Source: an uncultured Chromatiaceae bacterium
GTDB taxonomy: Bacteria > Pseudomonadota > Gammaproteobacteria > Chromatiales > Chromatiaceae
Length of the DNA stretch: 51,080 bases
Reading direction: 5' to 3'
Assembly (NCBI GenBank): GCA_937923175.1
Contig: CALALB010000074.1
Span: forward strand, 1-51,080
Shown in pieces: positions 1-51,080 of this stretch. The position numbers and the translations under genes are program-made. Positions within the stretch are counted from its first letter, which is position 1, and every line of letters starts with the position of its first letter. Under the pieces are notes generated by a model. It was not told where the DNA came from and ran no database searches. It saw nothing but the letters and a program-made list of their open reading frames with translations.

Positions 1-73
1 TGGTCAGCTCCGCTTTCTGCTCGTCGGTCAGAACAATCGCCGGTGCAACTCTCACGTTCGCGCTCCACTTCAT
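1..73 (-). CDS. IS630-like transposase, N-terminal fragment cut by window edge
   Basis: Reading leftward from an ATG at 73, the frame gives 24 residues (MKWSANVRVAP, then AIVLTDEQKAELT) before the window ends. The motif 'IVLTDEQKAEL' resembles the usual start of IS630-family transposases, where a short basic leader precedes a helix-turn-helix region. Nothing beyond this can be seen, so whether the element is intact is unknown. The sequence upstream of the ATG (about 74-150) would hold the terminal inverted repeat of such an element, but the other end lies outside the window. The assignment rests on a short N-terminus only. Confidence 0.45.
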   Translation of the reverse strand, partial: MKWSANVRVAPAIVLTDEQKAELT

Positions 74-410
74 GCCAAAGTAGCAAGTTGGAGTCGGGTG
101 CGGCAATTCAGTTCCCACAAGAATCGAACAATACACTAGAACCTGTTCCGAGCCTTTCGGTTGCAAGTGCCAGAACAGGTCGCTATAGGATAATGTCAGA
201 ATCGATAAAGGCGAGAGCCTTGGCAAAAAGGGCGCTGGATACCCGAGGGCTGGGATGGCTGTCCTGGGTGGAGAGGGGTAGGTTTTGCTGGCCCTAAATC
301 TACAGACCTGCCAGGGCCAATCAGCGCTAATGGCTGCCGATAGCGCGATCCAGGCGCGCTGTCGCTGGGACATGCCGACAGATCTCGGCCGGCTATCATC
401 CGTCACCCCA
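74..410. other. Gene-free stretch between transposase start and gspF-like gene
   Basis: No open frame here resembles a protein. The reading frames present are short and of low-complexity composition. A short inverted repeat (AGCGCG, 7-nt spacer, CGCGCT) lies at 342-360, but no T-run follows it on either strand, so it is not called a terminator. The left part probably contains the end of the adjacent insertion sequence. Confidence 0.4.
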
Positions 411-1616
411 TTAGACGACCAGCTCATTGGCCCCCAGGATCGCCAACAGGATTGACAGGATAATCCCAGCAACGATCACCCCCAGCCCAATGATCAGGAC
501 CGGTTCCAAGAGGGTCAACAAACGCTGGATGCTGGCACGCGTCTCCCGCTCATAGAGGCTTGCGACCTTGGCGAGCATGACATCCAGGCTCCCAGCCTCT
601 TCGCCCACCCGGATCATCTGGAGCGCCAGCTCTGGCAATGCCTGGCGTTTGGCCAAAGGCCCCGCTAGACCCCGTCCATGCTTTAAATCCTCGCTCGTCT
701 CAACGAGCAGACCAAAGAGTCTTTGGTTGCCGACCACCTCCTTGGCCAGATTCAGGGCATTGAGCAAGGGCAGGCCATTCTTAAGCAGGGTTGCTAGGGT
801 ATGACACAGGCGCGCTGTTTCCATCTTCCACACCAGATCCCCGATCAATGGCAGACCCAGCAATCGATAATCGAGCTGTAACTTGACCTGGGGGTCTTTT
901 AGCCAGCGTTCAAGCAGGACGGCGATCAGGGCAATGGCGCAGAGTATCGCCCACCAATAATTGCGGAATAGATCCCCCGCTGCCACCACAATCCGGGTGG
1001 GCAGAGGCAGCGCAGCGCCCATATCCTCGAAGAGCACCGTAAACTGAGGAACCACAAAGACCAACAGCATGATCACCGAAAGGCACGCGACAAACACCAG
1101 GATCGAGGGATAGACCAGGGCCGAGATCACAGTCTGACGCAGTTCGGCCAAACGCTCCAGATAATCGGCCAGGCGCTCTAAGACCTGTTCCAGGGCTCCA
1201 CTCGCCTCACCCGCCCGCACCATATTGATATACAGGGGCGGAAACTGCCGATTTTGGGCCTCCAAGGCGCTGGAAAATGATGCCCCCCCGCGCACCCGAG
1301 TTTGTAGATCGGTTAGAACTCTGGCCAGATGCTCTTGGTTGGTCAGATCGATCAGGATCTGCAACGATCGATCCAGGGTCATCCCTGCCTCGAGGAGGGT
1401 CGCAAGCTCACGGGTGATCAGCCCAATCTCCTTTTGGCTCAGGTTTCGCCGCGGACGTTGCTCCCAGAGACCGAGACGCCGGCGCGTACGCGCCTCAAGC
1501 GGGATCAGGCCCTCGGCTTGCAGTTGACGAATGACCTCTAGCTCGGTCTCGGCCTCCCGTTCGCCCTCCACCAGCTCGCCATCCGGTTTAACGGCTCGGT
1601 AAAAAAATTTGGTCAT
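411..1616 (-). CDS. Type II secretion / type IV pilus assembly inner-membrane protein, GspF/PilC family
   Basis: This 401-residue protein matches the normal length of GspF/PilC, the polytopic inner-membrane platform protein of type II secretion and type IV pilus machines. It opens with the family leader (FYRAVKPDGELVEGE, residues 5-19). Two tandem T2SF domains follow: about 65-190 (ITRELATLLEAGMTLDRSL) and about 265-395 (CHTLATLLKNGLPLLNAL). Hydrophobic segments lie near 165-190, 215-235 and 370-395. It reads in the same direction as the pilin operon at 2300-9657 but is separated from it by about 680 bp and that operon's terminator, so it is probably transcribed separately. No gspE/pilB or gspG/pilD lies beside it, so the sequence alone cannot say which machine it serves. 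The leader looks more like GspF than PilC. Confidence 0.88.
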   Translation of the reverse strand: MTKFFYRAVKPDGELVEGEREAETELEVIRQLQAEGLIPLEARTRRRLGLWEQRPRRNLSQKEIGLITRELATLLEAGMTLDRSLQILIDLTNQEHLARVLTDLQTRVRGGASFSSALEAQNRQFPPLYINMVRAGEASGALEQVLERLADYLERLAELRQTVISALVYPSILVFVACLSVIMLLVFVVPQFTVLFEDMGAALPLPTRIVVAAGDLFRNYWWAILCAIALIAVLLERWLKDPQVKLQLDYRLLGLPLIGDLVWKMETARLCHTLATLLKNGLPLLNALNLAKEVVGNQRLFGLLVETSEDLKHGRGLAGPLAKRQALPELALQMIRVGEEAGSLDVMLAKVASLYERETRASIQRLLTLLEPVLIIGLGVIVAGIILSILLAILGANELVV

Positions 1617-2216
1617 CTGCGTAAGCTAATAAGCCTGAAGTCTATATGATCAGTTGCGCAAGGCGACCCCATCCCTGGGCATTGATTGCTGCCTAGCCAG
1701 CAATGAGGGGCGCATCTGGCAGATCTTTAACCGAGGTGCCTCAGCCCCAGCCAGGTGGGCCATCAAGCAGCTGGACCATAGCCAGCTGGTTTATCGGCCT
1801 AAGCCAGGCTTGCCAGCAGTTTAAGACCAGGACAACTTCTTTGCGAATGGGGGAGTGCTCAAGTCACAAAGCCAAGGCAGCGGCCTGGTGTATGCCAGAG
1901 AACGCCGGGACCCCCGCAGGGGTTCCTACCAAGCCAAACGCCGCAGCCTATGGATGCTAAGCCTTGCACGCGACCTGGAATGGGACAGACTTCGCCCCGC
2001 GATCCTGAGAGTGGTCAAGCTCTGGTAACACCAGCTGGGATGCAGAGTCCGGGTCTTTGGATGATCGAGAGGCGGGATTTATTTTGCGCTGATTTACCCA
2101 GACCCCGAAAAGGCGAATCAAAAGGATTTGAGTTTGAGTACCGGGAATCCGGACTGTTCATCAGGAATGATCAGCGCGCACCCTGGTTAAGATGCTGAGA
2201 CGCTACAGTGCGAGAT
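1617..2216. other. Intergenic stretch with a decayed coding remnant
   Basis: About 600 bp between the GspF-like gene and the pilin operon terminator. It contains no intact gene. Its central part (1825-2022) still reads as a protein C-terminus and is listed separately. The remainder shows nothing recognisable. Confidence 0.4.
1825..2022 (+). pseudogene. Unidentified gene remnant, C-terminal part only
   Basis: In one frame the sequence reads DQDNFFANGGVLKS, then GLVYARERRDPRRGSYQAK, then RRSLWMLSLARDLEWDRL, and ends RPAILRVVKLW-stop. This looks like genuine protein (amphipathic, Arg-rich, ending in a normal stop) rather than random translation. The frame is blocked upstream by a stop at 1822-1824. 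A possible continuation in another frame (HSQLVYRPKPGLPAV, about 1780-1820) suggests a frameshift. There is no start codon with a ribosome site. I do not recognise the family. It is best described as the 3' end of a broken gene on the plus strand. Confidence 0.3.
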
Positions 2217-2251
2217 AAAAAAGAGGCACAGCCCCTGCCCTTTGCTGTGCC
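2217..2251 (-). terminator. Rho-independent terminator of the pilin operon
   Basis: On the minus strand an 8-bp perfect stem (GGCACAGC / GCTGTGCC, 11-nt loop) is followed at once by TC and a run of six T. It lies about 50 bp beyond the pilE stop codon, where the fimT-to-pilE transcript should end. This is the clearest intrinsic terminator in the window. Confidence 0.85.
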
Positions 2252-2299
2252 CTAGCTATGTGTCTCTGGCGGATTGAGATTATGCCCAGGAAGGGTAGG

Positions 2300-2686
2300 T
2301 CATTTTTTCCAACACCCGGCAGGTGTTTTGCTGCCGGTATGGGTAATAGCCAAGGGCGTACAGGCCGCGTCCTTGGTTGCCTGCACCCCTTGGGCTACAG
2401 CCTGGATGGTATAGTCACTGCCTGGGGTACCGGAAAACTGAAAGACATAGTAGCCGGCCAAATCTGTTTGGCATTGGGTGCTCGGGAGGGTAGCGCCGCT
2501 ATAGGTCATCTTGGTGGTGTAGTAGCGTTCCATGAATTGGGCAAGCTCAAGCAGGCAGGCGCTTGCTGTAGACCGCCGCGTTTGGATGACCTGGGCCTGA
2601 TAGCTGGGATAGACGATTGCCGCCAGGATAGCGACAATCGCCACCACAATCATGAGCTCAATAAGGGTAAAACCGCGCTGGTTCAT
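2300..2686 (-). CDS. pilE: Type IV pilin PilE-like minor pilin
   Basis: A 128-residue prepilin. The short basic leader MNQRG is followed by the class III cleavage site G|FTLIELMIVVAIVAILA, with Phe at +1 and Glu at +5. The hydrophobic helix is followed by a globular domain containing Cys residues (ACLLELAQF; STQC; AACTPLAI; GCWKK) that can form the pilin disulfide. The ATG at 2686 gives the expected leader; an upstream TTG would add five residues that are not part of a prepilin leader. The upstream pilY1 stop overlaps this region (4-nt gap to the ATG), so translation is probably coupled. It is the last gene of the operon. The protein is probably a minor pilin that primes or decorates the pilus rather than the major subunit, judging by its operon position. 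Confidence 0.88.
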   Translation of the reverse strand: MNQRGFTLIELMIVVAIVAILAAIVYPSYQAQVIQTRRSTASACLLELAQFMERYYTTKMTYSGATLPSTQCQTDLAGYYVFQFSGTPGSDYTIQAVAQGVQATKDAACTPLAITHTGSKTPAGCWKK

Positions 2687-2690
2687 GGGA

Positions 2691-5600
2691 TCAATCCGCA
2701 ATGATTTCGCGCCAGGACTGGCGACCTACTCTTGCCTGACTGCTCGGGAGTGATGTATCGTCCTGGCCCCCCGTTCCACTGACAACACCGATGTTGCCTA
2801 TTATTGTCAATTCAGCCGGCATACCGACCTCAAAGTCCACACCCCCGATAAAGATATCGTTGAGTTTGTCATCAGCCTCTGAATTCTTGTTGATATCCAC
2901 TGTATGGGTAGTCAGGCGCCCGCCTGTAAATGGATTGATAAAATTGATATATCCCCTGCCTCCTGGTACACAGGGATCATCGATGGGGATGATGGAGCTT
3001 GCAACCAGTGTTGGCTGAACAAATTGGTAAAGTTTAGACGAGGTCACGATACGCTCGCCGCTTTGGGTATTAAAATCCAGATACCAGCCCTTTTTGCCTT
3101 CCATATCATCTGGTGTGGCCTCGGCAAAGGTCCTAACCGCTTTGCCCTCGAAGGTACCTTCTTCGTAGATTGCACGTTGGACAAGCTCGGCGCGTCCTGC
3201 AATCTGGGCATCCTCATCGATCAAGCCATACCAGCTTTGCACCTGGGTCATTGTGGAATCTGCAGTGCGGAAGTAACTGCCAGTCCCGAAAAAGATGAAA
3301 CGCTTACCATAGTTTGGATCATCGGCCAGACTATCGATGGCGATCGTGATCTGGGCGGTAATCGGCTGGCGATTGCCGTTTGCATCTTTGGCGACGAAAA
3401 AGGGAACTGGTGTGTTACCCTGTTTAAATGCCGAATCCCATTGCATGGGATTGGAACCGCTGACATCGAACTTCCAGACATTCCCTTTTAAATCGCCAGC
3501 ATAGATATAATCGATATCCCCGTCCTGATCCGCATCGAAGATACCAGGTGTGGCCAGGCCGTTATCACTACCTACATTTGTATCGATCTTTTTAAGCAAA
3601 GCCCCATTGGTGAGCTTAAAGATATAAAGCACTGCCTTGCCTGAGGTTGAATTATAGCCATTACCCACGATGACCGCCCAGTCACCATTATTCATCTTGG
3701 CAATGACTGGCCGTCCGAGCATCAATCCAAGATCATTGTCGGCTGTATTGAAATAGTCCCATTTGAATCCAGCCGAACCAAAAGAGGCCGGATTGGAGAC
3801 ATCTAGAGCAAACAAACCCTTGCCCCCATGACCCAGGGTAGAGACTAGATAATTGACCCCATCGGTCAGCTCTTTATTTGAGATTGCAATCTCGCCATCG
3901 ACATAATAGCGATGACTATAGTTTGGCTCGCTAAGCCTTTTAAGATTATCGATCACTGCTTTAGGGATATAGGCAAAAAGCTCATCGCCGGTTGACGCAT
4001 TGAAGGCATGGAGCATGCCATCATTTGCCCCGATATAGACTGTATCTGTATCCTTCACATAAACCGGCGAGGAATGGACGATATCGCCTATGACATTGGT
4101 AGATTCGCGTTTACGTAGATTGCCGCTCGGTTGTTCTTGTGTGCGAACCCCCCGTAGATAATCGAGTATATTGGAATTGCCGAGAGCCGTTTGGTCTGCA
4201 CTTCCGAGTTGATTCCACAGAAACTCCTTCGTTTGGCCATCCTTGCGCGTGATAAAGATCTTTCGAGCAGAGGGGCTCGGGAGATTGGCCGATGCGATCC
4301 AATCCGGGTTTATTCCAACACCGCTGCTGGTCACCGGATAGGCAGTTAGTTCACCAGACCAGTATTGGGTATTGAAGGTTGCTCTATAAACCCGGCTGTC
4401 TGATTGCAGCTGAGTGCTATTGGCAGTGATGTTGCCTGCGCTCATGCTGCGCGCGATGATATCTTCCAAGGCGCGCCGCAAGGTTTCTTTGAGCTTGAGC
4501 GGATTTTGCACCAAGAAATAGGTATCAGGAACGCCATTGTTGTCGGTATCCCATTCATAACCGAGATCCGGAAGATCATTGCCGTTTTTATCGACAAATC
4601 CGCCCCATTTTGCTGCATACCACAATGGATCCTTCAGTAGGCTGGCAGCGGATGAGCCCGGGCTGAAGATGCGGACACTTTCCCCCGGCTGATTTGAGCA
4701 TCTGCCGGTTGCGCAAGGCAATCTCTTACAGTCGCTTGGAGCTGGGGTTTGGTCGCAATAACCTGGGGCCCGATTGGGCGGGACATTCAAGAAATAGGAG
4801 ATATCATCAGCCTCATCCTGGGCGACCAGATAGACACCATCCTGAGTACTGCCCGAGATAATATAGCCGACATTTTGTTTGACGCAACCTGCCTCATAAG
4901 TGGTTCTGACTGTTACCTTGAGTCTGTTGTCTGCCTGGGCCTCGACCGTATATTCGGCGATCACATCCATATCATGATCAGCGCCTTGCTCGACATCCTC
5001 ATAATTGATCCTAAACTTTGCATAATAACGCCCTCCATTGATTTGTGGATTATAATCGCCGCTTCCTGAATTGGCGATATTTTCGACATAAAGATCGACG
5101 ATCTGATTGGTCGGCTGGAATTGACCCTTTTGACTACTGATATTAAAACAACCGCCCACTGATTTGGCAAAAGGCACCAGGGTAATGGTGCTGCCTCCGC
5201 TTAATTTAGCCTCGATGCGCGGCAAGGGCGAGGCCAGTACAATCGCATAGAGATCTGTTGTCTGTTTATGTCCGCCATCGTTTAGATCCGGGCGCAGATC
5301 AGCGCGTTTCCCGAAATAGGCTACTGCCGCTGAATAATAGCTTCCCTGTTTAGTCGGCTCCTCAGGCGCGAGCCCGCGGATGCTGCCGAGCGAAACAACA
5401 TTTTTGGGGCTCGGGGTGCTATCATAGCTGCTGCCTGACTGGCCGATAAAATGGAGTCCAGTCGTATCGGGTTCATGGGTAGTGATGGTATCCGCTTCGT
5501 TTTTCACATTCAGCCCAGACAGGTCACCACTGAAGCTTCCAAAATTGCTATCGCAGCCCGGAACCTGATCTGAATCGAATGACACATTGATATCCGAGAT

Positions 5601-6911
5601 AAGCATGAGATTCGATTTGGCACACCACAATGCATGGGCCGAACTATTGGATCCATAGGGATCATCCCAGCTGGCAACTGGTAAACCGATCTCTTGATCA
5701 TAGGAGCCGCTGGTTGCATATGCAGCAGTTGCCGCTGACTTGCCTGCGAAATAGCGCAGGCCTTCATATAACATCTCACCGACTGGATTACCCCAGTCGA
5801 CAAATTCACCTTGATTCATTGGGCGCGTCGCAACCCAGCCGCCCCGATAGGCTCTGTCAGTCCGGTTGTTGTTATAATCTCGGATACCCAGCGCATTAAA
5901 ACTTTGAACGATAGTAGCGTTTGCGGTGAATTGACCGGTCTGCGGATTAACCTCATTGGCAAATGAAGAGACCACTTTGCGCAATACACCTCCAGACATG
6001 TTTTTATTATAGCTTCCGGTCAAGAGACCAAAAAGCATGGCGTCGTTTTCACCATATTCATGCAGGATCCCAATAGGTTTCCACTGACCATTCGGATATT
6101 GTTTACAGCCATTATGAAAGTTCGAGGTGCAGACCTTGACCCTGACTGTATAATCAGTGCGGGTACCGCCGTGGCTATTATCAAGCACTGGACGCTCCTT
6201 GGATGCCCAATCCCATACCCGTTTGGTGCTATTGGTCACAACCGACAAAAGCGGCGGTAGATTGCTGCAGTTGCTCAAGGTCACACAATTGGTATCGGCA
6301 TTATTGGTAAGGTTACCGAAGAAATGACGCATGCCTGTATTCGGCTGACTGAGTGGGGTATAGTCGCTGATCTTATAGCCGTCTACTGACTCGCTGGTAT
6401 ATTCCTTGGCCCAGGAATGGGCGTCTTGAGGGATATAGGCGCGGCGCAGGATGGTCTCGGTTGTGCTGTCGACCTCGCGGTAGCCACCATAAAGCACTTT
6501 ACGTAAGGCATCGATGCGGCTGGTCGTGATATAGTTCAGCCAGTTTCCAGACCATTTGCCTGGACATTTGCCATCAGCAGTTGCAGAACTGGGGGAAAAC
6601 AGGCCGTTATTACCGCTGCCGCTATAGGTATAACAGACCTTGGGGTCGAATAGACCATAATACGTAATGGATGGCTTAAAGCGGATATCTAGGGTCCCAT
6701 CGCCATCGATATCCGAGGCATCGTTATAGGCCTCATAAAATAGCCGATGATCCTTCCCGGCAACCAATAGGGTCATGGGTTTGGCTGCCATTGTCGCCCC
6801 GAGCGGGGTCGAGGGGATGGAGATCTCGGCATTGGCATACAGACTCAGGGACATCAGCCAGGCGCTGCCTAAGCCCCAGCTCAAACGGCGGCAGAAAGAC
6901 AGATGACTCAT
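2691..6911 (-). CDS. pilY1: PilY1-type pilus tip / adhesin and assembly protein
   Basis: A 1406-residue secreted protein. The ATG at 6911 is preferred because GAGGG lies about 7 nt upstream and a signal peptide follows (basic MSHLSFCRR, hydrophobic core, ...ANA). The C-terminal third is the PilY1 beta-propeller domain: NVIGDIVHSSPVYV, YIGANDGMLHAFNA, and the calcium loop DADQDGDIDYIYAGD near residue 1124. A second Asp-rich loop (DASDIDGDGTLDI) lies near residue 70. I see no DxSxS motif, so the N-terminal von Willebrand domain of the Pseudomonas protein appears to be absent or unrecognisable. PilY1 sits at the pilus tip, counters PilT-driven retraction in a calcium-dependent way and mediates adhesion. 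It lies between pilX and pilE, the usual order. Confidence 0.92.
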   Translation of the reverse strand: MSHLSFCRRLSWGLGSAWLMSLSLYANAEISIPSTPLGATMAAKPMTLLVAGKDHRLFYEAYNDASDIDGDGTLDIRFKPSITYYGLFDPKVCYTYSGSGNNGLFSPSSATADGKCPGKWSGNWLNYITTSRIDALRKVLYGGYREVDSTTETILRRAYIPQDAHSWAKEYTSESVDGYKISDYTPLSQPNTGMRHFFGNLTNNADTNCVTLSNCSNLPPLLSVVTNSTKRVWDWASKERPVLDNSHGGTRTDYTVRVKVCTSNFHNGCKQYPNGQWKPIGILHEYGENDAMLFGLLTGSYNKNMSGGVLRKVVSSFANEVNPQTGQFTANATIVQSFNALGIRDYNNNRTDRAYRGGWVATRPMNQGEFVDWGNPVGEMLYEGLRYFAGKSAATAAYATSGSYDQEIGLPVASWDDPYGSNSSAHALWCAKSNLMLISDINVSFDSDQVPGCDSNFGSFSGDLSGLNVKNEADTITTHEPDTTGLHFIGQSGSSYDSTPSPKNVVSLGSIRGLAPEEPTKQGSYYSAAVAYFGKRADLRPDLNDGGHKQTTDLYAIVLASPLPRIEAKLSGGSTITLVPFAKSVGGCFNISSQKGQFQPTNQIVDLYVENIANSGSGDYNPQINGGRYYAKFRINYEDVEQGADHDMDVIAEYTVEAQADNRLKVTVRTTYEAGCVKQNVGYIISGSTQDGVYLVAQDEADDISYFLNVPPNRAPGYCDQTPAPSDCKRLPCATGRCSNQPGESVRIFSPGSSAASLLKDPLWYAAKWGGFVDKNGNDLPDLGYEWDTDNNGVPDTYFLVQNPLKLKETLRRALEDIIARSMSAGNITANSTQLQSDSRVYRATFNTQYWSGELTAYPVTSSGVGINPDWIASANLPSPSARKIFITRKDGQTKEFLWNQLGSADQTALGNSNILDYLRGVRTQEQPSGNLRKRESTNVIGDIVHSSPVYVKDTDTVYIGANDGMLHAFNASTGDELFAYIPKAVIDNLKRLSEPNYSHRYYVDGEIAISNKELTDGVNYLVSTLGHGGKGLFALDVSNPASFGSAGFKWDYFNTADNDLGLMLGRPVIAKMNNGDWAVIVGNGYNSTSGKAVLYIFKLTNGALLKKIDTNVGSDNGLATPGIFDADQDGDIDYIYAGDLKGNVWKFDVSGSNPMQWDSAFKQGNTPVPFFVAKDANGNRQPITAQITIAIDSLADDPNYGKRFIFFGTGSYFRTADSTMTQVQSWYGLIDEDAQIAGRAELVQRAIYEEGTFEGKAVRTFAEATPDDMEGKKGWYLDFNTQSGERIVTSSKLYQFVQPTLVASSIIPIDDPCVPGGRGYINFINPFTGGRLTTHTVDINKNSEADDKLNDIFIGGVDFEVGMPAELTIIGNIGVVSGTGGQDDTSLPSSQARVGRQSWREIIAD

Positions 6912-6921
6912 GACGATGCCC

Positions 6922-7569
6922 TCATTCTGTTGCATAGATTGATTGCAGCATTACGGTTGCTCGCCCCGCCCCGGGATTGCTGCGCGCAGTAATCCGATAG
7001 CGTTTACAACTCTTTGGATCCGTGGGACCACCAGTAGAACAATTGAAACTGCCGCCTAGATATTCGACGAAATACTGGGGCATATTGCCGGCAAGGTCTC
7101 CGAGACTCACTGAGGCATTAACCCAGCTCGAGAAATTCGGATGCTTCCAGCGCGGTGGGCAATCCTTGTCGGGGATGGCACAGAGACCGGAGCTGGCGGT
7201 GCAGTTATTAATGGCACTGGTGGGGCAGGTATTATCGGCGTCGGTATACTTGCCACCATTGGGAAATCCAATGTTGACTGGAATGGTTTTGGATTGGGCA
7301 TCGGCTACTGACTCACCGGCCCGAAGTGCTGCTTCGGCTGCTTGAAAGGCGATATTGCGATCCTGACTGCTTGCGGTCATCCTTTCCTCGAGGGCCACGT
7401 TTTGGATACCAGTGATCCCCACCAGGAGGACCAAGAGCAAAAAGAGCAGGCCAACGACAAGTACAGCGCCGTCCTCTCTGGCCCCTCTGCTGCAACCAAT
7501 GGCTCGGAAGACTGACGCTGTCAAAATAGACGAAGGATTGGATCGTTGATTAAACAGAAGGCGGCTCAT
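6922..7569 (-). CDS. pilX: Minor pilin assembly protein PilX
   Basis: A 215-residue protein with the PilX layout: a basic leader, a long hydrophobic helix (GAVLVVGLLFLLLVLLVGI), the conserved segment MTASSQDRNIAFQAAEAALRA, and a Cys-rich globular C-terminus ending RYRITARS...GRATVMLQSIYA. Like other PilX proteins it lacks the Glu at +5 found in the other pilins. The ATG at 7569 overlaps the pilW stop (ATGA). The longer open frame upstream of it runs through pilW in another frame and is not used. PilX is part of the minor-pilin priming complex with PilV, PilW and PilE and helps present PilY1. Confidence 0.88.
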   Translation of the reverse strand: MSRLLFNQRSNPSSILTASVFRAIGCSRGAREDGAVLVVGLLFLLLVLLVGITGIQNVALEERMTASSQDRNIAFQAAEAALRAGESVADAQSKTIPVNIGFPNGGKYTDADNTCPTSAINNCTASSGLCAIPDKDCPPRWKHPNFSSWVNASVSLGDLAGNMPQYFVEYLGGSFNCSTGGPTDPKSCKRYRITARSNPGAGRATVMLQSIYATE

Positions 7570-8636
7570 TGCAGGCGGTTCCTCAAACTGACCACCGTAT
7601 ACCAGTTGCGCTGGAGCGGCTGGGTATCCGTTCCGAGACGCTCTTCGGTCTGGGTCTTGAGTGTTATCCGCGCAGCGACGACGCGGTTCCAATCCGGCGT
7701 GCCATTGCCGTCATAATCCTGGGGTAGATCGCGGTATTGAGTATCCAATGTACCTGCCGCATTGCGCCCTAGATATTCGATTTGTAGGTCGACAATCCCT
7801 TCGGCAATCTCTTCAGCGGTACTATTCGCAGTCCCGCTCGCATTTTGCAGCCTAAGAAGATATAAAGACCTTCCCCCCCGTCCATTGTGTCCGATATACC
7901 AGCCAAACGCCGCCAACTTGGCGATGAATCCACCCTTGGCAAAGGTGTAAGGGGTCCCATTGGTCGTACAAAGGCGCGGCCTGCCTAAGCCCTTGGTGCA
8001 GTTGCCTGGCGATACACCGCTGACACCGCTGTTATGGACGATGGTGTCATTGCTGCTGCTGGCGCTAGTGGTTTGGAAGATGGCGGCGTGGTTATAATCG
8101 CACACGAGCAAAATATCGCCGTCGACAAAACCATGGGCGGTGGTATTGACCTTGAATTGGGCTGCGGTTGGATTATGGTCGGTGATATAGACGCCGTCAT
8201 TCTCTGTACCGCTTATGACAATGAGTGCATCTGTACCCGAGACGCGATCGGCGGCGTTGGGTGTAGAACCTGCGAACGCCTTAGGGAAGGTATTATCGTT
8301 GTCTGGGTAACCGCGGATTGGACTACTTCCCCAATCGGCCCACCAGTAGTTGCTCGGATCATTGAGCACATTGACCGGCTCGAGATTGCCGCACGCCACC
8401 CCACCCGCCTCGCGAATGGTGCGCGCCATGACCTCAAAGGCGTAGCGGGCGCTTTCCTGCATCCGGGCAAGGCCTTCATTTTGGCGATTGACCTCCTGAT
8501 TGGAAATAAACACCCCGATCACAGCGCCGACCACCAATAGGCCCAATGTTAGGGCGATCATGAGCTCGACCAAAGTAAAACCTGGGGAAGTAAAACCCCG
8601 AGCCGATCTCGCCCTATTACACCTGGGGGTGTTCAT
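7566..8636 (-). CDS. pilW: Minor pilin assembly protein PilW
   Basis: A 356-residue prepilin-like protein. The cleavage site is PG|FTLVELMIALTLGLLVVGAV, preceded by a longer basic leader (RARSARGFTS). The conserved PilW stretch (QNEGLARMQESARYAFEVMARTIREAGGVAC) follows at about 52-82, and the C-terminus (VVAARITLKTQTEERLG) is typical. It belongs to the inner-membrane and tip priming complex of the type IV pilus. Its start overlaps the pilV stop by four bases and its stop overlaps the pilX start, giving tight translational coupling along the operon. Confidence 0.92.
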   Translation of the reverse strand: MNTPRCNRARSARGFTSPGFTLVELMIALTLGLLVVGAVIGVFISNQEVNRQNEGLARMQESARYAFEVMARTIREAGGVACGNLEPVNVLNDPSNYWWADWGSSPIRGYPDNDNTFPKAFAGSTPNAADRVSGTDALIVISGTENDGVYITDHNPTAAQFKVNTTAHGFVDGDILLVCDYNHAAIFQTTSASSSNDTIVHNSGVSGVSPGNCTKGLGRPRLCTTNGTPYTFAKGGFIAKLAAFGWYIGHNGRGGRSLYLLRLQNASGTANSTAEEIAEGIVDLQIEYLGRNAAGTLDTQYRDLPQDYDGNGTPDWNRVVAARITLKTQTEERLGTDTQPLQRNWYTVVSLRNRLQ

Positions 8637-9085
8637 AACCTGCTCCTCACTTCAATCCTTTGGGCATCCGAGCCACCAGCGCGGGTATCGCTCCACTGCA
8701 CCACAACCCAGCAATCACCGGTATTATTGCAATTGATGATGCCGCAGGTTGTATTGGCATTGCCTAGGTTTTGCTTGAGTGCGTTGATCCAAGCGGCCTG
8801 GTCATGGGCGACCAGGGTGCTGCCGCTAGGTGCATTACAGGCAGGGCTTGCAGCCGAGCCGAGATTATAACTGCCGTTGAGGGCCGCTTGCCGGTTGGCG
8901 CGCATGGCATCCATCATGAAATAGGCCAGCATCGTTGCCTGACTGCGCTGCACGGCGCTGTGATTGGATTTAAGCGCATTGGCCTGAAGTGCGGCGATCC
9001 CTAAAAGCCCTAAACTCAGCACGATGACTGCGATTAAGACCTCAATCAGGGTAAATCCAGCGTGTCTGGTTTGATGTCTGTTCAT
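8633..9085 (-). CDS. pilV: Type IV pilus modification / minor pilin PilV
   Basis: A 150-residue prepilin. The leader MNRHQTRHAG is followed by FTLIEVLIAVIVLSLGLLGIAALQ, the hallmark PilV helix with Glu at +5. Next comes the conserved RSQATMLAYFMMDAMRANR. Four Cys in the C-terminal half (PACNAP, TTCGIINC, GDCWVV) probably form disulfides. The ATG at 9085 overlaps the fimT stop (ATGA) and is preferred over a codon 12 nt upstream. It works with PilW, PilX and PilE as the pilus-initiation complex. Confidence 0.9.
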   Translation of the reverse strand: MNRHQTRHAGFTLIEVLIAVIVLSLGLLGIAALQANALKSNHSAVQRSQATMLAYFMMDAMRANRQAALNGSYNLGSAASPACNAPSGSTLVAHDQAAWINALKQNLGNANTTCGIINCNNTGDCWVVVQWSDTRAGGSDAQRIEVRSRL

Positions 9086-9657
9086 GAGGTAAAACAACTT
9101 GAAATATCACCTGCGTCGTTTTCGGGAATGCGGTTTCCATTCCTGTCATGTCCTAGACGCGGACGCAGTCGGGTGATCACGATGGCCTTGGCGTCGACGC
9201 GTTGATTGTTATAGCAGATCGCAAAGGTGCCTTGATTATTGGCCTCGCCGCGCGGGTTATAGCGTAAAAAGTTATCGAAATTGGCATTAGGGCGCAGACT
9301 ATAGCCGCTCGGCAGGGCAGGCCAAGCGCGCAGCAGGGTCTCCGTGCTACCTGAACCAGTATTGCGGGTGCCGTTTTTATCGGTATCCACGAAGGCGATC
9401 CAGCCGATCTCCCAGTTCTTGCCGGTGGTTTGGCAGCTGTTGCCGTCGCTGCTCTTGCAGAGGGTGACACTCTGGCCGCGGCGGATGGCCTCGGTGCGCG
9501 CTAGGTTCAGCGCGGCCATAAAGGTATTGGCCTGATTGGTCAGACGATTACGGGTAAAACTCTCGCGAAGGCTCGGGACGGCGACAGTCAACATGATGGC
9601 CGCAATCGCAAGCACCACCATTAGCTCGATGAGGGTCACACCCTGGGATGACCGCAT
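9082..9657 (-). CDS. fimT: GspH/FimT-type pseudopilin
   Basis: A 191-residue GspH/FimT-family prepilin. The leader MRSSQG is cut before VTLIELMVVLAIAAIMLTVAVPS. The family signature RNRLTNQANTFMAALNLARTEAIRRGQSVTLC follows at about 33-64, then a beta-rich C-terminus. The ATG at 9657 has GAGG 6 nt upstream, and a second ATG at 9669 is nearly as good. The longer open frame upstream adds residues that do not belong to a prepilin leader. It is the first gene of the minor-pilin operon. No sigma-54 promoter of the pilA type is visible upstream. Confidence 0.88.
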   Translation of the reverse strand: MRSSQGVTLIELMVVLAIAAIMLTVAVPSLRESFTRNRLTNQANTFMAALNLARTEAIRRGQSVTLCKSSDGNSCQTTGKNWEIGWIAFVDTDKNGTRNTGSGSTETLLRAWPALPSGYSLRPNANFDNFLRYNPRGEANNQGTFAICYNNQRVDAKAIVITRLRPRLGHDRNGNRIPENDAGDISSCFTS

Positions 9658-9783
9658 GGTTCGCCTCATGGGATGGTATTGATCGGCCCAACCGGTACGC
9701 GTTGCGTATTCCAGCTCGGGTCTGAGTTCTGGTGTCGTCGATTGAGTATAGTTCGCCTTCTTAAGAATGTCAGGATGGCTCAT

Positions 9784-11039
9784 GGAAAGGGCAGGAAGGT
9801 TTCATGGGGGTGTTTGCGGAAATCTGCCGCCCAGGCAGCGCTGAGAATGATCGTCTCCTCCCGCCGGATTAGGGTCTGCGGCTCTACAACTCATCATTCA
9901 GGCCTTCAATCCGGTTTGCGCCCATCCCGGTGATGTCCCATCAGGAACTCCAAACGAAATCCCCTGTTTGCTAACCAGCTGGCCGAGTTGCAGCCTTTGC
10001 GGCAATCCTGACTCATGTCCCTTCTGCTAACCCCCTGCCTCCATGGTGCGGTCTGTTCCTCCAGCCTTTCCGCTAACATCGCTTCGGCCTACCTCAGATC
10101 CCGCACCCCAGGAATCGCCTACACTCAATCAACCGCCGCAAGATGGCGCCTTTTTTGGCCGCTGCCATCAACAAAGGTCATCGGTAGCTATTTCCATCTC
10201 TTTAATTCCAGCGCGCTGGATCAGGTCTTGACCCAAAAACCTAAAATATCCAAAGGGATATAAACCAAGAGTCGCAGCGCCAGTTTTATACCCCACCCCG
10301 CATCCGTCTTGAGTCACAATGACCCAGGTGTTTTGCGAAACAATTGGATGGACGGCTCATCCCTTGGGTGGATCCGCGCGGTCTTCCCCATCCAACTTGG
10401 GTGAGCTACTTGTCTGGGTGGCCGAGCCTGGGATCAGCGTCCGCCTGGGCCGCGCGCAGCCTTTCGAACTCGCCTCCCTCAGGACGGTTGCAGGCACCTT
10501 GAATGAATGGACCAGGCCGGCTGACGAGGAGACAGACCTGCCTTGGCCCAGGAGCGCGTTCAGCTCGTTCGGGTGCTATGTCCGTTTGCCAAAAGGGCCT
10601 TTGGCCAGGATCACCGGCGCTTGCGCTTTCTGATGTGGGCGCTTTCAACACCTCCCTGGCATTTGCCGGCGATGATTACCTCAGCCAAAAATCCGGTTTA
10701 CCTTTCCCGAGGTCGAACAGGGGTGAAAATTGTTCATGGCCGAGGCGATTAATCCTCGCCTCAGCCGAACAAGGGCTGGTGGCCTGAGTATTGGAGGAGC
10801 CTAATTCCGGATGAAGGGCATCTGCGGATGCGCCCATCGCGCTCTAGACGAGAGCAATTCGGTCTGGTTCCAAACTGGGGCAATCCGTGGAAGGTTCAGG
10901 ATATGCCCGTGGGCCTCAGGGCGAGGCGCTCGCTGGTTGATGGAATTAAATGAAAACGCCTGGCTGCAATCCGCTCGGGCGTCGATCATGAAAGGGGCGC
11001 CCGGGCCATGAAATCGAGCAGGGTTTGTTGATAATTCTC
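9784..11039. other. Long gene-free region between pilin operon and tRNA-Phe
   Basis: About 1.25 kb without a convincing gene on either strand. Open frames such as those at 10319-10633 (plus) and 10406-10651 (minus) overlap each other, lack ribosome sites and have no recognisable motifs. Two palindromes stand out: ATATCC-AAAG-GGATAT at 10246-10261 and GAGGCGA-7 nt-TCGCCTC at 10742-10762. No signature of tmRNA, RNase P RNA or 6S RNA was noticed. It may be decayed coding DNA. The part nearest 9784 must hold the promoter of the pilin operon. Confidence 0.45.
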
Positions 11040-11116
<77 letters not shown>

Positions 11117-11170
11117 GGACGACTGAGCGCGCTATTCCAGCATCAGCGGTTTATTTTGTCAACCTGTGGA

Positions 11171-11440
11171 CTAGCGCGGCGGTGTATAGCCAGAGGGCAT
11201 CTCGGCGCCCTCGCCAAAGAAATAGCGTTCCATCTGTTCCTCAAGAAAACGCCTTGCCTGGGGATTGGTCGGACTGAGCCGGTATTCGTTGATCAGTCGC
11301 GTTTGGTGGCGCAGCCATTCCTGCCAGGCGGTCTTTGAGACCTGGGCAAAGATCCGTTGCCCAAGTTCACCCGGATAGGGTGGGCGCTCGAGTCCCTCAG
11401 CCTCGCGACCGAGCTTGATGCAATGAACGATTCGGGTCAT
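11171..11440 (-). CDS. yggX: Probable Fe(2+)-trafficking protein YggX
   Basis: An 89-residue protein matching YggX along its full length: [17 protein letters not shown] with the conserved Cys7, [44 protein letters not shown] and a C-terminal [10 protein letters not shown]. YggX is a small cytosolic protein that protects iron-sulfur clusters and labile iron from oxidative damage. Its ATG overlaps the mutY stop (ATGA), the classic mutY-yggX pair, which links repair of oxidised guanine mispairs with iron handling. It is followed by tRNA-Phe on the same strand. Confidence 0.96.
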
Positions 11441-12540
11441 GGGTCATTGAGCCTTAAGCTGATTTGATACCTCGCTTCATGGATTTCGTCGAGTTCGGCA
11501 AGCAGCCGGGCGATAGGCGCCGGCAAACCCAGGGCGGCGCCTGCCTTAGGAAAGACCCAGTGCCGGTCTTCGCGATCCTGAATCTGCGCCGGCCAGCCGC
11601 TGAGTTCGACCACCACCGGCTGCATCCTGAGTCGATAATGAGTAAATGTGTGGTGGCGCTCGGTGAGTTTCACAATGCGTTTGCATCCCACGCCGAGCTG
11701 GTCGATGCACCAGGCAGCAAGGGCATCCGGAGCATCGAGCTCAGGCAGGCTCCAAAGCCCACCCCAGATACCGACAGATGGACGGCGTTCGAGCAGGATA
11801 GCACCCTCGGGATTACGGATCACCAACAGGTTAGTAGAACGGGTCGGCAGGGCTTGACGCGGCCGCGGAGCGGGTAGCTCGGATTGACGCCCTTGGGCAT
11901 GGGCAAGACAGAGGTCGGCAAGTGGACAGGCGGGGCATTGGGGGCGGGTGCGGGTACAGACCAACGACCCTAGATCCATCAACCCCTGGTTGTAATCGCC
12001 GGGCCGATCGCGCGCAAGACACTGCTCAGCCAGCGCCCACAGCTGGTTGAGCACAGACCCTTGGCCCGGCCAGCCCTCGATGGCAAATAGACGGGCAAAT
12101 AGACGCCTGACATTACCATCGAGGATCGGATGGGGCTGATTTGCGGCCAGCGATAGGATCGCGCCTGCGGTCGAGCGCCCGATGCCTGGGAGACGCTGCA
12201 ATTCAGCGATGGTTTTCGGAAGGATGCCATCATATCGGTCGCGGATGATCCAGGCGGCGCGGTGCAGGTTGCGGGGGCGAGCGTAATAGCCCAGGCCAGA
12301 CCAAAGGGCCAGAACCTGGTCGAGCTCGGCTGCGGCAAGCGCGGACACGTCCGGAAATGCCCGGATGAAGCGCTCGAAATAGGGGATGACCACAGAGACC
12401 TGGGTCTGTTGCAGCATGATCTCGGAGACCCAGACCCGGTAGGGGGTACGCTCGTGTTGCCAGGGCAGATCGCGGCGCCCCCAGCGGTCAAACCAAGCCA
12501 GAACCCGCGAGGCGATCTTCGCCGATGCAGGCTGGGTCAT
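11437..12540 (-). CDS. mutY: Adenine DNA glycosylase MutY
   Basis: A 367-residue MutY that removes adenine mispaired with 8-oxoguanine. The HhH-GPD glycosylase domain covers about 1-215. It contains catalytic Glu40 ([12 protein letters not shown]), the helix-hairpin-helix [12 protein letters not shown] (118-129), catalytic Asp141 (ILDGNVRR) and the [4Fe-4S] loop C195-x6-C202-x2-C205-x5-C211. The C-terminal NUDIX-like 8-oxoG recognition domain runs from about 235 ([26 protein letters not shown]). The ATG at 12540 is chosen because the longer frame would start inside the tRNA-Gly gene. It lies 29 bp downstream of that tRNA. Confidence 0.96.
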
Positions 12541-12569
12541 GGCGATGGGTGGGGACAGGAGGAAGGGAG

Positions 12570-12643
12570 TGGAGCGGGTGATGGGAATCGAACCCACGTT
12601 AGAAGCTTGGGAAGCTCCTGTTCTACCATTGAACTACACCCGC
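12570..12643 (-). tRNA. tRNA-Gly (anticodon CCC)
   Basis: Minus-strand cloverleaf of 74 nt including an encoded CCA. Acceptor stem GCGGGTG pairs with CACCCGC, discriminator T. The D arm is AGTTCAATGGTAGAAC, the anticodon loop TTCCCAA gives anticodon CCC, and the T arm is GGGTTCGATTCCC. It closely resembles other bacterial tRNA-Gly(CCC). Confidence 0.93.
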
Positions 12644-12699
12644 GTGCTGGCAGCCCTTTTAATGTAACTGCAACCTTGGATCTTGACAAGGCCCCTGTC

Positions 12700-12912
12700 T
12701 GCGTCCACCCCTGTGGCGCTCTGGTTGGGGGTGGTGCAGGCAGAATAGGGGTGGTTTCTGGCCAAGGCGGTGGGGTTGCTGGGCGTTGGAGAGGATGAGC
12801 CAGTCGGCCGGTTTCTGGTTGAAGAGGGGAAGGTCAGGGGTCCTGGTGGATCGACCCAGGACTCAGGGAGGGTGCGGTTAAAGCGTTCGGCGCGCGCGTT
12901 CATCTTAAGTGC
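12700..12912 (-). pseudogene. Transposase remnant, integrase-core C-terminus with frameshift
   Basis: Reading leftward from about 12912, the sequence gives KMNARAERFNRTLPESWVD, the end of an rve-type integrase core. The usual family form is NARAERFNRTLQESFVD, with the catalytic Glu in ERFNRT. About 40 bases later the frame shifts. A different frame then continues the same family pattern (LPLFNQKPADWLILSNAQQ, then PHRLGQKPPL), matching the normal FNxKLADWLxxYNxxRPHxxLGQxSPL ending. The N-terminal part is missing. This is therefore a decayed IS481/IS3-like transposase fragment beside the tRNA-Gly gene, not an active element. No terminal repeats were found. Confidence 0.65.
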
Positions 12913-12984
12913 AGCGAGGTGTCCACGGTCCCTCCCTTGGGCCTGTCTCTAGGCTCTGGCAATAGCTCTGAACTATTAGATTGA

Positions 12985-14793
12985 CTATTTCCGATAAAGG
13001 GCAGCGATTGCTGCGGCATGGCGTTCAATGATCTGGTTGCGCCTGATCTTCATGGTCGGTGTGAGCAGACCGTTCTCGATCGACCAGGGCTCAAGGCTAA
13101 GCAACACCTGCCGGATCTTGGCATAGCCTGGAAAGCCGCTCAGGCGTTCCCGGATGCGTTTGAGGACCTCTTTATGGAGCTCAAGGGCCTGGAGGCTGGC
13201 CGGGTCATCGGGGTCGAGGTCATGGGTGCGGGCGATCTCAGGCCAGCGCTCCCGATTGAGTACCAGCATTGCCGAGAGATACGCCTGGCCTTCGCCCAGG
13301 ACCATCACCTGATCAAACCAGGGATCTTCTGCGATCGCCATCTCGAGGTCTGCCGGCGCAACCTTCTCGCCATTTGACAGCACCAGGATGTCCTTGATGC
13401 GGCCGATGATATAGAGATGTCCAGCGAGGCGCGCCTGATCGCCGGTGTGCAGCCAACCCTCGGCATCCAGGACCCGCGCCGTGGCCTCTGGGTTGCGCCA
13501 ATAGCCTTGCATTACATTGGGACCGCGGACGAGGAGCTCGGAGTCTTCGCCGATGCGCAGCTCAATCCCCGGCAGTGGCTTGCCGACGCTCTCGGGGACA
13601 TTGTCATCCAATGGATTGACGCTGACCACTGGGCTGGTCTCGGTAAGCCCATAACCCTGGAGGATCGGTAGACCTAGCCCGATAAAGATGCGGGCGATCT
13701 GAGGCGGCAAGGGGGCCCCGCCGCTGACGGCCACCCGCAGCCGCCCGCCGAGTCGGTTCAGGATCGGCTTGCCGAAAAGACGCCTGAGCAAGGGCGCCAA
13801 CCTGAGCAGTGGATGCCAGGGCGTGCGGCCCTGCCGATATAAAAACTCCCGCCAGCCGCTCGCCACGGTTAGGGCAAAGAGCCAGCGGAGGGGCGCGGGT
13901 CGGGTGGCCAATTGATCGGCGATGCGGCGATGCAGCCGCTCAAAAACCCGGGGCACGGCGATCAGCACAGTCGGGCGGATGGTTTGGAGATCCTCGGCAA
14001 GCTGCGTGATCGAGCGGGCATAGGCCACGCTGGCCCCCGCCATCATCGGCAGATAATAGCCGGCGGTCCGCTCCAGGGTATGCGAGAGGGGCAAGAAGGA
14101 TAAAAAGATATCCTCGGAATCGATCCGAAACAGGGTCAGGGTTGCCTCGAGATTGCTGAGTATATTGCGGTGACTCAGCATGACCCCCTTGGGCCGTCCC
14201 GTGGTCCCGGAGGTATAGACGATGGTCGCAAGGGAAGCAGGGTCGAAAGCGCCCGGGACAAAGGCATAGGCACCCTGCATCAGCCAGGCATCGGCAAGGC
14301 GTAGCCGGGGGTCTTGACTAGCCAGTTCATGGGCCGCTGCGCTTGGTTCCAGGATGATGACCCGTCTCGGCCAGGGCGAGTCGCCCAGGCTCTCAGCGAG
14401 ACGCCGCCAGCGCCCGGCGTCCTGGATCAGCAGCACCTCTACCTCGGCATCCCTGAGGATATAGGCGGCATTCTCGGGACGATCATCGGCATAGAGCGGG
14501 ACCGTGACCAGGCCAAGCGCCAGGGCCGCCTGATCGAACAAGACCCACTCTGGCCCATTGCGCAACAGGATGGCGACACGATCGCCTTTGGCCAATCCTT
14601 CGTTTGCCAGAGAGGCCTGCCAGCGTCCTGCCTGTTCACCCATTGCCTGCCAAGTTAGATCGGTCCAGCCTGAGTTGCGTGCGAAATACCGATAGGCGAT
14701 CCGGTCGGGGGAGCGCTTGATCCGCTCGGCAAACAAGCCTGCGAGGGTTTGGGCAACAGAGGCAGGGATCGGGTCGAGGGTTTCTGAGGGCAT
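12985..14793 (-). CDS. AMP-forming long-chain acyl-CoA synthetase family protein
   Basis: A 602-residue ANL-superfamily enzyme that should adenylate a fatty acid and transfer it to CoA. The AMP-binding P-loop YTSGTTGRPKG is at 193-203. Further motifs are FLPLSHTLERTAGYY, the A4/A5 motif QGYGLTETSP, the A7-like motif GWLHTGDQARL, and the hinge motif GRIKDILVLSNGEKVAP followed by the small C-terminal domain ending TPTMKIRRNQI. This layout is that of FadD15-like long-chain acyl-CoA synthetases. The ATG at 14793 has AAGGA about 9 nt upstream and fits the family N-terminus. It is divergent from the RND efflux operon with about 200 bp between. The preferred substrate cannot be read from sequence. 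Confidence 0.9.
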   Translation of the reverse strand: MPSETLDPIPASVAQTLAGLFAERIKRSPDRIAYRYFARNSGWTDLTWQAMGEQAGRWQASLANEGLAKGDRVAILLRNGPEWVLFDQAALALGLVTVPLYADDRPENAAYILRDAEVEVLLIQDAGRWRRLAESLGDSPWPRRVIILEPSAAAHELASQDPRLRLADAWLMQGAYAFVPGAFDPASLATIVYTSGTTGRPKGVMLSHRNILSNLEATLTLFRIDSEDIFLSFLPLSHTLERTAGYYLPMMAGASVAYARSITQLAEDLQTIRPTVLIAVPRVFERLHRRIADQLATRPAPLRWLFALTVASGWREFLYRQGRTPWHPLLRLAPLLRRLFGKPILNRLGGRLRVAVSGGAPLPPQIARIFIGLGLPILQGYGLTETSPVVSVNPLDDNVPESVGKPLPGIELRIGEDSELLVRGPNVMQGYWRNPEATARVLDAEGWLHTGDQARLAGHLYIIGRIKDILVLSNGEKVAPADLEMAIAEDPWFDQVMVLGEGQAYLSAMLVLNRERWPEIARTHDLDPDDPASLQALELHKEVLKRIRERLSGFPGYAKIRQVLLSLEPWSIENGLLTPTMKIRRNQIIERHAAAIAALYRK

Positions 14794-14959
14794 GGTGAGG
14801 ATCCTTTGGTGCAGCCCGGACAATATCAACCCAAGTTGGCCAGGTTTCAATCGGGCGGGCATTGTCCCCGCGCAGCTGCTGCCCAGCCTGCAATCCCTTG
14901 CCTATGCGGCCAACCTGCAAACAGGCCCACGGCACTACCGAAAACCTCGAGCAGGATAT

Positions 14960-14979
14960 ATATTAGTAAAATCTAATAT
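14960..14979. promoter_or_regulatory. Perfect palindrome upstream of the RND efflux operon, probable operator
   Basis: A 7-bp perfect inverted repeat (ATATTAG / CTAATAT, 6-bp spacer TAAAAT) lies 13 nt before the start codon of the adaptor gene. It overlaps a possible -10 hexamer TATATT (14959-14964). AT-rich palindromes of this size are typical targets of dimeric winged-helix or TetR-like repressors, and efflux operons are usually under such control. No regulator gene lies next to it in this window. The operator function is inferred. Confidence 0.5.
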
Positions 14980-14992
14980 TATGGAGACAGCC

Positions 14993-16081
14993 ATGTATCC
15001 GATCAGAATGATCATCTTGACGGGCTGGATAGCGGTTCTGCCGGGGGTAGTCTGGGCCGAGCCCCTGGCGCTTTCCAGCGCACTGGTGGAGGTACAGGTC
15101 GTGCCGCGCGAGTATCGGCTGGATGGGATCGTCGAGGCAGTTCGCGGCAGCACGGTTTCGGCTCAGACCTCGGGCCAGATCCAGGAGCTGCCCTATGATG
15201 TCGATGACCTGGTGGAAAAGAACGCGGTCATTGCGCGGATCAAGGATACCGAGCATCGCGCTCGGGTGGCCCAGGCGGCGGCCGATCTCAAGGCGGCGAG
15301 CGCAAGGCTACGTCAGGCCCAGGATGATTATGACCGGACCCTGGGCCTGTATCGCACCAAGAATGTCTCGGAATCAGCGATGGAGAAGTCGCATGCCGAG
15401 CTTGAGAGCGCCAAGGCCGAGCTGGAGGCGGCCACCGCGCGTTTGCAAAGCGCCCAGGAACAATTGAGCTATACCGAGATCCGCGCCCCCTACTCAGGGA
15501 TCGTCACCCAGCGCCATGTCTCGGTCGGCGAGAGCGTTAATCCAGGGACACCGATCATGAGTGGGGTGTCCTTGGATGAGCTACGGGTAATGGTCGATGT
15601 GCCCCAAAGCATCATCGCTGCGGTGCGGTCTCAACCGCCTGCCGAGCGGCGTGTCTGGGTGTATCTGCCAGATGGCAGGCGCATCGAGTCGCAGCGTTTG
15701 ACCATCTTTCCCTTTGCCGACCCAGGCTCGAATACCTTCCGGGTGCGCGTCGAGCTGCCTACGGGCCCGGAGGTCAGCGGGCGGCTATTTCCGGGGATGT
15801 ATGTCAAGACCGGCTTTTTGGTGGGCGAAAGGACCGAGCTCGTTGTCCCCAAGGAATCGGTGGTCCAGCGCTCAGAGGTCACGGCGGTCTATGTCATCGG
15901 CGAGGGCGGGCGTATCCGGTTTCGCCAGATCCGACTGGGACGGGCGTTGGATGACGGCTATGTGGTGTTAGCGGGTTTGAACGCCGGCGAGCGGGTGGCG
16001 CTTGACCCAATCGCGGCGGGCACGCGTCTAAAAAACCAGGCGCCGATGGGTCATGTCGCGGGGGGCAAGGGCCATGACTGA
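14993..16081 (+). CDS. RND efflux periplasmic adaptor (membrane fusion) protein
   Basis: A 362-residue membrane fusion protein. It begins with a signal peptide (MYPIRMIILTGWIAVLPG, then VVWA before EP). Next come a lipoyl half-motif (GIVEAVRGSTVSAQTSGQI), an alpha-hairpin coiled coil at about 85-165 rich in Ala, Glu and Lys, the second lipoyl half (TEIRAPYSGIVTQRHVSVGESV) and beta-barrel and membrane-proximal domains. The adaptor bridges an inner-membrane RND pump to an outer-membrane TolC-type channel. The ATG at 14993 has GGAGA 5 nt upstream; an ATG 12 nt earlier is also possible. Its stop overlaps the pump gene start by 8 bases. No outer-membrane channel gene is present, so TolC must be encoded elsewhere. 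Confidence 0.9.
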   Translation: MYPIRMIILTGWIAVLPGVVWAEPLALSSALVEVQVVPREYRLDGIVEAVRGSTVSAQTSGQIQELPYDVDDLVEKNAVIARIKDTEHRARVAQAAADLKAASARLRQAQDDYDRTLGLYRTKNVSESAMEKSHAELESAKAELEAATARLQSAQEQLSYTEIRAPYSGIVTQRHVSVGESVNPGTPIMSGVSLDELRVMVDVPQSIIAAVRSQPPAERRVWVYLPDGRRIESQRLTIFPFADPGSNTFRVRVELPTGPEVSGRLFPGMYVKTGFLVGERTELVVPKESVVQRSEVTAVYVIGEGGRIRFRQIRLGRALDDGYVVLAGLNAGERVALDPIAAGTRLKNQAPMGHVAGGKGHD

Positions 16082-19000
16082 ACGTTTAGGGATCGCGGGG
16101 CGTATCGCCGCCCAGTTTCAAGCGAGCGAGATTACGCCGCTGTTGGCCTTGGTGGGTCTATTGCTTGGTCTATTCGCGGTCTTGGCGACCCCGCGCGAGG
16201 AAGAGCCGCAGATCGATGTCACCTTCGCCGATATCTTTATCCCCTTTCCAGGGGCCTCGGCGAGCGAAATCGAACACCTGGTCGCTGGGCCCGCCGAACA
16301 GGTCCTCTCAGAGATCAAGGGTATCAAGCATGTCTATTCGGTCTCGCGCCCCGGTCTAGCCGTAGTGACGGTCCAATACGAGGTGGGGGAGGACAATACC
16401 CAAGCAATTGTGCGTCTGTTTAGCAAGGTGATGTCTAAACAGGACTGGTTGCCGCCGAACCTAGGTGTAGGTAGCCCTATCATCAAGCCCAAGGGGATCG
16501 ATGATGTCCCCATCCTCACCCTGACCCTCTGGTCAGAGGATCCAAAGGTAGGGGGCTATGAGCTGGGCCAGGTCGCCCATGCGATCGAGCAGGAGCTCAA
16601 ACGGGTGCCTGGGACACGCGATATCTATACGATCGGGGCCCCCAGACAATTGGTATGGGTGCGTCTGTACCCGGATCGGCTGGCAGGGTTTGGGCTGGAT
16701 CTCGAGCAATTGCGCCGCGCCCTGCAATCTGCAAACCGCATCGCCGATCATCTCAGCGTTACTGCGGATAACGAGGAGATCCTGGTCCAGGCCGGAACCT
16801 TTTTGACCTCGCCCGAGGAGATCGGCGATCTGATCCTCGGGGTGCATGGTGGGCGTCCGGTGTATCTGCGCGATGTCGCCGAGATCGAACGCGGCCCCGA
16901 GACCCCAGAGAGCTATGTCGTCATGGGCGCAGGTCCTGCGGCTGCCGAATCCGGGGTCAGCCCAGGCCAGCCGCGCCCGGCGGTGACCATCGCGATCGCC
17001 AAGCAACCTGGGGTCAATGCAGTCAATGTGGCGCGCGCGGTCATCGATCGGTTAGAGCAGCTAAAGGGTCTATTCATCCCCGATGAGGTCAAGGTCACGG
17101 TTACCCGCAACTATGGCGCAACCGCTGATGCCAAGGCCAAGAAGCTCATTAGCAAGCTGGTATTCGCTACCGCCTCGGTGGTGCTCCTGGTGTTGGTCAC
17201 CATGGGTCGGCGTGAGGCAGTCATCGTCGGGGTTGCGGTGATCGTGACCCTAATGCTGACCCTGTTTGCCTCCTGGGCCTGGGGGTTCACCATCAATCGC
17301 GTCTCGCTCTTTGCCCTGATCTTTGCGATCGGTATCCTGGTCGATGATGCCATCGTCGTCGTCGAGAATATCCACCGGCATCTCGGCTTAAGCCAGGATC
17401 CCCTTCACCGTCTTATCCCGAAGGCAGTCGATGAGGTGGGCGGGCCCACCATCCTCGCCACCTTGACAGTGATCGCGGCCCTGTTGCCTATGGCCTTCGT
17501 CACTGGGCTTATGGGCCCCTATATGAGCCCAATCCCGATCAATGCCTCGACTGGGATGCTGATCTCGTTGGGGGTGGCCTTCGTACTGACCCCTTGGATG
17601 AGCTATCAGCTGCTCGGGGCGCATCGCCCCGCCCATCCCATTGCGTCCGCAATGCTGACCGATGGGCGCGCAGATGGGCAAACACAAGGCTCAACAGCCG
17701 CGCCCCACGACCATACCGGCCATCAATCGCGTCTCAAACAGCTCTTTACCAGACTGATCGGGCCATTTGTCGCCGAGCGGGGGGGAAGACGCAACCGCTG
17801 GCTGTTACTCCTGGTTGTCTTGCTCCTGATCCTCGGCTCCTTCGCCCTGCCTGCCACCCGGCTGGTGATCCTCAAGATGCTCCCCTTCGACAACAAGAGC
17901 GAGTTTCAGATCGTCCTCGATATGCCCGAGGGGACGAGCCTGGAGCAGACCCTGAGGGTCCTTGCCGAGATGGGCGAATATCTGGAAACCGTACCTGAGG
18001 TTGCAAACTATCAGATCTATGCCGGGACCGCGGCACCGATCAATTTCAACGGTCTGGTCCGTCAATATTATCTGCGCCAGGGCCCAAATCTCGGCGACAT
18101 CCAGGTCAACCTGGTCGATGCCCATCATCGCAAGGCTCAAAGCCATGCGATCGTTCTACGACTGCGCGAGCCGCTGCAGGCCATTGCCAAACATTATGGC
18201 GGCAATGCCAAGCTCGCCGAGGTTCCGCCCGGACCGCCGGTGTTGGCACCCCTGGTCGCCGAGCTCTATGGGTTGGACTATGACGTTCAGATCGAGGTTG
18301 CGCGCCAGGTGCGGGCAGTCTTCGAGCGCACCCCGGAGGTGGTGGATGTCGATGACTCGGTCGAGTTTGCCTCGCGTAAGCTGACCTTGGTGGTCGATCG
18401 CGCCAAGGCAGCGCGTTTAGGTGTGGCCCAAGCAAGCATAACCCAGGCGCTTGCGACTGTGCTGAACGGTGAGGATGTGAGCTTTTTACATGGCGCCAAC
18501 GTCAAATATGCCGTCCCGATTCGGGTCGAATACAGCGAGGCGGATCAGGCGGATCTCGAGCAGGTATTGGCCTTGCGGGTGCGTTCAGAAAGCGGCCAGC
18601 TCGTGCCCTTGGCTGAGATCCTGACTGTCGTCGAGGGGACGCGCGAACGCAGCATCTATCACAAGGATCTATTACCCGTGGTCTATGTCATCGGCGATGT
18701 CGCGGGTCGCACCGATAGCCCCCTTTATGGGCTCTTCGAGATCGCGGGTACCCTGAGCCGGGAGCTTGGGCTGGAACAATGGTATCGTCAGCCACCGAGC
18801 AATCCCTTGGCCTTGAGCCTCAAATGGGATGGCGAATGGCAGGTCACCTATGAGACCTTCCGCGATATGGGCGCGGCCTATGCCGTAGGGCTGGTGCTGA
18901 TCTATCTCTTGGTCGTGGCCCAATTTCGCAGCTATCTCGTGCCCCTGATCATCATGGCACCCATCCCCCTGACCCTGGTCGGAATCATCCCCGGTCATGC

Positions 19001-19361
19001 ACTCCTGGGCGCCCAGTTCACTGCAACCTCGATGATCGGGATGATCGCGCTGGCCGGTATTATCGTGCGCAATTCGATCCTGCTCGTCGATTTTGCCAAT
19101 CAGGAGGTGCGCGCGGGGGCAAGCCTTGCGCAGGCGGTGATCGATGCGGCGGCGATCCGCGCCAAACCGATCGTCTTGACCGCGGTAGCAGCGATGGCGG
19201 GTGCGTTCTTTATCCTGGATGATCCGATCTTTTCGGGTTTGGCGGTCTCGCTGCTGTTTGGTCTCTTTGTCTCGACCCTGTTGACCCTGGTCCTGATCCC
19301 AGTCGCCTATTACGGGGTGATGGTCAAACGGGTTGATTGGATCAGGCGGGAGATCCTCTAG
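16074..19361 (+). CDS. RND family efflux permease, AcrB/MexF-like
   Basis: A 1095-residue inner-membrane proton-driven pump with 12 expected transmembrane helices and two large periplasmic loops. Visible are the porter-domain motif PGASASEIEHLVAGPAEQ, the TM4 proton-relay motif GILVDDAIVVVENI with the paired Asp, and the second-half helices VGLVLIYLLVVAQFRS and SMIGMIALAGIIVRNSILLVDF. A hydrophilic, His-containing linker (AHRPAHPIASAM to PHDHTGHQSR) joins the two halves and is longer than usual. The ATG at 16074 overlaps the adaptor stop. The substrate class is unclear. Conservation of the Asp pair argues for a proton-coupled pump of the hydrophobe/drug or uncharacterised RND group, not a heavy-metal CusA. 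Confidence 0.9.
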   Translation: MTERLGIAGRIAAQFQASEITPLLALVGLLLGLFAVLATPREEEPQIDVTFADIFIPFPGASASEIEHLVAGPAEQVLSEIKGIKHVYSVSRPGLAVVTVQYEVGEDNTQAIVRLFSKVMSKQDWLPPNLGVGSPIIKPKGIDDVPILTLTLWSEDPKVGGYELGQVAHAIEQELKRVPGTRDIYTIGAPRQLVWVRLYPDRLAGFGLDLEQLRRALQSANRIADHLSVTADNEEILVQAGTFLTSPEEIGDLILGVHGGRPVYLRDVAEIERGPETPESYVVMGAGPAAAESGVSPGQPRPAVTIAIAKQPGVNAVNVARAVIDRLEQLKGLFIPDEVKVTVTRNYGATADAKAKKLISKLVFATASVVLLVLVTMGRREAVIVGVAVIVTLMLTLFASWAWGFTINRVSLFALIFAIGILVDDAIVVVENIHRHLGLSQDPLHRLIPKAVDEVGGPTILATLTVIAALLPMAFVTGLMGPYMSPIPINASTGMLISLGVAFVLTPWMSYQLLGAHRPAHPIASAMLTDGRADGQTQGSTAAPHDHTGHQSRLKQLFTRLIGPFVAERGGRRNRWLLLLVVLLLILGSFALPATRLVILKMLPFDNKSEFQIVLDMPEGTSLEQTLRVLAEMGEYLETVPEVANYQIYAGTAAPINFNGLVRQYYLRQGPNLGDIQVNLVDAHHRKAQSHAIVLRLREPLQAIAKHYGGNAKLAEVPPGPPVLAPLVAELYGLDYDVQIEVARQVRAVFERTPEVVDVDDSVEFASRKLTLVVDRAKAARLGVAQASITQALATVLNGEDVSFLHGANVKYAVPIRVEYSEADQADLEQVLALRVRSESGQLVPLAEILTVVEGTRERSIYHKDLLPVVYVIGDVAGRTDSPLYGLFEIAGTLSRELGLEQWYRQPPSNPLALSLKWDGEWQVTYETFRDMGAAYAVGLVLIYLLVVAQFRSYLVPLIIMAPIPLTLVGIIPGHALLGAQFTATSMIGMIALAGIIVRNSILLVDFANQEVRAGASLAQAVIDAAAIRAKPIVLTAVAAMAGAFFILDDPIFSGLAVSLLFGLFVSTLLTLVLIPVAYYGVMVKRVDWIRREIL

Positions 19362-19383
19362 CGAGATCCTAGCCTCTCGGGGC

Positions 19384-19400
19384 GCCGGCGTCTCGCCGGC
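19384..19400. repeat. GC-rich hairpin between convergent RND pump and rnt genes
   Basis: A perfect 7-bp stem (GCCGGCG / CGCCGGC) with a 3-nt loop lies between two convergent genes. No T-run follows it on either strand, so it may be a transcript-stabilising REP-like hairpin rather than a classical terminator. Confidence 0.5.
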
Positions 19401-19560
19401 AATCCATGGGCGTAGGGCCTGAACAGATTGAACTGAATCCTCCCAGATCCATCTCCCCAAAATGGAGAGCTTGGTCAGCCTAGGTGAGACTGCCTCGGCG
19501 CTAGGGATGTCGATTGAGATCTGGGTCTTCAGGCATTTTTTCTGATTTTTGAAGCCGTCT

Positions 19561-20232
19561 TTAGTCACCCGAGCCATTGTTCTGAGGTTCGCGCTCCCAG
19601 AGACGCTGAGGGTCGAGCACCTGGTAACGATTGACGATGGTGCAAAACAGGCGGGCGGTCTGTTCGGCATCATAGATCGCTGAGTGCGCCTCGCTTGCCT
19701 CCCAGGATAGACCTGCCGCCTTGGCCGCCTTGGCCAATACCGTCTGGCCGAACATCAGACCGCTGAGGCTGACGGTGTCAAAAACGCTGAAGCTATGGAA
19801 TGGACTGTATTTATAGCCCGTGCGTTCGACCGCCGCCTTGATGAAGGCCAGGTCAAAGTGGGCGTTGTGCCCAACCAGGATGGCGCGTTTACAACCCGTT
19901 GCCCTGAGTGCCTTGCGGATGGGGGCGCAGATCTGTTCTAGGGCCTCGCGTTCCGAGACCGCCCCGCGCAATGGATGATGTGGGTCGGTGATGCCGGTGA
20001 AGGCCAGGGCGCGCGGATCGAGTTCAGCGCCTGGAAAGGGTAGAACATGGCAGGCCAGGGTTGGTTCAGGTGCCAGCAGGCCATCCGGCCCCATGCCGAT
20101 AATGATGGCAGCGATCTCAAGCAGGGCATGGCGCTGGGGATCGAAGCCAGCCGTCTCCACATCCACCACCACAGGGAGAAAGCCGCGAAAGCGCTGCGCG
20201 ATACCGGGGATTATCTCAGATCGATCGTTCAT
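19561..20232 (-). CDS. rnt: Ribonuclease T
   Basis: A 223-residue DEDDh 3'-5' exoribonuclease that trims the 3' ends of tRNA and other stable RNAs. Exo I is DVETAG (Asp24, Glu26), Exo II is GHNAHFD (Asp127) and Exo III is HSAIYDAEQTA (His183, Asp188). Other RNase T features are RFRGFLPVVVDVETAGF, LAFTGITDPHHPLRGAVSE and FGQTVLAKA. The ATG at 20232 reproduces the usual RNase T N-terminus; a TTG 36 nt upstream would give an extra leader. It is convergent with the RND operon and divergent from mlaA. Confidence 0.95.
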   Translation of the reverse strand: MNDRSEIIPGIAQRFRGFLPVVVDVETAGFDPQRHALLEIAAIIIGMGPDGLLAPEPTLACHVLPFPGAELDPRALAFTGITDPHHPLRGAVSEREALEQICAPIRKALRATGCKRAILVGHNAHFDLAFIKAAVERTGYKYSPFHSFSVFDTVSLSGLMFGQTVLAKAAKAAGLSWEASEAHSAIYDAEQTARLFCTIVNRYQVLDPQRLWEREPQNNGSGD

Positions 20233-20512
20233 GGACGACAGCATAGGGTCCAGCAGAGCGTCTGCCAATGCCCACAGGGTGAAGACAACAAAAAAATTGT
20301 CTTATCGCGACAACCCCCCTCTAGGCATTGCGGCAGATAGGCGCTAGGGTCTCGGTATATGGCTGAGGATTCTGGTGCGCACCCGAATGACCCCTAAGCG
20401 GTTTTTTTGAGATCACTGGTGATCGAGCATTTCTTGGGCACAGCCTCTCTGCCAGGTCCAGGCTGTGATAGGATCTCGACTAACCTGAAGATCAGCGCGC
20501 GGGATTTGGCAA

Positions 20513-21259
20513 GTGAGGATTCCTTATCGAACCTGGCGGCTCGCGCTCCTATGCCTGCTATCCGCGGCGTTTGGGATGGGTTGCGCCTACCAGAAGGTAC
20601 GCAACCCAGATCCCCGCGATCCCTTGGAACCCTTCAACCGCGTTGTTTTTCGCTTCAATACAGATTTTGATCGCTCATTCGGCCAACCGGTCGCACGTCT
20701 ATATCAACGAATTGCCCCCGAGCCAGTCGATCGCGGGCTCACCAACTTTTTCAACAATCTCGCCGACGTCGGCTCGGTAGCAAACAATGTCCTGCAATTT
20801 AAGATGGCGCGCGCAGGCAGCGACCTTGGGCGCATCTTCATCAATTCGACCATCGGTCTATTGGGGTTTGTCGATGTCGCCAGCAATGTCGGCTTGCCGA
20901 GCTACAAGGAGGATTTCGGTCAAACCCTGGGTTATTGGGGACTTGAGCCTGGGGCCTATCTGGTCCTGCCCCTGATTGGGCCAAGCAGTATGCGCGAGCT
21001 CATGGCGATGAGCGGGGACCTGTTACTGGATCCCTTGTTCTGGGGCAGGAATGACTGGGTGCGTTGGAGCAGCATCGGTCTCAAGGTGATCGACCAACGC
21101 GCTGATCTGCTGAAGACAAGCGAGATCCTCGAGACGGCCGCCCTGGATCCCTATCTGTTGGTGCGCGATGCCTATCTCCAGCGCCGGCAAAGCCTGGTTT
21201 ATGACGGGTATCCCCCAGAGGTCGAACAGCCGGATTTTTGGGATGAGATCCAGTTCTGA
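20513..21259 (+). CDS. mlaA: MlaA (VacJ) phospholipid-binding outer-membrane lipoprotein
   Basis: A 248-residue lipoprotein of the Mla pathway, which removes mislocalised phospholipids from the outer leaflet of the outer membrane. It starts with GTG and a signal peptide ending at a lipobox-like FGMGC (Cys24; the -3 Gly is atypical). The family block DPRDPLEPFNRVVFRFN follows at about 34-50. Also present are FFNNLADVGSVANNVLQFK, GRIFINSTIGLLGFVDVAS, KEDFGQTLGYWGLEPGAYLVLP and LIGPSSMRE. The usual partners mlaFEDCB are not in the window. No strong ribosome site precedes the GTG. It is convergent with pyrC. Confidence 0.93.
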   Translation: MRIPYRTWRLALLCLLSAAFGMGCAYQKVRNPDPRDPLEPFNRVVFRFNTDFDRSFGQPVARLYQRIAPEPVDRGLTNFFNNLADVGSVANNVLQFKMARAGSDLGRIFINSTIGLLGFVDVASNVGLPSYKEDFGQTLGYWGLEPGAYLVLPLIGPSSMRELMAMSGDLLLDPLFWGRNDWVRWSSIGLKVIDQRADLLKTSEILETAALDPYLLVRDAYLQRRQSLVYDGYPPEVEQPDFWDEIQF

Positions 21260-21317
21260 TCCCCCGATCCGTGCCTCTCTGATCAAGGGTGAGCGGATCT
21301 GCTCTGTGCCGGCTGAC

Positions 21318-22388
21318 TTAGGGTAGATCATGCGTATCTGATTGCACCAGCTCGGCCCGCCACCGGATCAGCTCGCCGGCCCGGAAGGGGATGAGCCGGT
21401 CGTCACCAAATGCATAAGACAGAGTGACGGTCCAAGGGTCTTGGAACAACCGGACCCGCCCCGGATTGCGCGGCAGGCCATAAAAATCTGGCCCATGCCG
21501 GCTGGCAAACCCCTCGAGGCGATCCAGGGCGCCGGCCTGCTCGAAGAGCTCGGCATACACCTCCAAGGCTGCATGGGCATTGAAGATCCCGGCGCACCCG
21601 CAGGCGGATTCCTTGGCCCTGAGCGGATGGGGGGCGCTGTCTGTCCCCAAAAAAAACCTGGGATCGCCGCTGGTTGCGGCCTCGAGCAATGCCAGCCGGT
21701 GACGCTCGTGTTTGAGCACCGGCAGGCAATAGAGATGAGGCCGGATGCCGCCCGCAAGCAGGGCATTGCGGTTATAAAGCAGATGATGGGGGGTGATGGT
21801 CGCCGCAAGGGTCTCTGGGCCGGCGCGCACCAAATTGGCCGCCTCGGCGGTGGTGATATGCTCGAGCACGATCCTCAACCCCGGCAGCCGATCGATCAGT
21901 GGGCGCAGGACCTGCTCGATAAAGACCGCCTCGCGGTCAAAGATATCCACCCGCGGATCGACCACCTCGCCGTGGATGAGCAGCGGCATGCCAAGCGCGC
22001 GCATCGCCTCCAAGACCGGTTGCAGGCGCCAGATATCGGTCACCCCCTGGTCCGCATGGGTGGTGGCACCAGCTGGATAGAGCTTACAGGCAAAGACCGC
22101 ACCGCTTGCCTTGGCGCGCTCGATCTCGGCCGGGCTCGTTTGATCGGTGAGATAGAGGGTCATCAAGGGCTGAAAGAGGCTGCCAGCAGGAAGGGCAGCC
22201 AGGATACGCTCGCGATAGGCGAGCGCCTGGTCGGTCGTAGTCACCGGCGGCCTGAGGTTCGGCATGACGATGGCGCGGGCAAAGATGCGGGCGCTCGAGC
22301 CCACCACCGCGGCAAGCTGGGGTCCATCGCGCAGATGCAGATGCCAATCATCGGGTTGAATGAGCTCGATTTGAGTGGTCGCGTTCAT
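21318..22388 (-). CDS. pyrC: Dihydroorotase, class II (PyrC)
   Basis: A 356-residue amidohydrolase catalysing reversible cyclisation of carbamoyl aspartate to dihydroorotate in pyrimidine synthesis. The binuclear zinc ligands are all visible: His16 and His18 (DDWHLHLRDG), carbamylated Lys102 (CKLYPAGATTH), His139 (LIHGEV), His177 (LEHITT) and Asp250 (GTDSAPH). Length and motifs match the E. coli-type enzyme rather than the longer class I form. The ATG at 22388 fits the family start; the longer frame upstream has no homologous residues. It follows potI on the same strand with an 80-bp gap. Confidence 0.96.
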   Translation of the reverse strand: MNATTQIELIQPDDWHLHLRDGPQLAAVVGSSARIFARAIVMPNLRPPVTTTDQALAYRERILAALPAGSLFQPLMTLYLTDQTSPAEIERAKASGAVFACKLYPAGATTHADQGVTDIWRLQPVLEAMRALGMPLLIHGEVVDPRVDIFDREAVFIEQVLRPLIDRLPGLRIVLEHITTAEAANLVRAGPETLAATITPHHLLYNRNALLAGGIRPHLYCLPVLKHERHRLALLEAATSGDPRFFLGTDSAPHPLRAKESACGCAGIFNAHAALEVYAELFEQAGALDRLEGFASRHGPDFYGLPRNPGRVRLFQDPWTVTLSYAFGDDRLIPFRAGELIRWRAELVQSDTHDLP

Positions 22389-22468
22389 CTCTTTGTTTCT
22401 GAGGCTATGAATCCTCTCTGGTAGTCCAGGGTTCAATCCGCTCCCCCAGTGCGCCAGTGTCTGAAGAT

Positions 22469-23260
22469 TCAACGCCGGCGCATTGACTGGCCAGCGATGA
22501 GGACCGCGATCGCGACCAGGGCGACGATCAGGGTCGCTAGGGCATTGATCTGGGGTGAGATCCCCATACGTACGCTCGAATAGATCACCATCGGTAGGGT
22601 GGTTGCCCCTGGGCCAGAGACGAAGCTGGCGATCACCAGATCATCGAGCGATAGGGTAAAGGCCAACAGCCAGCCCGCCAGCAAGGCCGGGGCGATCAGG
22701 GGCAGGGTGATCTGGAGATAGACTGTCAAGGGATGCGCCCCGAGATCCATCGCTGCCTCCTCGAGTGAGCGATCCATCCGCAGCAGGCGTGAGCGCACCA
22801 CGACTGAGACATAGGCCAGACTGAAGGTGATATGGGCGATGGTGATGGTGGTAAAACCCCGGCTCTCTGGCCAGCCGATCGTCTGTTGCATTGCGACAAA
22901 CAGCAAAAGCAACGAGAGACCGATGATCACATCCGGCATCACCAGGGGCGCGGTCAATAACAGCTCAAACAGGGTGCGACCGCGAAAGCGCCCGTGGCGT
23001 ACCAAGGCATTGGCAGCCAGGGTCCCCAGGACAACAGCAACCGTGGCATTGAGCGCCGCGATCCGCACGCTCAGCCATGCGGACTCTAAAAGCTGGCGAT
23101 TGTGCACAAGCTCCCCATACCATTTGAGCGAAAAGCCAGACCAGACTGTGACTAGGCGCGATTCATTGAACGAATACAGGATCAATAAGACGATCGGGAT
23201 ATATAAGAACGCATAGCCAAAGGCCAAGACGCTCAGCAATGGCCAGGATCTGCCCTTCAT
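22469..23260 (-). CDS. potI: Polyamine ABC transporter permease, PotI-like
   Basis: A 263-residue permease with about six membrane helices and the binding-protein-dependent transport loop EEAAMDLGAHPLTVYLQITLPLI at about 173-195, which contacts the ATPase. The N-terminus (YIPIVLLILYSFNESR) and the segment FTLSLDDLVIASFVSGPGATTLPMVIYSSVR are characteristic of PotC/PotI. The ATG at 23260 has GAGG 9 nt upstream, better than an in-frame GTG at 23269. It is the last gene of the potFGHI cluster and pairs with PotH to form the membrane channel for putrescine or spermidine uptake. Confidence 0.92.
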   Translation of the reverse strand: MKGRSWPLLSVLAFGYAFLYIPIVLLILYSFNESRLVTVWSGFSLKWYGELVHNRQLLESAWLSVRIAALNATVAVVLGTLAANALVRHGRFRGRTLFELLLTAPLVMPDVIIGLSLLLLFVAMQQTIGWPESRGFTTITIAHITFSLAYVSVVVRSRLLRMDRSLEEAAMDLGAHPLTVYLQITLPLIAPALLAGWLLAFTLSLDDLVIASFVSGPGATTLPMVIYSSVRMGISPQINALATLIVALVAIAVLIAGQSMRRR

Positions 23261-23327
23261 CTCGATCACCTCGTTTTCGTATTGCCCACCTGAGTGTGCC
23301 GAACAGCGCGGTCCTGGGATCTGTACC

Positions 23328-24233
23328 CTAGTTCATCTCGTTCTCCTGTTGGAGGCGCTGCATAATGACAAAGGGCACGACCAGGATCGCCAGCAGCACG
23401 ATCGCTAAGGATGCAGCCAGCGGCCAGTCCTTGTTGGCAAAGAACTCGGTCCACATCAATTGGCCGACCATGAGGCTACCTGGATTGCCAAGCAGATCGG
23501 GGATGACGAACTCGCCGACCACAGGGATAAAGACCAGCATGCTGCCGGCAATCACCCCGGGCAGAGTGAGAGGGAAAGTGATCCGCCGGAATGCACACCA
23601 GGGCCGACACCCTAGATCTGCCGCCGCCTCGAGCAGGGTCCGATCGAGCCGGGTGAGATTGGCATAAAGCGGCAGGATCATGAAGGGCAGATAGGAATAG
23701 ATCACCCCGATATAGACTGCGGTCTGGGTATGCAAGATCTTCAAGGGCTCATCGATCACCCCGAGCCACAGTAAAAACCCATTGAGCAGGCCATTGGCGT
23801 TCAGGATCCCGATCCAGGCATAGACCCGGATCAAAAACGAGGTCCAAAAGGGCAGGATGATCAGCATCAACAGCGGGACACGCTGGCGTTCGGGCGCAGT
23901 CGCGATCGCATAGGCCATGGGATAGCCGAGTACAAGACAACCCAGGGTCCCGACCAGGGCGACCCATAACGAATTCAGCAAGGCCTGAAGATACAATGAG
24001 TCCTCAGAGATGAGCTGAAGGTTTCTGAGGTTCAGCCGAATCTCCAGCATCCCGTCGACCCATTCCCAAAGGGCCGTATAAGGCGGCTGGGTGAGCGCCG
24101 GCTCAGCCAGGCTGATGCGCAGTACGATCACAAAGGGCAGCAAAAAAAAGAGCCCCAGCCAGAGATATGGTAGGCCGATATTGATCAGCCGCCCAAGGCG
24201 GGGCTCATCATCGCTGACGGCTTGCAGTTTCAT
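23328..24233 (-). CDS. potH: Polyamine ABC transporter permease, PotH-like
   Basis: A 301-residue permease with six predicted helices. It carries the family stretches WTSFLIRVYAWIGILNANGLLN, YSYLPFMILPLYANLTRLD and the ATPase-coupling EAA loop (LLEAAADLGCRPWCAFRRI). The C-terminal region GEFVIPDLLGNPGSLMVGQ is diagnostic for PotB/PotH. Its start codon lies 4 nt after the potG stop, so translation is probably coupled. It forms the transmembrane heterodimer with PotI. Confidence 0.93.
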   Translation of the reverse strand: MKLQAVSDDEPRLGRLINIGLPYLWLGLFFLLPFVIVLRISLAEPALTQPPYTALWEWVDGMLEIRLNLRNLQLISEDSLYLQALLNSLWVALVGTLGCLVLGYPMAYAIATAPERQRVPLLMLIILPFWTSFLIRVYAWIGILNANGLLNGFLLWLGVIDEPLKILHTQTAVYIGVIYSYLPFMILPLYANLTRLDRTLLEAAADLGCRPWCAFRRITFPLTLPGVIAGSMLVFIPVVGEFVIPDLLGNPGSLMVGQLMWTEFFANKDWPLAASLAIVLLAILVVPFVIMQRLQQENEMN

Positions 24234-24237
24234 GGGA

Positions 24238-25380
24238 CTAATCGGTCAAGACCACACCGCTAGTCGGTGACCACTCAACCCAGACCTCCTGATCCCAGGT
24301 CAGTACTTGCTCAGTGCGCGGCTGGGTATTGGTCAGGGTCATCTCGACCAGCAGTCGGCTAGGGGTGCGGATGCGATAGATCGAGACGTCACCGAGATAG
24401 GCGATATCCTCGACTACCCCCTGGAGTTGATTGACCCTCCCATTGTTCGGAGGGGTAGGGCAAAGGCGCAGCTTTTCCGGGCGGATCGCGACCACCACGG
24501 GTGTACCGATAGGATGTGGCTGGAGGCTGCGCATGCGCATCAGGCCACCAAACTGGGCCTCGATGAGAACATCATCCCCTTGCAGATCGATGATCTTGCC
24601 CTCAAAGAGGTTCACCGAACCGATAAACTCGGCGACGAATCTGCTATTGGGGAACTCATAGATCGCGGTTGGGGTATCGACCTGCCGGATCTGGCCGGCC
24701 TCCATGACCGCAATCCGGCTCGACATGGTCATGGCCTCCTCCTGGTCGTGGGTGACGGTGATAAAGGTCGTCCCCAGGCGCTCTTGCAGATTGACCAGTT
24801 CGAACTGGGTGTTTTCGCGCAGGCGTTTGTCGAGCGCCCCCAAGGGTTCATCGAGCAGAAGCAGCTTGGGGTGTTTGGCCAGGCTGCGGGCGAGCGCCAC
24901 CCGCTGGCGCTGCCCGCCGGAGAGCTGATCGGGCCGGCGTTTGCGCAGCGGGGCAATCCGCAACAGCTCCAGCATCTCATTGACCCGCTCCATCCGCTCA
25001 CGCCGCGGCAGACGATCCTGCCTGAGACCGAACTCGATGTTCTGCTCCACCGTCATATGCGGAAAGAGCGCATATGACTGGAACATCATGTTCACTGGCC
25101 GGAAATAGGGGGGGACCTCGGTGACATCGACGCCATCGATATAGATCCGCCCGCTGGTCGGATATTCCAGGCCCGCCAGCAAACGCAGCAGGGTAGTCTT
25201 GCCGCACCCTGAACTCCCCAAGAGCGAAAAGAACTCGCCCTGATAAACCTCCAGGGTCACATCATCGACCGCATAGATGTCTCCAAACCTTTTGGTGACA
25301 CGGTCGATGCGGACATAGGGCCTGGCCTTTGGGTCCTGCCAGGGCTCGAGTGGGCGACGGCTGGGGGTGCCGTTAGCCAC
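24238..25380 (-). CDS. potG: Polyamine ABC transporter ATP-binding protein, PotG-like
   Basis: A 380-residue ABC ATPase. Walker A is GSSGCGKT (55-62), the Q-loop lies in MMFQSYALFPHMTVEQNI, the signature is LSGGQ (152-156), Walker B is LLLLDEP (172-178), and the switch His is in VTHDQEEA. A C-terminal TOBE domain follows (about 285-375: VAIRPEKLRL; VEDIAYLGDVSIYRI). The sequence VPPYFRPVNMMFQ and the length match PotG of the putrescine system. It starts at GTG with AAGGGG about 7 nt upstream. It energises PotH and PotI with substrate delivered by PotF. Confidence 0.94.
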   Translation of the reverse strand: MANGTPSRRPLEPWQDPKARPYVRIDRVTKRFGDIYAVDDVTLEVYQGEFFSLLGSSGCGKTTLLRLLAGLEYPTSGRIYIDGVDVTEVPPYFRPVNMMFQSYALFPHMTVEQNIEFGLRQDRLPRRERMERVNEMLELLRIAPLRKRRPDQLSGGQRQRVALARSLAKHPKLLLLDEPLGALDKRLRENTQFELVNLQERLGTTFITVTHDQEEAMTMSSRIAVMEAGQIRQVDTPTAIYEFPNSRFVAEFIGSVNLFEGKIIDLQGDDVLIEAQFGGLMRMRSLQPHPIGTPVVVAIRPEKLRLCPTPPNNGRVNQLQGVVEDIAYLGDVSIYRIRTPSRLLVEMTLTNTQPRTEQVLTWDQEVWVEWSPTSGVVLTD

Positions 25381-25390
25381 AGCTTACCCC

Positions 25391-26497
25391 TTAGCGTCCT
25401 GATTTGAGGCGCGTCCACAGCCGATTGAGGTTGCGGATCTCGCGCTCGCTGCGCTCGCTTGGGGTAAAGAGACGGGCGCGCACCTCGGGCGGTGGATAGA
25501 TCTCCGGGTCCTCGCGCAGCTCGGCTGACAACAAGGACGTGGCTGCCGAGTTGGCATTGGCATAAAAGATATGATTGGAGGCCGCAGCGATGACCTCGGG
25601 TTTAAGAAGATAGGCGATCAGGGCATGGGCGGCCTCCGGGTTGGGCGCATCCTTGGGGATGGCCATGACATCGACCCAGAGCACAGCGCCCTCACGCGGG
25701 ACTCGATAGATGACCGTAACGCCCTTGTTGGCCTCGGCCGCCCGCTCGCGCGCCTGCAGGATGTCGCCCGAATAGCCATGTGCGACACAGGTGGCACCAT
25801 TAGCCAGGTCGCTGATGTACTGAGACGAATGGAAGTAGCGGATATAGGGGCGCACCTGTTTGATCAGCTCGGCGGCGGCCTCCAGGTCTTCAGGCGCTTG
25901 GCTGTTGGGGTCCTTGCCGAGATAGGTCAGGGCCGCGCTAAAGACCTCAGTTGGATCGTCGAGCAGGCTGATCCCACAGCCGGCCAGCTTCTTGGCCTGC
26001 TCAGGGTCGAAAATCAGCCCCCAGGTATCCAGTGGGGCGTCCTCACCCAGGGCCGCGTGCACCCTGTCCGGATTGATCCCGAGCCCAGTGGTGCCCCACA
26101 TATAGGGGACCAGATAGCGATTGCCCGGATCGACCTTGGCGAGATTGGCCATGATATCGGGATCAAGCCGCTCGAGGCCTGGGAGCTTGGAATGGTCGAG
26201 CGGCTGATAGAGACCGGCCTTGAGATGGCGCGCGGCAAAGGGATGGGTGGTGGGAAAGACCAGGTCATAGCCGCTGGAACCTGCCAGGAGCTTGGCCTCG
26301 AGTACCTCGTTCGAGTCATACAGATCCAATACCGCCCGGATACCAGTCTCTTGCTCGAAACCCGTCAGGGTATCCGGCGCAAAATAGTCGTTCCAATTGT
26401 AGACATGGACCGTCTGCTCCCCGGCGCGCGCTGCCGGCCCGCTGATGAATGCCAGGGCGATGACCAAGGCCAGACCCAGGTCTTTGGCTTGTAACAC
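25391..26497 (-). CDS. potF: Polyamine ABC transporter periplasmic binding protein, PotF-like
   Basis: A 368-residue precursor. The start is a GTG at 26497, chosen because a strong GGAGGAGG lies about 7 nt upstream. A signal peptide (LQAKDLGLALVIALAFIS...AARA) then leads to the mature protein. The mature N-terminus VHVYNWNDYFAPDTLTGFE is the hallmark of PotD/PotF proteins. Also present are YDLVFPTTHPFAARHL, YMWGTTGLGINPD, AHGYSGDILQAR and PREGAVLWVDVMAIPKDAPN, which line the amine-binding cleft. It is the first gene of potFGHI, with a short 10-nt gap to potG. Confidence 0.94.
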   Translation of the reverse strand: MLQAKDLGLALVIALAFISGPAARAGEQTVHVYNWNDYFAPDTLTGFEQETGIRAVLDLYDSNEVLEAKLLAGSSGYDLVFPTTHPFAARHLKAGLYQPLDHSKLPGLERLDPDIMANLAKVDPGNRYLVPYMWGTTGLGINPDRVHAALGEDAPLDTWGLIFDPEQAKKLAGCGISLLDDPTEVFSAALTYLGKDPNSQAPEDLEAAAELIKQVRPYIRYFHSSQYISDLANGATCVAHGYSGDILQARERAAEANKGVTVIYRVPREGAVLWVDVMAIPKDAPNPEAAHALIAYLLKPEVIAAASNHIFYANANSAATSLLSAELREDPEIYPPPEVRARLFTPSERSEREIRNLNRLWTRLKSGR

Positions 26498-26690
26498 GGT
26501 GGACCTCCTCCAAGGGGGATCGATCAAGGGACCATGCCCAACCGGGCGCCGAACCGCCCATCATGCTAACCCATTGCGTCTGCCAGTGGTATGGCCATTC
26601 TGTGAATACGCCTGACCGGCCCTCAGATACAATACAATTAGGCACTCGGGTATCGCCCCCCCTTGTGCTGATTGCCAGATCTCAACCGCT

Positions 26691-28319
26691 ATGATTGCAC
26701 TCCTTGACTATGGCGCAGGTAATGTCCGCAGTCTGCGCAATGCCATCCATGCCCTCGGCTTTGACCTGACCGAAATCGAACGCCCGCAACAGATCCTCGA
26801 GGCAGAACGCCTGATCCTGCCTGGGGTCGGGGCCTTTGGGGCAGCGATGGAACGCCTGCACCGGCTTGGCTATGTCGAACCGCTTAAGGCCTATCTGAGG
26901 GCAGGACGGCCCTTTTTGGGTATCTGCGTAGGGTTGCAGATCCTGTTTGAGGGAAGCGAGGAATCGCCTGAGGTGCCAGGTCTGGGGATCATCCCCGGTC
27001 GGATCGAGCGTTTCGGTGGGGCAGGATTAGCGGTGCCTCATATGGGCTGGAATGCAGTGCGCCTGCAGCATGACTCGCCCCTGTTTGCCGGCTATGGCGG
27101 CGAGCCGGTCTATTTCGTGCACTCCTACCGGGCCTTGCCGAGCCCTGATAATGCCGACTGGCAGCTTGCCCTGACTGACTATGGCAAGCCCTTTTTGAGC
27201 GCCGTCCAGCGCGGCGCGGTCTGCGCCGTCCAGTTTCATCCCGAAAAAAGCGGTCGGGCAGGTCTGGCCTTGTTGCGTCACTTTTTGAGTGGCGAAGCGA
27301 CGACGGTGCCAAGCAGCCCGCATCCCCAGCAAACGCCCACCCGCCTGACCAAGCGTATCGTCGCCTGCCTGGATGTGCGCACCAACGACCAGGGCGATCT
27401 GGTGGTCACCAAGGGCGATCAATACGATGTGCGTGAAAAGACCGAGGGGCGTGCGGTGCGCAATCTGGGCAAGCCCATCGAGCTTGCCGAACGCTATTAC
27501 CAGGAGGGCGCCGATGAGATCGCCTTTCTCAATATCACTGCCTTTCGCGATTCGCCCCTTGCCGATCAGCCGATGCTTGAGGTCTTGCGGCGAACCTCAG
27601 AGCGGGTCTTTGTGCCGCTCACCATCGGCGGCGGGATCCGCGCCTATACCGATGCCGATGGGCAGCGCTATTCAGCGCTTGACGTTGCCCATGCCTATTT
27701 CCGCGCCGGTGCCGATAAGGTCTCGATCGGCTCGGATGCGGTCCTGGCGGTTTCGGACTATCTGGCGCGCGGCCGGGTCAGGGAGGGCCGCACGGCGATC
27801 GAACAGATCGCAGCGGTCTATGGTAATCAGGCAGTCGTCGTCTCGATCGACCCCCGGCGGGTCTATGTGCGTTCGCCCGCTGAGACCCGGCATCGGGTTA
27901 TCGAGACCAGCCTGCCGGGGCCGCAGGGCGAACGTTATTGCTGGTTTCAGTGCACCATCAAGGGTGGGCGCGAGGGATGGGATCTGGATGTCGTCGAGCT
28001 GGCGCGTGCCTGCGAGGAGCTGGGTGCAGGCGAGATTCTGCTCAATTCGATCGACCGCGATGGCACAGGCGCAGGCTTTGATCTGGAGCTGATCAAATTG
28101 GTCAAAGGCTCGGTTGGGATCCCGGTCATCGCCTCGAGCGGCGCCGGCTGTGTCGAGCATTTCGCCGAGCTCTTCAAAGAGACCGGGGTTGAGGCGGCGT
28201 TGGCTGCCGGGATCTTTCATCGGCGCGAGGTTTCCATCGAGTCGGTCAAGTCCTATCTATACGCCCAGGGCATCGAGACCCGCGGCGGTGACGGCATCTC
28301 CGCGCTGAGCCATGGTTGA
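26691..28319 (+). CDS. hisHF: Fused imidazole glycerol phosphate synthase, HisH-HisF (HIS7-like)
   Basis: A single 542-residue chain joins both subunits of the histidine-pathway enzyme that makes imidazole glycerol phosphate and AICAR. Residues 1-200 are the class I glutamine amidotransferase, with catalytic Cys79 (GICVGLQ), His183 and Glu185 (FHPEKSG). Residues 218-532 are the HisF barrel, with acid/base Asp228 (ACLDVRTND) and Asp387 (SIDPRRVYV). The barrel carries the extra loops of yeast and plant HIS7 (DADGQRYSALDVAHAYFRAG; ERYCWFQCTIKGGREGWDL) that normal bacterial HisF of about 255 residues lacks. It stands alone, outside any his operon, starting divergently from potF. Fusion and activity residues are seen; origin by transfer is inferred. 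Confidence 0.95.
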   Translation: MIALLDYGAGNVRSLRNAIHALGFDLTEIERPQQILEAERLILPGVGAFGAAMERLHRLGYVEPLKAYLRAGRPFLGICVGLQILFEGSEESPEVPGLGIIPGRIERFGGAGLAVPHMGWNAVRLQHDSPLFAGYGGEPVYFVHSYRALPSPDNADWQLALTDYGKPFLSAVQRGAVCAVQFHPEKSGRAGLALLRHFLSGEATTVPSSPHPQQTPTRLTKRIVACLDVRTNDQGDLVVTKGDQYDVREKTEGRAVRNLGKPIELAERYYQEGADEIAFLNITAFRDSPLADQPMLEVLRRTSERVFVPLTIGGGIRAYTDADGQRYSALDVAHAYFRAGADKVSIGSDAVLAVSDYLARGRVREGRTAIEQIAAVYGNQAVVVSIDPRRVYVRSPAETRHRVIETSLPGPQGERYCWFQCTIKGGREGWDLDVVELARACEELGAGEILLNSIDRDGTGAGFDLELIKLVKGSVGIPVIASSGAGCVEHFAELFKETGVEAALAAGIFHRREVSIESVKSYLYAQGIETRGGDGISALSHG

Positions 28320-28384
28320 CCGGGCCGGGGCAATGGGTGGGAACCGCGAAAAACGCCGGCCGGCCCATTCCGGCCTTGTCATTA

Positions 28385-28434
28385 ACGTCACCCCGGTGAA
28401 AACCTTGGCCGGAACTGAACCCAGTGATCCTCCA
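28385..28434. repeat. Intergenic hairpin repeat, copy 1
   Basis: The stretch begins GTCACCCCGGTGAAAACC and continues GGCCGGAACTGAACCC through CTCCAGG. It resembles the 43543-43590 copy (GTCATGCCGGCGCAGG, CCGGAACGGACTCCAGG) in order and spacing of its parts. It belongs to the common dispersed class of short inverted intergenic repeats in proteobacteria. Confidence 0.5.
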
Positions 28435-28710
28435 GGCACCGGCGTCTCTCTGCAGACAGCGCCTCAGTAGGTCCGCTGGGGTGAAGGCCTTTGCGCAATC
28501 CCCCTTTGTCCGACTGCAGGCGCCCTGTCCAGACTGGCTGGGCGGGGCAAGCCGCCCCTGGTCTGGTAACAACCTCCAGGTTTCATCCCAGCCGGGGATC
28601 ACCTCGGGGCGGGCCGGCGGTGATCTGGATTGGGCATAGATCCTGGCTGGCAGGCACTGGGGGATCTCGCCCGACCCCTCATGCCCTATTCAGGTGCCGT
28701 GATTCGGGTC

Positions 28711-28768
28711 CGGTCATTTTGGCGCAGGTCGGAGCAAGCCGGCGTAGGTCGGAACGGGATCCAGATCA
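28711..28768. repeat. Intergenic hairpin repeat, copy 2 (partly duplicated)
   Basis: Contains two tandem versions of the unit: GGCGCAGGTCGGAGC followed by CCGGCGTAGGTCGGAACGGG and ATCCAG. It is related to the copies at 28385 and 43447-43590. Confidence 0.45.
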
Positions 28769-28835
28769 CTCATTCCTTCCTGACCCAGGCCCAGATCCGC
28801 GGGCTCTGCCCAGGCAGAGTCGCCAGCATGCTGGA

Positions 28836-29714
28836 TTGTTCGCCTCCCTATCTGGGATAACCGGTCAGTTCGGTCGTTCAGTCGCCTGGTTGTTCATCTG
28901 CTGTTTGGCAGCCTTGGGTATGACCGGTTGTTTGAGCACTGTCCGTCCCCCTGAAACCCAGATGGATCTCGAGACCCTGATCCTCGATGCCGCCTCCTGT
29001 CATTTGCTGCGCGTCGGCCAAACCAATGATGTCGCGTCCACGGATGTCACGGTTATCCTCGCCGCTGATCAATATCGGATCCCCATCCAAACCATCATCG
29101 AGCGCGCCAACCGTCTGATCAGGGATTATGAACACAAACCGGCTGAGCTGGTGGGGCAAGCGATCCGCGCCTGTGAGCTTTTGGGTGAGCTGACCAGGAC
29201 GACCCCGGCCTTGGTCCGTTTCGAACCGGATGGCCAGCTGCGCTTTGCCTGGTTAAGGGTCGATGGGGCTGAGATCACCCCTGGCTTTGCCCAGCGCATG
29301 ATCACTGAGCTACGTGAGCGCCGCGCTATCGGTTTGATCATCAATAGCCCAGGCGGGTCGGTCGATGAGGCGCGCAAGCTCGGACGCTATCTGCGCGCCA
29401 ATGGTTTGCGCACCGCGGTCGATGATTATTGCGTCTCAGCCTGTATCGATGTCTTGGCCGGGGGGGTCGAGCGCTATGCCACACCCAATGCCAGGCTTGG
29501 CGTTCATCAGAGCCGCGTTCCCCGCCGTTACAGCAGCCATGAGGGCGGTCAACTCTATGTCGCCGATGCCTTTTTATATCTACGCGAGATGGGGGTGGAT
29601 GCCGATGTCGCGATCGCCGCTGCCGCTGTCCCGAATGACCGGGTTCTCCTGATCCCGCTCTCCGAGGCCCTGGCTGCCGGTTTGATCACCGGGGTAATCG
29701 AGCATTCACTCTGA
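28836..29714 (+). CDS. Lipoprotein with ClpP/crotonase-like fold (COG3904-like)
   Basis: About 292 residues from a TTG at 28836. The N-terminus is a lipoprotein signal (GRSVAWLFICCLAALGMTGC, Cys about residue 31). The C-terminal half resembles periplasmic ClpP-like proteins: LIINSPGGSVDEARKLGRYL, then VDDYCVSACIDVLAGG with a serine in the nucleophile position between two Cys, then ARLGVHQS with the candidate His. The family is annotated only as predicted periplasmic protein, and the catalytic roles are inferred from the fold. Start choice is uncertain because the frame stays open back to 28491. It lies downstream of hisHF in the same direction, but the repeat region between suggests separate transcription. 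Confidence 0.7.
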   Translation: MFASLSGITGQFGRSVAWLFICCLAALGMTGCLSTVRPPETQMDLETLILDAASCHLLRVGQTNDVASTDVTVILAADQYRIPIQTIIERANRLIRDYEHKPAELVGQAIRACELLGELTRTTPALVRFEPDGQLRFAWLRVDGAEITPGFAQRMITELRERRAIGLIINSPGGSVDEARKLGRYLRANGLRTAVDDYCVSACIDVLAGGVERYATPNARLGVHQSRVPRRYSSHEGGQLYVADAFLYLREMGVDADVAIAAAAVPNDRVLLIPLSEALAAGLITGVIEHSL

Positions 29715-29781
29715 CTCGACCGCGGCGAGCGCTGTCTTGGTCTAGGTCCGGCGATGGATCATCCCTGTCATTAAATACTAA

Positions 29782-29803
29782 AGATTAAAATAATTTTTAA
29801 TCT
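29782..29803. promoter_or_regulatory. Perfect AT-rich palindrome upstream of the rnf operon
   Basis: A 9-bp perfect inverted repeat (AGATTAAAA / TTTTAATCT) with a 4-bp TAAT centre lies in a strikingly AT-rich island about 160-180 bp before rnfB. It is the only AT-rich stretch in the intergenic region and so marks the probable promoter or operator zone. A regulatory role is inferred. On the minus or plus strand alone it could also act as a weak terminator for the upstream lipoprotein gene. Confidence 0.45.
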
Positions 29804-29963
29804 CAATAGAAACGATCTCGTAAACTCCCCCCGCTATGAGGAGCGAGCCACCCTGAGGCCCGCCCTCCTCGACCGAGCGCGTTGTTTCGCCCCATCCTGA
29901 CCGAACTGCTGCCAAACAGGCGAAGCAGTGACCAACAAACCCTGTAGCCGAGTAGCTGCCGCG

Positions 29964-30839
29964 ATGGAGATCATCGTCACTGCCACTGGCTTGATGACCG
30001 CCTTGGGCCTGATGCTTGGCCTGCTCCTGGCGGTGGCCAATCGACGGCTTTATGTGTTCGAGGACCCTCGGATCGATCAGGTCGAGGAGTTGTTGCCCCA
30101 TGCCAATTGCGGGGCCTGCGGCGAGGCTGGTTGTCGCCCCTTTGCCGAGAAGCTGGTCAAGGGCGAGATCGAGCCAGCGCGTTGTACGGTCAATGGTAGG
30201 TCGGGAAATCAGCGTATCGCTGAGTTTCTTGGGGTAGAACTCCAGACCCGCGAACCCTGGGTAGCGCGCCTGGCCTGTGCAGGTGGGGGCAATGTGGCTG
30301 CAGTACGCGCATTTTATCGCGGTCTCCCCTCCTGCCGCGCGGCTGCCTTGGTCTCGGGGGGAGGGCGCAGCTGCGCCTGGGGATGTCTTGGTTTTGGCGA
30401 TTGCGTGTCTGTATGCCGTTTCGGGGCGCTGTCTCTCAATCGCCAGGGGCTGCCGGTGGTGAGCGAGGAGCGCTGCACCGCCTGCGGCGATTGCCTCAGC
30501 ATCTGTCCCAAGGGTCTGTTCAGCCTGCATCCAGTCAGCCATCGGCTCTGGGTCGCCTGCAAGAATCTCGATCCGGGTGAGCAGGCCGAGCAGCAATGCG
30601 AGGTGGCCTGCACCGGCTGTGGGCGCTGCGCCCAAGATTCACCCGAGGGCCTGATCCAGATCCAGGACAATCTGGCGGTGATCGACTATGCCAAAAACGA
30701 TCTGGCCTCCAAGGTCGCTATCGAGCGCTGTCCGACCGGTGCCATCCTCTGGCTCGAGCCCGATGGGACAGTCGTTAAGGGTCTGAAGGCGCGCAGGGTA
30801 ATCCGCAAGGGCGCCAAGGTCGCTGAGCCGGCACTATAG
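29964..30839 (+). CDS. rnfB: Rnf complex iron-sulfur subunit RnfB
   Basis: A 291-residue ferredoxin-like subunit of the Rnf ion-translocating ferredoxin:NAD+ oxidoreductase. An N-terminal membrane helix (MTALGLMLGLLLAVANRRL) is followed by the 4Fe-4S domain HANCGACGEAGCRPFAEKL. Next is a Cys-rich block (LPSCRAAALVSGGGRSC, AWGCLGFGDCVSVCRFGAL) and further ferredoxin motifs (RCTACGDCLSICPKG; CTGCGRCAQDSPEG; RCPTGAI). It is the long multi-cluster RnfB type of anaerobes and Rhodobacter, not the short RsxB of E. coli. The ATG at 29964 gives a normal N-terminus; a GTG at 29928 has a better AGG-type ribosome site and may be the real start. It is the first gene of the Rnf cluster. Confidence 0.93.
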   Translation: MEIIVTATGLMTALGLMLGLLLAVANRRLYVFEDPRIDQVEELLPHANCGACGEAGCRPFAEKLVKGEIEPARCTVNGRSGNQRIAEFLGVELQTREPWVARLACAGGGNVAAVRAFYRGLPSCRAAALVSGGGRSCAWGCLGFGDCVSVCRFGALSLNRQGLPVVSEERCTACGDCLSICPKGLFSLHPVSHRLWVACKNLDPGEQAEQQCEVACTGCGRCAQDSPEGLIQIQDNLAVIDYAKNDLASKVAIERCPTGAILWLEPDGTVVKGLKARRVIRKGAKVAEPAL

Positions 30840-31019
30840 CGGTCAGTTGGCAGTGGTTGACGGAGAAGGCGGCCAATAGGCCTCGCCCCGGCTGATCGGC
30901 AAGATTAAACACCGGCAGAAACCTCAAGCCGGTGAAAACCGGGGTTGGCCAGCAGTAGGCAAAGAGACCCGGGTTTTAGGTGGGCGCTACACCCGAGCCC
31001 CCAGCAGTTGAGAAGATCC
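30840..31019. other. Intergenic gap rnfB-nifJ with a hairpin
   Basis: A 180-bp gap, the largest within the Rnf cluster. It contains a perfect 7-bp hairpin (CACCGGC / GCCGGTG, 11-nt loop) at 30910-30934 without a T-run. The hairpin could attenuate transcription or stabilise the RNA between the two genes. A second promoter for nifJ cannot be excluded. Confidence 0.4.
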
Positions 31020-34000
31020 ATGTTTGGAAGAAAAGACGATAGACAACCCAAATATCCTGGTATCCGGATGGCAGTGGACGGCAATACGGCGGTGATCCTG
31101 TGCGAGCGCGAGGCCTCGGATGCCGCCGGCGCCTATCCGATCACGCCCTCTACCCCCATGGGCGAGATCTGGGCCGAGGAGGTCGCCAAGGGACATCTCA
31201 ATATCTCAGGCCGACCCCTGATCTTTATCGAACCTGAATCCGAACATGCCGCTGCTGCGGTGACTGCAGGCATGGCGATGACTGGTCTGAGGGCGACCAA
31301 TTTCTCGTCGGCCCAGGGCGTGGCCTTTATGCACGAGTCGCTGTATGCCGCGGTCGGCAAGCGCCTGCCCTATGTGCTGAATATCGGGGCGCGCGCTATC
31401 ACCAAGGCTAGCCTCAATGTCCATTGTGCGCACGACGATTATCACTGCATCGATGATACCGGTTTCATCCAGGTCTTTGCCCGCAATGCCCAGGAGGCTG
31501 CGGATCTCAATCTGATCGCCCGCAAGCTCGCGGAGCTCAGCCTGACCCCGGCGGCGGTTGCCCAGGATGGATTCCTAACCACCCATTTGATCGAGCCGAT
31601 TCAGGCCCCGGAACGAGCCCTGATCGAGACCTTCTGCGGGCGTCCGGATGACCTCATCGAATGTCCTACCCCCGCCCAACGTCTCCTCTTTGGGCCAACC
31701 CGCCGGCGGGTGCCAGCACTGTGGGACGTCGATGACCCCTTGAGCTCGGGCACGGTGCAAAACCAAGACGCCTATATGCAGTCGGTTGCGGCCCAAAGGC
31801 CCTATTTCTTTGATCATATCCCCAGGCTTGCCGATCAGGTCATGGCCGAATATGAGGCGCTCACCGGGCGCCGCCATGCCCGGGTCTCTGGGTATCGCTG
31901 GGAGGATGCCGAATATCTGATCCTCGGTCAGGGCAGCATGACCGTTCAGGCCGAGGCAGTGGCCGATTATCTGCGCGAAAGCCGCAGGCTCAAGGTCGGG
32001 GTGCTCAATCTTACCATGTTTCGCCCCTTTCCGGGTGAACTCTTGGCCCGGATGATCCGGGGCAAACAGGGGGTGGCGGTGCTCGAGCGGGTCGATCAGC
32101 CCCTGGCCGAGGACCTGCCGATCCTGGTCGAGCTGCGCGCCGCGCTTACCAAATGTCTGGAAAACGGCATGGTCGGCAAACACGAACCCCTGCCTTATCC
32201 AGATTATCCAGCCTATAGATCAGGCGACATGCCCAGGCTCTATTCGGGCTGTTATGGTTTGGGCTCGCGCGATCTGCAACCTGAGGCTTTGATCGCTGCG
32301 GTCGAGAACATGCTGCCTGGGGGTGGACAGCGCCGGTTCTTTTATCTCTCGATCGATTTCGTGCGCGAGCCAGTCGATCCCCAGGATGAGATCCGTATCC
32401 AGGCGCTCAAGGATGCCTACCCCGAGATCGGGCGGCTCGCCCTGCGCGGCAGCGAAAACCCCAATCTACTGCCTCAGGATGCGATCACGGTGCGCATGCA
32501 CTCGGTCGGTGGTTGGGGAGCGGTGACCACCGGCAAGAACCTAGCGATGACCCTGTATGAGCTACTCGGCTGGCATATCCGGGCCAATCCCAAGTATGGC
32601 TCGGAGAAGAAGGGTCAGCCCACGACCTATTTTCTCGCCGCCGCCCCTGAGCCGATCCGTTTGAACTGCGAATATACCCAGGTCGATGTGGTCCTAAGCC
32701 CAGACCCCAATGTCTTCACCCATTCCAACCCCTTGGCGGGGCTTAAACCTGGCGGTTGTTTTATCATCCAGTCGAACCTAGACAGCCCGGAACAGGTCTG
32801 GGCCGGCTGTCCGCCCGCGGCCCGCCAATTCATCGTCGAGCACGGGATCCGGGTTTATTATCTGGATGGATTCAAGATCGCCCGGGAGGAGGCGACCAAC
32901 CCAGAGTTGCAATTCAGGATGCAGGGTGCGGCATTTCAGGGCGCCTTTTTTGCCGTATCCAATGTCATGGAACGCCTGGGGCTGACTGAGACGGGGCTTT
33001 TTGCCGCGATCGAGGAGCAATTGCGTGCCAAGTTCGGCGCCAAGGGGGAACGGGTGGTCCAGGACAATCTGCGGGTGGTACGCCGCGGGTTCGATGAACT
33101 GACCGAGATCACCGAGAAGCCCCTGGACTCGGACCAGCCCTTGCGGCGCAGGATGCCGCCCCTGCCGATCCTGTTAAAAACCCTGCCTGAAGGCAGCGGG
33201 AGGATCAGCGATGCCCATCGCTTTTGGGAGCAAACCGGCATCCTCTATGCCCGGGGCCGGGCCAATGACAATCTGGCCGACCCGCAGATGGCCTTATCTT
33301 TGCTGCCGGCGGCAACCGGCGTCTATCGCGACCTCACCCAGATCCGCTTTGAATATCCGCGCTTTATCCCCGAACGTTGCACCGCCTGCGGGAGTTGCGT
33401 GACGGTTTGCCCGGATAGCGCCATCCCTGGGCTGGTCAGCCGGATCAGCGAGATTCTGGCCACCGCGATCAACCGGGTCGAACACGGGATGCCGACCCGC
33501 TTTCTGCGGCGTGAGTCGCGTGCCCTGGAAAAACGCCTGCGTACCCTGATCGACTCTCAAGGGGAGGGTGCCGATGTGCGCACCCTTCTGGATCGGGCAA
33601 TCCTCGATACCCTGGCCGCCTTCGAGGGGGATGCGGCGGAGAAGTCATGCGCCGAGCGCGAGTTTGCCCTGATGCGCGCGGCGCTGGGCGATTATCCATT
33701 CGCCATCACCCGTCCCTATTGGACCAATCGCGAGAAGCAGCAGCTAGGCAGCGGTGGGCTATTCAGCGTCACGGTCAATCCATACACCTGCAAAGGCTGT
33801 ATGGAATGCGTCGAGGTCTGCAAGGACGGCGCCTTGGTCGCCGCGCAGCAGACCGATGAGGCCGTCGAGCATCTGCGCACCCGCTGGGCCCTGTGGCTAG
33901 AGCTGCCCAATACGGCCCCCGAGTTCATCCGTATCGAGTCGCTTGATGACAAGATCGGGGCGCTGGCAACCCTGCTCCTCGATAAGACCAATTATCTATC

Positions 34001-35960
34001 GATGGTCGGGGGCGATGGCGCCTGCATGGGCTGTGGGGAAAAGACCGCGGTGCATCTCTTCACCGCCACTGTCACCGCCCTGATGCAGCCGCGGGTTAAG
34101 CGGCATGTGGCTGAGCTCGAGGATCTCATCGCGCGCCTCGAGACTCAGGTGCGCCTGAAACTCGCCGCGGGCATGGATCTCTCGAATGCTGCAGCGATCC
34201 AGCGGGTGCTCGAGGCCCATCAAGAGACCGATCTGACCCTTGCCGAGCTCTCCTCCGAACTCATCGACCGAGCTGCAGATCCCGTGGATCCAGACTGGCT
34301 CAAATGGGTCACGGATCTATTGGCCAAGCTGCGCCGGTTGCGCGACCAATACACCGCCAAACGACCGCGGGCCGCCATGGGTTTCGTCAATGCCACCGGC
34401 TGCAGCTCGGTCTGGGGTGGGACCTTTCCCTACAACCCCTATCCCTTCCCTTGGTCGAACAATCTGTTTCAGGATTCGCCCTCGATAGCCCTGGGATTGT
34501 TCGAGGGGCATATGCGTAAGATGGCCGAGGGGTTTAAGGCGATTCGCCAGGCGCGGATGGAGCTTGCAGGCCGGTTCAACCTTGCAGATCCCGCCTGCCG
34601 GCTCGATCATTTCACCTGGCGCGATTTTAGCGAGGAGGAATGGCGCCTGTGCCCGCCGGTGGTGGCGGTCGGGGGCGATGGGGCCATGTATGACATCGGC
34701 TTCCAGAACCTCTCGCGTGCCCTGCTGGCTGGGTTGCCGATCAAGATCCTGGTGCTCGACACCCAGAGCTATTCGAATACCGGCGGTCAGTCCTGCACCT
34801 CGGGATTTTGGGGTCAGGTTGCCGATATGGCCCCCTATGGTCAGACCTGGAAGGGCAAAAAGGAGATCCGCAAGGAGATGGGTCTGATCGGCATGGCGCA
34901 TCGCTCGGCATTCGTGCTCTCCAGCGCTACCTCACACCTGAACCATCTGTTAGAGGGCCTGATCGATGGGCTCAATTCCAGGCGTCCGGCCTTGTTCAAT
35001 CTCTATACCCCCTGTCAGCCCGAACATGGGATCGGGGATGCCCTGTCCGACCGCCAGGCGCGCCTGGCGGTCGAGTCACGCGCTTATCCCTTATTCCGCT
35101 TTGACCCGGATGCAGGCACGAGCTTTGAGGAGTGCTGCTCGATCGACGGCAACCCTGTACCCGATGCCGACTGGGTGACCTGGACGCTCAACGCTGTCGA
35201 TGGACAGGGCAAGCCGGTGACCCTAGAGGTGCCCTTCACCTTTGCCGATTTCGCCATGACCGAGGGGCGCTTCCGCAAGCACTTTCGCAAGATCCCGGAG
35301 GACGCCTGGAACGACAGCCTCCTACCGCTCCATGAGTTCATCGACCTCCCTGAGGAGGGGCGTGCGGGCCTGCATCCCTATATCTGGGGGTTGGATCACA
35401 AAAACCGTCTCATGCGGGTGATGGTCGCCCCCGAACTGGTGCAAAGCTGCGAGGAACGCCGGGCCTTCTGGCGCCAGCTGAGAGGACTCTGTGGTCTGCT
35501 CGGCCGTGTCGATGTCGAGGCGATCCGCGCTCAGGCCAAGGTCGAGATCGCGCAGCGCCTGGCCAGCATCCTGCTCGCTCTCGCAGGGGAGGGAGGGATT
35601 CAGGTCGCCGGCAGCCTGTCTGAATCCTGGGCCGCTGAGACGGCAGCGCCTCCGACGGTAGGCCGAGACAATGGTTCGGGCGGCAATGGCGCCAGTCCAG
35701 CAGCAGCTGCCTGGGAGTCTGCCTGGGTCGAGACCCCGGCTTGTACCGCCTGCGACGAGTGCATCAGGATCAATCCCAGGATCTTTCGCTATAACGCCGC
35801 CAAAAGGGTCGAGATCGCCGACCCCAAGGGTGGACCCTATCGGGATATCGTCAAGGCCGCCGAGCAATGCCCAGCTGGCTGTATCCATCCGGGATTGCCC
35901 TGGAACCCAGGCGAGCAGGGGGTCGAGCAGCTGATCAAGCGCGCGGCCAAATATCAGTAG
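31020..35960 (+). CDS. nifJ: Pyruvate:ferredoxin (flavodoxin) oxidoreductase, extended NifJ type with C-terminal ferredoxin domain
   Basis: A 1646-residue enzyme, well beyond the roughly 1200 of ordinary NifJ. It decarboxylates pyruvate to acetyl-CoA and passes electrons to ferredoxin or flavodoxin. The pyruvate-binding domain holds GAYPITPSTPMGE (37-49). The CoA/gamma domain (SVGGWGAVTTGKN) is followed by two 4Fe-4S sites, C787-x2-C-x2-C-x3-C and C924-x2-C-x2-C-x3-C, about 130 residues apart. The TPP domain contains GDGACMGCGEKT (Cys1002, Cys1005), CSSVWGG (Cys1128) and GGDGAMYDIG. A charged, probably coiled-coil insert of about 95 residues separates Cys1005 from Cys1128. The extra C-terminal domain has C1575-x2-C-x2-C and CPAGC (1617-1621), a single-cluster ferredoxin. 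The ATG at 31020 has GAGAAG 6 nt upstream. The substrate could be another 2-oxoacid. Confidence 0.9.
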   Translation: MFGRKDDRQPKYPGIRMAVDGNTAVILCEREASDAAGAYPITPSTPMGEIWAEEVAKGHLNISGRPLIFIEPESEHAAAAVTAGMAMTGLRATNFSSAQGVAFMHESLYAAVGKRLPYVLNIGARAITKASLNVHCAHDDYHCIDDTGFIQVFARNAQEAADLNLIARKLAELSLTPAAVAQDGFLTTHLIEPIQAPERALIETFCGRPDDLIECPTPAQRLLFGPTRRRVPALWDVDDPLSSGTVQNQDAYMQSVAAQRPYFFDHIPRLADQVMAEYEALTGRRHARVSGYRWEDAEYLILGQGSMTVQAEAVADYLRESRRLKVGVLNLTMFRPFPGELLARMIRGKQGVAVLERVDQPLAEDLPILVELRAALTKCLENGMVGKHEPLPYPDYPAYRSGDMPRLYSGCYGLGSRDLQPEALIAAVENMLPGGGQRRFFYLSIDFVREPVDPQDEIRIQALKDAYPEIGRLALRGSENPNLLPQDAITVRMHSVGGWGAVTTGKNLAMTLYELLGWHIRANPKYGSEKKGQPTTYFLAAAPEPIRLNCEYTQVDVVLSPDPNVFTHSNPLAGLKPGGCFIIQSNLDSPEQVWAGCPPAARQFIVEHGIRVYYLDGFKIAREEATNPELQFRMQGAAFQGAFFAVSNVMERLGLTETGLFAAIEEQLRAKFGAKGERVVQDNLRVVRRGFDELTEITEKPLDSDQPLRRRMPPLPILLKTLPEGSGRISDAHRFWEQTGILYARGRANDNLADPQMALSLLPAATGVYRDLTQIRFEYPRFIPERCTACGSCVTVCPDSAIPGLVSRISEILATAINRVEHGMPTRFLRRESRALEKRLRTLIDSQGEGADVRTLLDRAILDTLAAFEGDAAEKSCAEREFALMRAALGDYPFAITRPYWTNREKQQLGSGGLFSVTVNPYTCKGCMECVEVCKDGALVAAQQTDEAVEHLRTRWALWLELPNTAPEFIRIESLDDKIGALATLLLDKTNYLSMVGGDGACMGCGEKTAVHLFTATVTALMQPRVKRHVAELEDLIARLETQVRLKLAAGMDLSNAAAIQRVLEAHQETDLTLAELSSELIDRAADPVDPDWLKWVTDLLAKLRRLRDQYTAKRPRAAMGFVNATGCSSVWGGTFPYNPYPFPWSNNLFQDSPSIALGLFEGHMRKMAEGFKAIRQARMELAGRFNLADPACRLDHFTWRDFSEEEWRLCPPVVAVGGDGAMYDIGFQNLSRALLAGLPIKILVLDTQSYSNTGGQSCTSGFWGQVADMAPYGQTWKGKKEIRKEMGLIGMAHRSAFVLSSATSHLNHLLEGLIDGLNSRRPALFNLYTPCQPEHGIGDALSDRQARLAVESRAYPLFRFDPDAGTSFEECCSIDGNPVPDADWVTWTLNAVDGQGKPVTLEVPFTFADFAMTEGRFRKHFRKIPEDAWNDSLLPLHEFIDLPEEGRAGLHPYIWGLDHKNRLMRVMVAPELVQSCEERRAFWRQLRGLCGLLGRVDVEAIRAQAKVEIAQRLASILLALAGEGGIQVAGSLSESWAAETAAPPTVGRDNGSGGNGASPAAAAWESAWVETPACTACDECIRINPRIFRYNAAKRVEIADPKGGPYRDIVKAAEQCPAGCIHPGLPWNPGEQGVEQLIKRAAKYQ

Positions 35961-36040
35961 GTCAGATGGGGTAGGTTGGGTCGCAGGGCCTCCCCTGAGC
36001 CCTGGGATAGATCTAGGGTCGCAGCAGGGTCCAGAGCATC

Positions 36041-37552
36041 ATGAAGCCATTATCCAGTATGCCAGGGTCGCCGGTTTTGAACTCCAGGACAACAGGCAAT
36101 GCCTGGGCTAGGCAGGGTTCGCATCTTCCGGATCTCGATGGATCATCCGCACGCGCTGGCCTCATCGCGCGTCTGGAGCTCGGATTCAGGCGCCTGCTGG
36201 GTTGGCATAAGACCTTTGCCCATGGCGTCTATCCGGTCGAACACAAGGAGCTGACGGCAGCCAAACCGATCCGCCGTCTGCCCTTTCCAGCCGAGTTGAT
36301 CATCCCTCTTCAGCAGCACAAGGGTGCGCCTTCCATCCCGATCGTCCAGGTTGGACAGGAGGTGATGCGCGGCGAGCTGATCGCGGTTGCTGATGGTTTT
36401 GGGTCAGTGCCGATCCATGCCCCGGCGACCGGGGTGATCCGCGCCATTGGTCTGGCCCCAACCGCCGAGGGTCCCAAGGCGCCAGCGATCTTTTTAAAGG
36501 TCTACCCTGCCGCAACCCAGGAGGTCCAGGCTGGTCCCGCACGCGACCCCGAACGGATGGGCCCGGAAGAGATCATCCAGGCGGTCCAGGAGTCAGGGCT
36601 GGTCGGCTTGGGCGGGGCGGCATTCCCCAGCCATGTCAAGCTTAGGCCCCAAACGGGACGCAGCCTCCATACCCTTTTGGTCAATGGCTGCGAGTGCGAG
36701 CCCTATCTGACCTGCGATCACCGGATCATGCTCGAGCAGACCGCGTCCCTAATCCGCGGGATTCGCCTCGCCCTGAAGGCAACGGGTGCAAAATGCGCCA
36801 TCATTGGGGTTGAGGACAACAAGCTCGATGCCATTATCCGGCTGCGCGCCCATCTGGGCCGCAAACCCGATCTGCCGATCAGGGTTTTGGCGGTCCAGGC
36901 CAAATATCCCCAAGGGGCCGAAAAGATGCTCATCAAGGCGTTGCTCGGTCTCGAGGTCCCAGAGGGCGGTATCCCAGCGGATCTCGGGATTGCGGTCTTT
37001 AATGTCGGTACCCTGGCCCAGATGGGCGAGCTGATTCCAAAGGCTCAGGGGCTGATCGAGCGGGTGATCACCCTAAGCGGGCCGGCGATCAAAAACCCAG
37101 GTAATTTCTTGGTCCCGCTCGGGACGCCAGTCAGGTTTCTGCTCGAACAGGCGGGACTGCAGGGTGAGCTCGGCGAGGTCATCCTGGGTGGGCCCATGAT
37201 GGGCATGGCGGTCGCCTCGCTCGATGTCCCTATCACCAAGGGGGTCTCTGGGGTCATCGCATTGCATCCAGAGGACCCGGCGCTGGCTGCCCGCCCGGTT
37301 TATCCCTGTATCCATTGCGGCGAATGCGTGCGCGCCTGCCCGGTCTTCCTCAATCCCTCACTGCTGGGTGAACTGGCCAGGGCGCGTCAATATCAGGCGA
37401 TGGCCGAGCACCATCATCTGGATCAGTGTTTTGAGTGCGGCTGCTGCGCCTTCGTCTGTCCATCTAACATCCCGCTGACCCAGTATTTCCGCATCGCCAA
37501 GTCGATCAATCGCGATGCCGAGCGCCGTCGGCAAGCCAAGAGGTCTCATTGA
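36041..37552 (+). CDS. rnfC: Rnf complex NADH/iron-sulfur subunit RnfC
   Basis: A 503-residue peripheral subunit that should bind NADH and FMN and pass electrons through iron-sulfur clusters. The N-terminal RnfC barrel-sandwich region is seen in LIIPLQQHKGAPSIPIVQVGQEVMRGE and PIHAPATGVIRAI. The nucleotide-binding region follows: GLVGLGGAAFPSHVKL, LLVNGCECEPYLTCDHRIM. The C-terminus has two ferredoxin motifs, CIHCGECVRACP and CFECGCCAFVCPSNIP. An SLBB-like segment lies between. The first about 50 residues (MKPLSSMPGSP to LDGSSARAGL) look unrelated to the family, so a start slightly downstream is possible. It sits between nifJ and rnfD. Confidence 0.93.
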   Translation: MKPLSSMPGSPVLNSRTTGNAWARQGSHLPDLDGSSARAGLIARLELGFRRLLGWHKTFAHGVYPVEHKELTAAKPIRRLPFPAELIIPLQQHKGAPSIPIVQVGQEVMRGELIAVADGFGSVPIHAPATGVIRAIGLAPTAEGPKAPAIFLKVYPAATQEVQAGPARDPERMGPEEIIQAVQESGLVGLGGAAFPSHVKLRPQTGRSLHTLLVNGCECEPYLTCDHRIMLEQTASLIRGIRLALKATGAKCAIIGVEDNKLDAIIRLRAHLGRKPDLPIRVLAVQAKYPQGAEKMLIKALLGLEVPEGGIPADLGIAVFNVGTLAQMGELIPKAQGLIERVITLSGPAIKNPGNFLVPLGTPVRFLLEQAGLQGELGEVILGGPMMGMAVASLDVPITKGVSGVIALHPEDPALAARPVYPCIHCGECVRACPVFLNPSLLGELARARQYQAMAEHHHLDQCFECGCCAFVCPSNIPLTQYFRIAKSINRDAERRRQAKRSH

Positions 37553-37557
37553 GGGGC

Positions 37558-38622
37558 ATGGCCAATCGAGGGATTGCAATCCGCACCTCCCCGCATCTTA
37601 AGCGGGTGCTCACCGTCGATCAGATCATGCGCGGGGTGATCCTGGCCCTGCTGCCGATCGCCGCCTGGTCGGTCTGGCAGTTCGGGCTCAGCGTCCTGCT
37701 GCTGCTTCTGACCACCACAGGTGTCGCTGCGCTGACCGAATGGGCCTTGGCCCGGGCTGCGGGTCAGGGCAATACCCTCCAGAATGGCTCGGTGATCATC
37801 ACCGGTCTGTTATTGGGTTTGACCCTGCCGCCTGGATTTCCGCTCTGGATGGCAGCAGTTGCAGCATGCATTGGGGTTGCCCTCGGTAAATGGCTATTTG
37901 GTGGCCTGGGCTATAACGTCATGAACCCTGCCCTGGTCGGGCGGGCCTTTGTCCAGGCGGCATTCCCCAAGGCGATCGCCACCTGGAGTCCGCCCTTTGC
38001 CCCGGGTCGTTTTACCGAGCCGATCCCCTCGACCCTCACCCCGCCGTTCATGCAGCCGATTCCAATCGCTGACTGGATCAAGGGCCTTGAGCTCGATGCT
38101 TGGACGGGGGCAACCCCCTTGGCAGTGCAGAGATTTCAACATCTCGAGACCCCAGTCTGGGATCTCTTTGCCGGTACGGTCGCAGGCTCAGCCGGTGAGA
38201 CCTCGGCGCTCTTGATCCTGATCTGCGGGCTATGGTTGGCCTGGCAGCGGATGCTCGATTGGCGCATCCCCGCAAGCGTCATGGCAGGGGCTGTCTTCAT
38301 TGCGCTGCCGTTCTGGCTGATCGATCCAGGCCTGTATCCCAGCCCCGCCTTTGTGCTCTGTTCAGGGGGGTTGATGCTGGGGGCCTGGTTCATGGCCAGC
38401 GACATGGTGGCCTCACCGGTGACCCCAGCAGGGGTGGTGATCTATGGGCTATTCATCGGGGTGCTGACAGTGCTCATCCGCCTGTTCGGCGGACTGGTCG
38501 AGGGGGTAATGTATGCCATCCTGATCGCCAATGCCCTCAGCCCCTGGGTCTCGGACTGGACCCAGCCGCGGGTCTATGGATCGAAGGGACGGGGGAGGGC
38601 TGATGGCCAGCCTAGCGACTGA
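37558..38622 (+). CDS. rnfD: Rnf complex membrane subunit RnfD
   Basis: A 354-residue integral membrane protein with about ten helices. It carries a covalently bound FMN: the flavinylation motif WTGATPLA places the acceptor Thr near residue 186. Conserved stretches are GNTLQNGSVIITGLLLGLTLPP, GGLGYNVMNPALVGRAFVQAAFP, FMASDMVASPVTPAG and the C-terminal GGLVEGVMYAILIANALSPWVSD. The ATG at 37558 follows the rnfC stop by a few nucleotides, while its 3' end overlaps rnfG by 20 bases. Attachment of the flavin would need an ApbE-type transferase, which is not in the window. Confidence 0.95.
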   Translation: MANRGIAIRTSPHLKRVLTVDQIMRGVILALLPIAAWSVWQFGLSVLLLLLTTTGVAALTEWALARAAGQGNTLQNGSVIITGLLLGLTLPPGFPLWMAAVAACIGVALGKWLFGGLGYNVMNPALVGRAFVQAAFPKAIATWSPPFAPGRFTEPIPSTLTPPFMQPIPIADWIKGLELDAWTGATPLAVQRFQHLETPVWDLFAGTVAGSAGETSALLILICGLWLAWQRMLDWRIPASVMAGAVFIALPFWLIDPGLYPSPAFVLCSGGLMLGAWFMASDMVASPVTPAGVVIYGLFIGVLTVLIRLFGGLVEGVMYAILIANALSPWVSDWTQPRVYGSKGRGRADGQPSD

Positions 38623-39376
38623 GTCCCATCCAGAGGTTGGCACCTCGTCGAGGATGGAAGGAGCGGTTGGCGAGCTCCATCGAGCGATTCCCCAGGCGGA
38701 TCGATCAGCGCCAAAACCGCCGGGCTATGCTGTATCCCCCCTGAGATTGCTGCTGGCACTCGGCGGGGTGGCGCTCTTTGCCGGACTTGCAGTGTCCCTG
38801 GTCGATCAGCTCACCGCCCCGATCATCGCCGAGCAATATCGCCTGCGCACCGAACAGGCGGTGTTTGGGGTCTTGCCAGGGGCAACCCAGCTTCGCGCCC
38901 TGCACCTGAGTGCCAATGGCATCGCGGAGGGTGCGCCGAGCGTCAAGGGCGAGATGCCACTCTATGCGGCCTATGACCCGGCCGGGAAACTATTAGGGAT
39001 CGCGATCATCGGGTCTGGGGCAGGCTATGCCGGGCCAGTTCAGGCAATGTTTGCCTATCGCCCCGATTGCCGCTGTATCACCGCCAGCAAGGTCCTGCGC
39101 TCCAATGAGACCCCGGGTTTTGGGGATAGGCTCGGCGTTGATCCCGAGTTTCTGGAAAACTTCAGGGCGCTCGATGCGCGTCTCAATGCCGAGGGTACCG
39201 GCCTTGCCCATCCGATCGTCGCCGTTCGCCATGGTACCAAGACCGAGCCCTGGCAGATCGATGCCCTCGCTGGAGCGACCATCTCCTCGCGCGCCCTGGC
39301 CCGCGCTGCCGATAGCGCGGCCAACCGCGCTATCCCCTGGATTGAGCGCAATATCGATCGCCTGAACTCCCCCTGA
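38603..39376 (+). CDS. rnfG: Rnf complex flavoprotein subunit RnfG
   Basis: A 257-residue protein with one N-terminal membrane helix (LRLLLALGGVALFAGLAVSLV) and a periplasmic FMN-binding domain. The covalent FMN site is LAGATISSRA, with acceptor Thr near residue 226. Other RnfG features are GYAGPVQAMFAY, SNETPGFGDRLGVDPEFLENF and the terminal WIERNID. The ATG at 38603 has a GGGAGGG ribosome site and overlaps rnfD. The stretch before the helix (about 50 residues) is longer and more hydrophilic than in most RnfG. Confidence 0.94.
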   Translation: MASLATESHPEVGTSSRMEGAVGELHRAIPQADRSAPKPPGYAVSPLRLLLALGGVALFAGLAVSLVDQLTAPIIAEQYRLRTEQAVFGVLPGATQLRALHLSANGIAEGAPSVKGEMPLYAAYDPAGKLLGIAIIGSGAGYAGPVQAMFAYRPDCRCITASKVLRSNETPGFGDRLGVDPEFLENFRALDARLNAEGTGLAHPIVAVRHGTKTEPWQIDALAGATISSRALARAADSAANRAIPWIERNIDRLNSP

Positions 39377-39389
39377 GGAGAACCGAATC

Positions 39390-40052
39390 ATGTCAGAGCT
39401 GCTCAATACCCCGGAACGCCTGACCCCGGATACCTTTTTGCGCGGGCTTTGGCAGGAGAATCCGGTCTTTACCATGCTGCTTGGGATGTGTCCGGTGCTC
39501 GCGGTGACCGGCACGACCCTCAATGCCCTTGCCATGGGGCTTGCGACCACCTTCGTCCTGGTTGGCTCGAGCCTCTTGGTCTCCCTGCTGCGTCATTGGA
39601 TCCCCAAACAGGTGCGGATCGCCAGCTATATCGTCATCATCGCGACCTTTGTCACCCTGGTCGATTATGCGATCCAGGCGATCAGCCTGGAGCTTTATGC
39701 GGCGCTTGGGGCCTTCATCCAGCTCATCGTGGTCAACTGCGTGATCCTGGGCCGTGCCGAGGCCTATGCCTCCAAGCAGCGTCTGCATACCACCTTCGTC
39801 AATAGCCTGGGGATGGGTCTGGGATTCAGCCTGGCCCTGCTGGCCCTGGGGACGGTGCGCGAGATCCTGGGCCAGGGGACCCTGCTTGGGGTACCGGTCC
39901 TACCCGAAGGCTTTCAGCCCTGGGTGATCATGGCCTTGCCGCCAGGTGGGTTCTTTGTCCTGGGCAGCTGGCTGCTGGTGTTCAACTGGCTAGGCCCGCG
40001 CCGGGCACGCCGGGATCTCGTTGCAAGCGGAGCCACCATCCATGTCCGCTGA
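39390..40052 (+). CDS. rnfE: Rnf complex membrane subunit RnfE
   Basis: A 220-residue membrane protein with about six helices, homologous to NqrD. The conserved half-motifs GMCPVLAVTGTTLNALAMGL and VVNCVILGRAEAYASKQ each carry a Cys. In Rnf and NQR these, with the matching pair in RnfA, hold an iron centre inside the membrane. The start ATG at 39390 lies 13 nt after rnfG, with GAGGAG just upstream. Its 3' end overlaps rnfA by 11 bases. Confidence 0.96.
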   Translation: MSELLNTPERLTPDTFLRGLWQENPVFTMLLGMCPVLAVTGTTLNALAMGLATTFVLVGSSLLVSLLRHWIPKQVRIASYIVIIATFVTLVDYAIQAISLELYAALGAFIQLIVVNCVILGRAEAYASKQRLHTTFVNSLGMGLGFSLALLALGTVREILGQGTLLGVPVLPEGFQPWVIMALPPGGFFVLGSWLLVFNWLGPRRARRDLVASGATIHVR

Positions 40053-40632
40053 GCCCTTGACCCTGATCTTCTTGCAGGCGGCGATCGTCAATAACTTTGT
40101 GCTCGCCATGTTCCTGGGGATCTGTCCATTCCTCGGGGTCTCGGCAAAGAAGAGGATGGCCTGGAACATGGGTCTGGCGACCCTATTCGTGATGTTGGTG
40201 GGCTCGCTTTCGGCCTATGGGATCAATTGGCTGCTCACTGCACTCGGACTCGAGTTCTTGCGCCTGATCTGCTACATCGCCGTGATCGCCTCGGCGGTCC
40301 AGCTCGTGGAGATGTTCATCAAAAAAACCAGCCCTGGCCTATTTAGATCGCTGGGGATCTTCTTGCCGCTGATCACCACCAATTGCGCCATTCTGGGCGT
40401 TGCCTTGTTTCAGACCGCTCGGGAATACGACCTGATCCAAAGCCTGGTCTATGCAGGAGGGGCAGGGGTCGGCTTTATGCTTGCCCTGCTCCTGATGGCG
40501 GGTCTGCGCGAGCGTCTGGCCTTGGCGCGTCTGCCCGAGGTCAGCCAGGGGGCAGCCCTGACCCTGATGTTGGCTGGGCTTTTGTCGCTGGCCTTTATGG
40601 GATTTGCCGGCCTAGGGAGCAGTCATGGCTGA
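40042..40632 (+). CDS. rnfA: Rnf complex membrane subunit RnfA
   Basis: A 196-residue membrane protein with about six helices, homologous to NqrE and normal in length. It has the inverted-topology partner motifs FVLAMFLGICPFLGVS and LPLITTNCAILGVALF with the two Cys expected to share an iron centre with RnfE. The ATG at 40042 lies inside the end of rnfE, and the stop overlaps the start of the small Cys-rich gene, so all three are probably translated together. Confidence 0.96.
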   Translation: MSAEPLTLIFLQAAIVNNFVLAMFLGICPFLGVSAKKRMAWNMGLATLFVMLVGSLSAYGINWLLTALGLEFLRLICYIAVIASAVQLVEMFIKKTSPGLFRSLGIFLPLITTNCAILGVALFQTAREYDLIQSLVYAGGAGVGFMLALLLMAGLRERLALARLPEVSQGAALTLMLAGLLSLAFMGFAGLGSSHG

Positions 40633-40858
40633 GATCCTGCTCGCACCTGCGCTTGTCTTGGCAGTGCTCGGCTGCTGGGTTGGGGTCGAGCATCTCTATG
40701 CGCGCTTCCAGGCGCGTTATCCCCAGCTGGGTCCCTATCGCGATCTCGCAGGCGGCTGTCACTGTTGCCAGCACTTTTCTGGCGGTGGCTGCGCTCGGGC
40801 GGAATCGAGTACGCAGTTGCCCACCCGCCAGTCTTGGGATCTCAGTAAAACCCTTTGA
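40625..40858 (+). CDS. Small Cys-rich membrane peptide in the Rnf operon, candidate maturation factor
   Basis: A 77-residue protein whose ATG lies 8 bases inside the end of rnfA, a clear coupling signal. Residues 4-24 (ILLAPALVLAVLGCWVGVEHL) form one membrane helix. Then come a short basic stretch and a tight cluster LAGGCHCCQHFSGGGCA with Cys at 45, 47, 48 and 56 plus His at 46 and 50, a likely metal or Fe-S binding site. I do not recognise a named family. The layout (single helix then Cys cluster) is reminiscent of NqrM, which matures the iron centre of Na+-NQR, but the spacing differs. A role in loading iron onto RnfA/RnfE is an inference from position and layout. Confidence 0.7.
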   Translation: MAEILLAPALVLAVLGCWVGVEHLYARFQARYPQLGPYRDLAGGCHCCQHFSGGGCARAESSTQLPTRQSWDLSKTL

Positions 40859-40900
40859 CAGATCCAGGGGTGCCTCTGCGCACCCATGAGGAGCAAACGG

Positions 40901-41761
40901 ATGGCTGAAGCAATCAGATATCTCGGCCCGACTGCACCCGCGGTCGTCAAGGCAACCCAACGCATCACCCCCCAGACCACTGACGAGGTCCGTCATATCA
41001 CCCTGGAGGTCTTGGACCCGGCATTCCAGTTTGTCGAAGGTCAAACCCTGGGTGTTCTGGTCCCGGGCCCGCATCCCTTTGGCAATGCTCTGCATATCCG
41101 CCGTTATTCGATCGCCAACGCCCGTCATGTTCCGGTCGGCAACGGCGTGCATGTCGATATCCTGGTGAGGCGCTGTTTTTATCTCGATGAGCTGAGCGGC
41201 GAGCGTTATCCTGGGATTGCCTCCAATTATCTTTGTGATGCCAAGGTTGGCGATCGGATCACCATCAGCGGACCTTATCCCAGCCCGTTTCGCATGCCCT
41301 TGGATAATCGCGCCAACCTGCTCATGATCGGCACTGGTACCGGCATTGCGCCGTTCCGCGCCTTCGTGCAATTGATTTATGAGCGGCGCGGTGACTGGAA
41401 AGGTCAGGTGCGCCTGTTTTATGGCGGGCACAGCGGCTTGGATCTCATGTATGCCAATGATGAAAAGACCGATCTAGCGCATTACTACGATCAAAAGACC
41501 TTCCAGGCCTTCCGTGCCCTGGGGACCCGCCCATTCATGAGCTCATCCCAGGCGCTTGAACTGGGGCTTGCAGAACATGCGGTCGAGGCCTGGCGGTTGA
41601 TGCAAGAGCCGAATACCTATGTCTTTCTGTCTGGCCTGAGCAAGGTGATCCCGGCCTTCGAGCGGGTGATGAGCAAGCAAGCAGGCTCTGCGGATGACTG
41701 GAAACAGCTCAAACAGCGCATGATCGAACAGGGGCGCTGGTCCGAGATGATCTATGACTAG
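40901..41761 (+). CDS. Ferredoxin-NADP(+) reductase, plant-type
   Basis: A 286-residue flavoprotein of the FNR superfamily. The FAD-binding motif is RRYSIAN at about 67-73, with a preceding ferredoxin-binding-like domain. The NAD(P)-binding motif is IGTGTGIAPFRAF (about 147-159), and a C-terminal segment FLSGLSKVIPAFE matches plant-type FNR. It should exchange electrons between ferredoxin or flavodoxin and NADPH in the cytoplasm. The ATG at 40901 has GAGGAG 7 nt upstream and is preferred over an ATG at 40886. It follows the Cys-rich peptide by about 40 bp in the same direction and probably ends the Rnf transcript. Confidence 0.9.
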   Translation: MAEAIRYLGPTAPAVVKATQRITPQTTDEVRHITLEVLDPAFQFVEGQTLGVLVPGPHPFGNALHIRRYSIANARHVPVGNGVHVDILVRRCFYLDELSGERYPGIASNYLCDAKVGDRITISGPYPSPFRMPLDNRANLLMIGTGTGIAPFRAFVQLIYERRGDWKGQVRLFYGGHSGLDLMYANDEKTDLAHYYDQKTFQAFRALGTRPFMSSSQALELGLAEHAVEAWRLMQEPNTYVFLSGLSKVIPAFERVMSKQAGSADDWKQLKQRMIEQGRWSEMIYD

Positions 41762-41852
41762 GGTGGGTCTGGGGGCCCGGAGTGCATCAGCTGGCGCAGG
41801 AGCGGTACGGCATACCTAGGTCTTGGTCCAGGCTGTTTTGGGGTGACCTTGC

Positions 41853-43415
41853 TCAAGGGCTTAAGGATTCGCGTCGCCACCAATCGCCGCTGCTCGTCCG
41901 CTCCTGGGGGGTTGTGAATCGATAGCGCCAGGCCCTCACCCGCACGAAGCGCACCGGCTGGCCCTCTAAGGGGGGATGCGCAAGTAGGCGGATCACTGCA
42001 TCCGATCCCTCTTGGAGTCGCCCAAGCAACCGATCGAATGGCTCCAGAAAGCCGGGATGCTGGGGTACAAACCAAATCAGCCAATCTAGACGGGGCTGAT
42101 GGGGGATGATCAGCCGAGGTGCCTGCTCGGGCCGATCTGGTCGATAGCGAAAGTCGAGCTCCTCCCAGGACTGCCCATCAGTGCTGACCTCGATCTCGAG
42201 CTCGATGCGCATCTGGGTGACCTGCGCAAAGACATGATAGCGGTTGGCGATATGGAACCGATCGATCCAGGCCGTCCAGCTGCTGAGCGGTTCGAGCGGA
42301 CGCCGCAGGATCAACTCGGCAGCATTGATCAGGCTCAAGGGGACCAGGATCAGGGCAGCGGCCAGGGTCAGGGCAGGCAGGCGATGGCCGGGATATCTCG
42401 GGTGAGGGACGAAGCTTTGAACAGCGCCGCGCAACCAGCCGAGGTCCCGATCCGCTAACAGAAACAGACACAGGGCGATGGTGAGCAGATTGAAAAAATT
42501 ATGATTGCTGGTGGCCATGATCAGGATCTGCCAGAGGATGGTGATCCAGGCAGCGGCAAGCCGCCAGGGACGCGGCATCAGGATGAAAAGCGGCAGGATC
42601 AGCTCGACCGCTAGGGTCCCCAGGGTTCCCAAACGCAAGAGCCCATCGGGGAGCTGATGGGCATACCAGGCCCCCACATGGGGGAGGGGCTGGGTTTCGA
42701 GATAATGGCGAACCGCGGTCAGATCGCGCCAACTGGGGTCGCCTGAGAGCAGCTTGGCCAGTCCGGACTCAAAGCGCAGCCGAAAGAGCAGCCAGCGGAA
42801 GAGCCAGACGATCAGCGGCGTGCCGGCGATGCCCAGGGAGGCACCGGCGGAAAGCCTGGCCCCTGGCAGAAACAGGGCCAAAAATCCGGCCTCCAGCAGC
42901 AGAAAGTCCCACTGAAAGTTAGTAAACACCTGGCCAGCCTGGACTAGGCTGAGATAACCGAGATAGAGCAGGCCCAGAAGGACCCGCTCGCCCCAGGGTC
43001 CAGAGCCCCTGATCCAAGACAGGAGGCGACCAATTGACCGAGTTGGCGGCCGCTGGCTGGGTCTCGCGCTGATCCAAGGCCAGACTGTCAGTAATAGACC
43101 GAGCACTGCTCCACCCCAGGCGACGGCAAGTAGGGCCCAGTCGCCCGCGGCCAACCAAAACCATGACGGATAGGCAAGCCAGCGCCAGGGGCCGTAGCGC
43201 TCGGTCGCCCAAGAGAGCTGTTCGGCGAGCGGATAGATCCCCTGGCTACCTGCCAGGCCCAGGATCTGGACCGCAAGCGAGGTGAAGGCAGCGGCATAGA
43301 TCAGGCCAAGCAGACGCAAAAAGGACCAGGCGATGAGTCGATAGCCGTCCTGGGATCTGGACTCCATCCTGCTGGCAGGCAAGGCTGGGTGATCCATCGT
43401 GCCTGATTCCGACAT
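41853..43415 (-). CDS. Lipase maturation factor (LMF1)-like membrane protein
   Basis: A 520-residue membrane protein with many helices. Family features are QWDFLLLEAGFLALFLPG, WLFRWLLFRLRFESGLAKLLSGDPSWRDLTAVRHYLETQPLP and the middle helices LAVELILPLFILMP and NHNFFNLLTIALCLFLLAD. The C-terminal soluble region (DFRYRPDRPEQAP; PHQPRLDWLIWF; VRVRAWRYRFT) is also typical. In animals LMF1 folds secreted lipases in the ER; bacterial homologues are membrane proteins of unknown function. It is convergent with the Rnf cluster and upstream neighbours give no clue to a substrate. Start could be a later ATG (43397 or 43367). Confidence 0.85.
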   Translation of the reverse strand: MSESGTMDHPALPASRMESRSQDGYRLIAWSFLRLLGLIYAAAFTSLAVQILGLAGSQGIYPLAEQLSWATERYGPWRWLAYPSWFWLAAGDWALLAVAWGGAVLGLLLTVWPWISARPSQRPPTRSIGRLLSWIRGSGPWGERVLLGLLYLGYLSLVQAGQVFTNFQWDFLLLEAGFLALFLPGARLSAGASLGIAGTPLIVWLFRWLLFRLRFESGLAKLLSGDPSWRDLTAVRHYLETQPLPHVGAWYAHQLPDGLLRLGTLGTLAVELILPLFILMPRPWRLAAAWITILWQILIMATSNHNFFNLLTIALCLFLLADRDLGWLRGAVQSFVPHPRYPGHRLPALTLAAALILVPLSLINAAELILRRPLEPLSSWTAWIDRFHIANRYHVFAQVTQMRIELEIEVSTDGQSWEELDFRYRPDRPEQAPRLIIPHQPRLDWLIWFVPQHPGFLEPFDRLLGRLQEGSDAVIRLLAHPPLEGQPVRFVRVRAWRYRFTTPQERTSSGDWWRRESLSP

Positions 43416-43446
43416 GGCATTGTGGCTTAAGGCGGATCAAAAAACC

Positions 43447-43492
43447 TTATTCCGGCGCAGGCCGGAAAGACTCAAGGACCATCAACCTCGTC
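43447..43492. repeat. Intergenic hairpin repeat, copy 3
   Basis: Reads ATTCCGGCGCAGGCCGGAA then AGACTCAAGGACCATCAACCTCGTC. It aligns with the copy at 43543-43590 over its full length with a few changes and a 2-bp gap. It forms a strong CCGG(C/G)-type hairpin. Confidence 0.65.
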
Positions 43493-43512
43493 GGCAAGGT
43501 CCTCGGACCCCG

Positions 43513-43530
43513 CCCCGACTTTCGTCGGGG
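43513..43530. repeat. Perfect hairpin between two repeat copies
   Basis: A 7-bp perfect stem (CCCCGAC / GTCGGGG) with a TTTC tetraloop sits between repeat copies 3 and 4, making a run of three hairpins between ribF and the LMF1-like gene. It is not followed by a T-run. Confidence 0.55.
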
Positions 43531-43542
43531 TGACGGATGGAG

Positions 43543-43590
43543 GTCATGCCGGCGCAGGCCGGAACGGACTCCAGGGCCATGAATCTTGTC
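43543..43590. repeat. Intergenic hairpin repeat, copy 4
   Basis: Reads GTCATGCCGGCGCAGGCC then GGAACGGACTCCAGG and CCATGAATCTTGTC. It is a direct repeat of copy 3, about 95 bp away, and shows the clearest form of the unit in this window. Confidence 0.65.
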
Positions 43591-43651
43591 CAAAGGGCCC
43601 TCTGCGCCTCGGTTGTCGTCTGGGTGGTAGAGTTTTAGCGGGGTGGCCGTT

Positions 43652-44626
43652 TCACCCAGGCGATGCATCCCCCCCGCTTTCTGCAGGCATGCCTGGCCTG
43701 TGTGCCTGCAAAAACGCCCGCGCGGCCTCGACATCCCGGCGGATCTGTTCCTTAAGCGCTGCTAGGGAATCAAAACGCTGCTCATCGCGCAGACGAAGCG
43801 CCAGCTCGACCTCCAGATGCCGGCCATAGAGCGTCCGGTCGAGATCAAACAGATGGACCTCGAGCCGGGCACGGCTTCCGCCCAGGGTCGGGCGGGTACC
43901 GATATTGGCGACCCCAGGCCAAGGCCGGGCCCCTATCCCATGTACCCACACGGCAAAGACCCCCTGCACTGGACTGACCCGCCGGTGCAGGGCGATATTG
44001 GCAGTGGGAAACCCAAGACCCCGGCCGCGTTTGTCGCCATGGATGACCCGGCCCTCAAGGGTATAGGGCCGGCCGAGCAGCTGTCTGGCCTGCTCGAGAT
44101 CACCCTGCGCGAGGGCCTCGCGGATACGGGTGCTGCTGATCCGCCCGCCTGGATCGCTGATGGCCTGGAGGCTTTGGACCGCAAATCCACCCACCTGACC
44201 CAGTGCCTGCAAGAGGGCGACATCGCCGCCCCGGTTGCGACCGAAGCGAAAGTCATCGCCGACCAACAGAAAACGCACGCCCAGACCCTCGATCAAAAGA
44301 CGCCGGGCAAAGGTCTCGGCCTCCATCCCTGCCAGACGTGCCCCAAACTCGAGGATCATCACCCGCTCGATTCCACAGGCGCGCAGGGCCTTGAGCTTTT
44401 CCCGTAGCCGCGTCAGACGGGGTGGGGCGGCATGCGGGGCAAAGAACTCAAGCGGCTGGGGCTCGAAGGTGATGACGGTTGTCGGCAGTCCCCGCGCCCG
44501 ACCCTCAGCCAGGAGACGCTGAAAGACGGCGCGATGGCCGCGATGCACCCCATCGAAATTGCCGATGGTCGCGACACAACCCCGGTCATCGGGGCGCAGA
44601 TTATGCAGACCGCGGATCAGACGCAT
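43652..44626 (-). CDS. ribF: Bifunctional riboflavin kinase / FAD synthetase RibF
   Basis: A 324-residue enzyme that converts riboflavin to FMN and FMN to FAD. The N-terminal nucleotidyltransferase domain carries TIGNFDGVHRGHRAV (about 20-34), VGDDFRFGRNRGGD (about 121-134) and the GRISSTRIREALAQG loop (about 160-175). The C-terminal riboflavin kinase domain carries GRVIHGDKRGRGLGFPTANI (about 191-211), GVANIGTRPTLGG and LEVHLFDLDRTLYGR. It supplies flavins that the neighbouring Rnf and FNR proteins need, though no coupling is shown. The last about 15 residues (PGMPAESGGDASPG) are probably disordered. Repeat hairpins follow its stop. Confidence 0.96.
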   Translation of the reverse strand: MRLIRGLHNLRPDDRGCVATIGNFDGVHRGHRAVFQRLLAEGRARGLPTTVITFEPQPLEFFAPHAAPPRLTRLREKLKALRACGIERVMILEFGARLAGMEAETFARRLLIEGLGVRFLLVGDDFRFGRNRGGDVALLQALGQVGGFAVQSLQAISDPGGRISSTRIREALAQGDLEQARQLLGRPYTLEGRVIHGDKRGRGLGFPTANIALHRRVSPVQGVFAVWVHGIGARPWPGVANIGTRPTLGGSRARLEVHLFDLDRTLYGRHLEVELALRLRDEQRFDSLAALKEQIRRDVEAARAFLQAHRPGMPAESGGDASPG

Positions 44627-44673
44627 GCTGATGGCTTGGATGACAGAGGGATGAATGATACGTTTTCAGGATC

Positions 44674-44760
44674 CTAAGGCTCAATCCGCAACACCGCCTT
44701 GCGCCAAAACCGGTAGAGCGCATGCATCCAACGACTGTCATCCTCTTGAGACCAGTTCAT
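44674..44760 (-). CDS. Possible 28-residue peptide upstream of ribF
   Basis: A short frame reads [18 protein letters not shown], then WRKAVLRIEP-stop. It is Trp- and Arg-rich, lies 47 nt upstream of ribF on the same strand, and has a weak AGG 8 nt before the ATG. It overlaps the divergent PAS gene start by two bases. I do not recognise it. It may be chance, a leader peptide or a gene tail. Confidence 0.22.
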   Translation of the reverse strand: MNWSQEDDSRWMHALYRFWRKAVLRIEP

Positions 44761-45274
44761 GATGAAACCTAGGATCACCCCGACGGGGATCGAACGCTCA
44801 TTGGGCGATGAGGACTTCATCGTCACCAAGACCGATACCCAAGGCCGAATCCTTTATGCCAATCGCCTCTTCATCGCCATCTCGGGATATACCGAGTCCG
44901 AGCTGATTGGGCGCCAGCACAATATCATCCGCCATCCAGAGATGCCGCGCGCCATCTTCAGGTTGCTCTGGGATACGATTACTGCGGGTCGTGAGTTTTT
45001 TGGTTACATCAAGAATATGGCCAAGGATGGTAGCCATTACTGGGTCTTTGCGACCGTGACCCCGGACAAGGATGCGGCCGGGACGATCATCGGCTATACC
45101 TCAGTGCGGCGTAAACCGCGCCCAGAGGCGGTACGCGCGGCCGCTCAACTCTATGCCGAGATGTTGGTCGCTGAGCAGGCGGAGGGGGCAGGCGAGGCCA
45201 TTGCTGCCGGCCAGTCCGTGCTTGCCAGGGCGACGCAGGGAAACGGCTATGAACAATTTATCCTTACGCTTTAA
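44759..45274 (+). CDS. PAS-domain protein, Aer-like redox/energy sensor
   Basis: A 171-residue soluble protein with one PAS domain at about 15-115. It carries the Aer-type FAD-binding stretch [19 protein letters not shown], the [22 protein letters not shown] strand and [11 protein letters not shown], as in Aer-type aerotaxis receptors. It has no membrane segment or signalling domain of its own. Its 3' end overlaps the chemoreceptor gene at 45249 by 26 bases, so the pair looks like an Aer receptor split into a PAS sensor and a membrane/signalling partner. Binding of flavin is inferred from the motif. Confidence 0.88.
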
Positions 45275-46701
45275 ATTTGACCTGTTGTTGTGGGGCCAGC
45301 TCGTCCTGGTCATGCTTGGGCTTCTCGTGGTCACGGTCGCTGCAGGTTTTCATCCCTTGCTCTTGGGATTCGTGGTTACGGTCGGGGCGGTGTCGTTATA
45401 CGGGCAGGGAGATCAAGCGGTTGCTGAGGTCGCTTGCTCAGGCCGAACAGCTGGCGGTCAAGATCGCTACCGGTCAATTCGGCGATCGGATCACCGGTAT
45501 TGCCAATGATCGCGATGAGGTTGGGCGTCTCTCCTGGGCGCTCAATGACTTGCTCGATCAGCTCGAGACCTGGTTCCGTGAGGCTGAGAGCTCATTCCGC
45601 GCCCAGATGGATGGGCGGTATGAGCGGCTTGGGCAAAAGCAGGGTTTACATGGTGGATTCCGCACTGCCATGGAATCGCACAATGCCCTATTGGAGAGCA
45701 TGGCCGCCTTTACCCGCTCGCAGATGAAAAACCTCTTGCTCTCCAATGCCGGCCAACTCAACTCATCGAACCTGATCAACAATATGGCCGTGACCCAGGC
45801 CGACCTGGTGGATATCAGCGGACGCATGGAGCAGGTCGCCGAGGCTGCTACCCAGACTGCCCAGGAGGCCGCCCGCAACCAGGTCAAGGTCGCCGAGGTC
45901 GAGGCGCACCTCGCCGAGATTGGGGAGCGCATCCATGAGGTGGTCGAGGCAATCGCCCAACTCAATGCCCGCAGCCATGAGATCAATCAGGCGGTGACCC
46001 TGATTACTGAGATCTCGGAGCAGACCAATCTCCTTGCCCTGAATGCAGCCATCGAGGCCGCGCGGGCCGGCGAACAGGGACGCGGTTTTGCCGTCGTGGC
46101 CGACGAGGTGCGCAAACTCGCCGAAAAGACCCGTACCGCCTCCCAATCGATCGGCCAGATCATGCATTTGCTCATCCAGGACAATGACCGCATGCAAGTC
46201 AATGCGGCCCAGATGCAAGGGATGGCTAAGGAGTCAGCCCAGGTGATCAATGCACTCGCCGAGACCTTCGGGAATTTCGCGAACTCGGCCTCCCAGACCG
46301 AGCAGGAAGCCTTGTTGGTCCGCGACAAAAGCTTTATAACCCTGGTCAAGATGGATCATATGATCTACAAACAGCAGGCCTATCTATCGCTGAGCAGCGG
46401 CGGCGATGCGCAACATACCCAGGCGCTGCTCGTCGATCATCGATCATGCCGTCTCGGCAAATGGTATCTCGGCGAGGGGCAGGGCCTATTCGGCAACACT
46501 GCCGCCTATCGGGCGCTGGAGGCGCCGCATCGTCAGGTTCACCACGGCGCCCATCAGGTCCTGGGCCATCTTGTCGGCGACTGGGGGCATAACACTCAGA
46601 CCCAGATGGCGATCATGCAGGCCCTGCGCGAGATGGAGGCCGGCAGCAGCGGTGTGATAGAACAACTTGACCGCATGGTCAGGGAAAAACACGGGATCTA
46701 A
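45249..46701 (+). CDS. Methyl-accepting chemotaxis protein with CZB domain, apparent frameshift near 45405
   Basis: From the ATG at 45249 the first frame encodes a membrane segment ([20 protein letters not shown], then [13 protein letters not shown]) and runs off-pattern after about 45402. The correct continuation, [18 protein letters not shown], lies in the next frame, consistent with one extra G in the ACGGGC run near 45405. The second part contains a HAMP-like linker and the receptor hairpin ([36 protein letters not shown]). The C-terminal chemoreceptor zinc-binding (CZB) domain has [24 protein letters not shown] and [10 protein letters not shown]. Such domains bind zinc through His and Cys. 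It overlaps the PAS gene. Either it is a pseudogene, or the base is a sequencing error, or translation restarts downstream. Confidence 0.8.
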
Positions 46702-46895
46702 GACACCAGCATTGCGACAATTGGGGAGGTCATCGAGATCAGGAGCTGGAGTCATCATTGGCTTACTGATGTCCCGGCGGTTATCCCCGACTGTTTGAGC
46801 TCGCCTGATTGGGGCGGATGCCTCACTCGGTCCAGAGATGGCTCATCGCCGATTTGGGTTAAACTAGGCGCCCGATTTATGGTTGCCCGTCATTC

Positions 46896-47444
46896 ATGCC
46901 CGCTCCCTGCATGCAAGCCTATCCGCGATCCCTGGGGATATTCGCGGCCATCCTGCTTGCGCTCAGCCCATCCCCAACGGCCCTGGCCCACCAGACCCTG
47001 GCCGAGGCCATGGCCCAGGCGATTGCCCGGATGATGGAGAGCATGGGCCTGAATGTGACCCAGAACCCCGTTCCTCCATCTGTCCCCCTCTCGCCTTGGC
47101 CCCCCGGTCAGGCCATGCCGAGCGCCCCCAATGCAGCCTGGCAGGCATGGCAAGGCGGTTTCGCCGTGCCCACCACGGTCCTCGAAGGGACTTGGGAGGA
47201 CAATCAAGGGGGGTTGTTGATCGTCCAGGGTGGGTTCTATCGGCTATATGCACCCTGTCGCGGCTCGCTCGACGGGGATATCCGGGTGGTGGGCAACCGG
47301 GTCGAACTGACCAATCGACAGCAAGGGTTTAGCCAGTCCTTTGAGTTTGCCCTGGATCAGGGGCGCTTGGCCCTGCGCGATCAAAACGGTCAGATCTATG
47401 TCTATCGGCGTCTGGTGCTTGGTCCAGATGGATCAAGTCGCTAG
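46896..47444 (+). CDS. Secreted hypothetical protein
   Basis: A 182-residue protein with a signal peptide (SLGIFAAILLALSPSP...ALAHQ). A Pro-rich linker (NPVPPSVPLSPWPPGQ) follows. The C-terminal domain has alternating hydrophobic residues and reads as a small beta structure: LEGTWEDNQGGLLIVQGGFYRLY, GDIRVVGNRVELTN, GRLALRDQNGQIYVYRR. I do not recognise a named family. It is convergent with the TauE/SafE gene and overlaps it by 12 bases. The start could also be the ATG at 46911. Confidence 0.7.
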   Translation: MPAPCMQAYPRSLGIFAAILLALSPSPTALAHQTLAEAMAQAIARMMESMGLNVTQNPVPPSVPLSPWPPGQAMPSAPNAAWQAWQGGFAVPTTVLEGTWEDNQGGLLIVQGGFYRLYAPCRGSLDGDIRVVGNRVELTNRQQGFSQSFEFALDQGRLALRDQNGQIYVYRRLVLGPDGSSR

Positions 47445-48227
47445 GGCCAAACGTACGGCGAGCAAAAGCAAAAGGACGCCAAAGAGCCGCTTGAGGCTAG
47501 CGACCGGCAGATGATGGGCCAGACGCGCGCCCAGGGGTGCTGCGGGTAGGCTTGCGATCAGTATTGGCAAAACCGCCGGCCAGTAAACGAAGCCGGCGCT
47601 GCCCTGGGGCAAACCGGATTGGCCCCAGCCGTTGAGCACAAAGCCGGTCGTGCCAGCGAGAGCAATCGGAATCCCGCAGGCCGCTGAGGTCCCGACCGCC
47701 TGGCGCAGCTCTACCCCGTGGCGATTGAGAAATGGGACGGTGAGGGTCCCCCCGCCGATCCCAACCAGGCTGGAGAGCATCCCGATCCCGCCACCGATGC
47801 TGATCAGCGCCCAGCGTCCGGGCAGCGGGCGCAAGCGAGCGACTTGCCGAGAGGGTCGAATCAGATGCACACCCACAAGGGTCAAAAAGGCGGCGAAGAG
47901 ACGTTTTAGCCAGATCCCCGACAGCCAGCCTGCTAGCATCGATCCTGCCAGGGCACCAGCCAGGATACCTGGTGCGAGTGCCAAGGCCAGATCCCAGCGC
48001 ACCCCGCAGCGCTGCTGATGGGCAAGGGTCGAGGCCAGACCCGTCCCGATAATGGCTGCCAACGAGGTCCCGACCGCCAGATGGGCGGTCCAGTCACCGC
48101 CGATCCCCAGAAACCCCCAGAGCAGGATCAAGGCTGGAACCATCACAGCCCCGCCGCCGATCCCAAAGAGACCGGCCAACAGACCCGCAAGCGCGCCGAT
48201 GGCGAGATAGGCAAGAGGTTCGATCAT
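47433..48227 (-). CDS. TauE/SafE family sulfite exporter-like membrane protein
   Basis: A 264-residue protein with about eight helices in two repeats, each with the family glycine-rich motif: GLLAGLFGIGGGAVMVP (about 14-31) and MLSSLVGIGGGTLTVPFLNRHG (about 147-168). TauE/SafE proteins export small sulfur-containing anions such as sulfite or sulfoacetate. Here the anion is not determined. It follows psiE on the same strand with a 27-nt gap. Sulfur chemistry would fit a purple sulfur bacterium, but this family is widespread. Confidence 0.9.
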   Translation of the reverse strand: MIEPLAYLAIGALAGLLAGLFGIGGGAVMVPALILLWGFLGIGGDWTAHLAVGTSLAAIIGTGLASTLAHQQRCGVRWDLALALAPGILAGALAGSMLAGWLSGIWLKRLFAAFLTLVGVHLIRPSRQVARLRPLPGRWALISIGGGIGMLSSLVGIGGGTLTVPFLNRHGVELRQAVGTSAACGIPIALAGTTGFVLNGWGQSGLPQGSAGFVYWPAVLPILIASLPAAPLGARLAHHLPVASLKRLFGVLLLLLAVRLALAT

Positions 48228-48254
48228 AGAGAGGCCGGTTTCAAGGCTGATGCC

Positions 48255-48716
48255 TCAGTGATGGGCCTCATGATCGGTGCGCTGTTTCCCCCGCTGTTCC
48301 AGAAACTCGGCGCTGTATTGTTGGCTGAAACGGACGATTAGGATGGCGAGGCTGATCAGCAGGATGGCGCCGCTGACATACAGCAGGCCATTCATGCCGG
48401 TCTCTTTGCCTTGGAGGACGATCAACCGCGACAACGCCGTCACCGCGATGAACATGGGATAGGTAAAGGGCACGCTGCGCCGCATGAAATAGACATTGGC
48501 CATCGCCATGATCTCGATATAGATAAAGATCATCAGCAGGTCCTCGAGTCGGATCTCGCGGTGTTGCCAGATGGTCAATAGCAATTGGCCGATGCCGATG
48601 AGCGCCAACCCACCTACACCGACAAGCACGAACTTTTCGACATAGAGAAAGAGGGTTGACAACCATAGGTCGATACGGTTACGGGGATCGTTCAAGACAG
48701 CAAACTCCTTAAGCAT
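48255..48716 (-). CDS. psiE: PsiE family membrane protein
   Basis: A 153-residue protein with about four helices: KFVLVGVGGLALIGIGQLLL, DLLMIFIYIEIMAMANVYF, a third short helix and YVSGAILLISLAILIV. The motif DLLMIFIYIEI and the following FPMF-like TYPMFIAVTALSRLIV match PsiE, named for phosphate starvation in E. coli and of unknown function. No pho box is visible upstream. The C-terminus is charged (QRGKQRTDHEAHH). Its start is only about 20 bases from the divergent methyltransferase start. Confidence 0.85.
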   Translation of the reverse strand: MLKEFAVLNDPRNRIDLWLSTLFLYVEKFVLVGVGGLALIGIGQLLLTIWQHREIRLEDLLMIFIYIEIMAMANVYFMRRSVPFTYPMFIAVTALSRLIVLQGKETGMNGLLYVSGAILLISLAILIVRFSQQYSAEFLEQRGKQRTDHEAHH

Positions 48717-48738
48717 GAGACTGGGGAATAGTGTGGAG

Positions 48739-49488
48739 ATGCACCAACAGCAAGGGCAAACCCTGGGTCAGCGGCGGATGATTGAGACTGATCCTGCCGC
48801 CTATCGTCTCTGCGACGAGCTCGATCTGGTCGCTGAGCTCATCGAGGTCAGGGGTAAACGACTCCTCGAGCTCGGTTGCGGCGCTGCCTGGATCACCCGC
48901 CAGCTCGCCACCCGTCTTGGCGCCCGCCATATCACGGCGACCGAGGTCGATCGGATCCAGCATGACAAGAATCTGGCGATCACCGATCTGCCGAATGTGG
49001 AGTTCCGGCTCGGCAGTTCCGACTCGATCGCCGATCCAGATGCGACCTATGATGGGGTCTTGCTGTTTAAATCATTGCATCATGTACCAGTCACCCGGAT
49101 GGATCTGGCCCTGACCGAGATCCACCGCGTTTTGGTTCCGGGTGGTTATCTCTATGTCTCTGAACCCGTCTATTGGGGCCCCTTTAACGAGGTCATGCGT
49201 CTGATCCATGACGAACGCGAGACGCGCGCTGCTGCCTATGCCGCGCTCGAGCGCGCTGTCCATGCTGGACTATTTGTTTGGGAGCACCAGGTCTTCTATC
49301 AGTCTGAAGGACTCTATCCAACCTGGGAATCCTTTGCCGCACGTTTTTTGCAGGTAACCCATACCCAGCTGGATCTGGATGAACACAGGATTACCCAGGT
49401 CCGCGCCGCCTTCGAGCGCCATCTGACCCCCGAAGGGGCGCGGTTTCTCAAACCGCATCGCGTCGATCTGCTGCGCGCCGCTCCATGA
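48739..49488 (+). CDS. SAM-dependent methyltransferase
   Basis: A 249-residue class I methyltransferase. Motif I is LLELGCGAAWITRQLATRLG, binding S-adenosylmethionine, and motif II is the acidic loop ATEVDR. Motif III/IV lies in YDGVLLFKSLHHVP, and IHRVLVPGGYLYVSEPVYWG is the usual post-motif strand. The C-terminal part (FERHLTPEGARFLK) resembles small-molecule methyltransferases. The substrate cannot be deduced. The ATG at 48739 is used; an ATG at 48715 would overlap psiE. It is convergent with the CysZ-J-domain gene and overlaps it by 41 bases at the 3' end. Confidence 0.85.
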   Translation: MHQQQGQTLGQRRMIETDPAAYRLCDELDLVAELIEVRGKRLLELGCGAAWITRQLATRLGARHITATEVDRIQHDKNLAITDLPNVEFRLGSSDSIADPDATYDGVLLFKSLHHVPVTRMDLALTEIHRVLVPGGYLYVSEPVYWGPFNEVMRLIHDERETRAAAYAALERAVHAGLFVWEHQVFYQSEGLYPTWESFAARFLQVTHTQLDLDEHRITQVRAAFERHLTPEGARFLKPHRVDLLRAAP

Positions 49489-50659
49489 GCACCCGCCGCG
49501 CCTCGTTGACCCGAGCGGCGAGATAGGCCGAGCCGCCGCGGTCTGGATGCAGGCGTTGGATCAAACGCCGGTGGGCCGATTCGATGGCCGCGCGATCTGC
49601 GCCCGCATCTAGCCCGAGGATCGCGTAGGCCTCGTGCTCATCGAGACCAGGCGGCGCCGGCGGGCGCTCATCGGCAGGGGGGCGGCGCGGGATTTCGGGA
49701 AGGCGTTGGCCCCGCTCGTGGACCAGATAAACCTCCAACGCCTCCGCTGACTCTGGATCGCGTCGGACATAACCCATCAACAGATCCATGAGTGCGCCGG
49801 TTTCGATGGAATCGAGCGACTGACCGGTGAATGGCCCAGAGAGGATCTGACCGCTCATCCGCCCTGACAGATGATCGATCAGCAACAAAACTGCCTGGGT
49901 GGCCACCCGCGACTGATGCGGCCCTGGATAGGTCTCGGCGGGGCAGAGTTTGCGAACCCAGAGCGCAGTCGCCCCGGCTACAGCCGCAGGCATCACCAGG
50001 AGATTGGCACCGGGCAGCATCAAGAATAAGGCCACGGCAGCACCGAAGCCCAGGCTGAGTCCGAGATGCTGGCGTAGCCTGCGGCGCATCTCCTTGAAGC
50101 GCAACCCATGATTGCCCATGGGATAGCCGCTGTACTCGATCGCAAGCATCCAAGCAGTATAGCCAAACCACAGGATTGGTCCGACCACTGGGACAACCAG
50201 CAGGATCAAAAAGGGGATGGTCCACACCAGGGTATAGACCAATTTGCCCAATTCATCGAGCAGGCTCTGGATCAGCTCGGCCCAAAAACGCCCCCGATCG
50301 CCCTCCTGGACAATGGGCTTCCCCCTGAGCAACCGCTCGACCTTTTCGGACAGGAGCCCATTGAAGGGCGCAGCGATCAGATTGGCGACTATCCCAAAGG
50401 TATAAAAGACCACCAGGACCAGGAAGAGAATAAAGAGCGGCCAGAGTAGCCAGTCGAGCCAGTCCAACCAGCTTGGCAGACTGGACTCCAGCAGCCCCAT
50501 CCAATATTTGAACTGCTGGATCCCTATTGCAATGGCTGCGGCAAAAACCAAGACATTGATTCCCAAAGGAATGAGCACGAATCGCTTGATACCAGGTCGC
50601 ATCAGCAGACGCAGACCCTGGATCAGGTAACCGGCACCGGAGAAAAATGTGCTGACCAT
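49448..50659 (-). CDS. CysZ-like membrane protein fused to a C-terminal J-domain
   Basis: A 403-residue chain. Residues 1 to about 235 are a CysZ/EI24 sulfate-permease-like domain: KRFVLIPLGINVLVF, PFNGLLSEKVERLL, VPVVGPILWFGYTAWMLAIEYSGYP, MGNHGLRFKEMRRRL, then GATALWVRKLCP. Residues about 243-305 (LLLIDHLSGRMSGQILSG, then FTGQSLDSIET to RRDPESAEALEVYL) match the region that precedes the J-domain in membrane DnaJ-like proteins of Pseudomonas and relatives. Residues about 345-395 are a J-domain (AYAILGLDAGADRAAI; HRRLIQRLHPDRGG with HPD at 371-373). The start ATG at 50659 lacks a clear ribosome site. The join is in one frame and each half is complete, so a sequencing artefact is unlikely but possible. 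Confidence 0.85.
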   Translation of the reverse strand: MVSTFFSGAGYLIQGLRLLMRPGIKRFVLIPLGINVLVFAAAIAIGIQQFKYWMGLLESSLPSWLDWLDWLLWPLFILFLVLVVFYTFGIVANLIAAPFNGLLSEKVERLLRGKPIVQEGDRGRFWAELIQSLLDELGKLVYTLVWTIPFLILLVVPVVGPILWFGYTAWMLAIEYSGYPMGNHGLRFKEMRRRLRQHLGLSLGFGAAVALFLMLPGANLLVMPAAVAGATALWVRKLCPAETYPGPHQSRVATQAVLLLIDHLSGRMSGQILSGPFTGQSLDSIETGALMDLLMGYVRRDPESAEALEVYLVHERGQRLPEIPRRPPADERPPAPPGLDEHEAYAILGLDAGADRAAIESAHRRLIQRLHPDRGGSAYLAARVNEARRVLMERRAADRRDAV

Positions 50660-50815
50660 GGGCAGAGGATCAAGCTGGGTCTTAGGGGTTAGGATTGGCG
50701 AAAGATTATCCTATCATCTGCCCGAGCTGCCACGTCTGGTTCTGGCGAGCAGCCGGCCCAGGGTCCCATATCATCCAGGACCCAATAGACTCCAGATACC
50801 ACCAAGAGGCTCACT

Positions 50816-51004
50816 CTAACCTCCAGTCTTAGGGATCTGAGCCCAGGTCGACGCCGATCTCGCCGTCAGGCCGAAACATTCGCCCAGATCCGGATAGCAG
50901 AGCCTTTGCAAGGCGATCCTGTTTGCGGTCTTCCTGGCGCACGCCTCAAGCAAGGCCGCTTGCTCCGGCGTGGGCACAGGCTGGGTCTTCAGACTTGGCT
51001 TCAT
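50816..51004 (-). pseudogene. tnpB: TnpB-like (IS200/IS605 OrfB) N-terminal fragment
   Basis: From an ATG at 51004 the frame reads MKPSLKTQPVPTPEQAALL, then EACARKTANRIALQRLCYPD and LGECFGLTARSAS. This matches the N-terminus of TnpB/OrfB proteins (TPEQ...LL...; NKYRLQKLxYxxLRExFGLSAQMA). It then departs from the pattern and stops at 50816 after about 62 residues, so no nuclease domain follows. The catalytic part is lost or lies in another frame. The right window edge prevents checking for the other end and its guide-RNA region. Confidence 0.55.
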
Positions 51005-51080
51005 ACCCTGTATGCCAGACAATATCGCTCTATCGGGCAAGATATGGGCCACTACAGCCATTAGACTGCTGGCGCCCTAC

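Follow-up and report, generated by a model that had tools for sequence, protein, structure and literature searches.

The window, meaning the whole stretch of 51,080 nucleotides analysed, carries nine consecutive genes on the + strand: rnfB, a giant 2-oxoacid oxidoreductase gene, rnfC, rnfD, rnfG, rnfE, rnfA, a gene for a small Cys-rich protein and an FNR-like gene. This is the order and the single strand given in a preliminary description, which placed a nifJ gene where the oxidoreductase lies; the coordinates likewise confirm that no gap exceeds 180 bp (30840-31019, rnfB to the giant), and that the rnfD/rnfG, rnfE/rnfA and rnfA/Cys-rich peptide junctions overlap. RnfB (29964-30839, 291 aa) is of the long polyferredoxin type, with an FeS domain and extra Fer4 motifs (TIGR01944, 98 bits, cut-off 69). 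The giant, a 2-oxoacid:acceptor oxidoreductase of the type called here op1, is 1646 aa long (31020-35960). RnfC (36041-37552, 503 aa) has a Nuo51-like FMN-binding domain, the NADH side, together with SLBB and Fer4 domains (TIGR01945, 479 bits, cut-off 246). Next come rnfD (37549-38622, 357 aa; start TTG at 37549, ATG at 37558), rnfG (38603-39376, 257 aa, FMN-binding domain), rnfE (39390-40052, 220 aa), rnfA (40042-40632, 196 aa), the Cys-rich protein gene (40625-40858, 77 aa, hydrophobic N-terminus) and the gene of the FNR-like flavoprotein (40886-41761, 291 aa), which belongs to the plant/cyanobacterial fold family. All six subunits of a BCDGEA-type Rnf complex are thus present with their domains. 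TIGR01944, 01945, 01946, 01948 and 01943 are matched above cut-off, and RnfG, scored as the 281 aa frame starting at 38531, stays below TIGR01947 (76 bits, cut-off 102) and passes Pfam FMN_bind (51, cut-off 22). Beyond the FNR-like gene, the long ORF that follows next (41853-43415) lies on the - strand. A promoter-like site found upstream of rnfB (29765-29794) is no evidence of a promoter, because the sites scored are no commoner than in shuffled sequences (3 in total against 3.5).

The nifJ label had to be abandoned. The 1646 aa protein reaches 378.2 bits with the TIGR02176 model, whose cut-off is 911.35, and the EKR domain, which in NifJ separates the gamma and Fer4 domains, is absent from it at E 0.1, while the NifJ of the same genome scores 82.5 bits for this domain. 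These figures rule out that the giant is NifJ; the true NifJ, 1198 aa long (TIGR02176, 1748.5 bits), is encoded elsewhere in the genome. Judged by its sequence, the giant is an uncharacterised 2-oxoacid oxidoreductase, far larger than NifJ and equipped with a ferredoxin tail of its own. It belongs to the POR superfamily, as POR_N (residues 33-262, 163 bits, cut-off 27), PFOR_II (297-377, 43 bits, cut-off 27) and the POR/gamma domain (497-692, 106 bits, cut-off 27.4) all exceed the Pfam cut-offs. The order of domains (POR_N, PFOR_II, gamma, two Fer4 clusters, TPP domain) is shared with NifJ, and so are the catalytic and cluster residues. In the window giant the catalytic residues are intact, among them the TPP site (GDG 1219-1221, SNTGG 1252-1256), as are the sixteen Cys of cluster A (C787, 790, 793, 797), cluster B (C924, 927, 930, 934), the proximal cluster (C1002, 1005, 1128, 1332) and the ferredoxin tail (C1575, 1578, 1581, 1617). 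Conservation is nearly complete in the 82 op1 giants compared: E75, R125, GDG, SNTGG and each of the 12 Cys that form the proximal cluster and clusters A and B are kept in all 82, T42 in 81, and the tail Cys in 81-82.

What sets the giant apart from NifJ, besides the missing EKR domain, is its size (1646 aa versus 1167 model positions), two longer stretches and approximately 200 additional residues past the last proximal Cys. The first of these stretches separates cluster A from cluster B (residues 798-923, 33411-33788, + strand); it is partly helical in the structure model and about 80 aa longer than in NifJ; its median length is 126 aa in op1 giants, 123 in op2 giants, the other Rnf-linked type, 127 in a third, 'mid' type, and 46 in NifJ. 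The second, between proximal Cys 2 and 3 (residues ~1006-1127, 34035-34400, + strand), contains a long predicted helix (H560-605 of the model), and is longest in the two Rnf-linked types (alignment-based medians 126 in op1, 125 in op2, 85 in 'mid', 24 in NifJ). The extra C-terminal region holds a single-[4Fe-4S] ferredoxin domain (35715-35957, + strand; Fer4_13), preceded by a linker predicted to be disordered. In the model the pLDDT is below 50 along the linker and mostly 70-90 in the ferredoxin domain, which weakly matches Desulfovibrio africanus ferredoxin I (E 0.14). The model as a whole is of moderate quality (pLDDT 68, pTM 0.57), and was used for secondary structure and disorder only; PFOR is the structure in the PDB that it matches best (E 8e-24), but a TM of 0.41 and a high rmsd make the arrangement of domains untrustworthy. 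In a tree built by a quick method four groups separate, and the giant falls in a group apart from NifJ; the tree was flagged for long branches and unequal composition, and only the separation of the four groups is used here. The 'mid' giants, of the same superfamily, adjoin an NfnAB-like fusion and lack Rnf neighbours, so the giant fold is not restricted to Rnf.

A giant POR gene between rnfB and rnfC distinguishes the locus from plain BCDGEA operons, and had been regarded as a departure from the usual order. For this type of Rnf that reading is ruled out. Among the best 80 of 590 confirmed stretches, whose record titles span several phyla, the giant is preceded by rnfB in 71/71 named loci with room for it (1.2 kb), followed by rnfC in 64/64, and flanked by both in 62/62. 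The upstream rnfB copies of these 71 loci are all 56-77% identical to that of the window, and the remaining genes follow downstream in the same set (rnfD 62/62, rnfG 60/60, rnfE 57/57, rnfA 57/57). The order is fixed, the opposite of the random order among relatives that the preliminary description had named as its refutation. Giant and RnfB also occur together: in 398 genomes sampled from the phylum, the three carrying this RnfB type, the window genome included, are the three carrying an op1 giant. Among 55 relatives, 23 genomes have an op1-type RnfB, undivided in 21 and in two pieces in 2, and in every one of them op1 giant sequence adjoins it on the same contig; the sister-type RnfB described below is adjoined by its own giant in 7 of 8 genomes. 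A 2-oxoacid:ferredoxin oxidoreductase is therefore genetically locked to the Rnf operon, which makes a ferredoxin/NAD(H) link between the two very likely. Of the earlier proposal, that one operon balances ferredoxin, NADH and NADPH, this part is supported; the NifJ identity is rejected, and the NADPH branch and the feeding of nitrogenase gain no support.

One such arrangement has been reported. In the Solemya velum symbiont PFOR genes were noted in 2014 between rnfB2 and rnfC2, and pyruvate was suggested as electron donor (PMC4287430); the accessible text of that account does not mention the size of the enzyme, its ferredoxin tail, its distance from NifJ, or the sister operon. The locus is among those compared here (L102): the giant is 66% identical to that of the window over 1522 residues, and the ferredoxin tail lies in another reading frame. 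Within a literature search covering listings and passages, with few subscription papers among them, neither a giant POR fused to a ferredoxin in rnf operons nor an inactive giant next to korAB is described.

The sister operon occurs in relatives, and has the order korA-korB-p840-rnfB-giant-(sucCD)-rnfCDGEA. The first five genes are in this order in 21 of the 27 loci fetched, with rnfC onwards next in 18; sucC and sucD follow the giant in 8. It resembles known KorAB 2-oxoglutarate:ferredoxin oxidoreductase systems in the nearby sucCD and in KorA, which in the one locus scored exceeds the TIGR03710 cut-off (489.2 bits, cut-off 482.75), while KorB remains below that of TIGR02177 (229.6 bits, cut-off 261.9); it differs from them in being accompanied by p840, rnfB and a giant which appears inactive. 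The KorA motif MYPITPAT is found in 23/27 loci and the KorB motif GDGDCFS in 24/27; in the other loci the gene is incomplete or was not detected. In the sister giants, E75 (the thiamine-site Glu), N1253 (Asn) and C1002 (the first proximal-cluster Cys) are lost in 22/22. Decay is uneven, R125 being kept in 13/22 and the GDG Asp in 5/22, and the eight Cys of clusters A and B, all present in 22/22, are the only invariant Cys. The p840 protein looks like another inactive remnant, bearing the ferredoxin tail in this operon: the four ferredoxin Cys are present in 27/27 and none of the other twelve cluster Cys is, and an Asn at the N1253 column (22/27) stands in a different context. An 869 aa frame matched as giant in one locus (L176) is a cross-match to p840. 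The inactive giant has a median identity of 43.5% (20 of the 22 sister giants, query and a near copy left out), compared with 61-84% for its Rnf partners (14-25 loci each). In 4 of the 22 giant loci no rnfC-A lies within the fetched stretch; in one of them the contig stops after another 4 kb, and two of the four genomes have rnfD some 12.6 kb further on in the same direction. Similarly, p840 lacks an adjoining rnfB in 5/27 loci, one at a contig edge and four (G595, G596, G597, G610) with the sister giant elsewhere in the genome, so that parts of the operon can be unlinked. The sister operon was not found in the window genome, where the p840 search matches the window giant only, nor was a second giant or a second RnfB of either type.

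A giant drifting beside a conserved Rnf, its active site lost and its eight relay Cys kept, fits the expectation for a docking scaffold and electron relay, and suggests that giants of this kind are wired to the pump. The reading which we favour, and hold to be fairly probable, is that the window operon combines a BCDGEA-type Rnf pump with a dedicated giant, probably a pyruvate-specific POR, whose tethered ferredoxin would deliver electrons directly to RnfB. According to this view, pyruvate would be oxidised at the thiamine site, electrons would pass through the proximal cluster and then clusters A and B, and the swinging C-terminal ferredoxin would take them up and hand them to RnfB; NAD+ would be reduced by RnfC, and ions moved by the membrane subunits. 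The giant would dock physically on Rnf, as a dedicated and probably physical conduit for electrons from 2-oxoacid oxidation to the pump. Pyruvate is the presumed substrate because the residues that we take to contact pyruvate and TPP in D. africanus PFOR (T31, E64, R114, N996) correspond to T42, E75, R125 and N1253 of the giant. As to direction, we favour energy-conserving oxidation of pyruvate under dark or oxygen-free conditions; under illumination, a large ion gradient could push the reaction backwards, towards carboxylation of acetyl-CoA.

A reductive role, where the ion gradient drives Rnf to pass electrons from NADH to the giant's ferredoxin, and the giant is a pyruvate synthase for acetate/CO2 assimilation, would be compatible with docking and differs in direction. 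Many hosts belong by record title to sulfur-oxidising groups, which we take to include autotrophs, and korAB and sucCD of the sister operon could run either way. In tubeworm symbionts, according to the accessible text of two reports, Rnf has been tied to the reductive TCA cycle (PMC6315080, PMC11636981). Yet the same operon is carried by records labelled Rhodocyclaceae, Thiothrix and a Methylobacillus bin, and synthesis could be served by the second POR of the genome, the true NifJ; we regard this role as somewhat unlikely.

Conserved gene order alone could also reflect co-regulation. The giant would then be a soluble POR reducing the ordinary ferredoxin pool, Rnf would reoxidise the pool, and the operon would be shared for a common metabolism. 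Cooperation between NifJ and Rnf is usually pictured in this way, and with its catalytic residues in place the giant would not need docking. Such a scheme, however, does not explain why the giant has a constant position between rnfB and rnfC, why it carries a ferredoxin tail of its own, or why it co-occurs with this RnfB type, and offers no reason for an inactive giant to persist beside RnfB, its relay clusters intact, when KorAB does the chemistry. We consider it unlikely. Equally improbable, and again compatible with docking, is a 2-oxoacid other than pyruvate as substrate: the score far below the pyruvate:ferredoxin oxidoreductase equivalog cut-off and the presence of a real NifJ in the genome speak for it, and the matching pyruvate contacts against it.

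Taking both operons together, the direct-delivery reading can be extended, tentatively and with slightly less than even confidence, to a class of Rnf supercomplexes that has so far gone unrecognised, with a giant derived from POR as a structural wire into the pump, bypassing free ferredoxin. In the window branch the wire would also be the pyruvate enzyme; in the other, a dead two-cluster conduit would lead from KorAB, acting on 2-oxoglutarate, to Rnf, with p840 carrying the ferredoxin and an inactive second half. Both would be ion-pumping replacements, for pyruvate and for 2-oxoglutarate dehydrogenase. In the usual picture, Rnf receives its electrons from a pool of diffusible ferredoxin. If the donor were instead dedicated and tethered, the oxidation of 2-oxoacids would in itself pump ions, and there would be a reason for the second Rnf kept by many sulfur oxidisers, purple sulfur bacteria and symbionts. 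The inactive sister giant is plausibly a natural knockout separating catalysis from electron relay, and thereby renders the docking idea directly testable. Behind a label such as nifJ or PFOR, these genomes can have any of at least three different proteins, namely NifJ, the catalytic giant or the inactive one, and this bears on claims about carbon-fixation pathways.

The genes following rnfA, a further difference from plain BCDGEA operons, are found in part of the relatives. The FNR-like gene is an optional passenger, present in 20/51 loci among the best 80 of 590. Its product scores 143.6 bits against a cut-off of 600 (NF045929) and 144.6 against 635 (NF058510) with PetH-type models, whose more than 400 positions put a 291 aa protein at a disadvantage. 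Plant-type FNRs bind the 2'-phosphate of NADP through the residues S-R...K-x-Y; the FNR-like proteins have Thr-Arg at the S-R site and lack K-x-Y. As only the Arg is mostly kept, the NADPH branch is unproven. The Cys-rich protein is conserved in 42/56 loci among the best 80 of 590, and in 47/82 in a separate count. It matches nothing above cut-off in Pfam, hence no known family; that it is NqrM-like survives as a guess, as does a role as maturation factor. No nifD above cut-off was found in the window genome, the single weak match being ChlB/BchB-like, and the supposed feeding of nitrogenase gains no support, although in a genome 91% complete this absence is not proof. A second rnfD lies elsewhere in the window genome, which therefore has a second rnf locus.

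ORF, Pfam and NCBIfam analyses confirm the single plus-strand run described at 29964-41761, made of rnfB, an oxidoreductase gene, rnfC, rnfD, rnfG, rnfE, rnfA, a gene for a Cys-rich protein and an FNR-like gene, and the ORF coordinates agree with the largest gap of 180 bp and the three gene overlaps claimed in the preliminary description. The strand switches downstream, where the next long ORF is on the opposite strand. The naming of the oxidoreductase as NifJ had to be abandoned. The protein (31020-35960, plus strand; 1646 aa, counted from the ATG at 31020), called here the window giant, scores 378 bits versus a cut-off of 911 for the NifJ model, and lacks the EKR domain; a genuine NifJ (1198 aa, 1748 bits, EKR domain present) is encoded by contig C34 of the same genome (2.5 Mb, 96 contigs, 91% complete), in which the window makes up contig C74. 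The solved structures closest to the giant are PFORs (pyruvate:ferredoxin oxidoreductases). When the lengths of 22 window-type giants and 8 NifJ proteins were compared, the median spacing was 126 residues versus 46 between the relay clusters A and B (about 80 more), and 126 versus 24 between the second and third Cys of the proximal cluster (about 100 more); 304 residues versus 108 (about 200 more) lie beyond the last proximal Cys. The C-terminal end is a single-cluster ferredoxin domain (Fer4_13, Pfam), preceded by a linker disordered in the AlphaFold model.

The TPP motif, R125, E75, and all twelve Cys of the proximal and the two relay clusters are present in 82/82 window-type giants (80 named loci plus L198 and L199), T42 in 81, and the four tail Cys in 81 or 82. 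As to the exceptions in the tail, the match stops at the contig end at locus L074, and in the Solemya velum gill symbiont (L102) the ferredoxin tail is in a different reading frame, which a frameshift, splitting of the gene or an error in sequencing could explain. T42, E75 and R125 align with T31, E64 and R114 of the Desulfovibrio africanus PFOR; N1253 presumably corresponds to N996 of the same enzyme, the match being made through the SNTGG motif. Given the conservation of the TPP motif, of the cluster Cys and of T42, E75 and R125, the window giant should be an active 2-oxoacid oxidoreductase, and its predicted substrate is most likely pyruvate.

The scan of one genome per species yielded at least 590 confirmed stretches from 594 pattern matches. 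The best 80 were kept, which are the nearest relatives of the window giant and no random sample, and neighbours were counted only at loci with room on the contig. Among these best 80 of at least 590, rnfB is directly upstream of the giant in 71/71 loci and rnfC downstream in 64/64; rnfD (62/62), rnfG (60/60), rnfE and rnfA (57/57 each) are further members of the operon. Labels of the carriers in this set include Chromatiaceae, Sedimenticola, Thiothrix, Ectothiorhodospira, Rhodocyclaceae and Gallionellales, as well as metagenome bins of Acidobacteria, Bryobacteraceae, Opitutaceae and Kiritimatiellae, though bin labels can be wrong. The position of the oxidoreductase, regarded at first as unusual, is shared by all 62 relatives of this set with room on both sides, and is not new as a gene order, since PFOR genes located between rnfB2 and rnfC2, with pyruvate suggested as donor, had been reported in the Solemya velum symbiont (PMC4287430, excerpt). 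In excerpts of other papers, Rnf of tubeworm symbionts is placed within carbon-fixation gene clusters, and korAB elsewhere, adjoining TCA genes (PMC6315080); in Endoriftia, when sulfide is limiting, korAB declines along with a "PFOR-like" gene (PMC11636981); Rnf is mentioned, with no link to a giant, in Thiomargarita (PMC4914600, PMC4853749) and Gallionellaceae (PMC10734462). The link of giants to Rnf is not described in the excerpts of PMC12174285, PMC10609205 and PMC6194059.

Window-type RnfB (E value 1e-20 or better) was found in 3 of 398 genomes drawn from the phylum, the window genome included, and the window-type giant in the same 3. Eight more genomes, all of one genus, carry a related giant without window-type RnfB, and one additional match is a weak fragment. 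By our reading of the matches in 55 relatives, 23 genomes have window-type RnfB (unbroken in 21 and in two pieces in 2), in every one adjoining window-type giant sequence. Eight have a second, sister type of RnfB, which adjoins a sister giant in seven, the eighth match being partial. An RnfB-like protein (34-36% identity) at L200:7078-7971, a locus of a relative, has no adjoining giant, and the wider RnfB branch can therefore stand alone.

The sister giant (about 1500-1580 aa), retrieved by searching relatives with the window protein, is 30-32% identical to the window giant. It resides in an operon ordered korA, korB, p840 (encoding 830-900 aa), rnfB, giant, rnfC, D, G, E, A. The korA-korB-p840-rnfB-giant order occurs in 21/27 fetched loci, 18 of which run on into rnfC onwards (two cut by stretch or contig end), and in the other 3 sucC and sucD come next, with no rnfC within the stretch. 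At one locus p840, rnfB and the giant lie at the contig start with no rnfC behind, and in 5/27 p840 has no adjoining rnfB, once at a contig edge. In the two genera concerned by the split arrangement a sister-type giant was found in 7/7 genomes. KorA exceeds the TIGR03710 cut-off at the one locus scored; KorA carries MYPITPAT in 23/27 loci, and KorB GDGDCFS in 24/27. The genes for succinyl-CoA synthetase, sucC and sucD (Pfam), follow the sister giant in 8/27 loci, and their location beside korAB makes 2-oxoglutarate/succinyl-CoA the likely reaction of KorAB. The sister operon was not found in the 91% complete window genome, where a p840 query matches only the window giant. In one relative a 675 aa protein with no Pfam match is encoded between korB and p840 (L176:1378-3405).

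All 22 sister giants analyzed have lost the TPP-activating E75, N1253, the first proximal Cys (now Glu) and the tail ferredoxin, and 21 or all 22 also lack each of the remaining proximal Cys. R125 persists in 13/22 and the Asp of GDG in 5/22. Relay clusters A and B keep their full set of eight Cys in 22/22, and these eight are the sole invariant Cys among 162 invariant columns. None of the four inactive giants put through Pfam has a TPP_enzyme_C or gamma domain above the cut-off; one of them has a TPP_enzyme_C score of 16.2 versus a cut-off of 21.9. Judged by these residues, the sister giant is a catalytically dead protein with a retained relay wire. p840 aligns at about 30% identity with the giant's C-terminal part; in 27/27 neither the GDG Asp nor any of the twelve proximal and relay Cys is present, the four tail-ferredoxin Cys are kept in 27/27, and Asn occupies the N1253 column in 22/27, with the SNTGG motif absent. 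The sister giant is the least conserved member of its operon (median 43.5% identity to the query locus, 20 loci; p840 52%, KorAB 67-70.5%, Rnf 61-84%); the active window-type giant equals its Rnf partners in conservation (64% versus 42-71%). In a tree obtained by a quick method, and carrying a long-branch warning, window, sister and Rnf-free "mid" types and NifJ form four single groups (100 each), window and sister types join at 97, and a long stem leads to the sister type.

Dead chemistry, two kept relay clusters, adjacency to rnfB, a detached ferredoxin and an independent KorAB are best explained if the sister giant is a scaffold through which KorAB passes electrons on to RnfB. Parsimony suggests that the window giant would play the same role for its own active site, electrons plausibly moving from the proximal cluster to A and B, then to the tethered ferredoxin and RnfB. 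The insert around residues 1006-1127 spans 126 residues in the window type, 125 in the sister, 85 in the Rnf-free "mid" type and 24 in NifJ; being longest in both Rnf-linked types, it is a candidate for the arm that would dock. That the proteins dock physically is inferred, as are the substrate and the direction.

"Mid" giants (about 1680-1720 aa; that of L138 is cut by the contig) speak against a fold reserved for Rnf. In four loci (L137:2722-10796, L138:76-6582, L196:3747-11687 and L197:5574-13516) the giant is directly followed by a gene for an NfnAB-like fusion protein of about 960 aa, with no Rnf. The L137 neighbour, the only one scored, belongs to family NF009415, and the four neighbours share 69-70% identity with it. 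Catalytic residues are intact in 3/3 "mid" giants checked, and giant and fusion protein are candidates for a 2-oxoacid:NAD(P) pair of the bifurcating or transhydrogenase kind. In view of this association, a hard-wired partner may be the general rule for giants of the superfamily.

The FNR-like protein (291 aa) belongs to the plant-type FNR fold family, below the cut-offs of the PetH models; of the 2'-phosphate motif for NADP binding, only the Arg is mostly kept in 26 family members. Among the best 80 of at least 590 stretches, 51 loci have room for FNR, which is present in 20 of them and missing from 31. The window strain may have an NADPH branch, which would lie outside the core system. The small Cys-rich protein after rnfA (40625-40858, plus strand, 77 aa) is encoded in 42/56 loci with room in the same set, and in 47/82 overall. 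Its N-terminus is hydrophobic, it contains several Cys and a conserved P-x-x-G stretch, and it matches no family. NqrM is a maturation factor, and by analogy the small protein might serve the maturation of the RnfA/E cluster. Upstream of rnfB, a 407 aa ORF (28491-29714) has a weak Clp-protease-like match as its sole Pfam hit (21 bits). Further upstream, a 542 aa ORF (26691-28319) combines HisH-like glutaminase and HisF-like domains (Pfam GATase and His_biosynth), and resembles an imidazole glycerol phosphate synthase in fused form.
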